The translations under genes were made by a program, and so were the position numbers. Shown here piece after piece: positions 1 to 64,000 of a stretch of 64,000 bases of DNA. Position 1 is the first letter of the stretch. Every line of letters starts with the position of its first letter. The notes under the pieces are model-generated. The model saw nothing but the letters and a program-made list of their open reading frames with translations. It ran no database searches and was not told the origin of the DNA. Source of the stretch: Ceratodon purpureus (taxonomy: Eukaryota > Streptophyta > Bryopsida > Pseudoditrichales > Ditrichaceae); contig CM026425.1 in NCBI GenBank assembly GCA_014871385.1, forward strand, positions 7,603,243 through 7,667,242. The letters run 5' to 3'.

Positions 1-1667
1 AGGCATATATTGCCTAATAGGGCAATATTTGCCTTTGTACCTGATCATGGTCTCATCGACCGTGAGTGCAACATTGGGGTTCCACAATGTTGCACAAGCC
101 TCCCTCACCCCATTGGCTAACCATCGCACTTTCCATATTTTATCATAGCTTGGGTCATTCTTGTCTCCCTCCCTACTAGAGTGCGGGGTCAAATGCAAAC
201 ATCGTGTGATAGACTCAAAACGGTCACGAGACATCATTGAGGAAATAATTGGGCAATGGTATAACACTTGGTCACGTGACCAGTAAAGCCTGAGATTGGG
301 TAGCCTCTTGAGACTCATAAACATCCGGATAGATAAATAACCCTCCAAGTCCCTAATAGTCAAAGGCATCCATCTTGGTCCCCCTCTAGTGCTTCCATCG
401 TCTTTGGTCACTTCCAATGCATATCTATTTGTTTCTTGCACAATTCTCTTCAAAGTGGAAACAGGAAAAAATCTGTGAAACAAACCAAGTGGCGAAGGCA
501 CTTTTTCAAATTCAATTTTGCAACCAGGTTCTGGCCCTGAAAACATATTGGTATCATGGCTGTAGTTCTCTAATCCTACTGCCCATGTCTCCCCCCGATA
601 AATATCCTCAATAGACCCTGGTACAATCTTCTTTGGCTTTCTGGGTCCCGCTTGGCCCCTCCCTGCCCCACTTCGCCCGGTCCTACCCCGCCCCCTTCCT
701 TGGTTGGTGGCGACGCCCATGTCATCCGACCCCACCTCTTCACCAACTGCCCCAAAATGGTCGCCTACTCCTCTCCCTCGGCGCCCACCGGTGGCTCCAC
801 GACCAGCAGCTCGGCGCCATGTCACAGCGATTCCCTCATCCCCACTCAACCCCCGACCCCGACCTCTCCCCCTCCCTCTAGCTCTCCCTCTCCCTCGCCC
901 AGATGTCTCTCCCTCTCCCTGGATCCCCACCCCGTCCTCACTCTCTCCGAACCCGCCAATCCCCCTCTCGGCATCCCTCTCTCCCTCCCGACCCCGATCT
1001 CTCTCTGAATCCCCCTCTCGACCTCGCTCCCCTCCACTGCCCCATCTACTTCTCCCTGATTTTCCACCCCGGTCTCTCTCCCCCCCGATGTCCTCCCTCT
1101 TCCTACCACTCTCCCTCTCCCTCTCCCCCCTCGCATCCCTCTACCGCCCTCCTCCCTTGTACATCCCCGCCCTGAATCACTAACCCCTGCTCCCCTTTTT
1201 CCCCGGCGCCCTCGTCCCCGCCCTTCTCCCCGCGGCCTGCCTCCCCGACCCCTTCTTGATGCAGGCGACGCCTCCCCTGCGCCCTCGCCAAACTCGCCTC
1301 CGACCTCCACCTCGGCGACCCCCCGTCCGCGCCCTGTCAGAGTCACCAGCAGTCCCCCACCTTCACCGTAAGTCATCAAACTCCCACCCTCCATGCTCCC
1401 TCCCCCCACCATGTCTTCATCCCCCGAACTTGGCTCCTCCTCACTACAGAAGTTCATTTCCCACTCCCCGAACTGACCCATCTCGTTTTCTGGATTGTGC
1501 AGGTGGAAGAAGGAAGCGGGCTCGGCATTGGGATTCACCTGATGGAGGCTGTTAAGCCCCACGCGGGCTTCCTCCGCCTCTACGCGCCCTAGATGGTTGG
1601 CGACCGCGCTCCGCCACCCCCATGCCGCCCTCTCGGCCGGTCCCTGCTGTTGGCTGGCCCTCGGCAA
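1..1667 (-). CDS. piggyBac-type transposase, 5' part (runs off left edge)
   Basis: Cut-and-paste DNA transposase of the piggyBac/PGBD superfamily (DDE_Tnp_1_7 type), which inserts at TTAA. A minus-strand frame is open from about 1179 to position 1. It reads a Gly/Arg-rich tract (about 660-1100), then GETWAVGLENYSHDTNMF, WMPLTIRDLEGYLSIRMF, LYWSRDQVLYHCPIISSM, MSRDRFESITRCLHL and finally VDETMIRYKGKYCPIRQYMP at the window edge. The last block matches the piggyBac region around the first catalytic Asp (DEQM..FKGR...QYMP type). The remaining catalytic Asp residues and the C-terminus lie outside the window. A second minus-strand frame (846-1667; acidic FCSEEEPSSGDEDM followed by Gly/Arg repeats) looks like the N-terminus. 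Joining the two needs an intron or a frameshift between about 1000 and 1180 that I could not place. The start is therefore uncertain and the gene may be broken. Confidence 0.85.
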
Positions 1668-1709
1668 ACCGAGCCCGGACTCTCCTTCCTCCTCCTCCTC
1701 CGAAGTCTG

Positions 1710-2412
1710 CTACATCAGCCCCCTCCACAGGCGGGGGGGACTCATCCTGACGAGGTCTCCTCCACCCTCCCAGCCCCCGCTCTCCATCTGCACCATTTCT
1801 GCTGCGGCCCTGACCCCGACCTCTTCGCCCACCCCTCCCTCTGCGTGCAACTCGGATGACGCGGTCTCCCTCCTCATCCCCATCAGCACCTCCGTCTGGG
1901 AGATCATGTGGGAGCCCTCCATTGAGAGTCCATGGTCGCACAACTCTTGGGATGTGCCATCCATCGGGTGAGGAGGATGGATCAGGCCAGATGTACCCAC
2001 GGAGTAGCTCATTGAGCCATTCTGGAAATCCATCCTCCCTCCCCTCTTCTCTCCGCTCTTGCCACCTCAAAATATAAGCTGTCTAACGTCGGAAGGAGTA
2101 GCGAAGTCCCTGGTTTGTGTCGTGGATTCTCCCCCACCTCTCTCCTACAAATCCAGGGAGCCTCCTGAGGTAAGTCTCGTCAAAAAGCCCCAAGACTAGT
2201 GAAGTTTGATGTTCGTTGGCCCCCTGCTCCTCTTGCAACCAATGGGAGATTGCAGCTACATGCTCATTCAACTCTTCTGGTGGTGGTGGTGGTGGTGGGG
2301 GAAAGGTATAGCGTGAAGGTGCATAGGCCATCCGAAAATGATGTTGCTTCTCCTTTCCACAAACTCGCAGTTTCTCACTGTCCTCGAAATGCCTTGCTGT
2401 AGCACAGCCCAC
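1710..2412 (-). CDS. possible upstream coding exons of the piggyBac-type gene
   Basis: Two minus-strand open segments look protein-like rather than low-complexity. One is at 2083-2412: a run of eight Pro, then HVAAISHWLQEEQGANEH and GLFDETYLRRLPGFVGERWG. The other is at 1710-2033: MSYSVGTSGLIHPPHPMDGT and MISQTEVLMGMRRET. Each closes with a stop, and I found no convincing splice pair joining them to each other or to the transposase frame. They could be 5' exons of the transposase gene, exons of a separate host gene, or chance open frames in a strand-biased GA/CT-rich region. Confidence 0.3.
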
Positions 2413-3035
2413 TGCCTCTCACTTGTTCACCCTCCCCGAATCTCAAGCAGAGCTCCAGCACAGTTCTCTCGCAGCAGCTCCCCACCTCCCCAGATCCCCT
2501 CCACTGTCCCCTTTCCGATCACGTACTCTCCCCTCGTCCTACTTCACCTTTCCCCTTTCGCTCCCTCTCTCAATCTCCCTGTTCCCCTCTCTCGGCACTA
2601 ATCATTTTTTTTTCCTTCTATTTCTTCAGGTTTCCTCTCTCGGCTTCACCGCCACTCTCTTCCAGTAAGTCACCTCCGATGCAGACTCCCTGAATTTGCC
2701 CACCCCGCCCCTCAGGTACTCTCCCCTCGTCCTCATTCTCCCTGGTTTTCCTCTTCTCCCTCCCCGATCCCTCTCTGGTTCTCTCGCAGCAGACTGATTT
2801 TTTTAATTTCTCTTATGCCTCCCTGTAGGTTCCCCCCCAAGGATTCCCCGACGCTCACCTCTTCGATCTCTCGTTGAACTTCCCTGGACTAATTCTCCCG
2901 GCCCCTCAGGTACTTCCCCCTCCCTCTCAATCTCTCTCCCCCCCTCCCTTGTGGTCCCCAACCACCCTTCACTCTCCCCTCCCTCGATTCTCGAACTCAC
3001 CGTTTCCCCTTGCGATCTCACTGCAGGTTCTCTCT
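2160..3035 (+). other. pyrimidine-rich stretch with repeated AG|GT splice-like signals
   Basis: The plus strand is dominated by CT-rich sequence from about 640 to 3100. Between 2160 and 3035 it contains a perfect donor consensus (GAG|GTAAGT, near 2165) and several pyrimidine tracts ending in AG followed directly by GT (near 2630, 2711, 2828, 2911 and 3026), plus a GTAAGT at 2665. No coding frame was recognised here. It may be the 5' region of an unseen plus-strand transcript or simply compositional bias. Confidence 0.3.
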
Positions 3036-3936
3036 TCCCGAACCCCGCCCGGTTGCTCAGCTCCACCCCACTCGCCTCACACGATCCGAAATTCACCGAA
3101 ACCACACTTTGTTCTCTCTCACGGTTTCACTGCTATGACTGTACTGATAGGACCGGCCCAGGACCGCTAGTTCGCTAAGGAAGTTCGGAACTCTCTCCTT
3201 GATTCTGCAGCATTTGGGAAACTGAATGCTCATTTTGCAGCAAGGCCCTTACATTCTCCTTGTTTGAGTGTCTTGATGACAAATCTTCAATTGACGGCCA
3301 CTCTCTCTCCTTGCAATTGGTATTGTCAGTCAAATCTCTCCTTGGGGGCTATAATTGAATTCCGTTGCCCACCCCAACCTTGATTGTGGCTTGAATTTGG
3401 TGGCTGTGAGGATCTTCCCCTCTCCCTCCCATTAGTGCTTGCTTTGGATCCCACAGTTTTAGCAATGCAAAGTGACGCCCCCTCCAAACCCTCATTTTGA
3501 AATTTGTATTTGAATATGATTGTGCCATGTGTCCATAGTATTTTGAAGGGACTTGGTCCCTCCTCCACCGTGGCTGTCTACATGGAGTACTTTTTTGAAC
3601 ATTCAACAACTGCCCACAAAACCACAAACTGCCCATTTTACAACCGATGCACCTCCCGGGCACTTTCCAAATTTTTTGTCCAAGACAGTTTTTCCTCCTC
3701 AAAGTTCCTGCCCTTGCAAAGCAAGTGCCCTCAAGTTGGAAAAAGTTCACTGCGCGGTATTGATCATTTCCACTTTGGAGTGCCATTAAAATTCACCAAC
3801 ATGGAATTTTCTGAAAAAAAAAAAAAGTGATTTGGATACATTTCACCACCCTGAACCTCAAAAAAAAAAATTGGATGAAAAACTGTCAACTGAATGACAG
3901 CTGCGAACGGTCAAAGAATGAAATCGACCAGTTTTT

Positions 3937-3961
3937 GGTCATTTAGGCGTTTAGGGGTTAA
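3937..3961 (-). repeat. piggyBac-type terminal sequence with TTAA target site
   Basis: Read on the minus strand from 3961, the sequence is TTAA followed by CCCCTAAACGCCTAAATGAC. The same start (TTAA, CCCCTAAACGCCTAAACGAC) opens the short element at 42892, and similarity between the two loci continues for roughly 200 bases inward. TTAA duplication and a terminal CCC are hallmarks of piggyBac elements. The orientation fits this being the 5' end of the element that encodes the transposase at 1-1667, which would put an untranslated leader of about 1.5-2.3 kb between them. That link is inference. Confidence 0.65.
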
Positions 3962-5646
3962 TATCTAGCGTCATGATGCGGAGCCACTGAAGTGTTTTGG
4001 GTTTTCTAGATCTTCAGCGATTGATTTTGCATGGATTTTGTTTGCAATTTTTAAAACCAAGATGTGTGGTATATTCATTGGATGGCGTTGCTTCAGGTTC
4101 ATGATTGAAAGATTGGGTTTATTTAGGTGGGGGGATAGTCATCGAGGGGTATTGTGGGGATTTAGGGCAGAGATGGAGGAGAGAGGGGAAGGGGTGGATA
4201 TAAATAATATTGAGTGATCAAGTACCCTGAGCAGGAATATAAGGTTGATTGTATTCATGGAGGAGGAAATCAGGAATAATATACATGCTGCAACAAACCC
4301 TAAACCTGGGGCATTGGCACCGCAAGGTGTTTTTGAATTTAAAAAACATAGAAAGAAGATTTAAATTTTGAATAAGTGGGAAATGAAGACAATCTTAAAT
4401 TTAGATTGTAACATGGTTGTTTTTAAATATACTACCAAATTTCCGATTCACAATAAAATAAAAATAAAAGTAATCTTAAAATTAGATTATAGTATAGTTG
4501 TGTTTAAATATACTATTGAAGTCCATGGCCTCACGGCTCTACAAAAGGGGTGCTCTAAAAAAATGACTTAAACTAAAATTTGTAACCTGAAAAAACTAGA
4601 AAAATAATTCAAGTTTAATTAATGCGTGGTGATTGATTTGTACCAAGGGAACAGACTTGGGTAGTGCAACAAACATGATATTAGAATTTTTGGGGTGGGG
4701 CACTAAACTCCCATCCAACCTCTTCCCCTCCATAAATCCCTTCACAGTCCCTCCAACATCCAAACCAAGGTGCTGTTTTTGAGGGACTGCGGTGCAGATG
4801 CTCTCAACGACAATGTCCAATTATGATCCCTGGCATGGGTCAGTTAGCCTTGAGCTCTGTTACGAGCTCAATCTTTAGACCCAAGCTGCTGGTAGCTTTA
4901 AAATTTGGGGGCTGCCCAGGGTGAACTGTCCATTGAACTCTTTGTTGAAATTTAAGTGAAGTTTGGACATCGCATATTTGAGTCGGGAAGCAAGCGGAGT
5001 AGTATTAGCAGAAGTTGTAGCTGTTTTTTCAAGTGATACTCTCTTCCTGACCTTCAGTGACTCAATTTGTCGATGTCATTTTAGGAAGGCCATTTTGCAC
5101 ATGAGCGGCGCTTTGATTAATTGATTACAGCGTTTGAGTGTGTGTCAATCATGACAAGTAGATTACAATTGGCAGGGTAACAGAAATCTTTGTTGTTGGT
5201 CCTAAACAAAGAATGATGAACTGCCTTTCCTCAGTTGCTGACGTTTTTATCACAATCTGGGACCCATCGGGACAAATTGACTAGTACCATACGTCCCAAT
5301 GCTCTCACCTATTTGTATTCGTAACCAGAAAGATTGGAAAATCATGTCTGAGACTTGAAGTTCTGTGGAAGCATAGAGTAATATTCAAATAGAGTATTTT
5401 ACAAGAGTATTCAAATTTCAGTATTCCTTTGAGACTATACGCTGATATGATATATTCCTCTAGGAAATCATTTGGGACTGAACACGGATACAACGATTCT
5501 GTTAGGTTTGAACTTCGAATAGACAAATGAAGAGATAATCTTTACGGCAGTACGGTGCTTCACGATTCTGTTATGCATTATTATATGGAAGAACCTGTAG
5601 GAAGGTTTCTAGCTAACTTACGACACTTCAAGCAATTGGATACCGT
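3962..5646. other. intergenic, AT-rich, no gene recognised
   Basis: No gene is supported here. An imperfect direct repeat of about 83 bases is visible (units starting near 4389 and 4471, each with AATCTTAAA.TTAGATT and TTTAAATATACTA). A 74-codon minus-strand frame at 4596-4820 shows no family features. Confidence 0.5.
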
Positions 5647-5859
5647 ATGGTGCAAGTTAATGTATTGTCTGGAAATTCAACTGCACGAATTATATGTAAA
5701 GGCATCTGGCGGTACATAACTATAATACAACAAAGGTGGCGTGAAATGATAGAGTTGCTTGCAGGTCGCAAGTCAGTGAAGACTTATCCGACACGCTTCA
5801 GGCTTGTCGGTATTGGGCTGGCCATAAAGATTGGACCTCGTTTCGCATTAGCATTGTAA

Positions 5860-6081
5860 ATGTCGTGTATTCGATCTCCGAACATGCGGGGTGTGCATCG
5901 GGTAGCCATGGCTGTGGACGGTTACAGCCGCCTGAGCAATATTCCAGAGCTCCAGGAGCTGCTTACTTCGAACTACAACTGGGTTGTCGATGCTCACGAG
6001 CCAAAACATCTGCTACTCTTCCTCGCGGCCTCCTTCGGCCTCCTGGCCATTGGCCTCGTCCTCTGGGGTAGATACTCTTGA
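5860..6081 (+). CDS. small single-pass membrane protein, unrecognised
   Basis: Open frame of 73 codons with in-frame ATG codons at 5860, 5884 and 5908. The third (MAVDGYSRLSNIPELQELL) gives a more natural N-terminus and a protein of 57 aa. A soluble segment (TSNYNWVVDAHEPKHLLL) leads into a C-terminal hydrophobic helix of about 20 residues (FLAASFGLLAIGLVLW) ending in GRYS. The layout resembles small accessory subunits of organelle membrane complexes or tail-anchored proteins, but I cannot assign a family. The base composition is richer in G+C than the flanks, which supports coding. A 70-codon open frame directly upstream (5647-5859) ends just before the first ATG and is probably leader. No introns are evident. 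Whether it is a real gene is uncertain. Confidence 0.45.
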   Translation: MSCIRSPNMRGVHRVAMAVDGYSRLSNIPELQELLTSNYNWVVDAHEPKHLLLFLAASFGLLAIGLVLWGRYS

Positions 6082-6974
6082 CTCTCAATTGATCTTGGTC
6101 GGTTTATTGTTTCAAAGGCGGCATAGAAGGTGTGATTCCTCCGCGAGCTGAGGTGACTGCATATGTATCGATTGTTTATAACTGAACATTCAGGATGAAT
6201 CTGATCTTGATTATTGTGTTGTATGTTACAGCATTGGCAAAGTGGTACTCTTCTGGGGTAAAGATGTCGAAAGATCGGTGGCTCTAGGGCATGTCTCTGA
6301 CCGGACTATTAGCGTAGACATTTCTGTTGTAAAATATGCTTAAACATCTGAGTATACTGTTATACAGACGAAACATCAACGATTGAGTTCGGTACTTCGC
6401 TAGGCCTATCTCCTTCAAGAGATTTGGGAAGAATCCGGTACTAGGCAGAACCTCAGCAGCTAGTTTCCGAACCAACGTTGGTTTGCTTGCTTTGGCTATG
6501 CCAGCTCTGACTCTGCTCGCTGATAGGGTCTGGACGGCACAACTCCCTCCAGGCTTGCGGTAAACTGTTATTCTTTATCTTTTTGGAACTAAACGGACGG
6601 TGTAGAATGTGATACTTACGTAGCCTACGATAGTGCTGGGCAGTAATGGAAGAAAATCAAGTAAGATTGTGGGAACGGTCTCACTTGGGATCATATGTCA
6701 TATTGACACCGGCAATTCAGTGCTGTTTTTGAGGAGATATTTATCATCGACTTGGTTCGAGAGCAATCGTGCCAAGACTTTCACCATAATGAATCCATAG
6801 ACAGTGGAGTGACTTATCAAAAGCGGCGACAATAGTTTTGAGAGAAAGGTGCGACTGACATGACACTGTTCATTGTCATGGCTAGGCTGAATTAAATCCA
6901 TTTAAGATGGGCATCAAGGGGACAGACAACAAGACAGTAACTGATAATAACTAATGCGCTTATATATATTAAAA
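6082..6974. other. intergenic, no gene recognised
   Basis: Only short frames without recognisable domains. Probably the 3' flank of the small membrane-protein frame and spacer. Confidence 0.4.
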
Positions 6975-7114
6975 TGGCGACATCAAGCCCTGCTGTGCAA
7001 TACGGCGACATCAAGCCCTGCTGCGCAATAAGGCCATATCAAGGCCTGCTGTGCAACATGGCGACATCAAGCCCTAGCATGCAATACGGCGACATCAAGC
7101 CCTGCTTTACATGC
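6975..7114. repeat. 28-bp minisatellite, 5 units
   Basis: Five head-to-tail units of exactly 28 bases (starts 6975, 7003, 7031, 7059, 7087), core GGCGACATCAAGCCCTGCTG. Units 1, 2 and 5 are close to identical over the core; units 3 and 4 carry several substitutions. Confidence 0.9.
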
Positions 7115-7539
7115 AGTGGCTAAGTAGCCCTCAACGAAGTGTTTCCAGACAGCTCAGGTGGACAGTAAGTGCACTGTCGCCTTCCAGAGGCACTGCAATG
7201 TGCAGAAGGCGTGGAACTTCGGCTCCGGTGACACTGCTACCTTCTTACCCGACCTGCACTGAAGAAGAGAACGGTAACAATTCAGAGTCACTATACAAAT
7301 CCATTTTATCCTTCTCCACTGAGCAAATGAACGATGTAGGAGTCTACACTTACAATTGTGGCTTGAATGGACAGTCAGGGAGTGGAGCGCCCATTCATGC
7401 AAGAGATGATCGCGAGCTCAAAAATGTCGATCTCAGATATGTTAGTGCTGTCGTGGGACCTGTAATAAGGACCACCAGCAATCGATTTGAGTTAATAGCA
7501 ATTCTTATAATAGCAACCAATTTAAGACCTAGGCCTTAA
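7111..7539 (+). CDS. hypothetical 142-codon open frame, doubtful
   Basis: ATG at 7111 inside the last minisatellite unit, stop at 7539. The product is Ser/Arg-rich at the N-terminus and later reads NNSESLYKSILSFSTEQMND. No domain, signal peptide or homologue was recognised. It could be a chance frame in a GC-richer spacer or an exon of an undetected gene. Confidence 0.15.
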   Translation: MQWLSSPQRSVSRQLRWTVSALSPSRGTAMCRRRGTSAPVTLLPSYPTCTEEENGNNSESLYKSILSFSTEQMNDVGVYTYNCGLNGQSGSGAPIHARDDRELKNVDLRYVSAVVGPVIRTTSNRFELIAILIIATNLRPRP

Positions 7540-8013
7540 CCCTAATAAAGCATACACTACAGTTTTGCAGAGGAATTGGATATATACACCACAGCAGGCC
7601 AAGCAAGGATCCTCTATCCCACCATCCATGTGGATTGAGGGTGAATTCGTATCGTACTTAGAGTATTCTCGAATTTCGTGGTAGTTGATGAAGTACATTT
7701 GGATCCGCTTAGCCCGTCCTTCATAGTGGCGTTCTATCCGTCTTCATCATATTTTTATCCTCCGGATTTTCACCGAGCTCCAGTAAAATTCGTCACATAA
7801 CTTTAACTGTACAAAAAAACCTCATCTACGACCTACATCCAACACTGTAAACAAGCACATACTATTTGTACATTTAACACGAGCATTCAACCTCAGGAAA
7901 CAGTGCAATCTAACTATTGAACCAGCCTTTGCACCTGTTGCATTCACGTTATTTGACAAGAATATATCTAACAAACGATAGTGCAAATAATGAAAAGGGT
8001 GAGTGATTCTGCC

Positions 8014-8926
8014 CTAAAACTCTCTGAGCAGCCCAGGAGACCAACATGTACAAAACGGAGATAAGCTGCTGAGCATTTTAAGGTTTGACATAACAAGAGG
8101 TAGCAAGAAAGAGCAAGGATTTTTGGAAGACCGGACTGTCTTCTCTGCAGGGTCAGGAGTCTCAGGAGGTGCTTGCAGCTGCGGACTCCCTTGAGCTGTC
8201 TTGGGGACGTCCTGTGCAGTGACCTAAAAAATCGTCATCACAAATGGGTTTCGTCAGAATTGTGCTACTGAGCGCTCACATACAGCCCAATGATTGCTTA
8301 CATGCAATTCTGAATAACGAATGGGAGGATAGCTGTAGAGGAAAAAACGTGCCAGTTCACCTTGAGTATCTTAGGTGCTACCGTCTTCGCATCCTCCACA
8401 ACAACAGCCTTTTTGAGGACCATACCTGCACAAAAACCTTAGCCATCATCAAACATGGCCGAGTCCAAAATTCCTAGTACTTCAAGATGTTAATTTCAGC
8501 AACATTCTCGCCACTCTAACAGCCTGACAAGTGAGAATTCCTCGCTAACAGCAAGAGATTCAACGCTAACCTAAAATCCCAAACACCTAGAATTGCCCCT
8601 CATCAACGTCTCAAAAACGCCAGAAACTCCCCCTTTCACAAAGAATCTACCTAAATCCAGAAACACGCATACAACCTCAAGTTAACAGTCCAATTCAACG
8701 CACCTCTGCCCAGTGCCAAATAAGAAAAAAACAAAAGCGAGACAATCCACATGAAAAAAGACCACATACCAGGCTGAGCCATGAAGAACTCATCAGGATC
8801 AATGGGCTCCTCCGGAGCTGTGAAGTCGTGGAACTTGGGCGCTTGGAAGCTCTCATAGAACTCATCCGGCTCAAAGCTTTCCTCAAACCCACTCCCAAAC
8901 GTCACAGAAGCCTCCTGCAGCCCCAT
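8014..8926 (-). CDS. short TPX2-like (N-terminal motif) protein, 3 exons
   Basis: Minus-strand gene. Exons: 8770-8926, 8361-8425 and 8014-8223, joined in frame at good GT-AG sites (G|GTATGT...GTGCAG|G; AAG|GTGAAC...TTTTAG|G) to give 143 aa. The N-terminus has an acidic/aromatic block, DEFYESFQAPKFHDF, which resembles the conserved N-terminal stretch of plant TPX2-family microtubule/spindle proteins ([YF]E[FS].AP.F.DF). The rest (KKAVVVEDAKTVAPKIL and a Pro/Gln-rich tail) does not contain the TPX2 C-terminal KLEEE-type microtubule-binding domain, so the protein is much shorter than TPX2. It may be a truncated family member or an isoform with further exons. The splice structure is well supported; the family call is tentative. 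Confidence 0.6.
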
Positions 8927-9494
8927 CTACTCCAACACTCCACTACACCACCCAAACACCCGAAAATCTCCCCACCCCTCTACAACAAACAAACTCAAAC
9001 TACCAAATCCAAAACCTCCACATCCACAACACTACCAAACCAATCAACAAGAATCAAAACTCCAATCAGTTACTACTCCACCCAATCGTACAGGCAGATG
9101 AGATAAGATCAGAATATCAGTTAGATCGATATCGAACAAAACCAGCTGGTCATGAGTCTGAGAAATTGTGTGAGCTCGAACGATGTGCACGGCGTCAGCT
9201 AAGTTGCACTAGTGAGATGAGTGGCGTGATCCGTGATGGTCGAGAGTACATTTGGAGGTCGTGAGGTGCATCGATCGATGGATACTTGGAAGGCTCGGCA
9301 ACGGCCACTTCGCGGCGCGACGACATGTTCACTGTTTTCGCTTCGTGACCGTTGCGGGTGCTGTTCACACCGGCGTATCCGAGGCCGGCGTGGTGGCGTC
9401 CTCATCGGCTCCTTTGCCACGTCGGACGTTAGAGATTAGAGCTTAGCCGTTCGGACAGGAGGCGAAACTGTAGGTTGGTAGAGTTGGGTATTTA
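8927..9494. promoter_or_regulatory. upstream region of the TPX2-like gene
   Basis: A CA-rich leader on the plus strand (8930-9110) is followed by a GC-rich, CpG-containing stretch (about 9190-9450) with overlapping open frames on both strands. This is typical of a promoter/5' UTR and no coding call is justified. Confidence 0.4.
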
Positions 9495-9829
9495 GGGCCG
9501 GATCAGAATATGCCATGTGGAGATTAGGACGGCCGTCACTTTTCTGGACCAAACTATGTTGAGAGGCCGAGCCCTATGAAAAATTAGTTTGGTCTCTTAA
9601 CAAAAGTTTGGTATGAGCATTCTGCTTGACCCAAACCATTGTTCGAGAGGCCGTCGCCTTGGCACCATAATTTCTTAAAAGTGTTGCCATCTAGGTTTCT
9701 TTAGAAGCGACGTTCTTTGGACCTTAATCTTTATCGTGAAGGCCGAGAGGCCGGACTTTTGATATTTCAGCATTTTTATTGGTCCAAACCGACGGCCTCT
9801 CTAAGTTTGAGCATAGTTTGAAATGGCCT
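9495..9829. mobile_element. MITE with GGCC-type inverted ends, TTA flanks
   Basis: Left end GGGCCGGATCAGAATATG and right end, reversed, AGGCCATTTCAAACTATG. Flanked on both sides by TTA. The right-hand third (ATTGGTCCAAAC, TTTCAGCATTTT) matches, in inverse orientation, the smaller element at 41225-41373. Length 335 bases, no coding capacity. A three-base TWA flank would fit PIF/Harbinger, but that assignment is inference. Confidence 0.65.
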
Positions 9830-12150
9830 TTAATGTGTGTTAGATCGTTCTTTAGGGCTGTTGGTGTCATCCATTTCTCTAAAATATAGCAGAGTATTCT
9901 GCATTCTAGTATAATTTTACACTTGTAGAAAAGAGTTGCAAGGTGAGTTAGCATATTAGCTTTTATAATTAAACAGATTCTTATTTTCTTATATAGCGCA
10001 CTTGCCAATACTAACCTTCGTACCACCTATTGCAATTACAGTAAAGAAAGCCATTTTTTGGTAAAGCAATTATCATTGAAAGCAAATCAGAACCATTCAA
10101 GCAATGTTTTTATGTGGTTATTTTTTTGGATGATTTTTAAATTAAGATGCCACATCTTTATATACAATTGAAGTTATTTGGATTAAAATTAGATTGAATT
10201 GGACATTACAACTATAGAGGAATTTTGCAAAAAACAAATCAATACGTAGAGTATTATGGATTTTTGAGATTATTTTACTAAAGTTCTATTCAAGCCATGA
10301 AAATGAATTTGATTATATTTTTACTTAATCAAAAAAAGATATTCCAAAAATCTAATTTCTAATTCATCTAAATTTTATTTTTTTAAATGATTGTATTATT
10401 GTTTTTCTACTTTGATGTCTATGACACTAGAGAAATTGTCTTTGTTACTCTTTGCAAAATAGTTGAATTTTATCCACTGTGTTCTTTTCAAATGTATTTT
10501 ACACCAATGGTCAAGAATGTGATGTTCTCTTAATGGTTTTGAAATTAATATGAATATTCTTTTAAACTGCTTCAAAAAGAAACTAAATTCTAAAATTATC
10601 ATCTAAATTTGAAAAATCTTTTTGGAAATTTTATAGTAAATTTGCCTTTACCCAGTACATATACAAAGTTGGACTTTTTATTTTTATTGAGAATAATGAA
10701 ATTAAATATAGAAAATATATCATGATTCCCTATAATTTAAAGATAAAGTAGACAAAGATTTTTGTCAAAGACTTATTGCATTATTCTATGAAAGCATACA
10801 TATCTAACTCTACAATGAATAGTAAGTTCCTTTGCTACTAGATTATGGAATGCCCTATTATCATTACAATGGCAAATAATTAAGCTCTTAGGTATAAATC
10901 TAATAACTCATTTGAAAATAGAACTAGAATATTTGAAAATACTATTGATATAAGTTTAGAATTTAGAGTTGATATATGTATACTTACAATGAAAAAATTA
11001 ATAAAAAAAGTATCAATTCTATTTCATCCAATGTTTGGTTTCAATTTTTTACTTAAAAATAAATAAACCAATGAATTGGAATCTAATCCAAGTCTAGTTT
11101 TGTCAAAAAAATTATCAAATAAATCAAACAAGTTCCAAAGATTTCACAAATAACCTAGTCTAAAAACATGAGATCTAGATTTATAAAGCTATTCACCTTT
11201 TTGACATTATAAAACTAATTTAATATTCATCAATATATTTCCTTAATTTATTTTGATAAAATATTTTTGAATTGATGTTAAACTCTATATTTGAAAATCA
11301 TATAATTAGAAGAAGAGAAGTGAAAGCATTTCAACCTTTAAGTATCAATGATCAAATTTTAAGAACAATTTTCAGCCTCAAAACATTATAATCTCCCAAT
11401 TTATGAAACTTCATAAATACAAATTTCATCCACATCATCAACAAAACTACTACAAAATTGAATAACTGAAGTTTTCATATCTCACTTCCATTTTTGCTTT
11501 TAGTATTTAAAAAGGTATGGTTTTCTTTTTACCAAGAAAAGTCCTTAGATCTAAACAATATTCATTCAAAAAAATTGCAAAAGAATAATATTTTATATTT
11601 ATAAATGTATTTTTCTGAATTACCAAAAAATATATTCTTATAATTAGATTAGATCATGGCTTGAAATTAATAGAACTCAGAACTTCAAAATGGTCTTTTA
11701 TAAATATCCATCAAGATGAAAAATTATTTTGATTCTAAAAACCACTAAAACGCGTTCAAAATAACTTAAAAGATCAGTAGTTAATGTCTCTAGACTATTT
11801 ATATGATTCCAATATAAATATCTACAAATTTTTTGTAAGAGTCCCTATTGCATGGCCATATTATAACCATAATTTTAATGTGATGTCATTATACATGTAT
11901 TTTTCTAAGAAAAATTTAAAAATGCAAAATACTTCAATACCATACATTGTAATTCAAAGTATTGAATAAGATCCATATATTTTGCATGAATTTTGTAACT
12001 GACGAGTTTTCTGGCTTATCTTCCTTCAAAACATCGTAGTAATTTCAAAACTTTCTCAATAACTCAAAAAATTACAGGTAGTGAAAATGGCTCAATCTAG
12101 GAAAAATATGAAATTGATGTTGTACAGTAATTATAGTAGCCAAATATACC
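9830..12150. other. AT-rich gene-free DNA
   Basis: About 2.3 kb of strongly AT-rich sequence with no coding frame above noise. Probably degenerate transposon material; its right end is the piggyBac-like remnant listed next. Confidence 0.5.
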
Positions 12151-12215
12151 ATTCAAATTGAAGTCCAGCTCCATGGTTATAGGCTCAGGTATTCTGGGGT
12201 TATAATGTTACCTAT
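12085..12215. mobile_element. degenerate end of a piggyBac-type element
   Basis: The stretch ending CATGGTTATAGGCTCAGG then TCTGGGGTTATAA matches the right end of the element at 42892-43646 (GTGGTCATAGGCTCAGTC then TTGGGGGTTAA). Similarity runs inward for about 100 bases (ATTATAGTAGCCAAATA versus TTTATAGCAGCAAAATA). The TTAA site is altered to TTATAA and the other end was not found, so this is an old or truncated copy. Confidence 0.5.
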
Positions 12216-12415
12216 CAATATCATCTCTGTAGATTACAGACCAGAGCTGGCCACCGTATTTTACACCTACATGTGTACTCTGCTTTAGAGCTAAATTTCT
12301 TACATTTTGCTGTGAGTTAGTAGCAACGAATACAGTGCGTCTTTCGCTGAAGTACCTGCGAGTTCTTCTGAAAGGACCAACAAGCAGCACACAACTGGAT
12401 AATGTCCAACCTTCG

Positions 12416-15400
12416 TTACTTCACTGGAGAACTCTTCCCGCTACGGGTTTCCAAAGGAGAAGTCTTCCCATCTGCTTCTGATCTCCACACTATGTCTTCG
12501 AGACCCTTGAAAAGACTCCTGTAAAACTGCATTCGAGGTGTAGTCAGGTTAGAAAGAACGGAATTTGTGGACGCAGGACGATCAGAAGTTTAGACATTCG
12601 TGGCAATACAGCTAAAGCTGTGTACAGTTCAATTGAAAAGATTGATGTTACAATTACATTAAAACCACTACTGTGTGAACGAGTTCTTACGTTATGATAC
12701 TCTAGCGTATCTCCTCCCTTCTTTCGCAACTCGACCATGAAAAGAGAGGGTGCAACCTCAAAAACCTGCGGCCAGAAATATATCATGACAGGTCATTTAT
12801 GACAACCATTGCAATACAGTGGCATGCAAATCATAAAAGCCTCGAAGCAGTGGAAGAATAAGAAAGCCACCGTTTTCCAGGATTCAATGCAAAAAAACTC
12901 TCATCATTAACAAACGACAGACCTCAGTAGCGACCGAAAGATGTCCCTTTCTGCCATGCTTGTCCCCTTGCAATTTCATCTTGTAATCCCGTTTTTGTAC
13001 ATTGAAGCCAAGAGGCTTAGCAGCCTCCTCAATGGTGCTAATAATCTGTTTAGCAGGCTTAGTACTCGTGAATCTTGTCTCCTTCTCTGGCCTGGCTTGC
13101 TGCAATTGAATATCAGCAATATCCATCAGATATGCTCCTTAACTCAACCTAAGACCATCCTACATTTGCAAACCCCAGTTCTAGCAAACTGCATCAGGAT
13201 TCTCAGAAGTACAATCATCAATCATGTTAAGTCTGAGAAAGTAAATTACATCCATCTTTAATTCTCGTTAGCAAGGTACACACAAGATGGATCAAGATCA
13301 GCTGGTTGCTTACCTGGCCGCGTGTTTCAAAGAGGCCAGAGAGGTTAAGACCACGAGAAAGAGAGATAAGCTCAAACGCATTCATCGGCGCTGGCTTCGA
13401 ATCTCGTTCTTCCGTTACCATGTATTCCTGCAGCCGTGTTGACATGCGTGATAAGTCCCAAAATTATTTTTTACCTCCGAGCGCAACACGTTCATTAACA
13501 ATTTTCTGTCTTATTGAATCTTAACCATAGCCGAAATATTTTTCATCAAGCCAGAACTTCCTCAAATTTCGCACAGTTGCGTGGTCACATTCCTTCACTG
13601 TCTTCTCAGACCTGCTCTTACGAAGGAAATTTCATGTTTCAACATACGAACGCAACGCACATGCCAAGCAAATGATTTTGTTCTTACCGTGGACTCGCTA
13701 AAAACAGCATCAACGTCGTCGAGGTTGATGCGGACTTCCTCATCAAACTTTGGAGGAGTGTACCCTTTCCTGAACCATTCGTTTTTGTACATTTGTGCAG
13801 CTGTAATACGCTGCAAAGACATTGAACATATTAGACTCCGATAGATAACATGGAAAGAGCCTAAAATGGCCAGCATGATCTGATAAGAACAATCGCTAGA
13901 CAAGGACTTAGCTCAGATCAAAACAAGATTCAGCAAGATGATTATCAGAAGAAAAAATCTTGATTACCGTTTTAGGATTGGGATTCAGAATCTTCATAAT
14001 AAGTCTTCTGGCGCCCGGCGAGAACCAGGAAGGACAAGTGAATTCTGCCTTGTGAATCTGCAGGCATAGACGATTCTATCTGAGTATTTAAGCCCAGCGT
14101 CTGCAAACCAGATTAAATCATCCCTTGTGATTCCTCTGCCGTACATTGGGACAAACTTCTTGGAGAATCTAAGGATGACAACACTTCGAAATTTCATACC
14201 TTCCTGTATAAGGTCATCAAATTGGACTCGTCAAAGGGTAAATAACCAGCCATGAGCACATAGAGGATAACACCACATGACCACAAGTCTGCTGTGGCTC
14301 CATGGTAACCTTTGTCATTGATCACCTCTGGTGCGACATAGTTGGGTGTTCCACATGTTGTGTGTAACAAACCATCAGCCTGCAATTAGATTCGTGATAA
14401 TTCATTAAAACTATCGCCGATAAAACACAACTTTGCAACAGGTGGAAATTTTCAAATAGTGCGTAGAAGAAAAACGTCTTAGGAAGAAATCGTACCCTGC
14501 ATTGTTGAGGTAGTGCGCTGAGGCCGAAATCTGAGATCTTTAAATTGCCGTTAGCGTCCACTAGCAGATTCTCTGGCTGTTAAGTATCCACAAAAGAGCA
14601 GTTCCTTAGATAACGAATACCAGATAGTGCAAGTGAAGCACACACTGCGTTGCGTTATTTCAACATTCAACGATCGTGACTCACAAAATTCCATGCGCCG
14701 AATATCTAGAGAACTTCATACACTTGCAATGCACACCTTAAGATCCCTGTGATACACGTTCCGACTGTGACAGTAATCGACCGCGTCAATTAGCTGCTGA
14801 AAGTATTTCCTCGCTTCATCCTCTTTGAGCCGCGTCTGGTGAACCTGGTACCACCGCAACTAATGTATTAGCTGACAGCTAACTTCAATAATTAACAACG
14901 ATACGCAGCAAAAAGAACGTACACAAGCCGAACAACTGATGCCTAGTTAGAACAGACAGAATCTTACAATTTTGTCAAAAAGCTCGCCACCGTTCACATA
15001 CTCCAGTACAATGTAAATTCTTGTTTTGCTGGCCATGACCTGGCATATCAAATCACCTCAGATATTGTACCATCCACAGACGGAACCACTGGCTATTTGA
15101 AACTTATCTTAGCGTGCACGATATTGACATGCATCACAGCACATCAAAAGAGAAAAGGAAAGTATGTTTCAAGGTGCTTCATTACTTATTCTATGGAAGA
15201 GAGTTTTGGTAAGAAGTTGACCTCAAGAAGCTGCACAATATATGGATGCTTCACCAGCTTCATGGTGGATATTTCTCTCTTTATCTGCAATCCACAGCAT
15301 CAACTTTTCGAGTTCAGCAAATATCTCGCATACAGAGGCAGGAAACTTTGCACTTCCACTTTACTTTAAATCAGCATGAATGAATACCATATTACGATAG

Positions 15401-15716
15401 GTAGACAGATGATTAGTCCTAGCATAGAAGAACATTGCAAAAGTGCAAACTCTAAATGAATATTTCGACAAACCTTCCTGTTCGTGCTCTAAAAAACATA
15501 ATCATCATTATAATTTGCAGTGGATTGACACAAATTATGCCCTACCTGCTCGACCATCTTGTGCTTTAGGATCTTGTCCTTGTCCAGAACTTTTATGGCA
15601 ACATTTTCGCCGGTCTCCACATTCTTTGCAATCTTGACTTTGGCGAAAGTGCCTTCCCCAAGAGTTTTCCCAAGCTCGTATTTACCAACGCGCAAGCGGT
15701 TACTAGTAGCATTCAT
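12416..15716 (-). CDS. CIPK24-like: CBL-interacting protein kinase, SOS2/CIPK24-like (SnRK3)
   Basis: Ser/Thr kinase activated by Ca2+-bound CBL proteins; CIPK24/SOS2 phosphorylates the SOS1 Na+/H+ exchanger in salt tolerance. Twelve coding exons join in frame to 454 aa: 15546-15716, 15222-15284, 14968-15039, 14737-14844, 14496-14576, 14200-14379, 13968-14057, 13688-13810, 13314-13427, 12923-13099, 12691-12765, 12416-12526. The P-loop GEGTFAKV is at 20-27, the ATP-binding Lys (VAIK) at 42, HRD at 134-136, DFG at 154-156 and APE at 181-183. The regulatory half has the NAF/FISL motif ([19 protein letters not shown], from about residue 311), then a PPI-type segment ([20 protein letters not shown]) and a C-terminal [20 protein letters not shown]. 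Length and order match the family (SOS2 is 446 aa). All key residues are present, so it looks functional. The orthology within the CIPK family is by recall of sequence features, not a tree. Confidence 0.93.
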
Positions 15717-17230
15717 GTCGGCTGTTCTTCAAATCCCTTGTCTGACTTTCTATCTCACTTGGACTCTTCTTAGACTCTCCTTGCGAAAATATTATTAATC
15801 AAGTCTGCACGATTCACACAGTAATAAGATACGTGGAGTGCCAGCCAGCCACCATGTTTCATGGCAGGATAAGACTCTACTAGCTTTATTTTATTTACGA
15901 GCCAGCTATTAAACACTCAAACCATCGTTGTAACACGTATAGGCCAGAAGCACTTGCAGATCTTCACAATTTCAAGACTAGGAGAAGAAGCTCGCCTCTC
16001 ACTGGACGACACGGCACTTAATTAGCAAGACCAGCACTCATGGCACATTTGCAACACCAGAGTCTAAATTCCAAGAAGTAAACGTTGCAGAAATTCCAAC
16101 CGACAATTCCTCGAAGCTTAAACTACGCAGAGCACGTATATATATCCACAAAGAAAGCACCGATCCATACTTGAAAACAATCTCCACACAAAATTGAACG
16201 TTCTCAATCACCGCATCACACTAACAAAAGCCTCACCTCGCTATTCTTCACAGCATATCTTTCCAACAACAAATAAACCAATAGAATCCATCAAAACCTT
16301 CTACAATAATTCGTTCTCTACTCTTATAGTCAATCAAACACCAGTGCACACGAAAAGCAAGTCACCTAACATGCGCTAGAGAATCTTCTCATGCTGCACC
16401 CTGCATCCTCCAAAGACCAAACCTCCGCTCATTTCACTCCGAATCCGCCACAACGCTCTCCACTACAACATCCGACTCCCGAGCTCACTCACTCACTCAC
16501 ACAACCCCCGCAAGAGCGGCCTAAACCAAAACTACAAAAAGCTAACCAAATCTTTGTCTCCAGAGACCGCTCTCCGCTGTCCGCTCTCCACAATCCCCGT
16601 CACGGCAGAAAGTATGCGAAAGCAAGAAAGTATCCTCACGTACCGTCCAAAGAACGTTCCACGCGCTCCGAGTTCCGGTTCGCTGGTCCTCCTGCTGCTA
16701 CTATTGTTGTTGTTGTTTTCGCGAAGGTTGTTTTTCGACCGGGCTTTTTCTAGTGCGCTGTGAGGCATCCGGGGGCGGGCGGGGGGAAGGAGGAAAAAGG
16801 AACGCAAGGGAGGCAGAGATGCGGGGGGCGGAGATGCGATGCTCTTGTGGATGCTGGTGCGGATGCTCGTGCGGGTGTGGGTGCGGGAGAAGAAGTAGAA
16901 TGGATGCGTAACGGCCCGCAGGAACCCTGGCACGGAATCAATGCATTGCCGCGAGCAATGTGAGAAGCGTGTCGCGATGCGCTTCGGGTCCTTTGGGCCG
17001 GCAAACCATGTAGCTGATACCTGGAATAATGGAGCCCATCCCCACGCTCACGCTCATACCAAAGGTAGGCGTGCAGAGTGCACTGTGCAGTGCTCTGGGT
17101 CAATGTTGCCTGACTCAGCATGACTTTGCAGACTCAAGAGAGCACGGAAGAGAAGAGGAAAGAGTGTGTGGTCCGTGGATAGGAGGGTTTACAGGATTAG
17201 GGTTTGTAAATGATTAGGAGCTATCTCCAC
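15717..17230 (-). promoter_or_regulatory. 5' UTR and promoter region of the CIPK gene
   Basis: Upstream of the CIPK start codon. A donor-like ACG|GTACGTGAG on the minus strand near 16640 suggests a 5' UTR intron reaching towards the start codon. The GC-rich block 16680-17000 (minus-strand frames rich in Ser/Arg/His) is probably first UTR exon and promoter rather than coding. None of its open frames shows a domain. Confidence 0.4.
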
Positions 17231-17341
17231 TTTATATACTTGCATTCATGACATACTCCACATACAATGTTTGCATTTTAGTGTGGCCTCCGATGTTTTT
17301 TTTTTCATAGGTCTAGTCTTTTTCATTACCAAATCATATAA

Positions 17342-17632
17342 CATTCTTTTGATGTCGTCTGCATTTTCCGACATTCTTTTGAGTGGTCTGCATTGTCCGA
17401 CATTCTTTTGGGTCGTCTGCACTGTCCGACATTCTTTTAGGTCGTCTGCATTTTCCGACATTCTTTTGGGTCATCTGCATTGTCTGACATTCTTTTGCGT
17501 CGTCTAAATAGTCTGACATTCTTTTGGGTCGTTTCCATAGTCTGATATTCTTTTGGGTCGTCTACATTTACTAACATTTTTTTGTGTCGTTTGAATTGTC
17601 TGACATTCTTTTGGATCATCTACATTTTCCTA
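17342..17632. repeat. 29-bp minisatellite, about 10 units
   Basis: Head-to-tail units of 29 bases (first unit 30), consensus CATTCTTTTGGGTCGTCTGC followed by A(T/C)TGTCCGA. Divergence rises towards the right end. The minus-strand frames across it are artefacts of the repeat. Confidence 0.9.
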
Positions 17633-19656
17633 TCTACAACACATAATTTGAATTAGTGTAGAATTATTGTTGACTAATACGAATTTCAAAAAATTATTTG
17701 TGGTTAATCTACATGTTTTTATGCTCCGCACTAATTCAAGGTTTTAAATACCAATCCAATTCAATTTGGTATCCAAAAGAATTTGGATGCATTTAATGTT
17801 TTCAACAGTATAAGAGTTTGATAAGGAAGTATTAAAGAATTTAGAGACAACAAACTAGATTAATAAAACAAGTGGTTTCAAATATCAAGAATAAGGCAAC
17901 ACAATGATTTGTTTCACTAGACATGTTGGTACGACTAACGAGCATTTAGACATGCCTCATATTTATATTGTGAAACTTAAGTTTTACTTAATTTTTCTAA
18001 TAACGTCATAAAAGTCTTTATGAGGTTCTAAGAGCAAAGTTTCTTAGAAGTCTATATAAGCTAGTAGAAAATTATAGAAGGTTTATAAAGTCTATAGAAG
18101 CTTCTGGAAGTTGATGTTGATTGCAATTTGCATGTATGTAACAATTGTGAGAATAATTTTATTAATATCTATAAATTGCATGGATAATATTGATGTGGTG
18201 GAGAGGTGTTTTTTTTTTTTTTTTTTTTTTTTTTTGTTTAGCATGATAGTGAGTAGATGCATAGTTTATTTACAATTTTTAATTCATATTTACGCTACGT
18301 TCTGTTGAAGATGTTTTTTCAACTCTTTGTAAGCTTAAAAAATTAAAATCAAGTGATTGTTCTTTAAAAAAGCTCTTTTGTTAAAGGTTTAAATAGCTAA
18401 ATGTCAAACATAACTTAACATTTAATGTTTGTTTTTTTCCATCACTAGAGACATCCTCGAAATAATATCATATAGGACCATACAAAATCTATAATGTGCT
18501 ACTCATCCATGTTGTATTTATAAATCAAATATTTACTTGATACAGACTTATAAAGATAGATCTAATTAAGCACTACAATAACACTAAGTTTAATTTTTAA
18601 ACAAATATTATTTTTATGAGAGACTATATTCTATTTTGTTTAATGGTGATCAATCCTCAAATGAAATGATGGAATTTAGATCTTATATGTATTCAAATTT
18701 CTTAGAATTACAATCCATGTTCTTTTAACATAATCATGCAATCATTGACCAATAGGCTATGCTAAACAAATGGTCTTTTATTAAACAATTGAATATGATA
18801 TTTCATACATGACTATCTTCAAACTATTGATGTCTAGTTTGATGCCACACTTACATAAAAAGTTTTGCCTTCTAATATATTTATACATTTAATACATGAT
18901 AATGCATATCTTGATCACTCCTAAAGCAATCTCATAATACAACAATGTATTGTTTCAAATAGACTAAATACTTAAATATCTTCATTCAATTATTAAATTT
19001 GTACAATGTGCAAGTGATTGACTAAATAATTCAAGTTACAATTGAATACTACCAAATGTTAGTCTCATGTGAATACAATTTTTACTCATATACTTTTGCA
19101 TTGAGATCTATTGAATTAGTTGGGCACAATAATCGTGCATATCCATACTCCTTATAATGTTTCCAACATCCAAGTCATATTGTTCCATTCATTGTAAGAT
19201 TAACATGATTATGGATATTGCAAAATTTTGAAATAAAAGGAATCAAGTGAGGTTTGTAAATTTCCTTTGCAAATTGTGAAGCTTTGAGATCCAATTTGTT
19301 ACAAGAACTTGTGTACTCCTTCTCTGCACTTCTTCTTAGTGAACTCAATTTCGTGCTGCTCATGTTTTTGGTACATGCAAAAATCCAGCATTATTCATCT
19401 ACGACTTGAAGCCTTTGTAGAAAATTCAGATCTCATATGCACCTTCTTCCAAACCTCGTATGATTATAAATAACAATGGCTCTGTGGAACCTCGTATGGT
19501 TCCTCACGAAAATACCCCTCTGTAACTTATGTTACAAAGGATAAATTATAATTCTCAAAATTTGAGAAGGAAAGGAAAAGAAATACACTTAGAAAACGTG
19601 GCAACGTCTATGACTCTGAATTTGAGTCAACAACAGCTACACCGAAAAGGAAGTGT
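17633..19656. other. AT-rich gene-free DNA
   Basis: No supported gene. It contains a poly-T run of about 28 bases near 18208 and otherwise AT-rich sequence of the kind seen in old transposon debris. Confidence 0.5.
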
Positions 19657-19783
19657 TAAGGTAGAGGGCCCTAGAACCGTCCCCCTGTTTCCAAAACCGA
19701 TCAGGCTAAAATGTACAAACCAGGTACATTTTAGCCTGATCGGTTTTGGAAACAGGGGGACGGTTCTAGGGCCCTCTACCTTA
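19657..19783. repeat. perfect 60-bp inverted repeat with 7-nt loop
   Basis: Arms 19657-19716 and 19724-19783 are exact reverse complements over 60 bases, with loop AAACCAG between them. The arm begins TAAGGTAGAGGGCCCTAGAA and ends AGGCTAAAATGTAC; complementarity stops cleanly on the outside. It could be a recent foldback duplication, a hairpin small-RNA precursor or a short palindromic mobile element. Confidence 0.95.
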
Positions 19784-20582
19784 GACTGACTATATTTGCT
19801 TAGTGTTCATTCAGTCAGTCATGACTCATCAGCGTTTAAATTACTGGCGAATTTTCGCCAGAAACTTACCTCAAATTGTGTGTGGCTCCTCATACACTAG
19901 GAAAAGTGAGGAAAAAAATGGATGAATTCGCCAAAATCTTATGAAAATTTAACCAAAGTCGCCACTCGTTGGATGAAAGTAACTTAAAATAGAAAATTTT
20001 ATGGATGAATATGTTCAAATGGATGATTCATCTTACTTGGCTTCATTTCAAGGTGCCTGTCGTGCTACCTGTGAAAAAACAGGATTTAAACGCTGTGACT
20101 CATGTTTGGAATAAGAATACTACTCATGGTGCTGTGCTTTACTCAAGGTTTATTGTTGTAAATCTGCCCTGCATTTCGACCGCAAAGGGGCATCCGCCTT
20201 GATTCTGGAACCATGATTTGTGACAGTAATATTAGGACAGCAGCATTACCGGTATTCTGAACCTTTTTATTACATGTTTTTTCTTCTGAAGATGCTGAAT
20301 TTAGCATTATGTGCCGTGGATTGATCATCTTGAATCTTACATACATACGGGTATCACAATTATCCTTTGAGTGACCTGGTACCCTAACATAACAACTGAA
20401 TCACAACATCCATGTTATGAAAATTATGCCCTGAAAGTCTTCCTGCATCATTTTACTAAATACCTTTCTATCTCTTCAAAGATAGTGCAGTTACTACTAT
20501 AGCATCTTCTGAAGGCCGCAATTAAGAAGCGCTCACTCTCAGATCTCAGATCAATAAACCAAGGCAAACAATACAATAACTT
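19784..20582. other. intergenic, no gene recognised
   Basis: Short frames only, none with recognisable features. Confidence 0.4.
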
Positions 20583-20770
20583 AAACCGGGGTACATGTAT
20601 ATAAAGTGGCAATGTGCATGTGTCATTTGTAACCCTAGTTTTGTGAAGGCTCTCCACCTCTCTCATATCTCTTTTCCAATTAGAGTAGTCAAGCTTCTTT
20701 TGACCTTTGAATAGAGTAACTCGAAGTAACTCCTCGTCTACACTCTGGACTTCTGCTTTAAGATATTGCA
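20583..20770. repeat. dispersed repeat R1, copy 1 (TATA-bearing)
   Basis: This copy and 45222-45402 share about 180 bases in the same orientation, including TATATAAAGTGGCAATG, GTGTCATTTRTAACCCTA, GTAATCAAGCTTCTTTT-like and CACTCTGGACTTCYGCTTTA blocks. A weaker third copy lies at about 21025-21160. A minus-strand frame here (QYLKAEVQSVDEELLRVTLF) is the best coding sense, but the other copies break it. Confidence 0.7.
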
Positions 20771-21614
20771 CTTTGGAGTGTATTGTAGTTGTTTATCACA
20801 ATAAGCTTGCAGAACTTGACAAACATACCAGCAACATTGATGCAAGGTATGAGAAAATCGAGATGCTCATCGAGTGTCTCCATCACTAGGCTATTCTAAA
20901 CATAGAAATAATCATTCTCTAGCTCAAAATTTGATGTTCAAAGACGAATATCATATGGTGGAGCATATAATGAAGAACATAATGTTCTTAGTTGTGTTGC
21001 TAATCAATTGATATTTTAAATTGGTGTCCATGTATATAAAATAAATATAGTTTGTTTCATTTGAAACCCTAATTATGTGAATTGTCTTCATCACTTTGTG
21101 TTCTTTCTCACCTTTTCTCTCCTATTAGACTACAAGTCAAACTACATTAACCTCTAAATGCCCTTAAAGCCAAAATGTGATTGTGACATATTTTAGACAT
21201 TATTCGACAATGTCAAAAATAATTATTGTATTTTGAGATTTTACATATCGTTAAGATGCTTTAGGTAGTTATGCATATGGGAAACTTTGTTTGATAAGAT
21301 TTAGATATGTTATGTAAAATTATGGACGGTTGAAGGTTTTAAAACTCCATATAAATAGCCAAAAAAATTTTAAATGTATTTTTAAAAATAATTGAAAATA
21401 TCATCATTTTGTAAAGATTAATATGCAAAGATTTCCTCTCAAACTATCATTTAACCCTTAATGGACTAAGAGGATCCTCTATGAATTTTGGGCGAATATC
21501 TATGTTTGGAATTATTTTATTTATTTTTTGGGAATTTTTTAGTGATGATAAATATTTATAAGACCTTTCAAATAAAACAAATTGCATCAAAATTTCAATA
21601 AATATTTGTTCTAC
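20767..21614. other. repeat-rich spacer
   Basis: Holds a degenerate further copy of repeat R1 (about 21025-21160) and AT-rich sequence. A 60-codon plus-strand frame ending at 20889 (HNKLAELDKHTSNIDARYEK) has coiled-coil character but no family match. Confidence 0.4.
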
Positions 21615-21874
21615 CGTAGCTTACTAGCAGCTTTGTCCAAAAACAATTCTAAAAATAGAAATGAACAAATTAGATAATTATGAAGTCAAAAAAACGAAAT
21701 CAGAATAAATTAGTTTTTGAAGTATTTTGTTGGTTTTAAACCATTTAAGGTCATTTTTACTGATTTTTGGCTAAAAAACAAAAATTAAGAAATTCAGTTT
21801 TCAAGAGACGAACATCATTTTTCCAAAATAATTAAATATTCGCTGGTGCGGCGCGAAGCTGCTAGTAAGCTACG
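21615..21874. mobile_element. MITE with perfect 19-bp terminal inverted repeats
   Basis: The left terminus CGTAGCTTACTAGCAGCTT (21615-21633) and the right terminus (21856-21874) are perfect reverse complements. The interior TTTGTCCAAAAACAATTC and CCATTTAAGGTCATTTTTAC match the element at 29374-29627 in inverse orientation. Length 260 bases, non-coding. Superfamily undetermined. Confidence 0.85.
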
Positions 21875-22311
21875 ATATTTATGAGGTTTTGAAGATTTCA
21901 ACCTAAATAAAAGGTAGGTTGGGCGGGACTTATAAAATTTTCAAATCATCTTTTCAAAAAATTCAAAAAATATCAAGTTTAGAGGCTAAGATTTTGGAAT
22001 TTGTATTATTTATAACTCTCAATCTTGGAGTGGAAGTCTTTAAGTACGTTAATTATAAGGTCCTATGATCGAATTCATTAAAAAATGTTACAATATGAAA
22101 AAGAACAACTTGCTTTATCATGAAGTATTAATCCCTAAAGGATTAAGATTGGTTTTGTTTCCCACTCTCAAATTCTGGAAAATTATATTTCAATAACTTG
22201 GCTTTAAGATTCTATAGCTAAATTTGCCAAAAAATGTTACGAGATTTAAAAATTAGTTGCCTTTCTAAAAGACTATTGAAAAACAACTTTTGGTTCAAAA
22301 CCATCTAGACG

Positions 22312-22668
22312 TTAACCCTTAAACGTCAGACCCAGCCCGAGGGGCTGGGTTTAAAGGAATAATTGGAGACAAAAGTTTCATTTCTCAACCAAATCAAGCG
22401 AGACTTGTTGCGTTGGAAAGCTATTGAAAAAGCGATCTAGATTCCAAATTTTCGCCCCATTTGATAGATTGTGGAATCGTTGGTAAGCAATCAAAGTTAT
22501 TAGATTGAACAAGTTTTGAGGTTGGGGCAGTTGAAGTTGAGTTGTGCTCCAATGGTACAGTGCTACAGTGCGGCGCTACAGTGCACGGCAGAGCCATTTT
22601 TGGGGGAAAAAGTATTATATTCCGTCCGGGCTGCCCACCCAAGACCCAAAATGACGTTTAAGGGTTAA
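22312..22668. mobile_element. TTAA-flanked piggyBac-type MITE
   Basis: A 349-base element (22316-22664) with 13-base perfect inverted ends CCCTTAAACGTCA and TGACGTTTAAGGG, flanked by TTAA on both sides (22312-22315 and 22665-22668). Just inside the left end is an 8-base stem, CCCAGCCC-GAG-GGGCTGGG (22331-22349). TTAA duplication plus CCCT ends is diagnostic of piggyBac-like transposition. No coding capacity. Its ends differ from the CCCCTAAACG group at 3957 and 42892, so it is a second subfamily. Confidence 0.9.
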
Positions 22669-24990
22669 TCTACTACGTGAAGTCACTTTCTTACTCCATT
22701 GATGTAGGGTCTAGAACTTATGATTTAATCCAACAAGAGAGTAAGATGCGGGATGTTACTGTACTTTAGCGGCACCGTCATCACTTCTTGGTCAAATAAT
22801 TAATTAATTTCAGATTTTGATGTCCGGCAACAAAAAAAGTAATTTTATTGAAATTCAATTTTTTCAAGAAATAAATAATTTAACTTCAACTTTCATCCAC
22901 AATTGGTGAAGTTTCATTGGAGGTTTGTTTTTCTAATGGACTTCATGTGATCACTATGAACATTTTTAATTTATTTGATTTTTAGTTCATGTGTTCAATT
23001 TCAAGATATTTCATCATTCATCTAATTTTATTTCATGGTTTTCAAATGAATAGACAACATAATTCTTTTTTTAATCTGACATTTTTATTTGGAAGTGATT
23101 TTTGCCAAAGCTGCCCCTAAGGCACGGTATACAGAATGCAGCAGTCAACATTGTGCTTGCGGGCTGCTTTCCCAAGAGCATCCTGCTGGCACTCCCAAGT
23201 TTGCAAGGGACCCAGCTGAGTTTGCTTCAAGTCTGGGGCATGTTATTCTCATCATCTTTTGGTTCTTGACACAATATTCATGAAGTGAAGAGTGTATGGA
23301 CTTCATGTTTTGGAATCCCTAGGTGATACGTGACATAGCCGGTGGAGTCGGTGGACGGTGGAGAAACCCATGATCGACACATGGAAATTCTTTACCATAC
23401 TCCAGAGGCAACTTTAAGGCCCGTAATTTCTTTTAATTTTTCTGTAATTGAGCAAGCAATATGCATAGTACAGTATATATGATACCCAGTTGAAAGACAA
23501 AGTTCAGTACATTGATTAGAAGGTGGATCCTTGTCCCAAAAGAATAGTGACTTGAGTAAGAGTAAACCTAGAAGAAAAAATAGAAAGAGCATTTCAAGAA
23601 TAATTATTGACTGCAAAGCTGCAAATAAAACTATCCAAATCATCTAATGCCAACATCCTATAATATTTTATCTACCTTCTCATTATTGTTATGTCCGGAT
23701 ATTGTGAATTCACATACACAATGCCAGTGGTAACTATAAGTTAGTCTCCTGAATGTTGGAGTGTATGCAGAATAATTTATAAGTCAATTTGGGGGGCTAC
23801 AATTCCTGTCTTTCAAGTTTTGCCAGATTAACTCATTCCAGATTCTCCGACCAGGATTTTACTGTTGAAAAAATCTTCACATATGACATGTGTACTTGAA
23901 CAGTTCACATTGAAGAATCATAACCATATCCATTTGGGACATCCACAACCAGCGTTTTTTTTGGGATTTCAGTTTTAGAGCGCTGGTGGCAACATGTGGA
24001 ATTCGTGGAGCGAATAATTGGCTTTCATTGATTTTATTTAAAGGAAACTGTTCTGGCTACTACCAAAAAAGAGACAACAGTTCTGGCACTATTCAAATTT
24101 TTGGATGGGCCCGTAGTGAAATTTCTAGGCACTGGTTGGGTAACACCATACTAATTTCAGCCACACATTTAACTAATCCATGGCGACACTAACATGACAA
24201 AAAGCGAAAGCTGGCGAGATATCAAACTTTTACAGAGTTCAAACGTCCTATACACATCAATTATGCAAGAAATTCCTAACCGTTCACTAACTATTAATCA
24301 ATCACAGAGTCCACAATATGAGTCTTCATCAGTTGGCCTGAAGTGGCAACCTCCTCGAATGTCTTCATATGCTTCGCAGATTTGGCAGTCTCAGAAACCG
24401 GTTCACCAGTCCTCTTTCTCCAGAGTTAGTAACAAAAAAAAAGAAGGAAAAATGATGCACACAAGCAAACGAAGGCCAGGACTCTAAACCGCAAACACAT
24501 GCAAGCATAAGCAAGTAAAAACAAATGATACAGAGTACAGATTGAAGAGGTCACATATACAATCGAAGTAAAAAGCGGCATCACTGACTGATACATGGTT
24601 AGCTGCAATGACTGACTATCAAACACACTTCACAGACATATATGCATAAGCGCACCTTAACACAGTGACAGAAGCAAAACCATGCAATTGTGAAATGACA
24701 GTCACACAAGCAAAACAAGGCACAAGCACAGTCACACGATGGCAACAAGGCAATTGTGAAATGACACAGTCACACAAGCTGAAAAGGGAAAGACCGACTT
24801 GAGACAGACACACATCGAAGCATAATGAAACATGAAGACACAGTCACGGAAGCAAAATAATTGCAGAGCAGGGCCTGGTGAACCGACGTTTACCACAGAA
24901 TGCGAGACAGACGTCTCGACACAATGGATATCATCATCGACAATTCGGCACAGGTACTGGCACCTGCATCATGCACATAGCGATAGAGCA
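22669..24990. other. gene-free spacer
   Basis: No gene supported. Between about 24640 and 24800 there is a loose array of degenerate repeats (CAGTCACACAAGC, GCAATTGTGAAATGACA). Confidence 0.45.
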
Positions 24991-24994
24991 CACG

Positions 24995-27900
24995 TTAGTC
25001 CTCCTTCCGCATTGAATTCTTCCACTCATCGTAAGCGACATCATAAGGGAAGTCATCGAGCCCGTAAAAGTCCTGGGCATGCATCCCCACGACAAGAGGC
25101 ACGTGCGTGGACAAGCGATTGCGGAGTTTGTTTTTCATGAAAGACAAAGTCAAGAAGGTCCGTTCGTCCTCTACGGAGCCGAGGACGGTAACCACCGCCA
25201 AGTCCACCACTTTCATGTACTCAGATAATTTGTGGCGGAGAAGGGCATTGGCCTCAATCCGACGCCACAATCTTGTCAGGGGGTTGACGGGAAGATCTCC
25301 GTGCATAGCGGCCTCACAATTGGCCCTCATCGCAATCTTGAATAGGCAAGCTTGTTCATCCAGCTTAGCGATCGAAAGCACTGGAAGGGCTTCCTTGCCT
25401 TTTGCGGTTTGAGCACCAGGCACAGGGGAGGCCTCATCTTGAATCTGCGACTCAGGGGCATTTTGCAAATCAGAAGGGCTTTTTGGTGGAAGGGCGACGT
25501 ATGTTTTCACAAGGCCGTAATGCTCCTTGATCACAGCAAGGTGTTTGTCAAAGTCACCCTCGGCGCTTTCCCTCAGCCAATATTGAGGGTAGCAGAACCC
25601 GAAGGCGTCCATGAGAGAAGACGAGGGAAACCTCTATTCCAGTTCAGCTATCAATTGCTTCGCTGCCCCTGTTATGCAAAATAACGATATTGTCACATCA
25701 AAATTCATGTCATTCAGTATTGAGGTTTAAGGAATCATAGAAGGATTTAAAAACAAAGAAAAAAAAAAAAGGTAGAAAGCTTACCATGGCACAGTTTCTT
25801 CACATCGTCCACAATAGTAGCATACACTTCCCTCGTAACTGACATAGCAGAAGTTGTGCCGACGGCTCTTTAAATCGCGGGGATGCTGTGACCACTCGGG
25901 GTGAAGTGCAGAACCTCTGCAGAGTCCACATTTAAATCAAATGATCCCTGCACCCAGCTCATCGGGATGGCATCATGCCTGACACGCACAAGTCCCTTAA
26001 AGTTGAAAAAAACATCCTGAGTGAAAGCAACATGCTCATCCAGATAGAAAGAGTGCACATCTGCGATGCACATCTGGATTGCCGCTACGTAGTCACAGAC
26101 AAAGACGTCTCGACCTTGTGCGAACTGCATGAGGCTGTGTATGGTTTTGAGAAGAGGTAAGAAGCCCGCAAGTCCAAGCAAAATTTGGATGTCCGTGAGA
26201 TGGTCAAGATTCTTCTTGGCTATCTCCATTAGCTTTTTGTCCACTTTCACTTTACTGGCCAGGACGTCTTGGACAGGCTTCGCAGAGTCCAGATACATCT
26301 TGACGAGGAGCGGCCGATACTCACTCATGATACAAACCGAAGGAGATAGCATGGAGATCCATCTGGTTTTTATGTTTTTCAGTATCTTCAAGCCTTTAGA
26401 GTGCATGAGCTCCGCAAGTTTCACGAATTCCAAGTGACGTTTGGGTGACTTGACAAAGAATGCATGGAGCGGCATTAGCATGTCCTCGATCCTCTCGACC
26501 ACGGGTAAGGCACTCAACATTTTTACTGCCAAATTTGTTCTGTGAGTCTGTGCTACAGTGACACAAACACAAAAAATATTAGTCTCTTTCCGTCAGAAGT
26601 TGCTTCGGGCCACCTAAGTAGATGAAGCACAATATGTAATTAAAAAAAAAAAAAAACCTGGTTTAGAATTCTTACCATGCAGTGTATGCCCAACATTTGG
26701 GGAGCATGGTTATTCTTCAGTTGGTTAAGAACTCCGTTTTTCTTGCCCTGAAACGTACTAACCCCATCTGTAAAGAAAGCAATCAAAATTAGATAACCAG
26801 CATGCACCGCATGCAGCATGCAACAAGACAATCATAGAACCTAAGTCATGCAGGAAGCAACATCGGCAAAGAAAAAAAATGAAGCAGAGTGCAGAATCCT
26901 ACGCACCTGCCTCAAAAGATGCAAGCCGCGTGACCAGCTCTGTCTCCTTGAAGCCTGCGGCGTTTTTCAGAGCTCCAAGTATCACGGCTGTGAGGTTGTC
27001 GCGCCCACCACCATCCGTGACTCGCTCCAAGGAGAGGAGCAGTGGCTTGCGTTCCCAATTATCACATACGTATCCATGAATTGAAATCCAACTCTGCGTG
27101 TCTAGAGTGGTAACTTCATCACAAGTCACCGAAAAAAAACGTGCCTTTGCCATGACTGCCTTGGTTTTCAGCTGCACTTGACTCCACATGCATTTTGCTC
27201 AGCCCCAGCCCGCGTTATCGGACCAATGTCGTTTCGGGAGTTTGGGGACTCCCAAGAATGTGAGCAGCCGAAGCAAAGCTGCGTACTCTAACATTGGTCG
27301 GCCCTCTTGCAACATGTGCAAGATAGTTGCAAACTGCAGCCTCTTTCTGGCTCGTTCACCTTTCACAACCGCAAGCTGCTGTGCCACAGTGACTGTATTA
27401 CGAGCTGCAAAAAGCCTCTCGTATCTCAAATGTTTGGAGTTCTTAGGCATATACCATTGACCTTTTTTAATGCCCAATGCCATGTTCTTTGTGGCCTTGC
27501 GTTTACCGCTGTGTTTCACAAGTGTATCCCATTTCGGTCCAAGGATGTTGGGCTTGCCTGTGATCTGTGAACACACAACGCACTTCACAGACTCGTATAA
27601 GCCGTCAGAACCCCTAAACAATTCCGCCCAGGGCAGTTTCGCAGACCATGTGTCTTGAAACTTCCGTGTAGCATCATAGTTTTCTTTAGGCACCTTCTCC
27701 TTGACATCGGGTTCAAACTCATTGTCTGACATGTCATCGACCTCCTCGATAACAGACAATTTACCCTTTCCTTTCCGAACCTTGGCCGCCTCGACAGTGT
27801 CAACACTGTTAGTCCTGTGCGCAGTCTCGTTAGATCCATCCGACGACAAAGCAGTGACTTCTGTGCCTAATCCCGGGCTCACTGGCACTGTACACAGGGG

Positions 27901-28194
27901 AACCGTATCCGCATCGACATTCAACAAAGTGATGGCAGGATTAGACCTAGGACGCTTACATGGGGCATGACTTGCCTTCCTCTTCCTCGGACTTTCACAT
28001 ACGGAGAACCTCTTACCCTCGCTGGAACAACCAAGCTCTGCGCTCTCATGGCACTCACTCACAGATTGAGATGTGCTCACAGAAGTTGAGCCACAAAGAA
28101 CAACCGTTGGGGTCAGCCCAGACGAGGAAGACGATGACTCTGACCCAGGGATGCGGTTGTAGTAACGCAACAGAGCAGACCCTACCTTGACCAT
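24995..28194 (-). pseudogene. hAT-superfamily transposase with three in-frame stops
   Basis: Four exons (26907-28194, 26676-26767, 25785-26547, 24995-25668) join in frame at GT-AG sites to 939 codons. Order: Ser-rich and basic N-terminus; a BED/TTF-like zinc-finger region (KCVVCSQITGKPN, then KH); an RNase H-like core (FFSVTCDEVTTLDTQSWISI, then DGVSTFQGKKNGVLNQLKNN and GIHCMTHRTNLAV across the exon junctions); and a C-terminal hATC dimerisation block (GSVEDERTFLTLSFMKNKLR). The frame is broken only by TGA at 27199-27201, TAA at 25870-25872 and TAG at 25634-25636. Coding-like sequence continues through all three (for example VTREVYATIVDDVKKLCHG after the second). It resembles the ZNF862/KIAA1586-like hAT group. 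It is probably a recently inactivated transposon; hAT termini and target-site duplications were not identified. A cryptic intron around the first stop cannot be excluded. Confidence 0.85.
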
Positions 28195-29373
28195 TGCAGC
28201 CCGACCACTCGCAACTTAGACGACACAACACAGAAGAAGATTGAATCTGACGTAGAAATTACAAAAATTCAGGGGTAGATGATACCGAGTTCGAGACTTC
28301 GCATGGAAGCAACCACGGACTTCCGAGTGGCCAGTCCTCGATTGCAACTCCGTTTATCGCAGACCACAATCGCCACACAGTGCCACACAATCGCACCACA
28401 ATGCCACACAATCGCACCACACTTGTAAGCTGTCTCTGGGCTAGACCGCGTTGTATCAGCCCAGCATTGTCTGCGCCTTGATCGGTCGGGAATTACGAGA
28501 GAACTAATCAATGCGTTTCACCCAAAGAGCGATCAACAACAAAGGGGAGAAACCCCAAGTAGTAATTCAGTCTCGGCAGGAAAATTGTGCAATGTGCATG
28601 CAGCATCACCGAGTTGCAATTTCGCAAAGTTCGTGAGCGAGTGAAGACGAGCAATTGTGAGATACTGAGATGAGGCATCAGAGGAAAGAAATGCATGAGG
28701 GCCAGAGGCTACACACAGCCGTGAGTCACGGCATGAAGGATTGATCTGTGAAGCATGTAAGCCATTGGCAGATAACCCCATTCCAAAATTTCCAATACGA
28801 AGAGTCCAACCCTCCAACTCAGTTCCCATCCACGTACAATAAAACAGAGTTCCACTCAATCCACTCCCGCTCATCATCTCCCTGATCTCGAAATCCCTCG
28901 CAGACAGGGAAGCTCAGTACAACAAGAAAACAAGCGGAATATAAAACAGGCGACAAGCTTGGAAACTTGGGAGAGATGGAGTGGCGAACAAGGGAGGGAG
29001 ACAAGGTACTGGTTGCCCCTCAAACCCACCCAATTAGGCTCCCAAATTTCTCAATCACTCGAGTTCAGTCGCCATAAGGCGCCATCATCAAAACGGCTGG
29101 TGCATCATCACCGCAGATGGGGGCGACATGACATCCTATGACCATCCAACGGTGGCCCCAACCCCCCCAAACCGGGTAAGTTCCTCGCTCCCTAAACTTT
29201 TCAATTTCCTCTGATTTGGTTACTTTTTGGTACTGAGGGTAATTTTTTTCGCCAACTGGCTCTTTTTCGCCTCTTAAAAAATCACTGTCCACAACACCAC
29301 ATCGCATATCGACCACGAAGCCTCCAGGTCCAATCTGGCATGTAGGTACAAAAGTGAATCATACTACCATAAC
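28195..29373. other. 5' flank of the hAT gene and spacer
   Basis: No gene supported. A short degenerate tandem repeat (TGCCACACAATCGCACCACA type) lies at about 28370-28420. Confidence 0.4.
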
Positions 29374-29627
29374 ACCATAGCAGGTTTGTCACCTCCCAAA
29401 CAAATATTTATTTATTTTGAAAAAAAATAAGGTTTGTTTTTCAAAAACAAGATTTCTCAAGATTTCTCAAGATTTCTCAAAAGCAAAAGGTCAGTAAAAG
29501 TGACCTTAAATGGCTTAGAAATAATAGAATATTGCAAAAACTAATTAATTTTATTTTTGTTTTTCTATCTTCATAATTTTTACATTTTTTTATTTTTAGA
29601 ATTATTTTTGGACAAACCTGGTATGGT
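29374..29627. mobile_element. MITE of the ACCATAGCAGG family
   Basis: Ends ACCATAGCAGGTTTGTC (29374-29390) and, reversed, ACCATACCAGGTTTGTC (29611-29627) pair at 16 of 17 positions, with weaker pairing outside. The interior contains GACCTTAAATGG and AATTATTTTTGGAC blocks shared in inverse with 21615-21874, and a similar arrangement to 42587-42812. A small three-fold CAAGATTTCTC tandem repeat lies near 29458. Confidence 0.75.
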
Positions 29628-31385
29628 CTACAGTACATGGAAAAGCAATCTTCAATTCTCCACATAAAGGTTCTAACATATTGGATACATGTCATTTTCC
29701 TGAATGTAACATTGAGTTTAAACAATACAGCAATGGAAGCATGTCATCTGTACAAAAGAACTGAGAGTTGAAATGGGAAAATATTCTTCAGTTATTTGTG
29801 TTTGGGGTCACAAGGTATATGAAAAGTTAGCAACTAGTTGTATTATCCTTTATTTCAAAAGCAAATAGACATCCTATATGATATAACTTGCATTAGCACA
29901 AATATAAGAATTCAAGATTTTTTAATGCCAAAGATCAAACAAAAGAGTGTAAAATGGAAGATATCACCTACAATGTCTTCTCCAATATTCCAAGTTTGAC
30001 AAGGGACTCTTCTGCCCCCTCCCCTCCTCCCCCCTTCCAACTTCCTTGCTTGAAATCATCTGTTGTACCTCATGCGAAAACCAAAGTCATAATTGCTATA
30101 CAATAAGATTTGCAAAAAGAAGGAAGATTGGAAGAATGCCAATGAGATCATGGTGGTCTAGAGGCTATTTGGCAAGAAGTTATAGCTTGTAGATCATAAG
30201 AAACTCTAAAAACATTTGAGAAATGGTTCCAAGAAGGAGAAAAAACTAGATTGGTTGAAGTATTTAACAAGCTTGTATCACTCACTCTAACATCCTTAAT
30301 TGTATTGAGGATTGTAGCCTTTCAAGAAAAGAAGTAAGTCAAGCCATCAAAGTCAAGTATTGTACGCATACACATGAAGTTTGTAGTGATTGGCTGACCA
30401 GTAGCTAAAGAACAATCCTAATTTATCTACAAATTCTTGGTTTTCTAACGACATTTCAATTTTTTTTAATAAATGTGTTTTTTTGTATAATACTATATTT
30501 CTTATACATATAATACTATATTTCCTACATCCTCTTTCAATTCTCTAAGGACTTATAGAGACAGTAGTTGGTTCATGCAGAGACCTTACAAAAACAGAGG
30601 GAGTTACAAAGTACGACGAACCAATGATAAAGTTGTAAGAAGATTAGCCAATTGGTCAACGTTTGAAGATAAGAAACGTCAATACGCCCAAGACGCCGAT
30701 GTTCACAGATGACATTATGAATGATTTCAATATGTATGATTTGCCTTTGAAATTTGGAGTTATGACCAAATCTGATCATAAGAGAAGAGTTTGGTTGAAT
30801 GAGGGTGAAGTTGGCCAAGGTCAAAGAACAATTCGCAAAATGATATGGCGTCTTTTGTTGTTATACTACCAACGATGTATTCCAATTTAGTAATTGAAGT
30901 TGCAACATATTGTTGTTTTTAATTTCCCAAGTTACCAAGGCTTGATTGATCATGGAAAGAATTTGTACTTTCAGATTGTTCAACAAGAGATTCAAACACT
31001 TCGGAAACAATTTTTCTACGAGAAATTTGTCTTCTAGCCTTGTGGCTTACGTGGTCTTTTGTTCTCATTTGCAAAGTGAGGCAAAAAAACACAAAAGCAA
31101 AGAAACCAATGAATTACATTATTAAATATGTTCTAAATACCCTAATATTTTCAAATAATCGATTTTTGACTTTGTAACAATATCAAAAGAAGACAACTTC
31201 ACCAAGAAGCTTGAGATACCATAAGAAAATGGAAAAGAAACTTAAAAAACAATCCTAACTTACCAACATAATATTCTTAGTTCCTTTGTGACATTTTCAG
31301 TTTTTCTAATTTTCATATATTTTTCTTGTAGACTACTACCATATACTTCCTACACGTATAAGGCTGTATTTCCTACATTGCCAGC
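29628..31385. other. AT-rich spacer with a pair of direct repeats
   Basis: About 130 bases at 30406-30535 and 31247-31378 are similar in the same orientation (ACAATCCTAAyTTA, TTCTTRG, ACATTTTCAGTTTT-like, TATATTTCCTACAT), about 840 bases apart. They could be remnants of the LTRs of a small retroelement. The plus-strand frame between them (30663-30890, TKSDHKRRVWLNEGEVGQ) has no recognised domain. Confidence 0.35.
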
Positions 31386-31990
31386 AACTGAGCAACCGAG
31401 CAACTGAGAGTCAGTCTACACCTTGTAACCAGGATGCACTTCTTATACCAAGGCCACACCGGGCAGCCCAACCAAAAACATCAGCCCTATATAATCTCCG
31501 GAAATATTGGATTGCGTTTCACTTGGCTGGAGGTACTGGAGTGGCTGGAAAAGGGGTAAGGTAGAAACACCTATAACCGACAACTTAAAGTAGTTTAGCA
31601 TATCAAAGCTTGGGTTATCGACAAGGAGATAATTTTGGTTCATAGGAAAATAAGGTTCATGAAGAATGAGCATTTTTCCATGAATTATCTTCCAATATTG
31701 AAATTTGTACAATTTTTCAAAGTGAAAAGTACTTCCGAACCAATAGCCGATATATACAAATGAGGTACATCTGTTCTTTCATAATCTAGGAATTAGAAGA
31801 TATCGGCTATTGGTCATCTGTCGACTATGGGTGTCTCAACCTTAGCTCTGCAACCAGGGGCTCTAGCCAATTGAAATCCCACCCCAATATTTCCGGAGAT
31901 TATATAAGTTAGGGCTGATGTTTTTGATGACGGGAGGTGCTGGGGTTTTTGGTGTAGCCCTTGTATCACTGCTCGGCTCACTGCTCAGCG
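31386..31990. repeat. long imperfect inverted repeat (foldback-type)
   Basis: The left half (31440-31600) and right half (31810-31975) are inverted copies. AACATCAGCCCTATATAATC with TCCGGAAATATTGG pairs with CCAATATTTCCGGA and GGGCTGATGTT; further in, AAGGTAGAAACACCTATAAC pairs with the region ending GTGTCTCAACCTTA. A small inner pair (ACCAATAGCCGATAT at about 31739 and ATATCGGCTATTGGT at 31800) sits near the centre. Possibly a foldback MITE or an inverted duplication. Confidence 0.75.
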
Positions 31991-32066
31991 ATCGACATGC
32001 ATTGCATTGCTCCGATCTCGCTACACCAACTCATACCATCATGAGTTGCTGATTCCTCTCACATGT

Positions 32067-32191
32067 GTTGCTCATGTTTCCCGAGCCATACTTCGATCAC
32101 CGGAAATAATTCTAAGGTCACCGGAAATAATTCTAAGGTCACCGGAAATAATTCTAAGGTGATCGAAGTTGGCTCGGGCAACATGAGCAAC
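32067..32191. repeat. inverted repeat enclosing three 21-bp tandem units
   Basis: Arms 32067-32101 (GTTGCTCATGTTTCCCGAGC...) and 32158-32191 (...GCTCGGGCAACATGAGCAAC) pair with one mismatch and one unpaired base. Between and overlapping them lie three identical 21-base units starting 32098, 32119 and 32140 (CACCGGAAATAATTCTAAGG plus T). A fourth ACCGGAAATAATTCT follows at 32198. The structure lies 325-450 bases upstream of the GH105 start codon. Confidence 0.9.
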
Positions 32192-32515
32192 GTCATGACC
32201 GGAAATAATTCTCTACTGCATATACACTACGCGACGACATACACAGGTACTGCGCATGCATTCTCCGACACGCTAAGTTATCTGTACAAATCCATGTTCT
32301 AGTGCGCCGCTCGCTACCTTCCAAACCGAGTCAGTCACAACAGAACAGCGTCGCAGCAGAAAAGATTAATGCAAACAAACAGGAGAGTCGCAATTCACAT
32401 CATGTTGAGCTTGTCAGTTTCGAGGTGGTTGACAGGCAGATAAGAGTGGAAGCAGTGATGATCACGCAAGAGAGGGTGTGCATTTCAGGTTGAGTGGGAG
32501 TTCCAGTAGCTGAAG

Positions 32516-33787
32516 ATGATGGGGAGTGAAGCGGTGGGGAGGATTCTCGGTGCGTGCAAGCGGCATGAAGGAGTGGTGTGGAAGAGTATCGTTGCTGTGT
32601 CAGTGATAGCGGTCGTGTTCGCGCGCTCATCGAGTACTGGGACGGCTATGGCGATGCACATCTCGGGGCAGCAAGCGTTGGATTATGCAGAGCGGATGGC
32701 CACCACGGCCGTCAACCTTTGGGCCGTCGCGGGTCCCGCGAAGGATAGGTTTCAGTACGAGCTTGGGGTGGTTCTGCGCGGGATTGAGGTCGTTTACGAG
32801 AGGACTCACGAGCAGAAGTATTTCCAGTTCCTCAAGCTCAAGGTGGACCGTTTCGTGAACGAAGATGGTACGATCCGCACCTACGTCTTCAATGAGTTTC
32901 AGCTCGATAGTATCCTCACAGGCAGGTTGGTTCTCACGCTTTACAACTCAACTGGGGAATCGAAGTACAAAACCGCCGCGGACCTCCTCCGCGAGCAGCT
33001 GCGGAAGCAGCCGCGGCTGAGCGAAGGCGGTTTCTGGCATAAGAAGGTGTACCCTTACCAGATGTGGCTGGATGGGCTCTACATGGCGGAGCCATTCTAT
33101 GCGCAGTACGCGAAGGAGTTCAAAGAGCCTGTAGCTTACGACGACATTGCCTTGCAGTTCATCGTTGCGGAGAATCGTATGCGAGATGCGAAATTAGGGT
33201 TACTGTACCACGGCTACGATGAATCCAGGGTTTCCGCGTGGTCGGATCCCGCGACGGGCCACTCGCCTACCGTCTGGGGCCGTGCAGTGGGATGGTACAC
33301 CATGGGGCTTATTGATACGCTGGACTTCTTCCCCACAGAGCATGCGAATCACCCTGAGCTTCTGGCCATTCTAATCCGTCTCGCCACTGCGGTGATTCGC
33401 TTCCAGGATGCGCAGTCTGGGCTGTGGTGGCAGGTGATGGACAAGGGCAACGATGCAGGGAACTACCTCGAGTCCTCAGCGTCTGCCATGTTTGTGTACA
33501 CTCTCGCCAAGGGTGTGCGCCTTGGCTACTTGCCCAGGGAGCAGTTCCTGGAATGCGCTTTGAAGGGGTATGATGGGATTATCTCGCATTTTTTACAAGA
33601 CTCCTCTGCTACAAACGGCGGCGCTGTGACTTACACAGGAACCGTTGCTGTGGGAGGCTTGGGTGGGACTCCGTATCGCAATGGCACTTACGCTTACTAT
33701 CTCAGTGAGCCTGTTGTGTCGAACGATCCCAAGGGTGTTGGCCCCTTCATAATGGCCAGTGTAGAGATTAGTGTTTTGACCAGCTAA
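32516..33787 (+). CDS. GH105 unsaturated rhamnogalacturonyl hydrolase, intronless
   Basis: Hydrolyses the unsaturated galacturonyl residue left by rhamnogalacturonan lyases (YteR/YesR type). 423 aa in one exon. A hydrophobic stretch at about 22-36 (WKSIVAVSVIAVVFA) suggests a signal peptide or anchor, hence secretion to the wall. The (alpha/alpha)6-barrel blocks follow: YELGVVLRGIE, FNEFQLDSILTGR, YQMWLDGLYMAEPF (about 180-193, with the conserved Asp expected to be the catalytic acid), WSDPATGHSPTVWGRAVGWY (about 240-260), GLWWQVMDKGND (about 301) and YLESSASAMFVYTLAKGVR. Typical members are 350-400 aa, so it appears full-length. Two adjacent ATG codons open the frame; the upstream sequence has stops. 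The lack of introns and the microbial/fungal distribution of the family make acquisition by transfer possible. Product confidence is high; origin is inference. Confidence 0.92.
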   Translation: MMGSEAVGRILGACKRHEGVVWKSIVAVSVIAVVFARSSSTGTAMAMHISGQQALDYAERMATTAVNLWAVAGPAKDRFQYELGVVLRGIEVVYERTHEQKYFQFLKLKVDRFVNEDGTIRTYVFNEFQLDSILTGRLVLTLYNSTGESKYKTAADLLREQLRKQPRLSEGGFWHKKVYPYQMWLDGLYMAEPFYAQYAKEFKEPVAYDDIALQFIVAENRMRDAKLGLLYHGYDESRVSAWSDPATGHSPTVWGRAVGWYTMGLIDTLDFFPTEHANHPELLAILIRLATAVIRFQDAQSGLWWQVMDKGNDAGNYLESSASAMFVYTLAKGVRLGYLPREQFLECALKGYDGIISHFLQDSSATNGGAVTYTGTVAVGGLGGTPYRNGTYAYYLSEPVVSNDPKGVGPFIMASVEISVLTS

Positions 33788-34052
33788 TTTGAGCTTCATC
33801 AATTGTGTTTGGGAAGTAATTATTTTGCTGCTGTTGTTATGAATGTTCAGATGTTGTTATGAATGTTCAGATGTTGTTATGTACAGATGTTTGAGGAGGT
33901 TGCTGGTTGCTGTTTGAGGAAGTTTCGATCATTTTGATTTTTTGTGGTTGCTGAAGCACAAGATGGTGGACATTGGGAAAGTGGAGGGTTATCCACTTGT
34001 GGTTGTTTGATTGTGGTTTTAGGAAGAGTTCTAGTACTCGTTGAATTTCAAC
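33788..34052. other. GH105-HET intergenic gap
   Basis: 265-base spacer. It carries a short tandem duplication (TGTTGTTATGAATGTTCAGA, about 33832-33875) just after the GH105 stop. It must hold the 3' end of one gene and the leader of the next if they are transcribed separately. Confidence 0.6.
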
Positions 34053-36218
34053 ATGGTATCTCTATCCGGGGCACGATTGGCACTTTCAAACGAGCCCTTG
34101 TACTTCCAAGACACGCCATGGTTGGGGGGGAAGCACGACGGATATCCTTTAGTGCCTTTCGTGGAGTACTTGAGAATTCGTGACAAGGTCTCCCCTCATT
34201 CAAGGATTAGAGACGTAGCAGAGCTGCAATGCAAATTGACGTTCGGCTTGTTGGAAGCAGTGATGGAAGTTAAAATTGCTGAGACTGAATTACTACGAGT
34301 CGACAGCAGCAGTGGCAAGCAGGTGTTGACGAGCGAAAATCTCCCGACGCTGTTTCAGGCTTGGCGGGACCGGATTCGACAATGTAGAGATAGAGACTTG
34401 AAGGCATGTCGGAAGTGGGCAAGCCGCGTTGAGACGACGCTCATACAGACAATGACCATACTCAGGACAGAAGTTTCGAAACTGCGAAACAGCACGTTTT
34501 TGCTGGCTGGTTTGGAACAAGAGGTGGTGGCAGACATCCTCATTCAGATTGGGTCCGTTGCTGAAGCAGTGGGGTGTTCGAACCAGGCGTTTCCGGACTT
34601 GTTTCCTAAACCTATTGGGCTTTCCTTCATGTTTATACTGGCCCTAGTCTCATGGCAGAATAAGACAGGTAGGATGCTTGCGAATGGATGGTGTCCGTTC
34701 ACTGTCCGGATTCTTTCAGAGAGTGCATCTATGCTGGGATACGCACGCACTTGTAAATGTCCTGACGTTAGACTATCTGAAGGACATGAGAAATGTACCA
34801 CGAAAATATGTATGATAAGCACGAGAGACACAAGCAAAGACACACCAAAGCACGACGGAGGATCATGCAACTGCGACAATTACAAGCCGTTGTTGGAGGA
34901 TGTCGTTGGTTTTTTGAAGGATTGGAAGATACCGGTTGTCCAATGCCCTCCGCCCCACGACGTTCTCAGCGTCAGTGACTCCAGATACACGCCTTTTGTA
35001 GCGATATCTCATGTCTGGGCCGACGGGCTGAGGGGCACGACCGAGAAAGGACTGCCAGCATGCCAGATCAAGCGGCTTGCGAAAATGGCCAGCAAGATCC
35101 TGGGAGATCCTGGCGGGGCCTTCTGGGTCGATACACTCTGCATCCCTGAGATCGATGACTTGAGAGACCGGGCAATAGGGTTAATGGCGCAGACCTACAA
35201 AGATGCAAGAGCAGTGCTGGTGATTGATTCCAGTCTTCGGGAAATTTCAAGTTCAGCTCCGCGTGAGGACAAGCTGTTGTATGTGTTGTCTACACAATGG
35301 ATGCAGCGACTCTGGACTTTCCAAGAGGCGGCTTTAGCTCGGAGGCTATATTTTGAGTTTTCGGATGGCAAGCTGGTACACCTAGAAGAGCTCTTGTGGA
35401 AGAGCCCTGGAGACCCTTTGACAGAACAGGAGAGTTGCAACCCCGTGCTTAAGTCCCTTGCAATGGAAATCTACCGGCGCACAGGCACCAAGGTGTATAA
35501 TCGGATTGGGTTTCGCATCAGTGATGTGGCGTTTAACCTCCGCTGGCGGACCGCAAGCAAAGAAAGTGATGAGACGCTTGCAGTGTCAGGGCTGTTAAAT
35601 CTGGACGCTTACAAACTCGCTGCTACTCGTGATTCTGAAGAGCGCATGAAAGATTTTCTTCTCCGCATTGAGAAGCTTCCCACGGGAATTATCTTCCTCT
35701 CTGGCACAAAATTAGATAAGGAGGGATTCCGCTGGGCACCCAAAACGTTTATGCGATGTGCAGTGGCCGAATTGTCAGGTCCGTATGACGCCATTTGCAC
35801 ACCCACTGGCCTTGAGGCAGAATACGATGCCATAATCCAAGACACAGTTGTGGACGGAGAGATAAGTGAGTGGTACATCAGAAGAACGCATCCAAACTCA
35901 TCTAAAGAATGTATATTCAGAGTCACGGTCCCAGAAGCGAGATTTGTGAGTACCTCTTACTCCTGTAACACTATACTGTTTGTGTCGAATCTCCCTCTGG
36001 AGGGTTTGGGAGGGACAGTTGGTGCAGGGGTTCTCGTAGATCCAGATCTGGTTTCCAGAGAAGCTTCAGATGGAGGAAATGGAGGAGATAGAATTTTGTG
36101 CGAATTCAAGCGACCGCTGTTTCTGACTAACATCACCGAGACTGAGTTAAGCAACCTGGAAAAGCCTCTCCCAATGGTGTGCGCGAAATTGGTGAGGAGG
36201 AAAGTGAAGGTTGTGTGA
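34053..36218 (+). CDS. HET-domain (heterokaryon incompatibility-like) protein, intronless
   Basis: 721 aa in a single exon from ATG 34053. The HET domain is in the middle: PFVAISHVWADGLRG (about 312-326), GGAFWVDTLCIPEIDDL then RAIGLMAQTYKDARAVLVID (about 352-390) and QWMQRLWTFQEAALARRLYF (about 412-431). These are the three classic HET blocks (AISHxW, WxDxLCIxQ with Gln replaced by Glu, and R.WTxQE). The N-terminal 300 residues are helical and Cys-rich near 245-290 (CKCPDVRL, CNCDNYKPLLEDV); the C-terminal 280 residues are unassigned. In filamentous fungi HET domains trigger cell death after non-self recognition. The family is rare in plants, and I recall reports in mosses. Open over its full length, so probably functional. 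Its role here is unknown. Confidence 0.9.
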   Translation: MVSLSGARLALSNEPLYFQDTPWLGGKHDGYPLVPFVEYLRIRDKVSPHSRIRDVAELQCKLTFGLLEAVMEVKIAETELLRVDSSSGKQVLTSENLPTLFQAWRDRIRQCRDRDLKACRKWASRVETTLIQTMTILRTEVSKLRNSTFLLAGLEQEVVADILIQIGSVAEAVGCSNQAFPDLFPKPIGLSFMFILALVSWQNKTGRMLANGWCPFTVRILSESASMLGYARTCKCPDVRLSEGHEKCTTKICMISTRDTSKDTPKHDGGSCNCDNYKPLLEDVVGFLKDWKIPVVQCPPPHDVLSVSDSRYTPFVAISHVWADGLRGTTEKGLPACQIKRLAKMASKILGDPGGAFWVDTLCIPEIDDLRDRAIGLMAQTYKDARAVLVIDSSLREISSSAPREDKLLYVLSTQWMQRLWTFQEAALARRLYFEFSDGKLVHLEELLWKSPGDPLTEQESCNPVLKSLAMEIYRRTGTKVYNRIGFRISDVAFNLRWRTASKESDETLAVSGLLNLDAYKLAATRDSEERMKDFLLRIEKLPTGIIFLSGTKLDKEGFRWAPKTFMRCAVAELSGPYDAICTPTGLEAEYDAIIQDTVVDGEISEWYIRRTHPNSSKECIFRVTVPEARFVSTSYSCNTILFVSNLPLEGLGGTVGAGVLVDPDLVSREASDGGNGGDRILCEFKRPLFLTNITETELSNLEKPLPMVCAKLVRRKVKVV

Positions 36219-37261
36219 AGCAACAACTGCCATTTGTTCTATTCGTCGAGTGCAGCACTGAACTGGCTGGCTTCCACACTCTGGCAGGAACTTAAATACG
36301 GTATGTGACTGGCGTGAAGGACAGACAGAGAGAGAGTCAGACAGAGGCGCCCTCATTCTCCAGTGGCAAATCCTCAAATCGACTAGGCTAATCACGCTCA
36401 TCGTCGAATTGTGTGCAACATTGACCTGCGAGGTTCCATGGTTGAGAATGTTCAACTAGGTCCCTTAACGATGTTCCATCTTTAGCAATTATCTAAACCT
36501 AAATTGACAATGAAGGATTAGGGTTGATAGTTTAGAGAGGTGTGTTTAGAAAATAGTTCAGAATGTTACCATTAGCCTGGCACTTTGTATACTTTTGCAG
36601 CATCATGTACTTCGTTCCTCGAAATGTATTGAAACATTCAGTAACTCAGGTTCTGGATATTTAGCCGATGTCATTGAAGCAGATGAACAGTGAATGCACT
36701 GCCATCACGAATGTTCTTTTTGTTTTAGGCATATAGGGTGCATTTTGGAAATCAGAGACTTATTTTGGCTTGTTGGTAACCAGTTACATTTTTCAAAGAG
36801 AACGGGTCAGGACATTTCACCAATCTCATGATGTACGAAGAGATAATCAAAGAGTTCCCAGATATGCAACAACTTAACAACATGTGCTGCAAATGCTACA
36901 TGAAGCAACGCATTCACAAATCTAGACACAGACACTTTGCACACAAGAGACAAGGGCTCCACTCCGAAATCCAAATTCAAAAAAAGATGAACGAGAGCTG
37001 AGCTCCAAATTTGTACTATTCTTGCAATGAAACATCATGTTAATGTCTCTTTCAATCAAAATTGTAATATAAAAACACACTTAAATGCGAACCAAGATCT
37101 GTCAAGGATCATTAGATGTCCCAAACGACACGAGGAACACGAAATTTGTCGTCGAATTCTCTTGCTTGATCGGGAATAATGCTACAATGAAATCGGCGCT
37201 GCAATTCCACATCGTTACACTAAATACAATGCTACTAACTACGGCACGCAGGATCAATTGA
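36219..37261. other. convergent 3' flanks of the HET gene and atpG
   Basis: No gene supported. It should contain the 3' ends of the two convergent genes. A GAGAGAGTCAGACAGAG-type short repeat occurs near 36325. Confidence 0.5.
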
Positions 37262-38020
37262 TTACACCTTGAAGGGGATGACCTTGCTGAGAATCTCCTC
37301 GCTCAAGGTCTGCACCTGCTTGTCCAAGCTGCGGAGCGTGTCCTCCTTCTGCTCCTCCAAATTTGCCAGCGACTGAGCAAGCTCCTTCTCAATCCTGTTG
37401 CGCGACTCCTGCAGCTTCTCGTCCAACATAGCAGCCGTTTCCTTCTTCGTCTTCGACAGAGCGTCAGTGGTCTCAATGCGGGCGGCCCTCAGAATCGCCT
37501 CGGCCTCCTCCTGCATCTTCTTAATCTCGCCCGAGTTGTCACGCACACCCATGAGCTTCTTCCGGATGTTCTCATCGCGCGCGTCCATCACCTTGGCAAC
37601 GGGCTTGAACCAGATGTTGTCAAGCGCAACCATAAGCAGCAGAAACTGCACCGCGATGATGGGCAAGGTCAGGTTGAAGTCGAAGATCTTACCCTTGGGC
37701 TCCTTCTCAATCTCCTCCGCGAGCGCGGGCAGCACCATCAGTGCATTGAACGCCAAAAACGACGCTTGCTTCATCAACGCGCTCTGCGACGCCGCATCCT
37801 TCACACTCCGGATGGCCTGCTTCACGCTCCCCTCGAGCTCGCTCAGGGGCGCCATTCCCGCGCGCACCTCCATGGCCTTCCGCGCCACCCGCTCCACCGC
37901 GGACCTCCTCACTCCGAGGCTCACCACCTGACGCGAGGCACTCAGTCCCGTGGAGCGCAGCCCAGCGGGCAGAGACGCCACCACCGCGGCCGAGCTCGTC
38001 ATGGCCGCCATCGCTGCCAT
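37262..38020 (-). CDS. atpG: chloroplast ATP synthase CF0 subunit b' (subunit II)
   Basis: Nuclear-encoded b' subunit of the plastid ATP synthase; together with b (AtpF) it forms the peripheral stalk that ties CF1 to CF0 in the thylakoid membrane. One exon, 252 aa. The start is set at ATG 38020 (MAAMAAMTSSAAVVASL), the first Met of a typical Ser/Ala/Arg-rich transit peptide; the frame is open further upstream but that part is not transit-like. After a probable cleavage near the LPALAEEIEKEPKG junction comes the single membrane helix LTLPIIAVQFLLLMVALDNI (about residues 130-150). Then NIWFKPVAKVMDARDENIRK and a long charged coiled coil (EAEAILRAARIETTDALSKT and onward) reach the end, SEEILSKVIPFKV. 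Length and order match plant AtpG (ATP-synt_B family). Confidence 0.94.
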   Translation of the reverse strand: MAAMAAMTSSAAVVASLPAGLRSTGLSASRQVVSLGVRRSAVERVARKAMEVRAGMAPLSELEGSVKQAIRSVKDAASQSALMKQASFLAFNALMVLPALAEEIEKEPKGKIFDFNLTLPIIAVQFLLLMVALDNIWFKPVAKVMDARDENIRKKLMGVRDNSGEIKKMQEEAEAILRAARIETTDALSKTKKETAAMLDEKLQESRNRIEKELAQSLANLEEQKEDTLRSLDKQVQTLSEEILSKVIPFKV

Positions 38021-38676
38021 TGCTCCACAAATGAATTGGGGTTCGTGAAGCACTGATACTCGCAAGCTAGAATGCAAGTGCGGGGGATTGAATGAGGGAT
38101 CGGAGTTGGGCAAGCCGACGTGAAGCAATGGCAGTGCGGGGAGATAAGGGGATCGGCAATTGCCGAGCGGATAACGAATCGCTCGCCATCGCTCGCCACT
38201 CAGTCATGGCCTTGTGGGTGGCCAGGAAACCTTCACCTCGCCTTTTTACTTTTTCATTCGTCTCGCTCTTTCTTCTTCTAAGTTTGTTTTGCGCTGACAA
38301 AGTACTACTCGTAGTAACATTTGTAGATAGGACATCGTGATTCGTTCGTCTTTGCAATTCCGAGGAGCCCAATCCTGCACCTGAGCGTTTCCGAGAGCTG
38401 GGAATAATGATGGATGGGTATGTATGTATCATGCGTTGATTGTTTTTCTTCTCTACATGTTTCTCTTGAACGCAACCGCTGTTTGATTGTTGTGATGCGA
38501 AGTGTGAATTTGTTACAGAAGAGTTTCATTAAAATTGCAGAATGGGTTGCCTGCCATGGTTACACTCATTCATGTTAGTAGGGTTTTCATAAACACTTGG
38601 ACATCATGCGCAGAAATGTAGCGCTTCAACAGGGTAATCATGCTCTCGGAATCCGCTGAGTAAATCAGAGTCTTTG

Positions 38677-38724
38677 CCGAATTATGTGAATGAAGTTCGA
38701 GGCTCCTTCATTCACATAATTCGG
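38677..38724. repeat. perfect 19-bp stem-loop
   Basis: Arms CCGAATTATGTGAATGAAG (38677-38695) and its exact reverse complement (38706-38724) are separated by a 10-base loop. It sits between the atpG promoter side and the 3' end of the thylakoid-protein gene. Confidence 0.9.
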
Positions 38725-39165
38725 TGATTGCTTGTGCAGTGGGGTGGCCTTTGTGGAGAAACCACGTTGTGTGAGAGGGCTTTCAAACGTTAGGGTTGGA
38801 ATATAGTGTGGAGAAATAGGCGGTGGAGAAGGAGGGGAGGTGGGATGATGAGACAGAAGGGGAAGGAGATAGAGATTTTTGCCGATTCATTACAATTGCA
38901 TGAACTCCAGGCAGTTCCTTTATTTGGAAAAATAATGAGCTCTTTCGGTGAACCCACTACGAGAATGACGTTCATTGTCCTCCACTAATTGAGCTCTTCG
39001 GAGCGCCTTCCAGTTCCACTCCTTTTTAAGAGCAATCACCATACCAATCATCTGTCGAAATTACTCGCATACTAGTTACATCTATCCTGTAGACTCAATG
39101 CACTACAAAGAAAGAAAAGATACAAATGAAAGCCGCGGTGCTCAATATACACAAGGTTTTACATT

Positions 39166-40387
39166 TTACTTCGCTGGGCTCACAAGAGAGTTCACCACAG
39201 TGGAGGCAACAAGCACACCGACTACTCCTGCGCCGGCCACTACTCCAGCTTGTAGGGCAGGAGACAGACCACCATCTACACCGCTTGGAATGTTCGGCAA
39301 AGCTGCGCCAGGGAACTCTGCCACGGCACCTGAGATTGCTCCTCCTACCGCTGCAACTTCACCCTCTCCCTCCTTGACCAGCTCCTTCACTTCCTGGACC
39401 ACCTGCATTCCAACATGAAAGGCATGCTCAGCACAACATCCGCAATGTTCAATCTAGGTTTTACAGAATCAATATCAGCTTCAAAGATGCTACAATGCAA
39501 AGTGCCAAGGCTGCGAATTAATCTCATGTAGCAATCCCGGTTGTAAGTATCTAAACAACTGCCCGAGAAAATGTCATATTGCACCCTACTGTCACCATGT
39601 CCATTGCATTCTTCAACATAACAGCTCAATGAATCTTAAAACCTTGAAAGCATGTATTGATAGAACAGCACGGAACACTTCACTGCTACATAAAATCTCA
39701 TTCCAACTATTATCACACTCGGAGAAAATCCTGTCTATCTGATAAAAATGCAGATAACAGTTTCTGTCACAGTTGAATTAACCTACCTTTGTCACCTAAA
39801 CATCTAAATTCTAAAGACAAAACCTTGGTAAATCTCACAAGATTACTCGCTGAAAACATATCATCAACACAGTTACCATTCTTATCCACCCCAGAATATA
39901 GTAAACAGACTCTCTCTCACGCACTCACGCATGAGAAATAGAACCTACTCATAATGCACCCATATCCCGTACAATGCAACAAAATTCACACAAAAATCCA
40001 CGCATTCGACCACAGACTATGCCCAATTCCAAATGCCATATCCATCATCACACCAACACAAAACGCTCCACACCGAACCTCCCGAAATCCACCCACCTGC
40101 TCAGTAATCTTCTTGGCCTTCTTCAACCCGAAGAGAGGAATATCCCGAGCCTCCGCTTGACCCTGCGACGAGGCGAAGAGCGCAACAGAGAGCGCAGTGA
40201 GCGACACAGCAACCTGGCGCCGTGAAACAGCCACCTTGGAGTGGGAAGCGTCAGCGGCCGAGACCACCACAGGCAAGGATACGAAGCTCCGGCGAGATGC
40301 AGCAGGAGTGGGAGTGGGGTTGGCGAGCAGCCCCGCGGAGGAGAGCGCGTGCGAGGCCGAAAGCGTGGTGGCCATGGAGGTGGCCAT
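39166..40387 (-). CDS. thylakoid-targeted small protein, unnamed, 2 exons
   Basis: Exons 40097-40387 and 39166-39402 join in phase 0 (GAGCAG|GTGGGT ... AATGCAG|GTGG) to give 175 aa. The N-terminus (MATSMATTLSASHALSSAGL) is a Ser/Thr/Ala transit peptide. It is followed by a second, thylakoid-type signal with a twin Arg and a hydrophobic core (SRRQVAVSLTALSVALFA), ending near GQAEA. The mature part starts around RDIPLFGLKKAKKITEQVV, continues with a short charged helix (KELVKEGEGEV) and ends in a Gly/Val-rich helix (GVVAGAGVVGVLVASTVV). This predicts a lumenal or lumen-inserted thylakoid protein. The family name is not recognised. A CT-rich 5' UTR (about 40430-40490) is typical of plant photosynthetic genes. 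Introns are 694 bases here, the longest internal coding intron seen in the complete genes of the window except in the PSI-like gene's UTR. Confidence 0.8.
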
Positions 40388-40766
40388 GTTGATCAGCCTG
40401 CACAGACAGACAGACAGACACACACTGCCCTTCCCTTGCCTTGCCTTGCCCTGCCCCTCTCTCTCTCTCTCTCTGTCTCTCTCTCTGCCTGAGCTTGTGC
40501 TTGTGCTTGTGCCTGTTTCTGTGCACGGAGTTGAGAGATTTGGTTGTTCTGGTAGGTTACATTGCTAGCTTTTCCTTGCTGTGTGTGTGAGAGGGAGCTG
40601 GAGGAGTCCAGGGCCACACTAGAGGTTGTGGTGATATCTTATCCTCTTACTTGGCACTTCCCTGCTTTCCTTTTCTCTTCCGTTGCTTGGGGTGGGAGGA
40701 GTCTCTATTGCACCGGCTGATTTGGGGCCTGCTTTGCTTTTGGAATTAGGGGGTTTCACTCTCTAA
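40388..40766 (-). promoter_or_regulatory. 5' UTR/promoter of the thylakoid-protein gene
   Basis: Contains simple repeats on the plus strand (CAGACAGACAGACAGAC, CCTTGCCTTGCC, a CT dinucleotide run, GTGCTTGTGCTTGTGC), equivalent to a GA-rich leader on the transcribed strand. Confidence 0.45.
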
Positions 40767-41175
40767 GAGCATCCCCAGTAGTCGCCTTACTGTAAACCCT
40801 TTAAGGATTTCGATGGACAATTACATCACAATTACAGGTTGAGTGGAATTTTGGTTCTCCCTTAAAGGTGACCTGTAAACGATTTCTTTACTTCGTTGTT
40901 GTGAAACTCTTTAACAAGTTGCAAAAGAAATCCAAACCCAAGTGTAGTGGAAAGAAGATAGAAAGATGAGAGCTTGAGATTTTGTGTTTCCGGCGATTTA
41001 AGGGTGGCCTTTAAAGGGCTGAAATTTAGAGATCTTTTACTCTTTAGAGGTCGTGCCTTGGATGAGAAAGGTGTTTAGAGGTCACCATTGGGAGCTTAGA
41101 GGATCCTTAAGCCTCTAACCCGGATGAAGCCGGATGGAGGTTTAAGGGCTTACAGGTCCACTAGGGATGCTCTAA
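40764..41175. mobile_element. Tourist-like (PIF/Harbinger) MITE
   Basis: The 406-base element 40767-41172 starts GAGCATCCCCAGTAGTC and ends, reversed, GAGCATCCCTAGTGGACC. It is flanked by the three-base direct repeat TAA on both sides. TAA/TTA duplication and GAGCATCC ends are characteristic of PIF/Harbinger-derived MITEs. Non-coding. Confidence 0.85.
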
Positions 41176-41224
41176 ATAGTTTGCTGTAACTTTGAAACGG
41201 TGAATCAGTCCATGACCACAATAA

Positions 41225-41373
41225 GGGGCCGGTTCAGACTATGTCCAAACTTTAAGAGGCCTTCAATTTGGACCAATGAAAATGCTGAAATGCCCAGAGG
41301 GTGGCCTCTCCATAAAGTTTGGTCAAGAAAGTGAAGGTTGTCTTCTCAACTTGGACATAGTCTAAAATGGCCA
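41225..41373. mobile_element. small GGCC-ended MITE, TAA flanks
   Basis: Left end GGGGCCGGTTCAGACTATGT and right end, reversed, TGGCCATTTTAGACTATGT, followed by CCAA on both. Flanked by TAA. The left half matches the right half of 9495-9829 in inverse orientation (ATTTGGACCAATGAAAATGC). Confidence 0.75.
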
Positions 41374-41376
41374 TAA

Positions 41377-42584
41377 GACCACTTTATATTAAGGCATGGA
41401 TTGAGGGCTGATCCAAACTCTTCAAATTTCAATCAATAGGAATACTCGATTCTTTTTATTTGGGCCCAAGGGCTCTATACCATGGCCAGACCGGAATATC
41501 AATTTATCATGTGTGGCATACTACATGGCATTGTTTTGGCACCAAAATGTTTGGGTCGGGTTTGGCACAATTGGGACAAGGTTTCCCTTAATTCAAACTT
41601 TCAATTTGGATCCAAACTTAGGGCCAAATTGGAGGCTAAAAAGCTTGCAACTAATCCCAAATTGTGAATAAAGTGGGCCTAAGGAATGTAACCTTGTACA
41701 CAATTGCATCCAAACTGTAAACGAATACAGCCTATAACCACCACTCTCTCATTCATTGTCACCAATGAATTGAATGTAGTAACTGATTAATATAGTTATA
41801 GACACTTTTGTAGCCGGGGCTTATAAAATAACATGATTAATAAGGTATTTTACCTTATTTGCTATAATGAAGTTGATGGTTTAAGAAGCATTTACTTTAC
41901 TTGAGATTCATTGATTTTTTAAGTATTATAAGTAATTGATATACGATAAATCATAATATATTAATGTTATTTTCCTTCTTGAAAAATTTGTATACTTATT
42001 ATATTAGTATATAAATAGATTAACTTTGGTATTAATAAAGTTTAAATTTTTGAAATCATTATATAAATTTAATTTCTACTTTGTTATAAGTGTGAAACGT
42101 AAGTCATATGTGAATCAAGAGACTTTTAAGTCAGTCGTGGCCTAAATTTTTTGTGTAAATCTAAAATGAAGGGTCGCAACTAATAGTAAAGCAATGATAA
42201 CAAATTCCATATTAAAGATATATATTAAAAATCAGATTACAAAAATCTTGAATGTCTAGATTTATTTTCTAAAACAAAATCATTTTTAGGTTCAAAATTT
42301 CTAAAACTAGAGTTTATACTTTGGCTTAAAGAATAGTAAATTCAATGAGGTTGTTACCTTTAATGAATTGGAGCCAAAAGAAAATATGGTAATCTTTTTC
42401 CATACAGGATTCGAACTAAGTTCTTCATACCTGTAAATGAACATGGGCTCTAATCCAACTTTTCCATAAAATTAAAAGCTTGGTACCATGGCTATTTACC
42501 AATGAAACAATCCATTTCTTTGGCTTTCAACCCAATATTTTTTTGATGTAAACCAATCCTTATCTTAGTATGGATTACATACTG
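41377..42584. other. AT-rich spacer
   Basis: No gene supported. Near 42405-42465 the minus strand shows a tRNA-like A box (GTTGGATTAGAGC) and B box (GTTCGAATCC), perhaps a tRNA or SINE relic. Confidence 0.35.
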
Positions 42585-42586
42585 TA

Positions 42587-42812
42587 TCATCATGGCAAGT
42601 TCGCCATGTGGCAAACTCAAAAACTAACTTTTTCTAAAAATATAATTTTCAGAAAACTAATATAAGAAGATTTTGAATGACTTAGATATATTAACAAAAT
42701 ATGGCAAAATCTAGTAGATTTGATTTTTGTTTTTTTGTCATCATAATTTACAATTTTTACTTTGTTTCAATTCTGTAAAAACAAATTGGGCAACCTGCTA
42801 TGGTACTATGGT
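42587..42812. mobile_element. MITE of the ACCATAGCAGG family, third copy
   Basis: The right end (reversed) reads ACCATAGTACCATAGCAGGT; the left end ATCATCATGGCAAGTTCGCC is a diverged counterpart. The interior ATTTTTGTTTTTTTGTCATC and ATAATTTACAATTTTTAC parallels 29550-29590. Confidence 0.55.
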
Positions 42813-42887
42813 ATTTTCTCTTTGCAGCACTATTCACGTCCATTTGCTTCAAACCAAATTAACGTCTTGCAACATCATCCCAGATAG

Positions 42888-43650
42888 TTAACCCCTAAAC
42901 GCCTAAACGACCCAAAACTGGTCGTTTTCATTTTTCCAAGTTCCATAACTGTCATCCAAATGACAATTTTTCATCCATTTTTTTTTTCACGTGGTAAAGT
43001 TGAGAGAGATCTATCTAACCTCATTAAAAAATTATCAAAATAATAATTTCATGAATTTTGGTGCCTCCTTAAAGGCAAAAAGATCAATACCGTGTGTGTA
43101 TTCAAAAATTCCTTGATACAGACAGCTAAAACACAATTTTGACTATCGGGATGATCTTTTTTGCAGTTGAGGTAAACTAATGAAATGTAGTTTGGCAAAT
43201 CTATTTTCCAGTCCAATTTAAAATTTTGAAAAATACCTAAAATTGAGTGATTTATAGCTGGTATAAGATGAAGGGGTATAACCGTGGCTACTTCTTGATT
43301 TTCCACGGTTTTAGGTTTTTTCATCATATTTTTGAATTAAAACATGATTTTTGAGCACGGAAACTGATATAAGGTTCTTGGTTGTCATATTCATCTATGG
43401 TAAATATTTCATAATTTTTTAGTATAACCTATATTTGATATGAATTTTCTTTGTTTGTTTTGATTTGAAAATTTATATTAATTACATTTTGAAACATTTA
43501 ATTTTGATAAAATTATTTTTTGTAGATAACATGTGTATCTAGCTAAGAAAAGTTTAAAATTCATATTTTACATTATTTATAGCAGCAAAATAGAGCATCC
43601 AAAGTCAAAGTCTATATCCGTGGTCATAGGCTCAGTCATTTGGGGGTTAA
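42888..43650. mobile_element. TTAA-flanked piggyBac-type MITE (CCCCTAAACG group)
   Basis: Element 42892-43646 (755 bases) with TTAA on both sides. Left end CCCCTAAACGCCTAAACGAC; right end, reversed, CCCCCAAATGACTGAGCC (imperfect inverted repeat). The first 200 or so bases resemble the sequence running inward from 3957, including GATCAATACCG about 190 bases in. The right 100 bases resemble 12085-12215. An internal minus-strand frame of 92 codons (43049-43327) shows no domain. Confidence 0.85.
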
Positions 43651-44331
43651 TGGGCACTAGTGTGGAAATTGAAGCTAATTTATAATGAATTCATGTGGAG
43701 TGAATTATTATTCACAACAGACATGAGCAGAGCAGAGGGCCTCCCTCCTCCTTGATGGGTTGACTCGCTCTTTGTCTGATCCGGGATACACTCACCCATA
43801 ATGATACACTGAATGAGTGTCTCAGGCACTGAACACTGGGCCACTGTTTCAAATCTGATTATTGCATTTCACTAATTGAATGCTATTGCTGTGACCGGTG
43901 AAGCCAGTCATTTGAGGTATTATGGTATGGTGTAGTGCTTATTATTCTTACTGTGCCAAATTGACACTTCAAGGGGAAGTCCGGGGGTGAAGATAATAAG
44001 TTACTTCATTCAAAGGGCAAAGGTTGATTGATTGGTAATCTGATTGGAAGAAAGCTCCAAGAGAGGTGGAAAGAAGGGCACAAAATTAGGGTTACAAATC
44101 GGGCTAAGTCAATCCCCGCTCTATACATGAGAACTCTCGGTTTAAGTCCCTCATGTAGATGATTTGAACATCAGACTCCCTCTTCATAGCACATACTTTT
44201 ACAAATAAATTCTAATATATTAAATTATTAAAAAAACAAAAGTTAATGTTAATGTATAAATTAGAAGGGGTGAGGTTTTATACAATATCTTACCGTTCAT
44301 AAGATCGACCGTCCTAAAACCACCATCCACC
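43651..44331. other. intergenic spacer
   Basis: No gene or clear repeat recognised. Confidence 0.4.
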
Positions 44332-44841
44332 CCAAAACTGACATGTAGGTCTTCCCATAACCGCAACTAGGCTGAACTACCATTGTCAGAACACTCAATT
44401 CAAACTAACCAATCAGAACACTCAATTCGAACTAACCAATCAAAACACTCAATTTAAACTAACCAATCAGAACACTCAATTTGAACTAACCAATCAAAAC
44501 ACTCAATTTAAACTAACCAATCAGAACACTCAATTTGAACTAACCAATCAAAACACTCAATTTAAACTAACCAATCAGAACACTCAAAAAGCTTTCCATA
44601 ACGGCAACTAGGCTAAACTAGCTGAACTAACATTGTCAGAACACTCAATTCAAATTAACCAATAAAAACACTCAATTCAAATTAACCAATCAGAACACTC
44701 AATTCAAACTAACCAATTAGAACACTCAATTCAAACTAACCAATCAGAACACTCAAAAAGCTGGTGGTTTTGGGTTGGATTATGAGTGAAAATTAATACC
44801 AGCAAGGTGTAACAATGGGAAAGTCTACATATCAGTTTTGG
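44332..44841. repeat. inverted-repeat element carrying a 27-bp CCAAT tandem array
   Basis: Arms 44332-44359 (CCAAAACTGACATGTAGGTC...) and 44814-44841 (reversed CCAAAACTGATATGTAGACT...) bracket two blocks of a 27-base repeat (AACACTCAATTCAAACTAAC plus CAATCAG). Block 1 is 44388-44589, about 7.5 units; block 2 is 44638-44756, about 4.4 units. The linker repeats the sequence before block 1 (GCAACTAGGCT). Nearly every unit contains ACCAATC. Confidence 0.85.
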
Positions 44842-45221
44842 GTAAGGAAGTACTTTTGTGTTTAGAAATTTGTATCTATTTAGAAGTAAACATTATATTT
44901 TGGATTCAATGAAATCAATAATCTATCACCAATTTTTTCACTAATTTTTTCTTCGATAGTTTAAATTAAATTTTGGATGATAAGCAATCAAAATTAGAGG
45001 AATCAAATTAAATGATAAAAAATGAAAGTTTTTTTTATCTCAAAATACAAAAGAATATAGGGATACATATGACCATTTAAAAAGAAGTCTTTATTTCCAA
45101 TAGTGTCTTAGAAAGATTAGAGTTCTTCCAAAAATTAAATATGTTCTCTAAAATACCCCATTGACTATATTCATTGTACATTGTCCAAACTATTTTACAC
45201 CAAGCATGTGCCTATGTTGAT

Positions 45222-45402
45222 TAAAACGGGGGTACGGATATATAAAGTGGCAATGGGCATGTGTCATTTATAACCCTAATTATGTGGCTCTACACCTCTC
45301 TTGGATCGTTCTTCCAATCACAAGAGTAATCAAGCTTCTTTTAACCTCCAAATAGAGTAACCCTAAGTAACTCAATGTCTGCACTCTGGACTTCCGCTTT
45401 AA
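45222..45402. repeat. dispersed repeat R1, copy 2
   Basis: Second copy of the repeat at 20583-20770, same orientation, with TATATAAAGTGGCAATGGGC and CACTCTGGACTTCCGCTTTA. Open frames seen in copy 1 are broken here. Confidence 0.7.
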
Positions 45403-46477
45403 TTCTCAAGTGGATACTCATTTCGAAACACCTACATGTCTATGAAAGTTTACATTCAAACACCCACATATCTAAACAAGTTACACATGTAATCTTTTCA
45501 ATCAATACAAAAAACTCAAAACACTACAACCCACATCACATAAAAAGAGAACCATCTACAGTATAAACTCAGGTAACGTCAAACAAAGGGGGACCCAAAT
45601 CTAGCCCCCAACTAGATACCCAAACACCCCAACTTCAAAACCACTGTAGCGCTTGCAACCCCCATCATTGACACGCTCCCAACAGCGGCATGTACACCAT
45701 AACCCTCCCCAAATCTACTAAAACCCCATCATTCCATTCCCCGGGACATGAAAACGAAAGCTGCACTCAAGTTACAGTTGAATAAATTCTCCATTTCTCT
45801 CTCCAAAAAAAAAAAGGAAGCAATAAAAGGTGCACTCAAGTTACAGTTGAATAAATTCTCCCAAAAAAAAGAAGGAAAAAAAGGTGCAGAGTCAAGTGGA
45901 TGAGCAAAGTGTGAAAGTGTGTTGGTTTGGCCCCAGAAGAGGGAGGAAAAAGAGCCCCTCCCCAAACTTAAACTTGGCTGTGTGTGTGTGTTGTGTTGTA
46001 ACTTGTGTTGGGGAGCCTGGGCCCCATCACCGTATACCCCAATGTCAACGGTAGCGGCACACTGTCTCATGCATTGCAGAATCCACTCCTCTCTTCACCC
46101 CACCCCAAGTCACCAGGATCATCACCACCATGACTCCCTCCCTCCCTCCCTCTCGCCACCATCCTCGCATGCTCATGCTTCACGACCTAGCCTTCACCTT
46201 CACCTTCACCTAAGTTAGCTCATCTAGACAGGGAGCTAATCACCTTTGCTTGCTCACTTACTCACTCTTCATTCCTTTCTCAGACGGCCCATGTTAGGAA
46301 AGGTCTCATCTTTGGGGGACCTGGGTTTGGGGAGGTTGGTTTTTGGGCTTGATCGGAGATGAGAGTGGGATAGGGTGGTAGTGACAAGAGTTTCTAGTGG
46401 TTTAGTTGGTAGTTGTGTCGTTTTCGACAGGGGCTTAATTCAAGGGAGAGTGGTTGTTCGATCACTAGATCTTCAAG
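45403..46477 (+). promoter_or_regulatory. promoter and first (untranslated) exon of the PSI-like gene
   Basis: GC-richer region upstream of a well-formed donor (CTTCAAG|GTAGGTGGTGAG at 46477/46478). The transcription start is not defined; CCTCCCTCCCTCCCTC and CTTCACCTTCACCTTCACC runs at 46137-46210 suggest the leader begins nearby. Overlapping open frames show no domains. Confidence 0.45.
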
Positions 46478-47327
46478 GTAGGTGGTGAGGTACTTCTTCC
46501 TTGTTTTCTGGGCTACCGTTTTCTTCTAGTCACTGTTTGCTTTTGTCGGAGTAGTAGGGAATGAGTGAGTGAGTGAGTTGTTGTTTTTGTTTGGTGTTTT
46601 GAGTTTAACGGGTGTGGCGTTCAACTGTAGTCGGTATGAGGTGAAGTGAGATCGGACTTTGTTTAGTTAGTGCTTTTTTTTTTTTTTTGGTGTTCTTGGT
46701 TTTGGTTTTGGTCTTGGTTTTGGTTTTGGTGAGTTTTTGTTGTATGTGTGGTTTGGTGGTTTTTTTGTTTGGGAGTGGTAGGAGTTTTGGTTTTTGTTAG
46801 TGTGATCGGGGAGTAGATTTTTTGATGTTTTTTCATTTGTGTTTGTGTTTGGTTAGGAGTTTTACTGTAGTGTTCGTGTGCCGATCACCGCTTTTTGTGC
46901 GTTTTGGTTTTTTGTTTCACCGAATTGAGCACTGGAACCGTGTAGTATAGTTGAGGGGTTATACTAGAGTGTGATTGGTTTGGGCATGAGTGAATTCGTT
47001 TTTACCACTTGCACATGGTTCCAGAGTTTAGACTATGTGGCTATGGACATGGTCTTGATTCTCTAAACATTCCTGGAACTGGATTAGTTTCCCGAATTTT
47101 CGAGAGAGGATCAGAGTTGTCAAGAGAGAATGTTGGTGTAAAGTAAGGGTTGTGCTGTTACAACCCTAGAGTGACTCACCCTTTGTCGCCTTAATAGTTG
47201 GGTTAGTATACCGACTGTTGCCAGGAGATCAATTCTCAATGTGTTGTACTCCCGATCCATTTTCTGTCATGGATGTTTCTCTCAAGTGTCGGTAATGTTT
47301 TCTAACAGTTATTCAAAAAACTTGCAG
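46478..47327 (+). other. 5' UTR intron of the PSI-like gene
   Basis: Donor AAG|GTAGGTGG and acceptor AACTTGCAG|GTAGCC with a T-rich interior (TTTTGGTTTTGGT runs, poly-T at 46674). Large leader introns are common in plant regulatory genes. The following leader exon (47328-47821) contains short upstream ATG frames. Confidence 0.5.
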
Positions 47328-47821
47328 GTAGCCTGAGATTTGCGTACCTCCACAAATTAATGGCAGGTGCAAATGACGATGTATCAATTTCTCTCTGCCG
47401 GTATGGTAGAGTCTGAGAGTATCTTGAGGTGCTCGCTTGTTATATTGGACTGCATTTGTAGCTCATGGTCAAATGTTCCAGGCCTTTCAGCTCTTCCATG
47501 ACGGTTTGAGCTATTAAGTAATGGCTCTTCACATTCACCATTATACAGACAACCAATGGGTACCCTTTGATCCAAGCCAAGAGAGTCCTCACTCTCCTGA
47601 AGTGAACTCTGTCAACTTACCCTTTTTTCTAGAATTCTTCCATTGCACCTCTTGGTTTAGGGGATTCAAGCAGAGTTGGAGTTCAGATGTGGGTGCACAT
47701 TCAACAGAGCTGTTTACTTGATCTCGAGCTTCAGAAAGACGGCCATGTTGTTTAATCTTTGTATAGGCTATAATTTAGGGTGTACATTAGGTTGTAGTAC
47801 CTGGCTCTGAGTTGAGGAACT

Positions 47822-50800
47822 ATGGGAGCCCGATGCTCCAAGGCCCCTGACAAGGAGCAGGTGTCGGACGAGGACGATCATCCACGCGATTCACCGTCTC
47901 TGCGACCGTGGCGGTCCTTCAATGCTACCAATGGGCCTTCGTCAGAGCTAAATTTTCAGGGAGCTAAGAAGAGAATGGGATGGGGGAAGGGGAAGAATCA
48001 GGAGGTGACTGATGGCAAACAAGGGGGATGGGGGCTGAAATTTGCTCTTGATGTCAGGACACCTCCATTGTCACCTGGTGAACAAGGTGCCCACTCGAAT
48101 GGGAGTGAGAAGAAAAAGCTTGCTAGAGCGTTGTCTGATAAAGCCACTTCTGTTAGATCCAAGACCACTACTGTAGCCAAGAAAGGAGCCTCGAAGGTAC
48201 GAAACTTTTGATAATCAATCAATAATTATTACTTCTGATTGATATCAAATGCCAAATTCTTACTTAGGCATTTTAGTTCTGTTGAATGCTGGACCAAGTA
48301 GCTCTTGAAGCATTCAGATGGGCCCCATATTCGTCCTAGACTCGTACGGTAGTTGCCATCTACCTTACTTTCTGTTGCTAGGGTGTTACATCAACTTCGT
48401 TTCAAAATGATGCTGTTCATGAGTGACAAGGTGATGATCGGGCAGGTTTCAGAAGTGCTCAGAGGAGCAGGAACTGTGGGTCTTGGAGCTTTAGACACAT
48501 TCAGCACTTCAGTTGCGAATCTCAACACCAGAGGAGGGTTTGCAGCTGTAGCAGTTTCCAAGGGTAGTAAAATTGGAATTTTGGCCTTCGAGGTTGCAAA
48601 CACAATAGTCAAAGGATGCAATCTAAAGCATTCTTTGGGAGCGGAGGACATGAAAACGCTGAAGGAGGAGATTTTGGTCTCAGAGGGTGTTCAACGCTTA
48701 GTGTCCACCAATCTTGACGAGCTCATGGCGATTGCTGCAGCTGACAAGAGGTGGACCAATCAAATTATGGTTTTAAAGTTCAATTTATTTTCAAGCTTAT
48801 GATCACACCCTCCCAATCATTTTGTGCAACACTGATATATATGTAGCTCTAACATTGTGACCTGATTTGGCAGGAACGAGCTCAAAGTATTCACTGATGA
48901 AGTCGTAAGATTTGGCAATCATTGCCGAGATCCGCAATGGCATTGTTATGATCGAGTCTTCCAGCGGTGAGTATGCTTCACTATTCACGAGTACATGATA
49001 TTTTGTGTGCAGGAGCGTTATTTTGCTAGTCAATGCACCATGGGAAACAAGTTTTCTTGTGCACTCTTACTCCGTTGAATGGCTTGGTGGCGTGCCCATC
49101 CAACTTTTACTTGTTGGAATCGATGTCCGATCCCCCACTTAGAAAGTGGATGTTCATTGCAGACTTGTGAAGGAAATTGAGATACCGAAAGTCCCCAACA
49201 AGGAGGCAGATGAGGTCATGGACAATTTGATGACTCTTGCTCAGAACACTGCGGTAAGCCCGGATTTGCATAGACCACACAATTCTCTTCTTGATCATGT
49301 ATTTTATTTTCCCCTTCCAATTTACGTTATTAATGTTAGATTATGATGAGTGTTGTGCTACGTTGTCAGCGTCTGATGCTTTAGTAGGTCATGTGGCTAC
49401 TGACGAGATTGTGAAGCAGAGGAAGTACCAGTTGTAAGAGATTTGTGGATGGCCTTAGTTATAACTTGTATCTTGTGAAGCTGAAGATAGGAGTGAATCT
49501 CAGTCCCACAACACTTAAAAATGATGGTTAGGCATATGATAAGACCTGATATGCCTATGAATGCAGGATTTATACCATGAATTGCATTCGCTTGATCGAT
49601 TCCGAACTGACTTGAAGCGTAAGCAGCAGGAAGAAGAGTCTGCCGGTGCTGCAGCTCGTGGGGGTACGCTTTTAGTAACCAGTTTTCATATCTGAATTTC
49701 GGCTAAAAAACAACTTGTTGACGAAGAGCTGTCATTAATTGCATGGTCGCATCTACAGAAACTTTTCATTTGACCCCTTAATATTCTCACGAGTATAGAT
49801 GATTTTTGCTCTGTATGGAAAGCTTGGTCAAAGACACATAAGTTCTGAAATTATTATGTAATATCAATATTTGAACTTCAACGTAGCAGCATCTTATGCT
49901 TTCACGGGTCGACTCAGGTGTTGCCTCGCAATGCTCAAGTTTACAATGTTTTAGGTTGTTGATATTTGTATGCTCGTGTATGAAACTTCGAAGTGTGTAG
50001 ATACATGTAATTGAAATAACGCTCTTTGTTTTTGGGTGTTCAGGGGAGACTGTTGCTCTTTTGAGAAGTGAAGTCAAGAGTCAAGAAAAGCATGTAGAGG
50101 CCCTCAAGAAACGGTCTCTATGGTCTAGGACTCTAGAAGAGGTATTGCCCATCCCGTTCACTCGTTGTACTTCTAATTCAACTCTGTTAGGTTTGGCCAT
50201 GAAGATTATCACGATTGGGAATTTCTTTTAGCTTAAAATGTACTGTCAAATTTATGTCAACAGAATTTAACGTTTTTTATGGCAGGTCATGGAGCAATTA
50301 GTGGACGTTGCAAATTTTTTGTACCAAGAGATTCATGATAATTTCGGGCCCAATGGTATATACATCTGTGCTTCTTTGTCATTCAATATATTTAAGATTG
50401 ATCTCTGTGACCTTGCAATTGCTGAACATTTTGAAGGCATTTCTTAGTCTTGAATGCATTGGTCTGCCAGCCCAGCTCATTTCATTCTAAAAGATCAGAA
50501 AAGACGTTTGCACATTTCTAGGAGAAGTGTGGCAAATTTTGTTAACATAAAATATGTGGTCACATGTAGTGTTTCTTGAGGAGCCTGCAGAAGAGGCAAA
50601 AAGAAATGCTGGGAAGTTGGGTGCAGCGGGCTTGGCCCTTCATTACGCTAATATCATCAACCAGATTGACAGCCTGGTGTGTGTCTTGGTCTTTTCACTT
50701 TCAATACTGTAGATGAATGTTTCTCTTAGAGAAAGAATGCCAAGCATCGATCACTGTGTATATATATTTGATGTCTGTCGGGACCCTCGATTCTCTTCTG

Positions 50801-52506
50801 TGGCTTTTTAATTTCAACTTCGTGAGGAATATGAAGAACATCTCAAACAAAGATCCTCTATTCGGACTCTGTTTACTGAATCTGATTTGTCTATCTCTCT
50901 TTGCAGGTAATAAGACCTGGCTCAGTGCCTCCCAACACAAGAGACAATCTCTACCAAGGGTTGCCCCCAAAAGTGAAGGCTGGTTTGAGAGCTCGACTAC
51001 AACAACATGCTCATGGAGATGGGGTATGTTATTGAGCTATTTAAGAAATTTCTATCCTTCCTTTGTCAATCATTTTCAAGTAAATTATTAGCTTCAAGAA
51101 CACATTCACTAGGGTTTATACCATCCTTCATTCTAGAAGATGGATTATGGGAACACTTGATTATGCATCGTGCAATCCTTTGTGGTGCCGTTTGCTCAAG
51201 AGTACGTGAACTGTTTTTGGATAGTCCTTCAGTGAGTCATTTCTGCAGGGAGGAAGTCTAGGCACTGCTTTTGGGGAGTGCTTTAACTGAGAGAGTAATC
51301 TATTTTACAACAGCTCACTCTTTGTGTTTCATTGTACCTCAGCAGAGCATCGATGAGATTAAAGCCGAAATGTACAAAATTCTGAATTGGCTAGTTCCAG
51401 TTGCTTCCAACACAACAAAGTAAGCTTTAAATGGACTTCTGGTCCCCTAGTTCTGTGCTTTACATGTTGCCTCACGCCTGAAATAATCCCTTGACTACTG
51501 CATCTTTGTCGGTATAAAAAGCTTCTTGTTTGAATCCCAACTATCATAATGGTATTCTGAGCGCACTAATTAATTTTTTGCTGGTCGCAATCGTGTTGCC
51601 ACAGGGCTCACCATGGCTTTGGATGGGTCGGAGAGTGGGCAAATACAGGGTAAGAAAACGCCATTTTTCTGTTGTTGATTGAGCTCTCTCAAACTTGGGT
51701 TGGGCCTAAATGATTATTTGGTGAAAAATATTCTCTTTGATTGCATTGTTGATTACATGTATACTTGTACTTCTGAGTGAGAAACTGAGTCAGATCGTTT
51801 CTGTGTATCAAAGCTCAGTTCTTAATTTTGGGGATGATTTGATACATTCAGGTCACCAGCTGACCGGAGGGCGATGGGCTACGTCGAGATAACGCTCGTC
51901 CAAACGCTTCACCACGCGAACCAGCAGAAAGTGGAGGGCTACATGCTGGAGCTCATCATCGGGCTCCACCATCTGGTCAGCCGAGCCAAAAACAACGCCC
52001 AAAACAACACTAAGGCGAGCCTTACCAATGGAGACCGCTCTCCACAGAAGTCCCCCGCTAGGATCCTCGTCAAGCCATCACACCATCAACAGACCTTCAT
52101 CCTCTCCGACCGAAGTGTTTCCCCGCCTCCCTTCGGCATGTTCTCCTCCGTAGACTTCACTCAAGAACCTGACTCTCACCTTTCCAAACCACCTGGTCCC
52201 ATTTCCCTCCTTTCGCAAGTTGACAAGGATATGTTGCACAAAATAGGAAGCGAGATGGCTAACCAACGGAAGATCATACCCGGACTGAGCAGGTCACAGG
52301 AATTCGACAACAGCAGGGCGAAGCAGGAATTGATTCAACTGAAGCTGAGCAAGAGCAGTAGCCATTCCCAGAGTAGTGCAAATTCAGAGCTTGAAGCACC
52401 ACTTTACAGGCCCAGAAACCGGATCACGCCCCTTAGGTTCAACATACATCATCTGGATGCGAGAGACGGTGGTGGTGGTGGTGATGGTGCCCAGTCTGGA
52501 CCTTGA
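47822..52506 (+). CDS. PSI1-like: PSK SIMULATOR 1-like protein (DUF3475/DUF668)
   Basis: In Arabidopsis PSI proteins promote growth downstream of phytosulfokine signalling. Twelve coding exons give 709 aa: 47822-48196, 48446-48750, 48874-48966, 49163-49253, 49567-49663, 50044-50141, 50286-50355, 50570-50676, 50907-51023, 51343-51419, 51605-51649, 51852-52506. The start MGARCSK is an N-myristoylation/palmitoylation-type motif, predicting membrane attachment. DUF3475 begins around residue 165 (KIGILAFEVANTIVKGCNLK, EGVQRLVSTNLDELMAIAAA). It continues with QWHCYDRVFQRLVKE, DLYHELHSLDRFRTDLKRKQ and ALKKRSLWSRTLEEVMEQLV. DUF668 starts at LGAAGLALHYANIINQIDSL and includes SVPPNTRDNLYQGLPPKVKA, HHGFGWVGEWANTGSPADRR and YVEITLVQTLHHANQQKVEG. 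The C-terminus is Ser/Pro-rich with a short Gly run. All junctions keep frame; exon 10 has an alternative AG three bases downstream. Confidence 0.92.
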
Positions 52507-53534
52507 TCACTCTGGATTTTGATTGAGAGTTGAGTTCTGATGCCTTAGCATTATGTTTTTAGGGTGAAGCCTCACAGTTCGATTGTTTCAGTTGCGAGTT
52601 AGGTTGGCTTGGGAATGGAGCCTCCATTACTGTTGTAGAGCTGCAGTGATCGTCTAATTGATTGTAGGAAAAATGGTATAATGTAAGGTTAGGTTCTATT
52701 CCAGATAATCCGTTGATCGATGCTTCCCTAACTTGGGGGGTTATACTGTATATTCAATGCTCATGGCACTGCCAGTGTCATCTAAATTGTGAGTTAGTCA
52801 CTGTGAGTTTTTCAATTCCAGAGAGTTACATTCTTGTTTGCATTTCGAAATGATTAAAACATCTCGGCCTGCATTTTGGTCTAGAAAAATGCCCGAGGAA
52901 TTTGTAGGGAGCTGGCTTCTTTGAAACTGGTTTCGGTTCAAGCTTTAACGTTTGGGAGGTATACAGGAGTCTTTGTGCGTCATTCAAACCTATGTCATTT
53001 CACAATCAATGGAAACGCCATTGTGCAATTTATGAAACTCAACAAAACAGGAACGAGGCGTCTTTAAACCTCGGCAAAATATGAATATCTCACGTATTGT
53101 AACAATGTATTGGACTACAGAATCCTCTGGAGAGGGTACCTCATCCAGTAACCATCAGAATGTTTTGCTTGACATGTCTAGCTAGTGTTGCTGATGTCTT
53201 GTGACAAACCAGTCACTGGATAACAAGCTACGGTACATAAATCTTTTACTTTCTATTTTTTTATTCCCGGTACCTGAAGAATAGACATAAAACTTTTTTC
53301 TGATCAATAGAATTTATTCAAATTCCAAAAGTTGCATCAACCAGAAACAAAGTGTATTGGCAATACTAAGAATCCTCGACGCTTTCACAATTTCTTTCAC
53401 AGCGCTACATCCCTTTGCAACCTCTTAAAAATGGTTTCCAGAAAACTAACATCATCTACACCAGAGTAGTGTAAAATTCAACCAATATAGTGAATATTGA
53501 CACTTGGGTAGAATGATCTCGAAATGTTAATATC
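52507..53534. other. 3' flank of the PSI-like gene
   Basis: 3' UTR and spacer up to the left edge of the 4.84-kb tandem array. No gene supported. Confidence 0.5.
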
Positions 53535-54468
53535 TTATTTACTTCAAAGTCTACAATCTTCCAATCCTCCAATCCGAGCCAACAAATTTAATAAAATTCT
53601 TTGTGCATGATATTCTTATGAAGCAAGATCCTATGGTTGAAAATGTAAATAAAGCTGCATTTATTTCCGCTCTTTTGCTCTTTGCTATGAAAGTGACAAT
53701 TTTGGAGTAACTTTGTTGAAACATGGTCAAGGAATTTCACAAATAAAAAATATTTCATTTTCATTTTATTCCCCCCTGAATTAACATATAATATGCAAGT
53801 CTATGTTCAACTTAATACCTAAGTTCAACCTATTGGCACTATAAATCACTGTATTCCTTAATCTAATGGAGTTAGAATATATCATCTTCATGGCACATTT
53901 ACAAGTTAAATTCCTGCATGCACGCTTAACAATCAGCTGCATAAATCCACAAAGCCGCTGAAGTTTGAACCACCGGCCAGGGCTCGTGACAAGGTCCAAA
54001 ATGTGACCTGATTCAATTGAAGTTATATCATTCTGATTGTAACTTCACAGTTTGAATCTGTAACAAGTGACTTGAAGCTGTAACTATGTACAAGCTTTCC
54101 CAATCAGCCTGTGCGCTTGCTGCGCTCACATTCAGGCTTCAGCTAGTGCTGCAATTCTAATGGGCACTCAAATAAATATTATGTGTACTACTGTACATGC
54201 ATGATCAGCGTCCAAAGTTTATGGCGCCAGCATAATATAATTTGACACACTTGAATCTGAGTGGATCACAAGCTAGAGATTGCCATCCTCTTTACCAGTA
54301 GTGCATCATTTAGCCAATCTGTGGCATTCAACGATTGAAATGCCTGAGTTCATATTATGCAGGCTACAAAATTTATATATTATGCTTCCCAGTGTCCAGA
54401 GATTCAAGCCTGCCTGCCTTCAAAGTGCATGATTCTGTAGCTAGATTTGTTAATTTCGTGAGTGATAT

Positions 54469-55074
54469 TCACATCGCATGGATCGACAAGTTGTTCTGAA
54501 ATTCGTGAATCACTGCGCTAGTACTACAGATATCGCTGCAGCGCTGGGACGCTTGAGGAAGCTTGAGCAACGGCGCCCATAGTTGTTGATCATCGCGCAC
54601 TGCCGGGAATTGTTGCAGACTCTGAGGCAATTTATAACTTGCCATATTGCTGCTGCATCGGCCAGGGCGCGGAGGCAGCGTCGACGACCTTAACAGCTCG
54701 TTCTTCTGATCAACCAGCTTCTGCTTTTTGTGCTTGAGCTTGTGCCGCTGGTGTTTGGACTCCGAAATATATGTGGAGAGAAGCTTTCTCTTACAAGTAG
54801 AAGTCTTACTGTTCACTTGTGCAGCTGCCTGATCTTGATCAGCTTGATCAGCTTGATCAGGCTGAGGCTGGTGCTGGTGCTGCTTTGCCTTGTTGCCACC
54901 ATGGTCAGCATGCATACGGCAAGGAAGCCTGAGGAGGAGGAGACCCTTGCCCTTGGCGGCCCCAAATTCCCTGTCCTCCGGAATGGATGGCAACGTATGC
55001 TCATAGTGCCCCTTCCGCAGGCACCATCTGTGATCCTTGCACTTCCCAAGCAAACGTCCTGCGACTCCTGCCAT
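54469..55074 (-). CDS. unrecognised 201-aa protein, array copy 1
   Basis: ATG at 55074, single exon. The N-terminus has closely spaced Cys/His (GKCKDHRWCLRKGHYEHTLP), then a short hydrophobic stretch (GLLLLRLPC), a Gln/Asp repeat region (QHQHQPQPDQADQADQDQ), a strongly basic block (SKHQRHKLKHKKQKLVDQK) that could be a nuclear signal, and a Ser/Leu-rich tail. I recognise no family. The upstream GAGAGCGAGAGA tract on the plus strand would be its CT-rich leader. An opposite-strand frame of 145 codons (54730-55167) overlaps and is less convincing. Perfect conservation between copies reflects recent duplication as much as selection. Confidence 0.45.
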   Translation of the reverse strand: MAGVAGRLLGKCKDHRWCLRKGHYEHTLPSIPEDREFGAAKGKGLLLLRLPCRMHADHGGNKAKQHQHQPQPDQADQADQDQAAAQVNSKTSTCKRKLLSTYISESKHQRHKLKHKKQKLVDQKNELLRSSTLPPRPGRCSSNMASYKLPQSLQQFPAVRDDQQLWAPLLKLPQASQRCSDICSTSAVIHEFQNNLSIHAM

Positions 55075-58000
55075 TGCGAGAGAGCGAGAGATCAGGGAAT
55101 GAGAGCGAGAGAGGGAATGAGAGCGAGAGATCAGGGAATGAGAGCGAGAGAGAGCGAGAGCGAATGAGACGAGTGAAACTGAATGAGTGAACGGTTGGTT
55201 TAAATTGTACCATGCCCATCACTTACTTGTTTTGCAAGTTTAAATCTACTAGTTAATTTAGCCTTAATATATGTCTAATTTTCATCTTCTTTTCGTAACC
55301 CCTACAGTCAAGTAAATTATGTTCCAAGTTACTAATTCTTCTTAGGAACTTCCGGGTCCTTCTTTAAATTTGAATTAATTTTGTGACCTTTTTCATTCAC
55401 CTCTTCCAAGTTTCATCTATTTTGTTCAATTCAAGTAATAAAACTTATTCATCCAATCTATTAAGGAAATTTCTCATTGTCAAAATAGTTGTGTATTCCA
55501 AACAATTCACATTCTAATTAAATAGGGGCCAGGGCTATGAAATATTGAGTTCTATTTATTTGTTACTGTTTGTAAAATGTACATTTTAACATGAGATTAT
55601 GTTTTTTTCTTCATCATGGAAATTTTAACATCAAATTAATTGTATGAAAGTTTTCATGATGTGTCAAAAGTTTATTACAGTAAAAGTTTCTATGATGTGC
55701 CATTTGAAACCTTTTTGCATTTTGACTATTGCTTTTAGGTTGAAAATTTACATTTAAAAACGTATTGAAATTTGGGTGAGTTTTTTGTTCTCAAATTTTT
55801 TTCTAAAAATTCTTGAGATGTAAAAAATTATAAATGCATTTAAAACATGAATTGTGTGAAGATACACAAAAGCATGGAATGAAATGATTGTCTTGAAAGA
55901 ATGAGAGGATAGTATAAAAAAGTCTCAGAGGTGTGAGTGTAGCAAAAACATTTGGAGTTGTACTATGATTAGAATAAACCACTTTGAGCACAATACATAC
56001 TTTTTTCCAATCTTAATTGCAAAAATCAATCATATCCTTGCAAAGGGCTTGCCGTTCTCCATGTCTACAAAACGACTTCAAAGAAGAAAATTCAAAATTG
56101 CTATTTTAGAATTGTACCCAAAATCTCAAAAAAATTAAAATCCATTCCGAGACTATTGTCATTTAACCTGGGTAAAGTGCACATTGATAAAGTATATCAT
56201 ACAATCAAAAATGCAAATTGTAAAGGAATTGGACCTTAAATATATCAACATATGGTCCGTTTTTGTCTTCAAACCTTAAGCAAATGAAAGAGAGAAACAC
56301 GGCTTTTTCAACGCCTTTCATATACTTAAGATGAAAAAAAACTCAAAGGTCTAACTCCTTATGAGCCCAGACCATTACTCACCAAAAATGTCACACCAAA
56401 AACACTCCAAAAACTACAATTTGTAAAGCAAGAGTTATCAAATTAAAAATAAAGTAGTTTTTGCATCTCCAACCATAGGATCCTACTTGAGACTTTTAGA
56501 AGAGCATGTTTAAAATCTTTGAACAATGATTTTGACATCACAAATTAGAAGATTATAGAGTTGAAGTAAATAACATTAGTTTTTTCTATCCCTTTTGAAT
56601 AGGATTAGCTAACTTTGATTTCTCTTTATACAAAAGGTTTGCACTACTCAACTTGGGGGTTTTGTACTAGTCTGATGTACATGATGATGTTGGTTACTTA
56701 TGCACCAAATATTAGAGGTAGAAAAAAGGTGTACGAATGTGAAAGAAATCATGTAAGAACATGGATTTATATTGTTGCTAATACACATTTTATTTTTTTG
56801 ATAACCCAATCTTTATTAGAATGTGAACCTATGTATTTGAGGCAAATGTTTATGTCTATTCTTGAACTAGAAAAAAGAAGAGAAGAGAAGAACAAAATTA
56901 CTAACTTTTATATGATAAAGAAATAGTTCTTTCTTTATTCTGCATCTCAAACACAAGGATGAGAAAACTTTGAGCCCTTAGACAATGAAGGTTAACATTT
57001 TGACTACAAAAGATTACTATTTTTTAATTATGTCAAAAGCAGTCAGTTTTGTTACTTGTATAAAAAATCCAAAAGGTAGTTTAGGGGTGTAGCAAAAGAT
57101 TTGGAGCTACCCAACAAGTAGAAAAATTTGCTTTGGCACCATAAATACTAAATTTCTCAATGTCTATTGTACAAAACAATATATCTTAGCAAAGCTCTTG
57201 TAATTCTCTAAGTCTACAAAGGAAATTCAAAAAATCACGTACCCAATTGACATCTTAGGTTTGTGCATGAAACTTTAAAAAGCCCATTGAAGGACTGTGG
57301 CTGATTGAGGGTCAAAAAGCAAAAAGGATAAAAACTAAGGCTAAGTTGATTCCACTCTACAATATGGATGCATGCAAAGTACGATGTCAAAAAAGTCTAG
57401 TAAATTATTCTAACTTTTCAAATTAGAAATAAAGAACACATTGTAGAGATTGTAGATTAAAATTCACAAGTCTCTAAACCTTCAAGAACTGTAGCTCTAA
57501 AAATTTGGGCTTTTTAAGATTTCAGGCATGTTTTTATTATGAGAATTTTCAATAGAATTTTTTGGGTTTAAAATTTATGTGAAAGATTCCATGAACTTTG
57601 CAAAGGGTAGAACTTTTATCTACACTCGACATTGAAAAGATCATCTATCGCTACCTACGCAATACTTTTCACTCTTTGAATAATTCCAAAGACTTTGCTA
57701 CACCCATCTACCATCTTTCAAACTTTCATACTAACAAGTAAAATTATTCTCTTTGAGATTGTCAAAACATTATCCTTTCTTTGTGACGATTTCCCACTCT
57801 ACACACTGTCAAAGTTTTGTCACTTTGCGAAGCAAAGTAGGAAAAAAATGTAACAATAAATTCTAGAGTGAAAATTCATGTTTGGATGTTTTAAAGGTGA
57901 ATTTTGATGTAGGAGCGTTTGGATGTATATATATGATATTAGTTTTAAGTCTTGAGTATACTTATGTACATGAGGGGGACAAAAAGTTTGGCGTTTTTGC

Positions 58001-58383
58001 ATTCCAACAGAAGAAATAATCAAGTCTGCAATCTTCTAAAATGCGCCAAAGGTGCAAACGTTGTCCCCTACCTACCAAGTTTGAAACTTGGATTCTTTTA
58101 TAACCTAGTTATATGTCCCCAAAGTTCCGTGGCCTGGTGATTTACCAAAATGGTTTAATAGCCAATTTACCAACTCAGCATGAATTAGAAGGTACATTCT
58201 AAATGTTGAAAAGAATTGGACACCTACGGTGCTTCTAACATTAAAATATAGTCATGAATGCTTTGTTTAACTACTAAGATATTACACAAAGAATTGAATC
58301 TACTAATCAGTTTGAGGGTCCACGTAAATTTAAAGATCATCCATTTCGGCCCTTCGATAGAATAATTTGGAAATTTAGTCAGT
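55075..58383. other. AT-rich remainder of array unit, copy 1
   Basis: Mostly AT-rich and non-coding. A plus-strand frame of 103 codons at 56615-56926 (LLECEPMYLRQMFMSILELE) is present in both full copies but has no recognised domain. The first 130 bases hold the purine-rich GAGAGCGAGAGA repeats. Confidence 0.4.
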
Positions 58384-59309
58384 TTATTTACTTCAAAGTC
58401 TACAATCTTCCAATCCAAGCCATCAAATTTAATAAAATTCTTTGTGCATGATATTCTTATGAAGCAAGATCCTATGGTTGAAAATGTAAATAAAGCTGCA
58501 TTTATTTCCGCTCTTTTGCTCTTTGCTATGAAAGTGACAATTTTGGAGTAACTTTGTTGAAACATGGTCAAGGAATTTCACGAATAAAAAATATTTCATT
58601 TTCATTTTATTCTCCCCAGAATTAACATATAATATGCAAGTCTATGTTCGACTTAATACCTAAGTTCAACCTATTGGCACTATAAATCACTGTATTCCTT
58701 AATCTAATGGAGTTAGAATATATCATCTTCATGGCACATTTACAAGTTAAATTCCTGCATGCACGCTTAACAATCAGCTGCATAAATCCACAAAGCCGCT
58801 GAAGTTTGAACCACCGGCCAGGGCTCGTGACAAGGTCCAAAATGTGACCTGATTCAATTGAAGTTATATCATTCTGATTGTAACTTCACAGTTTGAATCT
58901 GTAACAAGTGACTTGAAGCTGTAACTATGTACAAGCTTTCCCAATCAGCCTGTGCGCTTGCTGCGCTCACATTCAGGCTTCAGCTAGTGCTGCAATTCTA
59001 ATGGGCACTCAAATAAATATTATGTGTACTACTGTACATGCATGATCAGCGTCCAAAGTTTATGGCGCCAGCATAATATAATTTGACACACTTGAATCTG
59101 AGTGGATCACAAGCTAGAGATTGCCATCCTCTTTACCAGTAGTGCATCATTTAGCCAATCTGTGGCATTCAACGATTGAAATGCCTGAGTTCATATTATG
59201 CAGGCTACAAAATTTATATATTATGCTTCCCAGTGTCCAGAGATTCAAGCCTGCCTGCCTTCAAAGTGCATGATTCTGTAGCTAGATTTGTTAATTTCGT
59301 GAGTGATAT

Positions 59310-59915
59310 TCACATCGCATGGATCGACAAGTTGTTCTGAAATTCGTGAATCACTGCGCTAGTACTACAGATATCGCTGCAGCGCTGGGACGCTTGAGGA
59401 AGCTTGAGCAACGGCGCCCATAGTTGTTGATCATCGCGCACTGCCGGGAATTGTTGCAGACTCTGAGGCAATTTATAACTTGCCATATTGCTGCTGCATC
59501 GGCCAGGGCGCGGAGGCAGCGTCGACGACCTTAACAGCTCGTTCTTCTGATCAACCAGCTTCTGCTTTTTGTGCTTGAGCTTGTGCCGCTGGTGTTTGGA
59601 CTCCGAAATATATGTGGAGAGAAGCTTTCTCTTACAAGTAGAAGTCTTACTGTTCACTTGTGCAGCTGCCTGATCTTGATCAGCTTGATCAGCTTGATCA
59701 GGCTGAGGCTGGTGCTGGTGCTGCTTTGCCTTGTTGCCACCATGGTCAGCATGCATACGGCAAGGAAGCCTGAGGAGGAGGAGACCCTTGCCCTTGGCGG
59801 CCCCAAATTCCCTGTCCTCCGGAATGGATGGCAACGTATGCTCATAGTGCCCCTTCCGCAGGCACCATCTGTGATCCTTGCACTTCCCAAGCAAACGTCC
59901 TGCGACTCCTGCCAT
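59310..59915 (-). CDS. unrecognised 201-aa protein, array copy 2
   Basis: Same predicted protein as 54469-55074, identical over all 201 residues, 4841 bases further on. The third copy would lie beyond the window edge. See the copy 1 entry for its features. Confidence 0.45.
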   Translation of the reverse strand: MAGVAGRLLGKCKDHRWCLRKGHYEHTLPSIPEDREFGAAKGKGLLLLRLPCRMHADHGGNKAKQHQHQPQPDQADQADQDQAAAQVNSKTSTCKRKLLSTYISESKHQRHKLKHKKQKLVDQKNELLRSSTLPPRPGRCSSNMASYKLPQSLQQFPAVRDDQQLWAPLLKLPQASQRCSDICSTSAVIHEFQNNLSIHAM

Positions 59916-62900
59916 TGCGAGAGAGCGAGAGATCAGGGAATGAGAGCGAGAGAGGGAATGAGAGCGAGAGATCAGGGAATGAGAGCGAGAGAGAGCGAGA
60001 GCGAATGAGACGAGTGAAACTGAATGAGTGAACGGTTGGTTTAAATTGTACCATGCCCATCACTTACTTGTTTTGCAAGTTTAAATCTACTAGTTAATTT
60101 AGCCTTAATATATGTCTAATTTTCATCTTCTTTTCGTAACCCCTACAGTCAAGTAAATTATGTTCCAAGTTACTAATTCTTCTTAGGAACTTCCGGGTCC
60201 TTCTTTAAATTTGAATTAATTTTGTGACCTTTTTCATTCACCTCTTCCAAGTTTCATCTATTTTGTTCAATTCAAGTAATAAAACTTATTCATCCAATCT
60301 ATTAAGGAAATTTCTCATTGTCAAAATAGTTGTGTATTCCAAACAATTCACATTCTAATTAAATAGGGGCCAGGGCTATGAAATATTGAGTTCTATTTAT
60401 TTGTTACTGTTTGTAAAATGTACATTTTAACATGAGATTATGTTTTTTTCTTCATCATGGAAATTTTAACATCAAATTAATTGTATGAAAGTTTTCATGA
60501 TGTGTCAAAAGTTTATTACAGTAAAAGTTTCTATGATGTGCCATTTGAAACCTTTTTGCATTTTGACTATTGCTTTTAGGTTGAAAATTTACATTTAAAA
60601 ACGTATTGAAATTTGGGTGAGTTTTTTGTTCTCAAATTTTTTTCTAAAAATTCTTGAGATGTAAAAAATTATAAATGCATTTAAAACATGAATTGTGTGA
60701 AGATACACAAAAGCATGGAATGAAATGATTGTCTTGAAAGAATGAGAGGATAGTATAAAAAAGTCTCAGAGGTGTGAGTGTAGCAAAAACATTTGGAGTT
60801 GTACTATGATTAGAATAAACCACTTTGAGCACAATACATACTTTTTTCCAATCTTAATTGCAAAAATCAATCATATCCTTGCAAAGGGCTTGCCGTTCTC
60901 CATGTCTACAAAACGACTTCAAAGAAGAAAATTCAAAATTGCTATTTTAGAATTGTACCCAAAATCTCAAAAAAATTAAAATCCATTCCGAGACTATTGT
61001 CATTTAACCTGGGTAAAGTGCACATTGATAAAGTATATCATACAATCAAAAATGCAAATTGTAAAGGAATTGGACCTTAAATATATCAACATATGGTCCG
61101 TTTTTGTCTTCAAACCTTAAGCAAATGAAAGAGAGAAACACGGCTTTTTCAACGCCTTTCATATACTTAAGATGAAAAAAAACTCAAAGGTCTAACTCCT
61201 TATGAGCCCAGACCATTACTCACCAAAAATGTCACACCAAAAACACTCCAAAAACTACAATTTGTAAAGCAAGAGTTATCAAATTAAAAATAAAGTAGTT
61301 TTTGCATCTCCAACCATAGGATCCTACTTGAGACTTTTAGAAGAGCATGTTTAAAATCTTTGAACAATGATTTTGACATCACAAATTAGAAGATTATAGA
61401 GTTGAAGTAAATAACATTAGTTTTTTCTATCCCTTTTGAATAGGATTAGCTAACTTTGATTTCTCTTTATACAAAAGGTTTGCACTACTCAACTTGGGGG
61501 TTTTGTACTAGTCTGATGTACATGATGATGTTGGTTACTTATGCACCAAATATTAGAGGTAGAAAAAAGGTGTACGAATGTGAAAGAAATCATGTAAGAA
61601 CATGGATTTATATTGTTGCTAATACACATTTTATTTTTTTGATAACCCAATCTTTATTAGAATGTGAACCTATGTATTTGAGGCAAATGTTTATGTCTAT
61701 TCTTGAACTAGAAAAAAGAAGAGAAGAGAAGAACAAAATTACTAACTTTTATATGATAAAGAAATAGTTCTTTCTTTATTCTGCATCTCAAACACAAGGA
61801 TGAGAAAACTTTGAGCCCTTAGACAATGAAGGTTAACATTTTGACTACAAAAGATTACTATTTTTTAATTATGTCAAAAGCAGTCAGTTTTGTTACTTGT
61901 ATAAAAAATCCAAAAGGTAGTTTAGGGGTGTAGCAAAAGATTTGGAGCTACCCAACAAGTAGAAAAATTTGCTTTGGCACCATAAATACTAAATTTCTCA
62001 ATGTCTATTGTACAAAACAATATATCTTAGCAAAGCTCTTGTAATTCTCTAAGTCTACAAAGGAAATTCAAAAAATCACGTACCCAATTGACATCTTAGG
62101 TTTGTGCATGAAACTTTAAAAAGCCCATTGAAGGACTGTGGCTGATTGAGGGTCAAAAAGCAAAAAGGATAAAAACTAAGGCTAAGTTGATTCCACTCTA
62201 CAATATGGATGCATGCAAAGTACGATGTCAAAAAAGTCTAGTAAATTATTCTAACTTTTCAAATTAGAAATAAAGAACACATTGTAGAGATTGTAGATTA
62301 AAATTCACAAGTCTCTAAACCTTCAAGAACTGTAGCTCTAAAAATTTGGGCTTTTTAAGATTTCAGGCATGTTTTTATTATGAGAATTTTCAATAGAATT
62401 TTTTGGGTTTAAAATTTATGTGAAAGATTCCATGAACTTTGCAAAGGGTAGAACTTTTATCTACACTCGACATTGAAAAGATCATCTATCGCTACCTACG
62501 CAATACTTTTCACTCTTTGAATAATTCCAAAGACTTTGCTACACCCATCTACCATCTTTCAAACTTTCATACTAACAAGTAAAATTATTCTCTTTGAGAT
62601 TGTCAAAACATTATCCTTTCTTTGTGACGATTTCCCACTCTACACACTGTCAAAGTTTTGTCACTTTGCGAAGCAAAGTAGGAAAAAAATGTAACAATAA
62701 ATTCTAGAGTGAAAATTCATGTTTGGATGTTTTAAAGGTGAATTTTGATGTAGGAGCGTTTGGATGTATATATATGATATTAGTTTTAAGTCTTGAGTAT
62801 ACTTATGTACATGAGGGGGACAAAAAGTTTGGCGTTTTTGCATTCCAACAGAAGAAATAATCAAGTCTGCAATCTTCTAAAATGCGCCAAAGGTGCAAAC

Positions 62901-63224
62901 GTTGTCCCCTACCTACCAAGTTTGAAACTTGGATTCTTTTATAACCTAGTTATATGTCCCCAAAGTTCCGTGGCCTGGTGATTTACCAAAATGGTTTAAT
63001 AGCCAATTTACCAACTCAGCATGAATTAGAAGGTACATTCTAAATGTTGAAAAGAATTGGACACCTACGGTGCTTCTAACATTAAAATATAGTCATGAAT
63101 GCTTTGTTTAACTACTAAGATATTACACAAAGAATTGAATCTACTAATCAGTTTGAGGGTCCACGTAAATTTAAAGATCATCCATTTCGGCCCTTCGATA
63201 GAATAATTTGGAAATTTAGTCAGT
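59916..63224. other. AT-rich remainder of array unit, copy 2
   Basis: Equivalent to 55075-58383, with the same 103-codon frame at 61456-61767. Confidence 0.4.
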
Positions 63225-64000
63225 TTATTTACTTCAAAGTCTACAATCTTCCAATCCAAGCCATCAAATTTAATAAAATTCTTTGTGCATGATATTCTTA
63301 TGAAGCAAGATCCTATGGTTGAAAATGTAAATAAAGCTGCATTTATTTCCGCTCTTTTGCTCTTTGCTATGAAAGTGACAATTTTGGAGTAACTTTGTTG
63401 AAACATGGTCAAGGAATTTCACGAATAAAAAATATTTCATTTTCATTTTATTCTCCCCAGAATTAACATATAATATGCAAGTCTATGTTCGACTTAATAC
63501 CTAAGTTCAACCTATTGGCACTATAAATCACTGTATTCCTTAATCTAATGGAGTTAGAATATATCATCTTCATGGCACATTTACAAGTTAAATTCCTGCA
63601 TGCACGCTTAACAATCAGCTGCATAAATCCACAAAGCCGCTGAAGTTTGAACCACCGGCCAGGGCTCGTGACAAGGTCCAAAATGTGACCTGATTCAATT
63701 GAAGTTATATCATTCTGATTGTAACTTCACAGTTTGAATCTGTAACAAGTGACTTGAAGCTGTAACTATGTACAAGCTTTCCCAATCAGCCTGTGCGCTT
63801 GCTGCGCTCACATTCAGGCTTCAGCTAGTGCTGCAATTCTAATGGGCACTCAAATAAATATTATGTGTACTACTGTACATGCATGATCAGCGTCCAAAGT
63901 TTATGGCGCCAGCATAATATAATTTGACACACTTGAATCTGAGTGGATCACAAGCTAGAGATTGCCATCCTCTTTACCAGTAGTGCATCATTTAGCCAAT

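Follow-up and report, generated by a model that had tools for sequence, protein, structure and literature searches.

The described systems closest to the element reported here are piggyBac of T. ni and piggyBat, both with solved structures. In the accessible text of PMC7351741, the active site of T. ni piggyBac consists of D268, D346 and D447, and a dimer of the Cys-rich domain binds a palindrome at bp 17-33, whose minor groove narrows around bp 25 and whose A-tract spans bp 22-25. We count palindrome positions from the first base after TTAA, and our comparison of positions with T. ni takes the numbering of that paper to begin at the same point. A CCC tip after TTAA was found in most elements of an animal piggyBac survey (PMC10813416) and many bee copies begin with CAC (PMC10140906), according to the available portions of both texts; the CCC tip is common, not universal, among piggyBac elements.

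piggyBac is widely used in genome engineering, yet it is seldom named among the transposons of land plants. The word occurs 0 times in the accessible part of a 2022 land-plant review (PMC9033089), which names six terminal-repeat superfamilies without piggyBac. A repeat table for C-Fern contains, in the available part of PMC6890710, a PiggyBac row that reads 1230, 122417, 0.00; it resembles the present case as a superfamily label in a land plant and differs from it as a repeat annotation, without transposase or ends described in that part. As far as their accessible text goes, papers on other organisms mention the occurrence of piggyBac in plants in passing (PMC10140906, PMC8086355, PMC10813416), and both occurrences in the accessible text of PMC10619864 are the word "piggybacking". 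Among the matches listed from the open-licence literature, no title or abstract opening described a land-plant piggyBac with its ends.

Here we analysed a window of 64,000 nucleotides, that is, the whole stretch of DNA under study. Positions 1-3961 very probably lie in a nuclear genome of plant type and represent the 5' (left) half of a cut-and-paste DNA transposon of the piggyBac superfamily, which continues beyond the window. The superfamily is already known, and the present element is a further piggyBac member. With a readable end and short relatives available, a copy from a plant offers a handle on whether plant piggyBac acts like the insect one.

The transposase frame and the region upstream of it

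On the minus strand, a frame that stays open as far as the window's left edge ends in ...LTVDETMIRYKGKYCPIRQYMP and contains LYWSRDQVLYHCP and MSRDRFESITRCLHL, the blocks that the first-pass annotation had quoted in naming a piggyBac-type transposase in a plant genome. The features of this region are as follows.

1-720, minus strand: N-terminal 240 aa of the piggyBac transposase, open to the window edge (Pfam DDE_Tnp_1_7; PDB 6x67/9c0f)
55-57, minus strand: codon GAT, the Asp of VDETMI, aligned with catalytic residue 268 of the piggyBac chain
721-1140, minus strand: Gly/Arg-rich upstream extension of the transposase frame, without ATG (frame analysis)
849-1709, minus strand: 287-aa open frame, acidic and then Gly/Arg-rich, in a frame that differs from that of the transposase (frame analysis)
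1555-2418, minus strand: transposase frame open over 2418-2086 and again over 2082-1555, with a TAG at 2083-2085 between these stretches (frame analysis)

The annotation had proposed a search with the Pfam profile DDE_Tnp_1_7, which we take to be the piggyBac transposase domain, Pfam's own title for it being "Transposase IS4". Results showed a match at residues 146-310 of the listed ORF (E 6.4e-30; 105 bits vs a cut-off of 22.4), covering profile positions 1-148 of 349 and clipped by the window edge; no family besides this one was found in the Pfam search of the transposase ORF up to E 1. When PDB was searched by sequence, piggyBac (6x67) came top with 5.2e-7 and piggyBat (9c0f) second with 2.9e-5, the third and last match (0.62) being an RG-repeat match. 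The residue number 268 given to the Asp of VDETMI was derived by counting back from the end of the PDB alignment. The first Asp of the catalytic triad D268, D346 and D447 (T. ni numbering) is present, and the positions of the other two lie beyond the left edge; the opening portion of the transposase core is inside the window, and two catalytic Asps, the Cys-rich C-terminal domain and the right end of the element are all outside it. Across 1-510 of the minus strand the transposase frame is open over 170 of 170 codons, the other two frames giving 28 and 26, and an open frame of 170 codons was reached by none of 500 dinucleotide shuffles. The Pfam family, the solved piggyBac and piggyBat sequences and the TTAA/CCC terminus described below agree on the piggyBac-type assignment, which is thereby upheld. 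A single-sequence structure prediction of a 194-aa piece was discarded (mean pLDDT 37.3). Scans with one protein, whose reach covers close relatives only, gave 1 stretch fitting the pattern in viral_contigs and 16 in genome_contigs, 0 being confirmed in either collection.

The annotation had also read 1-1667 as a single frame with an acidic N-terminus, and neither point was confirmed. From stop to stop, the transposase frame covers 1-1140 only, with stops at 1141-1143, at 1177-1182 and further up, and the listed ORF 846-1667, which holds the acidic part and some of the Gly/Arg part, lies in a different frame and overlaps that of the transposase at 849-1140. Because the acidic stretch within 849-1709 sits in another reading frame, its membership in the transposase protein is only putative; the 849-1709 frame is possibly a former or spliced N-terminal coding sequence. 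The first in-frame ATG below the upstream stops is that at 718-720 and yields 240 aa to the window edge, vs 285 residues of the piggyBac chain to the same aligned point. The protein that the sequence predicts opens with a basic stretch rich in Gly and Arg, and its start lies at 720 or above.

These frames bear on the strongest of the alternatives, which we regard as a serious possibility, if a little short of probable: the locus would be a decayed, immobile piggyBac remnant that has kept its core while a nonsense codon and frame switches in the N-terminal part prevent a full transposase from being made. The TAG at 2083-2085 stands within an otherwise open frame, and the open stretches switch frame twice, within 1709-1555 and within 1140-849. 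Composition favours open frames here, shuffles of 511-1709 averaging a longest frame of 137 aa; the longest observed, of 287 aa, was reached in 2 of 500 shuffles and the second-longest, of 210 aa, in 0 of 500. Two frames of this stretch are thus longer than those of nearly all shuffles, so that its openness is above what composition explains. In 1710-2420 the longest frame, 124 aa, is ordinary (79/500 shuffles) and the second, 118 aa, is unusual (3/500). Nothing was listed by Pfam up to E 10 for 849-1709 or for 1555-2082, and 2086-2418 gave three matches (E 0.0037, 0.13 and 0.22), all under their cut-offs. The donor-like words searched for occurred a single time in the purine-rich stretch 1100-2100, at 1444. 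Against a remnant, translation from the ATG at 718-720 would yield 240 aa of N-terminal sequence without a break, a length close to the 285 residues of piggyBac, and the core has no stop in 1-1140. For the upstream region there are several possible readings: former coding sequence that has undergone frame slips, an N-terminus joined by splicing, or the 5' portion of a transcript. The TAG and the out-of-frame sequence upstream make it plausible that the N-terminal region has decayed, unless translation begins at the ATG at 718-720.

The terminus at 3961, its short relatives and the surrounding DNA

The left half of a transposon that we favour ends at 3961. The terminus and the related sequences in the window are listed here.

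3946-3961, minus strand: 5' terminus of the element, TTAA plus tip, TTAACCCCTAAACGCC, facing the transposase (16-mer search)
22312-22668, plus strand: non-autonomous element of 357 bp; its 16-bp inverted ends, TTAACCCTTAAACGTC, match perfectly, and its low-coordinate end has a 21-bp palindrome centred at bp 25 (TTAA-pair scan)
42888-43650, plus strand: non-autonomous relative of 763 bp, bounded by TTAA on either side; its left end is homologous to the main 5' end and has palindromes centred at bp 25 and bp 66.5
21147-21162, plus strand: end-like match with 2 mismatches (terminus 16-mer search)

At 3961 on the minus strand, TTAA is followed by CCCCTAAACGCC, with a tip that starts with CCC, and the terminus reads TTAACCCC.... 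When the terminus 16-mer was searched with at most 3 mismatches, 7 matches were found in the window vs 0.47 expected, and 0 of 100 shuffles reached 7; one of the seven (42896) overlaps another and lies off any TTAA. No TTAACC[CT] end in either orientation was found in 1-3960 besides that at 3961, so an element opening at 3961 is expected to include the transposase and to continue past the left edge. It is unlikely that the end belongs to a separate element and not to that of the transposase. The tip lies 3241 bp from the ATG (718-720) and the intervening stretch is C-rich on the plus strand, unlike the terminus, which favours two elements, but a facing TTAACC[CT] partner is lacking in 1-3945, a search that covers unmutated tips.

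All pairs of TTAA sites 60-5000 bp apart were then compared; the control consisted of 20 windows in which 4-base blocks had been shuffled within 2 kb. The pair at 22312-22668 was the sole one to match at 16/16 among 361 TTAA sites, and 0 of the 20 shuffled windows gave such a pair; its fold z-score is -4.3, to which the inverted ends contribute. Pairs matching at 13/16 or better numbered 23, vs 7-24 per shuffled window. Twenty pairs at 13/16 were dropped as within the control range, one of them being 21451-22668, which shares the end at 22668 with the 357-bp element that was kept, and the pair 18422-21788 (15/16) was dropped as a T-rich run, 2 of 20 controls also giving one pair at 15 or more. 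The two ends of the 763-bp element match each other at 13/16, which is within the control level, so its identification rests on homology to the main end: the left end aligns with the main end at 81.9% over 105 columns (blastn, counting four flanking bases), and an ungapped comparison from TTAA inward gives 82 identical columns of 105. The end-like match at 21147-21162 had no partner among the scanned TTAA pairs.

A TTAA target with a short terminal repeat is present at 3961 and at both ends of 22312-22668 and 42888-43650. A domesticated host gene derived from piggyBac, and no longer a mobile element, would fit the finding of one transposase, nine other long frames having been scanned with no transposase family found; the TTAA tip in the correct orientation and the relatives with similar ends make it a very improbable reading.

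The surrounding DNA was consistent with a plant nucleus. A 313-aa ORF at 37262-38203 (minus strand) matched Pfam ATP-synt_B (5.6e-12) and a chloroplastic ATP synthase b' chain (1.2e-44); the next match (5.2e-26) was also chloroplastic and the weaker ones, at 6.8e-5 and worse, were b subunits of ATP synthases. By eye, the protein has a long N-terminal extension resembling a transit peptide. A plastid ATP-synthase b' gene of nuclear type fits plant nuclear DNA, which supports the "plant genome" of the first-pass annotation, a land plant and a streptophyte alga both being compatible with it. The GC content of the window is 0.41, and scans of the window for tRNAs and with Rfam (gathering) gave none.

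Two long uninterrupted ORFs lie side by side near the ATP-synthase b' gene, at 32510-33787 (plus strand; Glyco_hydro_88, 2e-103) and 34035-36218 (plus strand; HET domain, 2.5e-9), and it is possible that they were acquired horizontally. Genes of the GH88 and HET kinds are mainly fungal or bacterial. A non-plant source such as an animal or a fungus, for which these two neighbours could speak, is hardly credible with the plastid ATP-synthase b' gene in the window and relatives of the element on either side of it, at 22 and 43 kb.

Other repeats and elements were also observed. Three long frames at 24995-28215 (minus strand) resemble by eye a decayed hAT-type transposase, with no Pfam match up to 0.01. 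A tandem repeat with a unit of about 4.84-4.85 kb occupies 53503-64000 and runs off the window; its copies begin at 53503, 58352 and 63193 and are 99.6% identical over 5658 columns and 97.1% over 817. Minisatellites were found at 17341-17626 (29-bp unit, 9.8 copies) and 44386-44756 (27-bp unit, 13.5 copies), and a dispersed repeat pair at 20583-20761 and 45224-45402 (81.3% identical over 182 columns), the latter copy holding a TTAACCTCC site at 45341.

Subterminal palindromes

Two palindromes were found by palindrome scan beneath the main tip.

3926-3940, minus strand: palindrome GACCAAAAACTGGTC, bp 18-32, centred at bp 25 of the main end
3883-3900, minus strand: second subterminal palindrome CTGTCATTCAGTTGACAG, centred at bp 66.5 of the main end

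The main left end carries, in the first of these, a subterminal palindrome that is the candidate site of a Cys-rich dimer by analogy with T. ni piggyBac, and an A-tract occupies bp 22-26. At the left end of the 763-bp element, a palindrome of 23 bp whose arms measure 8 nt has the same centre, bp 25, and the low-coordinate end of the 357-bp element, assigned as its "left" end by the palindrome alone, has the palindrome ACCCAGCCCGAGGGGCTGGGT, again centred at bp 25, with letters unrelated to those of the main end. The palindrome at bp 66.5 is common to the main and 763-bp ends, and two in-register palindromes shared by homologous ends were equalled in 6 of 2000 column shuffles. We rejected the idea that one palindrome of the main end is a copy of the other, since by eye their half-sites run in opposite orientations.

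We then counted. A palindrome with arms of at least 5 centred at bp 25 occurs at 3 of the 7 ends examined, and none was found at the other four (21147, 21451 and both right ends). Such arms at that centre are present at 5 of the 722 TTAA half-sites in the window, the three element ends included; the remaining two are 22322, which overlaps the end of the 357-bp element, and 42042. With arms of at least 8, the count is 2 of 722, both among the three element ends. Window-wide, 312 of 63,880 centres have an arm of at least 5 (odd loops of 1-7). Since the palindrome at bp 25 was first noticed in two ends and then counted, the comparison with 722 sites is a post hoc control, and since the main and 763-bp ends are homologous, two of the three palindromes are not independent. 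The 763-bp element has further A/T-rich palindromes with arms of 6-7, at bp 148 and bp 292.5 from the left and from bp 84.5 on from the right, which we take as chance. In neither of the two right ends does a palindrome with arms of at least 5 have its centre in the first 60 bp; a T/C/A run lies at bp 61 of one, and the other has the A/T-rich palindromes from bp 84.5 on.

All in all, these observations allow a tentative proposal, based on three ends of which two are homologous and on a pattern that had been spotted before any count was made: the ends of plant piggyBac may be modular, two groups in one genome sharing a near-identical tip, TTAACCC[CT]TAAACG, and keeping the bp-25 position while the letters of their palindromes are unrelated. 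If this were true, the core would read the shared tip and the Cys-rich pair the group-specific palindrome, the Cys-rich domain would determine which elements move, and the bp-25 architecture would have been retained between insects and plants.

Proposed mechanism and comparison with known piggyBac systems

For the piggyBac transposon that we favour, the solved piggyBac complexes offer a model of how it would move. In this reading the left end is at 3961 and the transposase gene points away from it, running out of the window. A transposase dimer would bind approximately the first 16 bp with its core, and two C-terminal Cys-rich domains would pair on the bp-25 palindrome. The DDD active site would then cut, the element being freed via TTAA hairpins, and insertion would follow at another TTAA, leaving the old site without a footprint. 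The shorter TTAA elements could be mobilised in trans. Binding, chemistry and mobilisation are ascribed to the present element by this analogy.

Comparison with piggyBat of Myotis lucifugus (PDB 9c0f) draws on the accessible text of PMC11707139. Its left end has repeated imperfect palindromes, the first, on our reading, about 25 bp from the tip, and its right end lacks a corresponding palindrome; both features resemble those of the present elements. Unlike here, where two palindromes lie 41.5 bp apart and are dissimilar in sequence, piggyBat has three repeats with a period of 44 bp, and it has 586 bp on the left, vs 3241 bp from tip to ATG in the present element. The sequence match of our transposase to piggyBat (2.9e-5) is also weaker than that to piggyBac. 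According to the same part of that paper, insect piggyBac carries the same 19-bp palindrome at both ends in asymmetric placement, whereas the right ends found here have no counterpart within 60 bp. From T. ni piggyBac (PDB 6x67/6x68) the present element differs in its second palindrome at bp 66.5 and its long 5' region. Features common to it and T. ni piggyBac are the beginning of the core including the first catalytic Asp, the TTAA target and a palindrome that has its centre at bp 25 and overlies an A-tract (bp 22-26 at the main end here, bp 22-25 in T. ni). By this analogy, the bp-25 palindrome suggests that plant piggyBac may work as insect piggyBac does.
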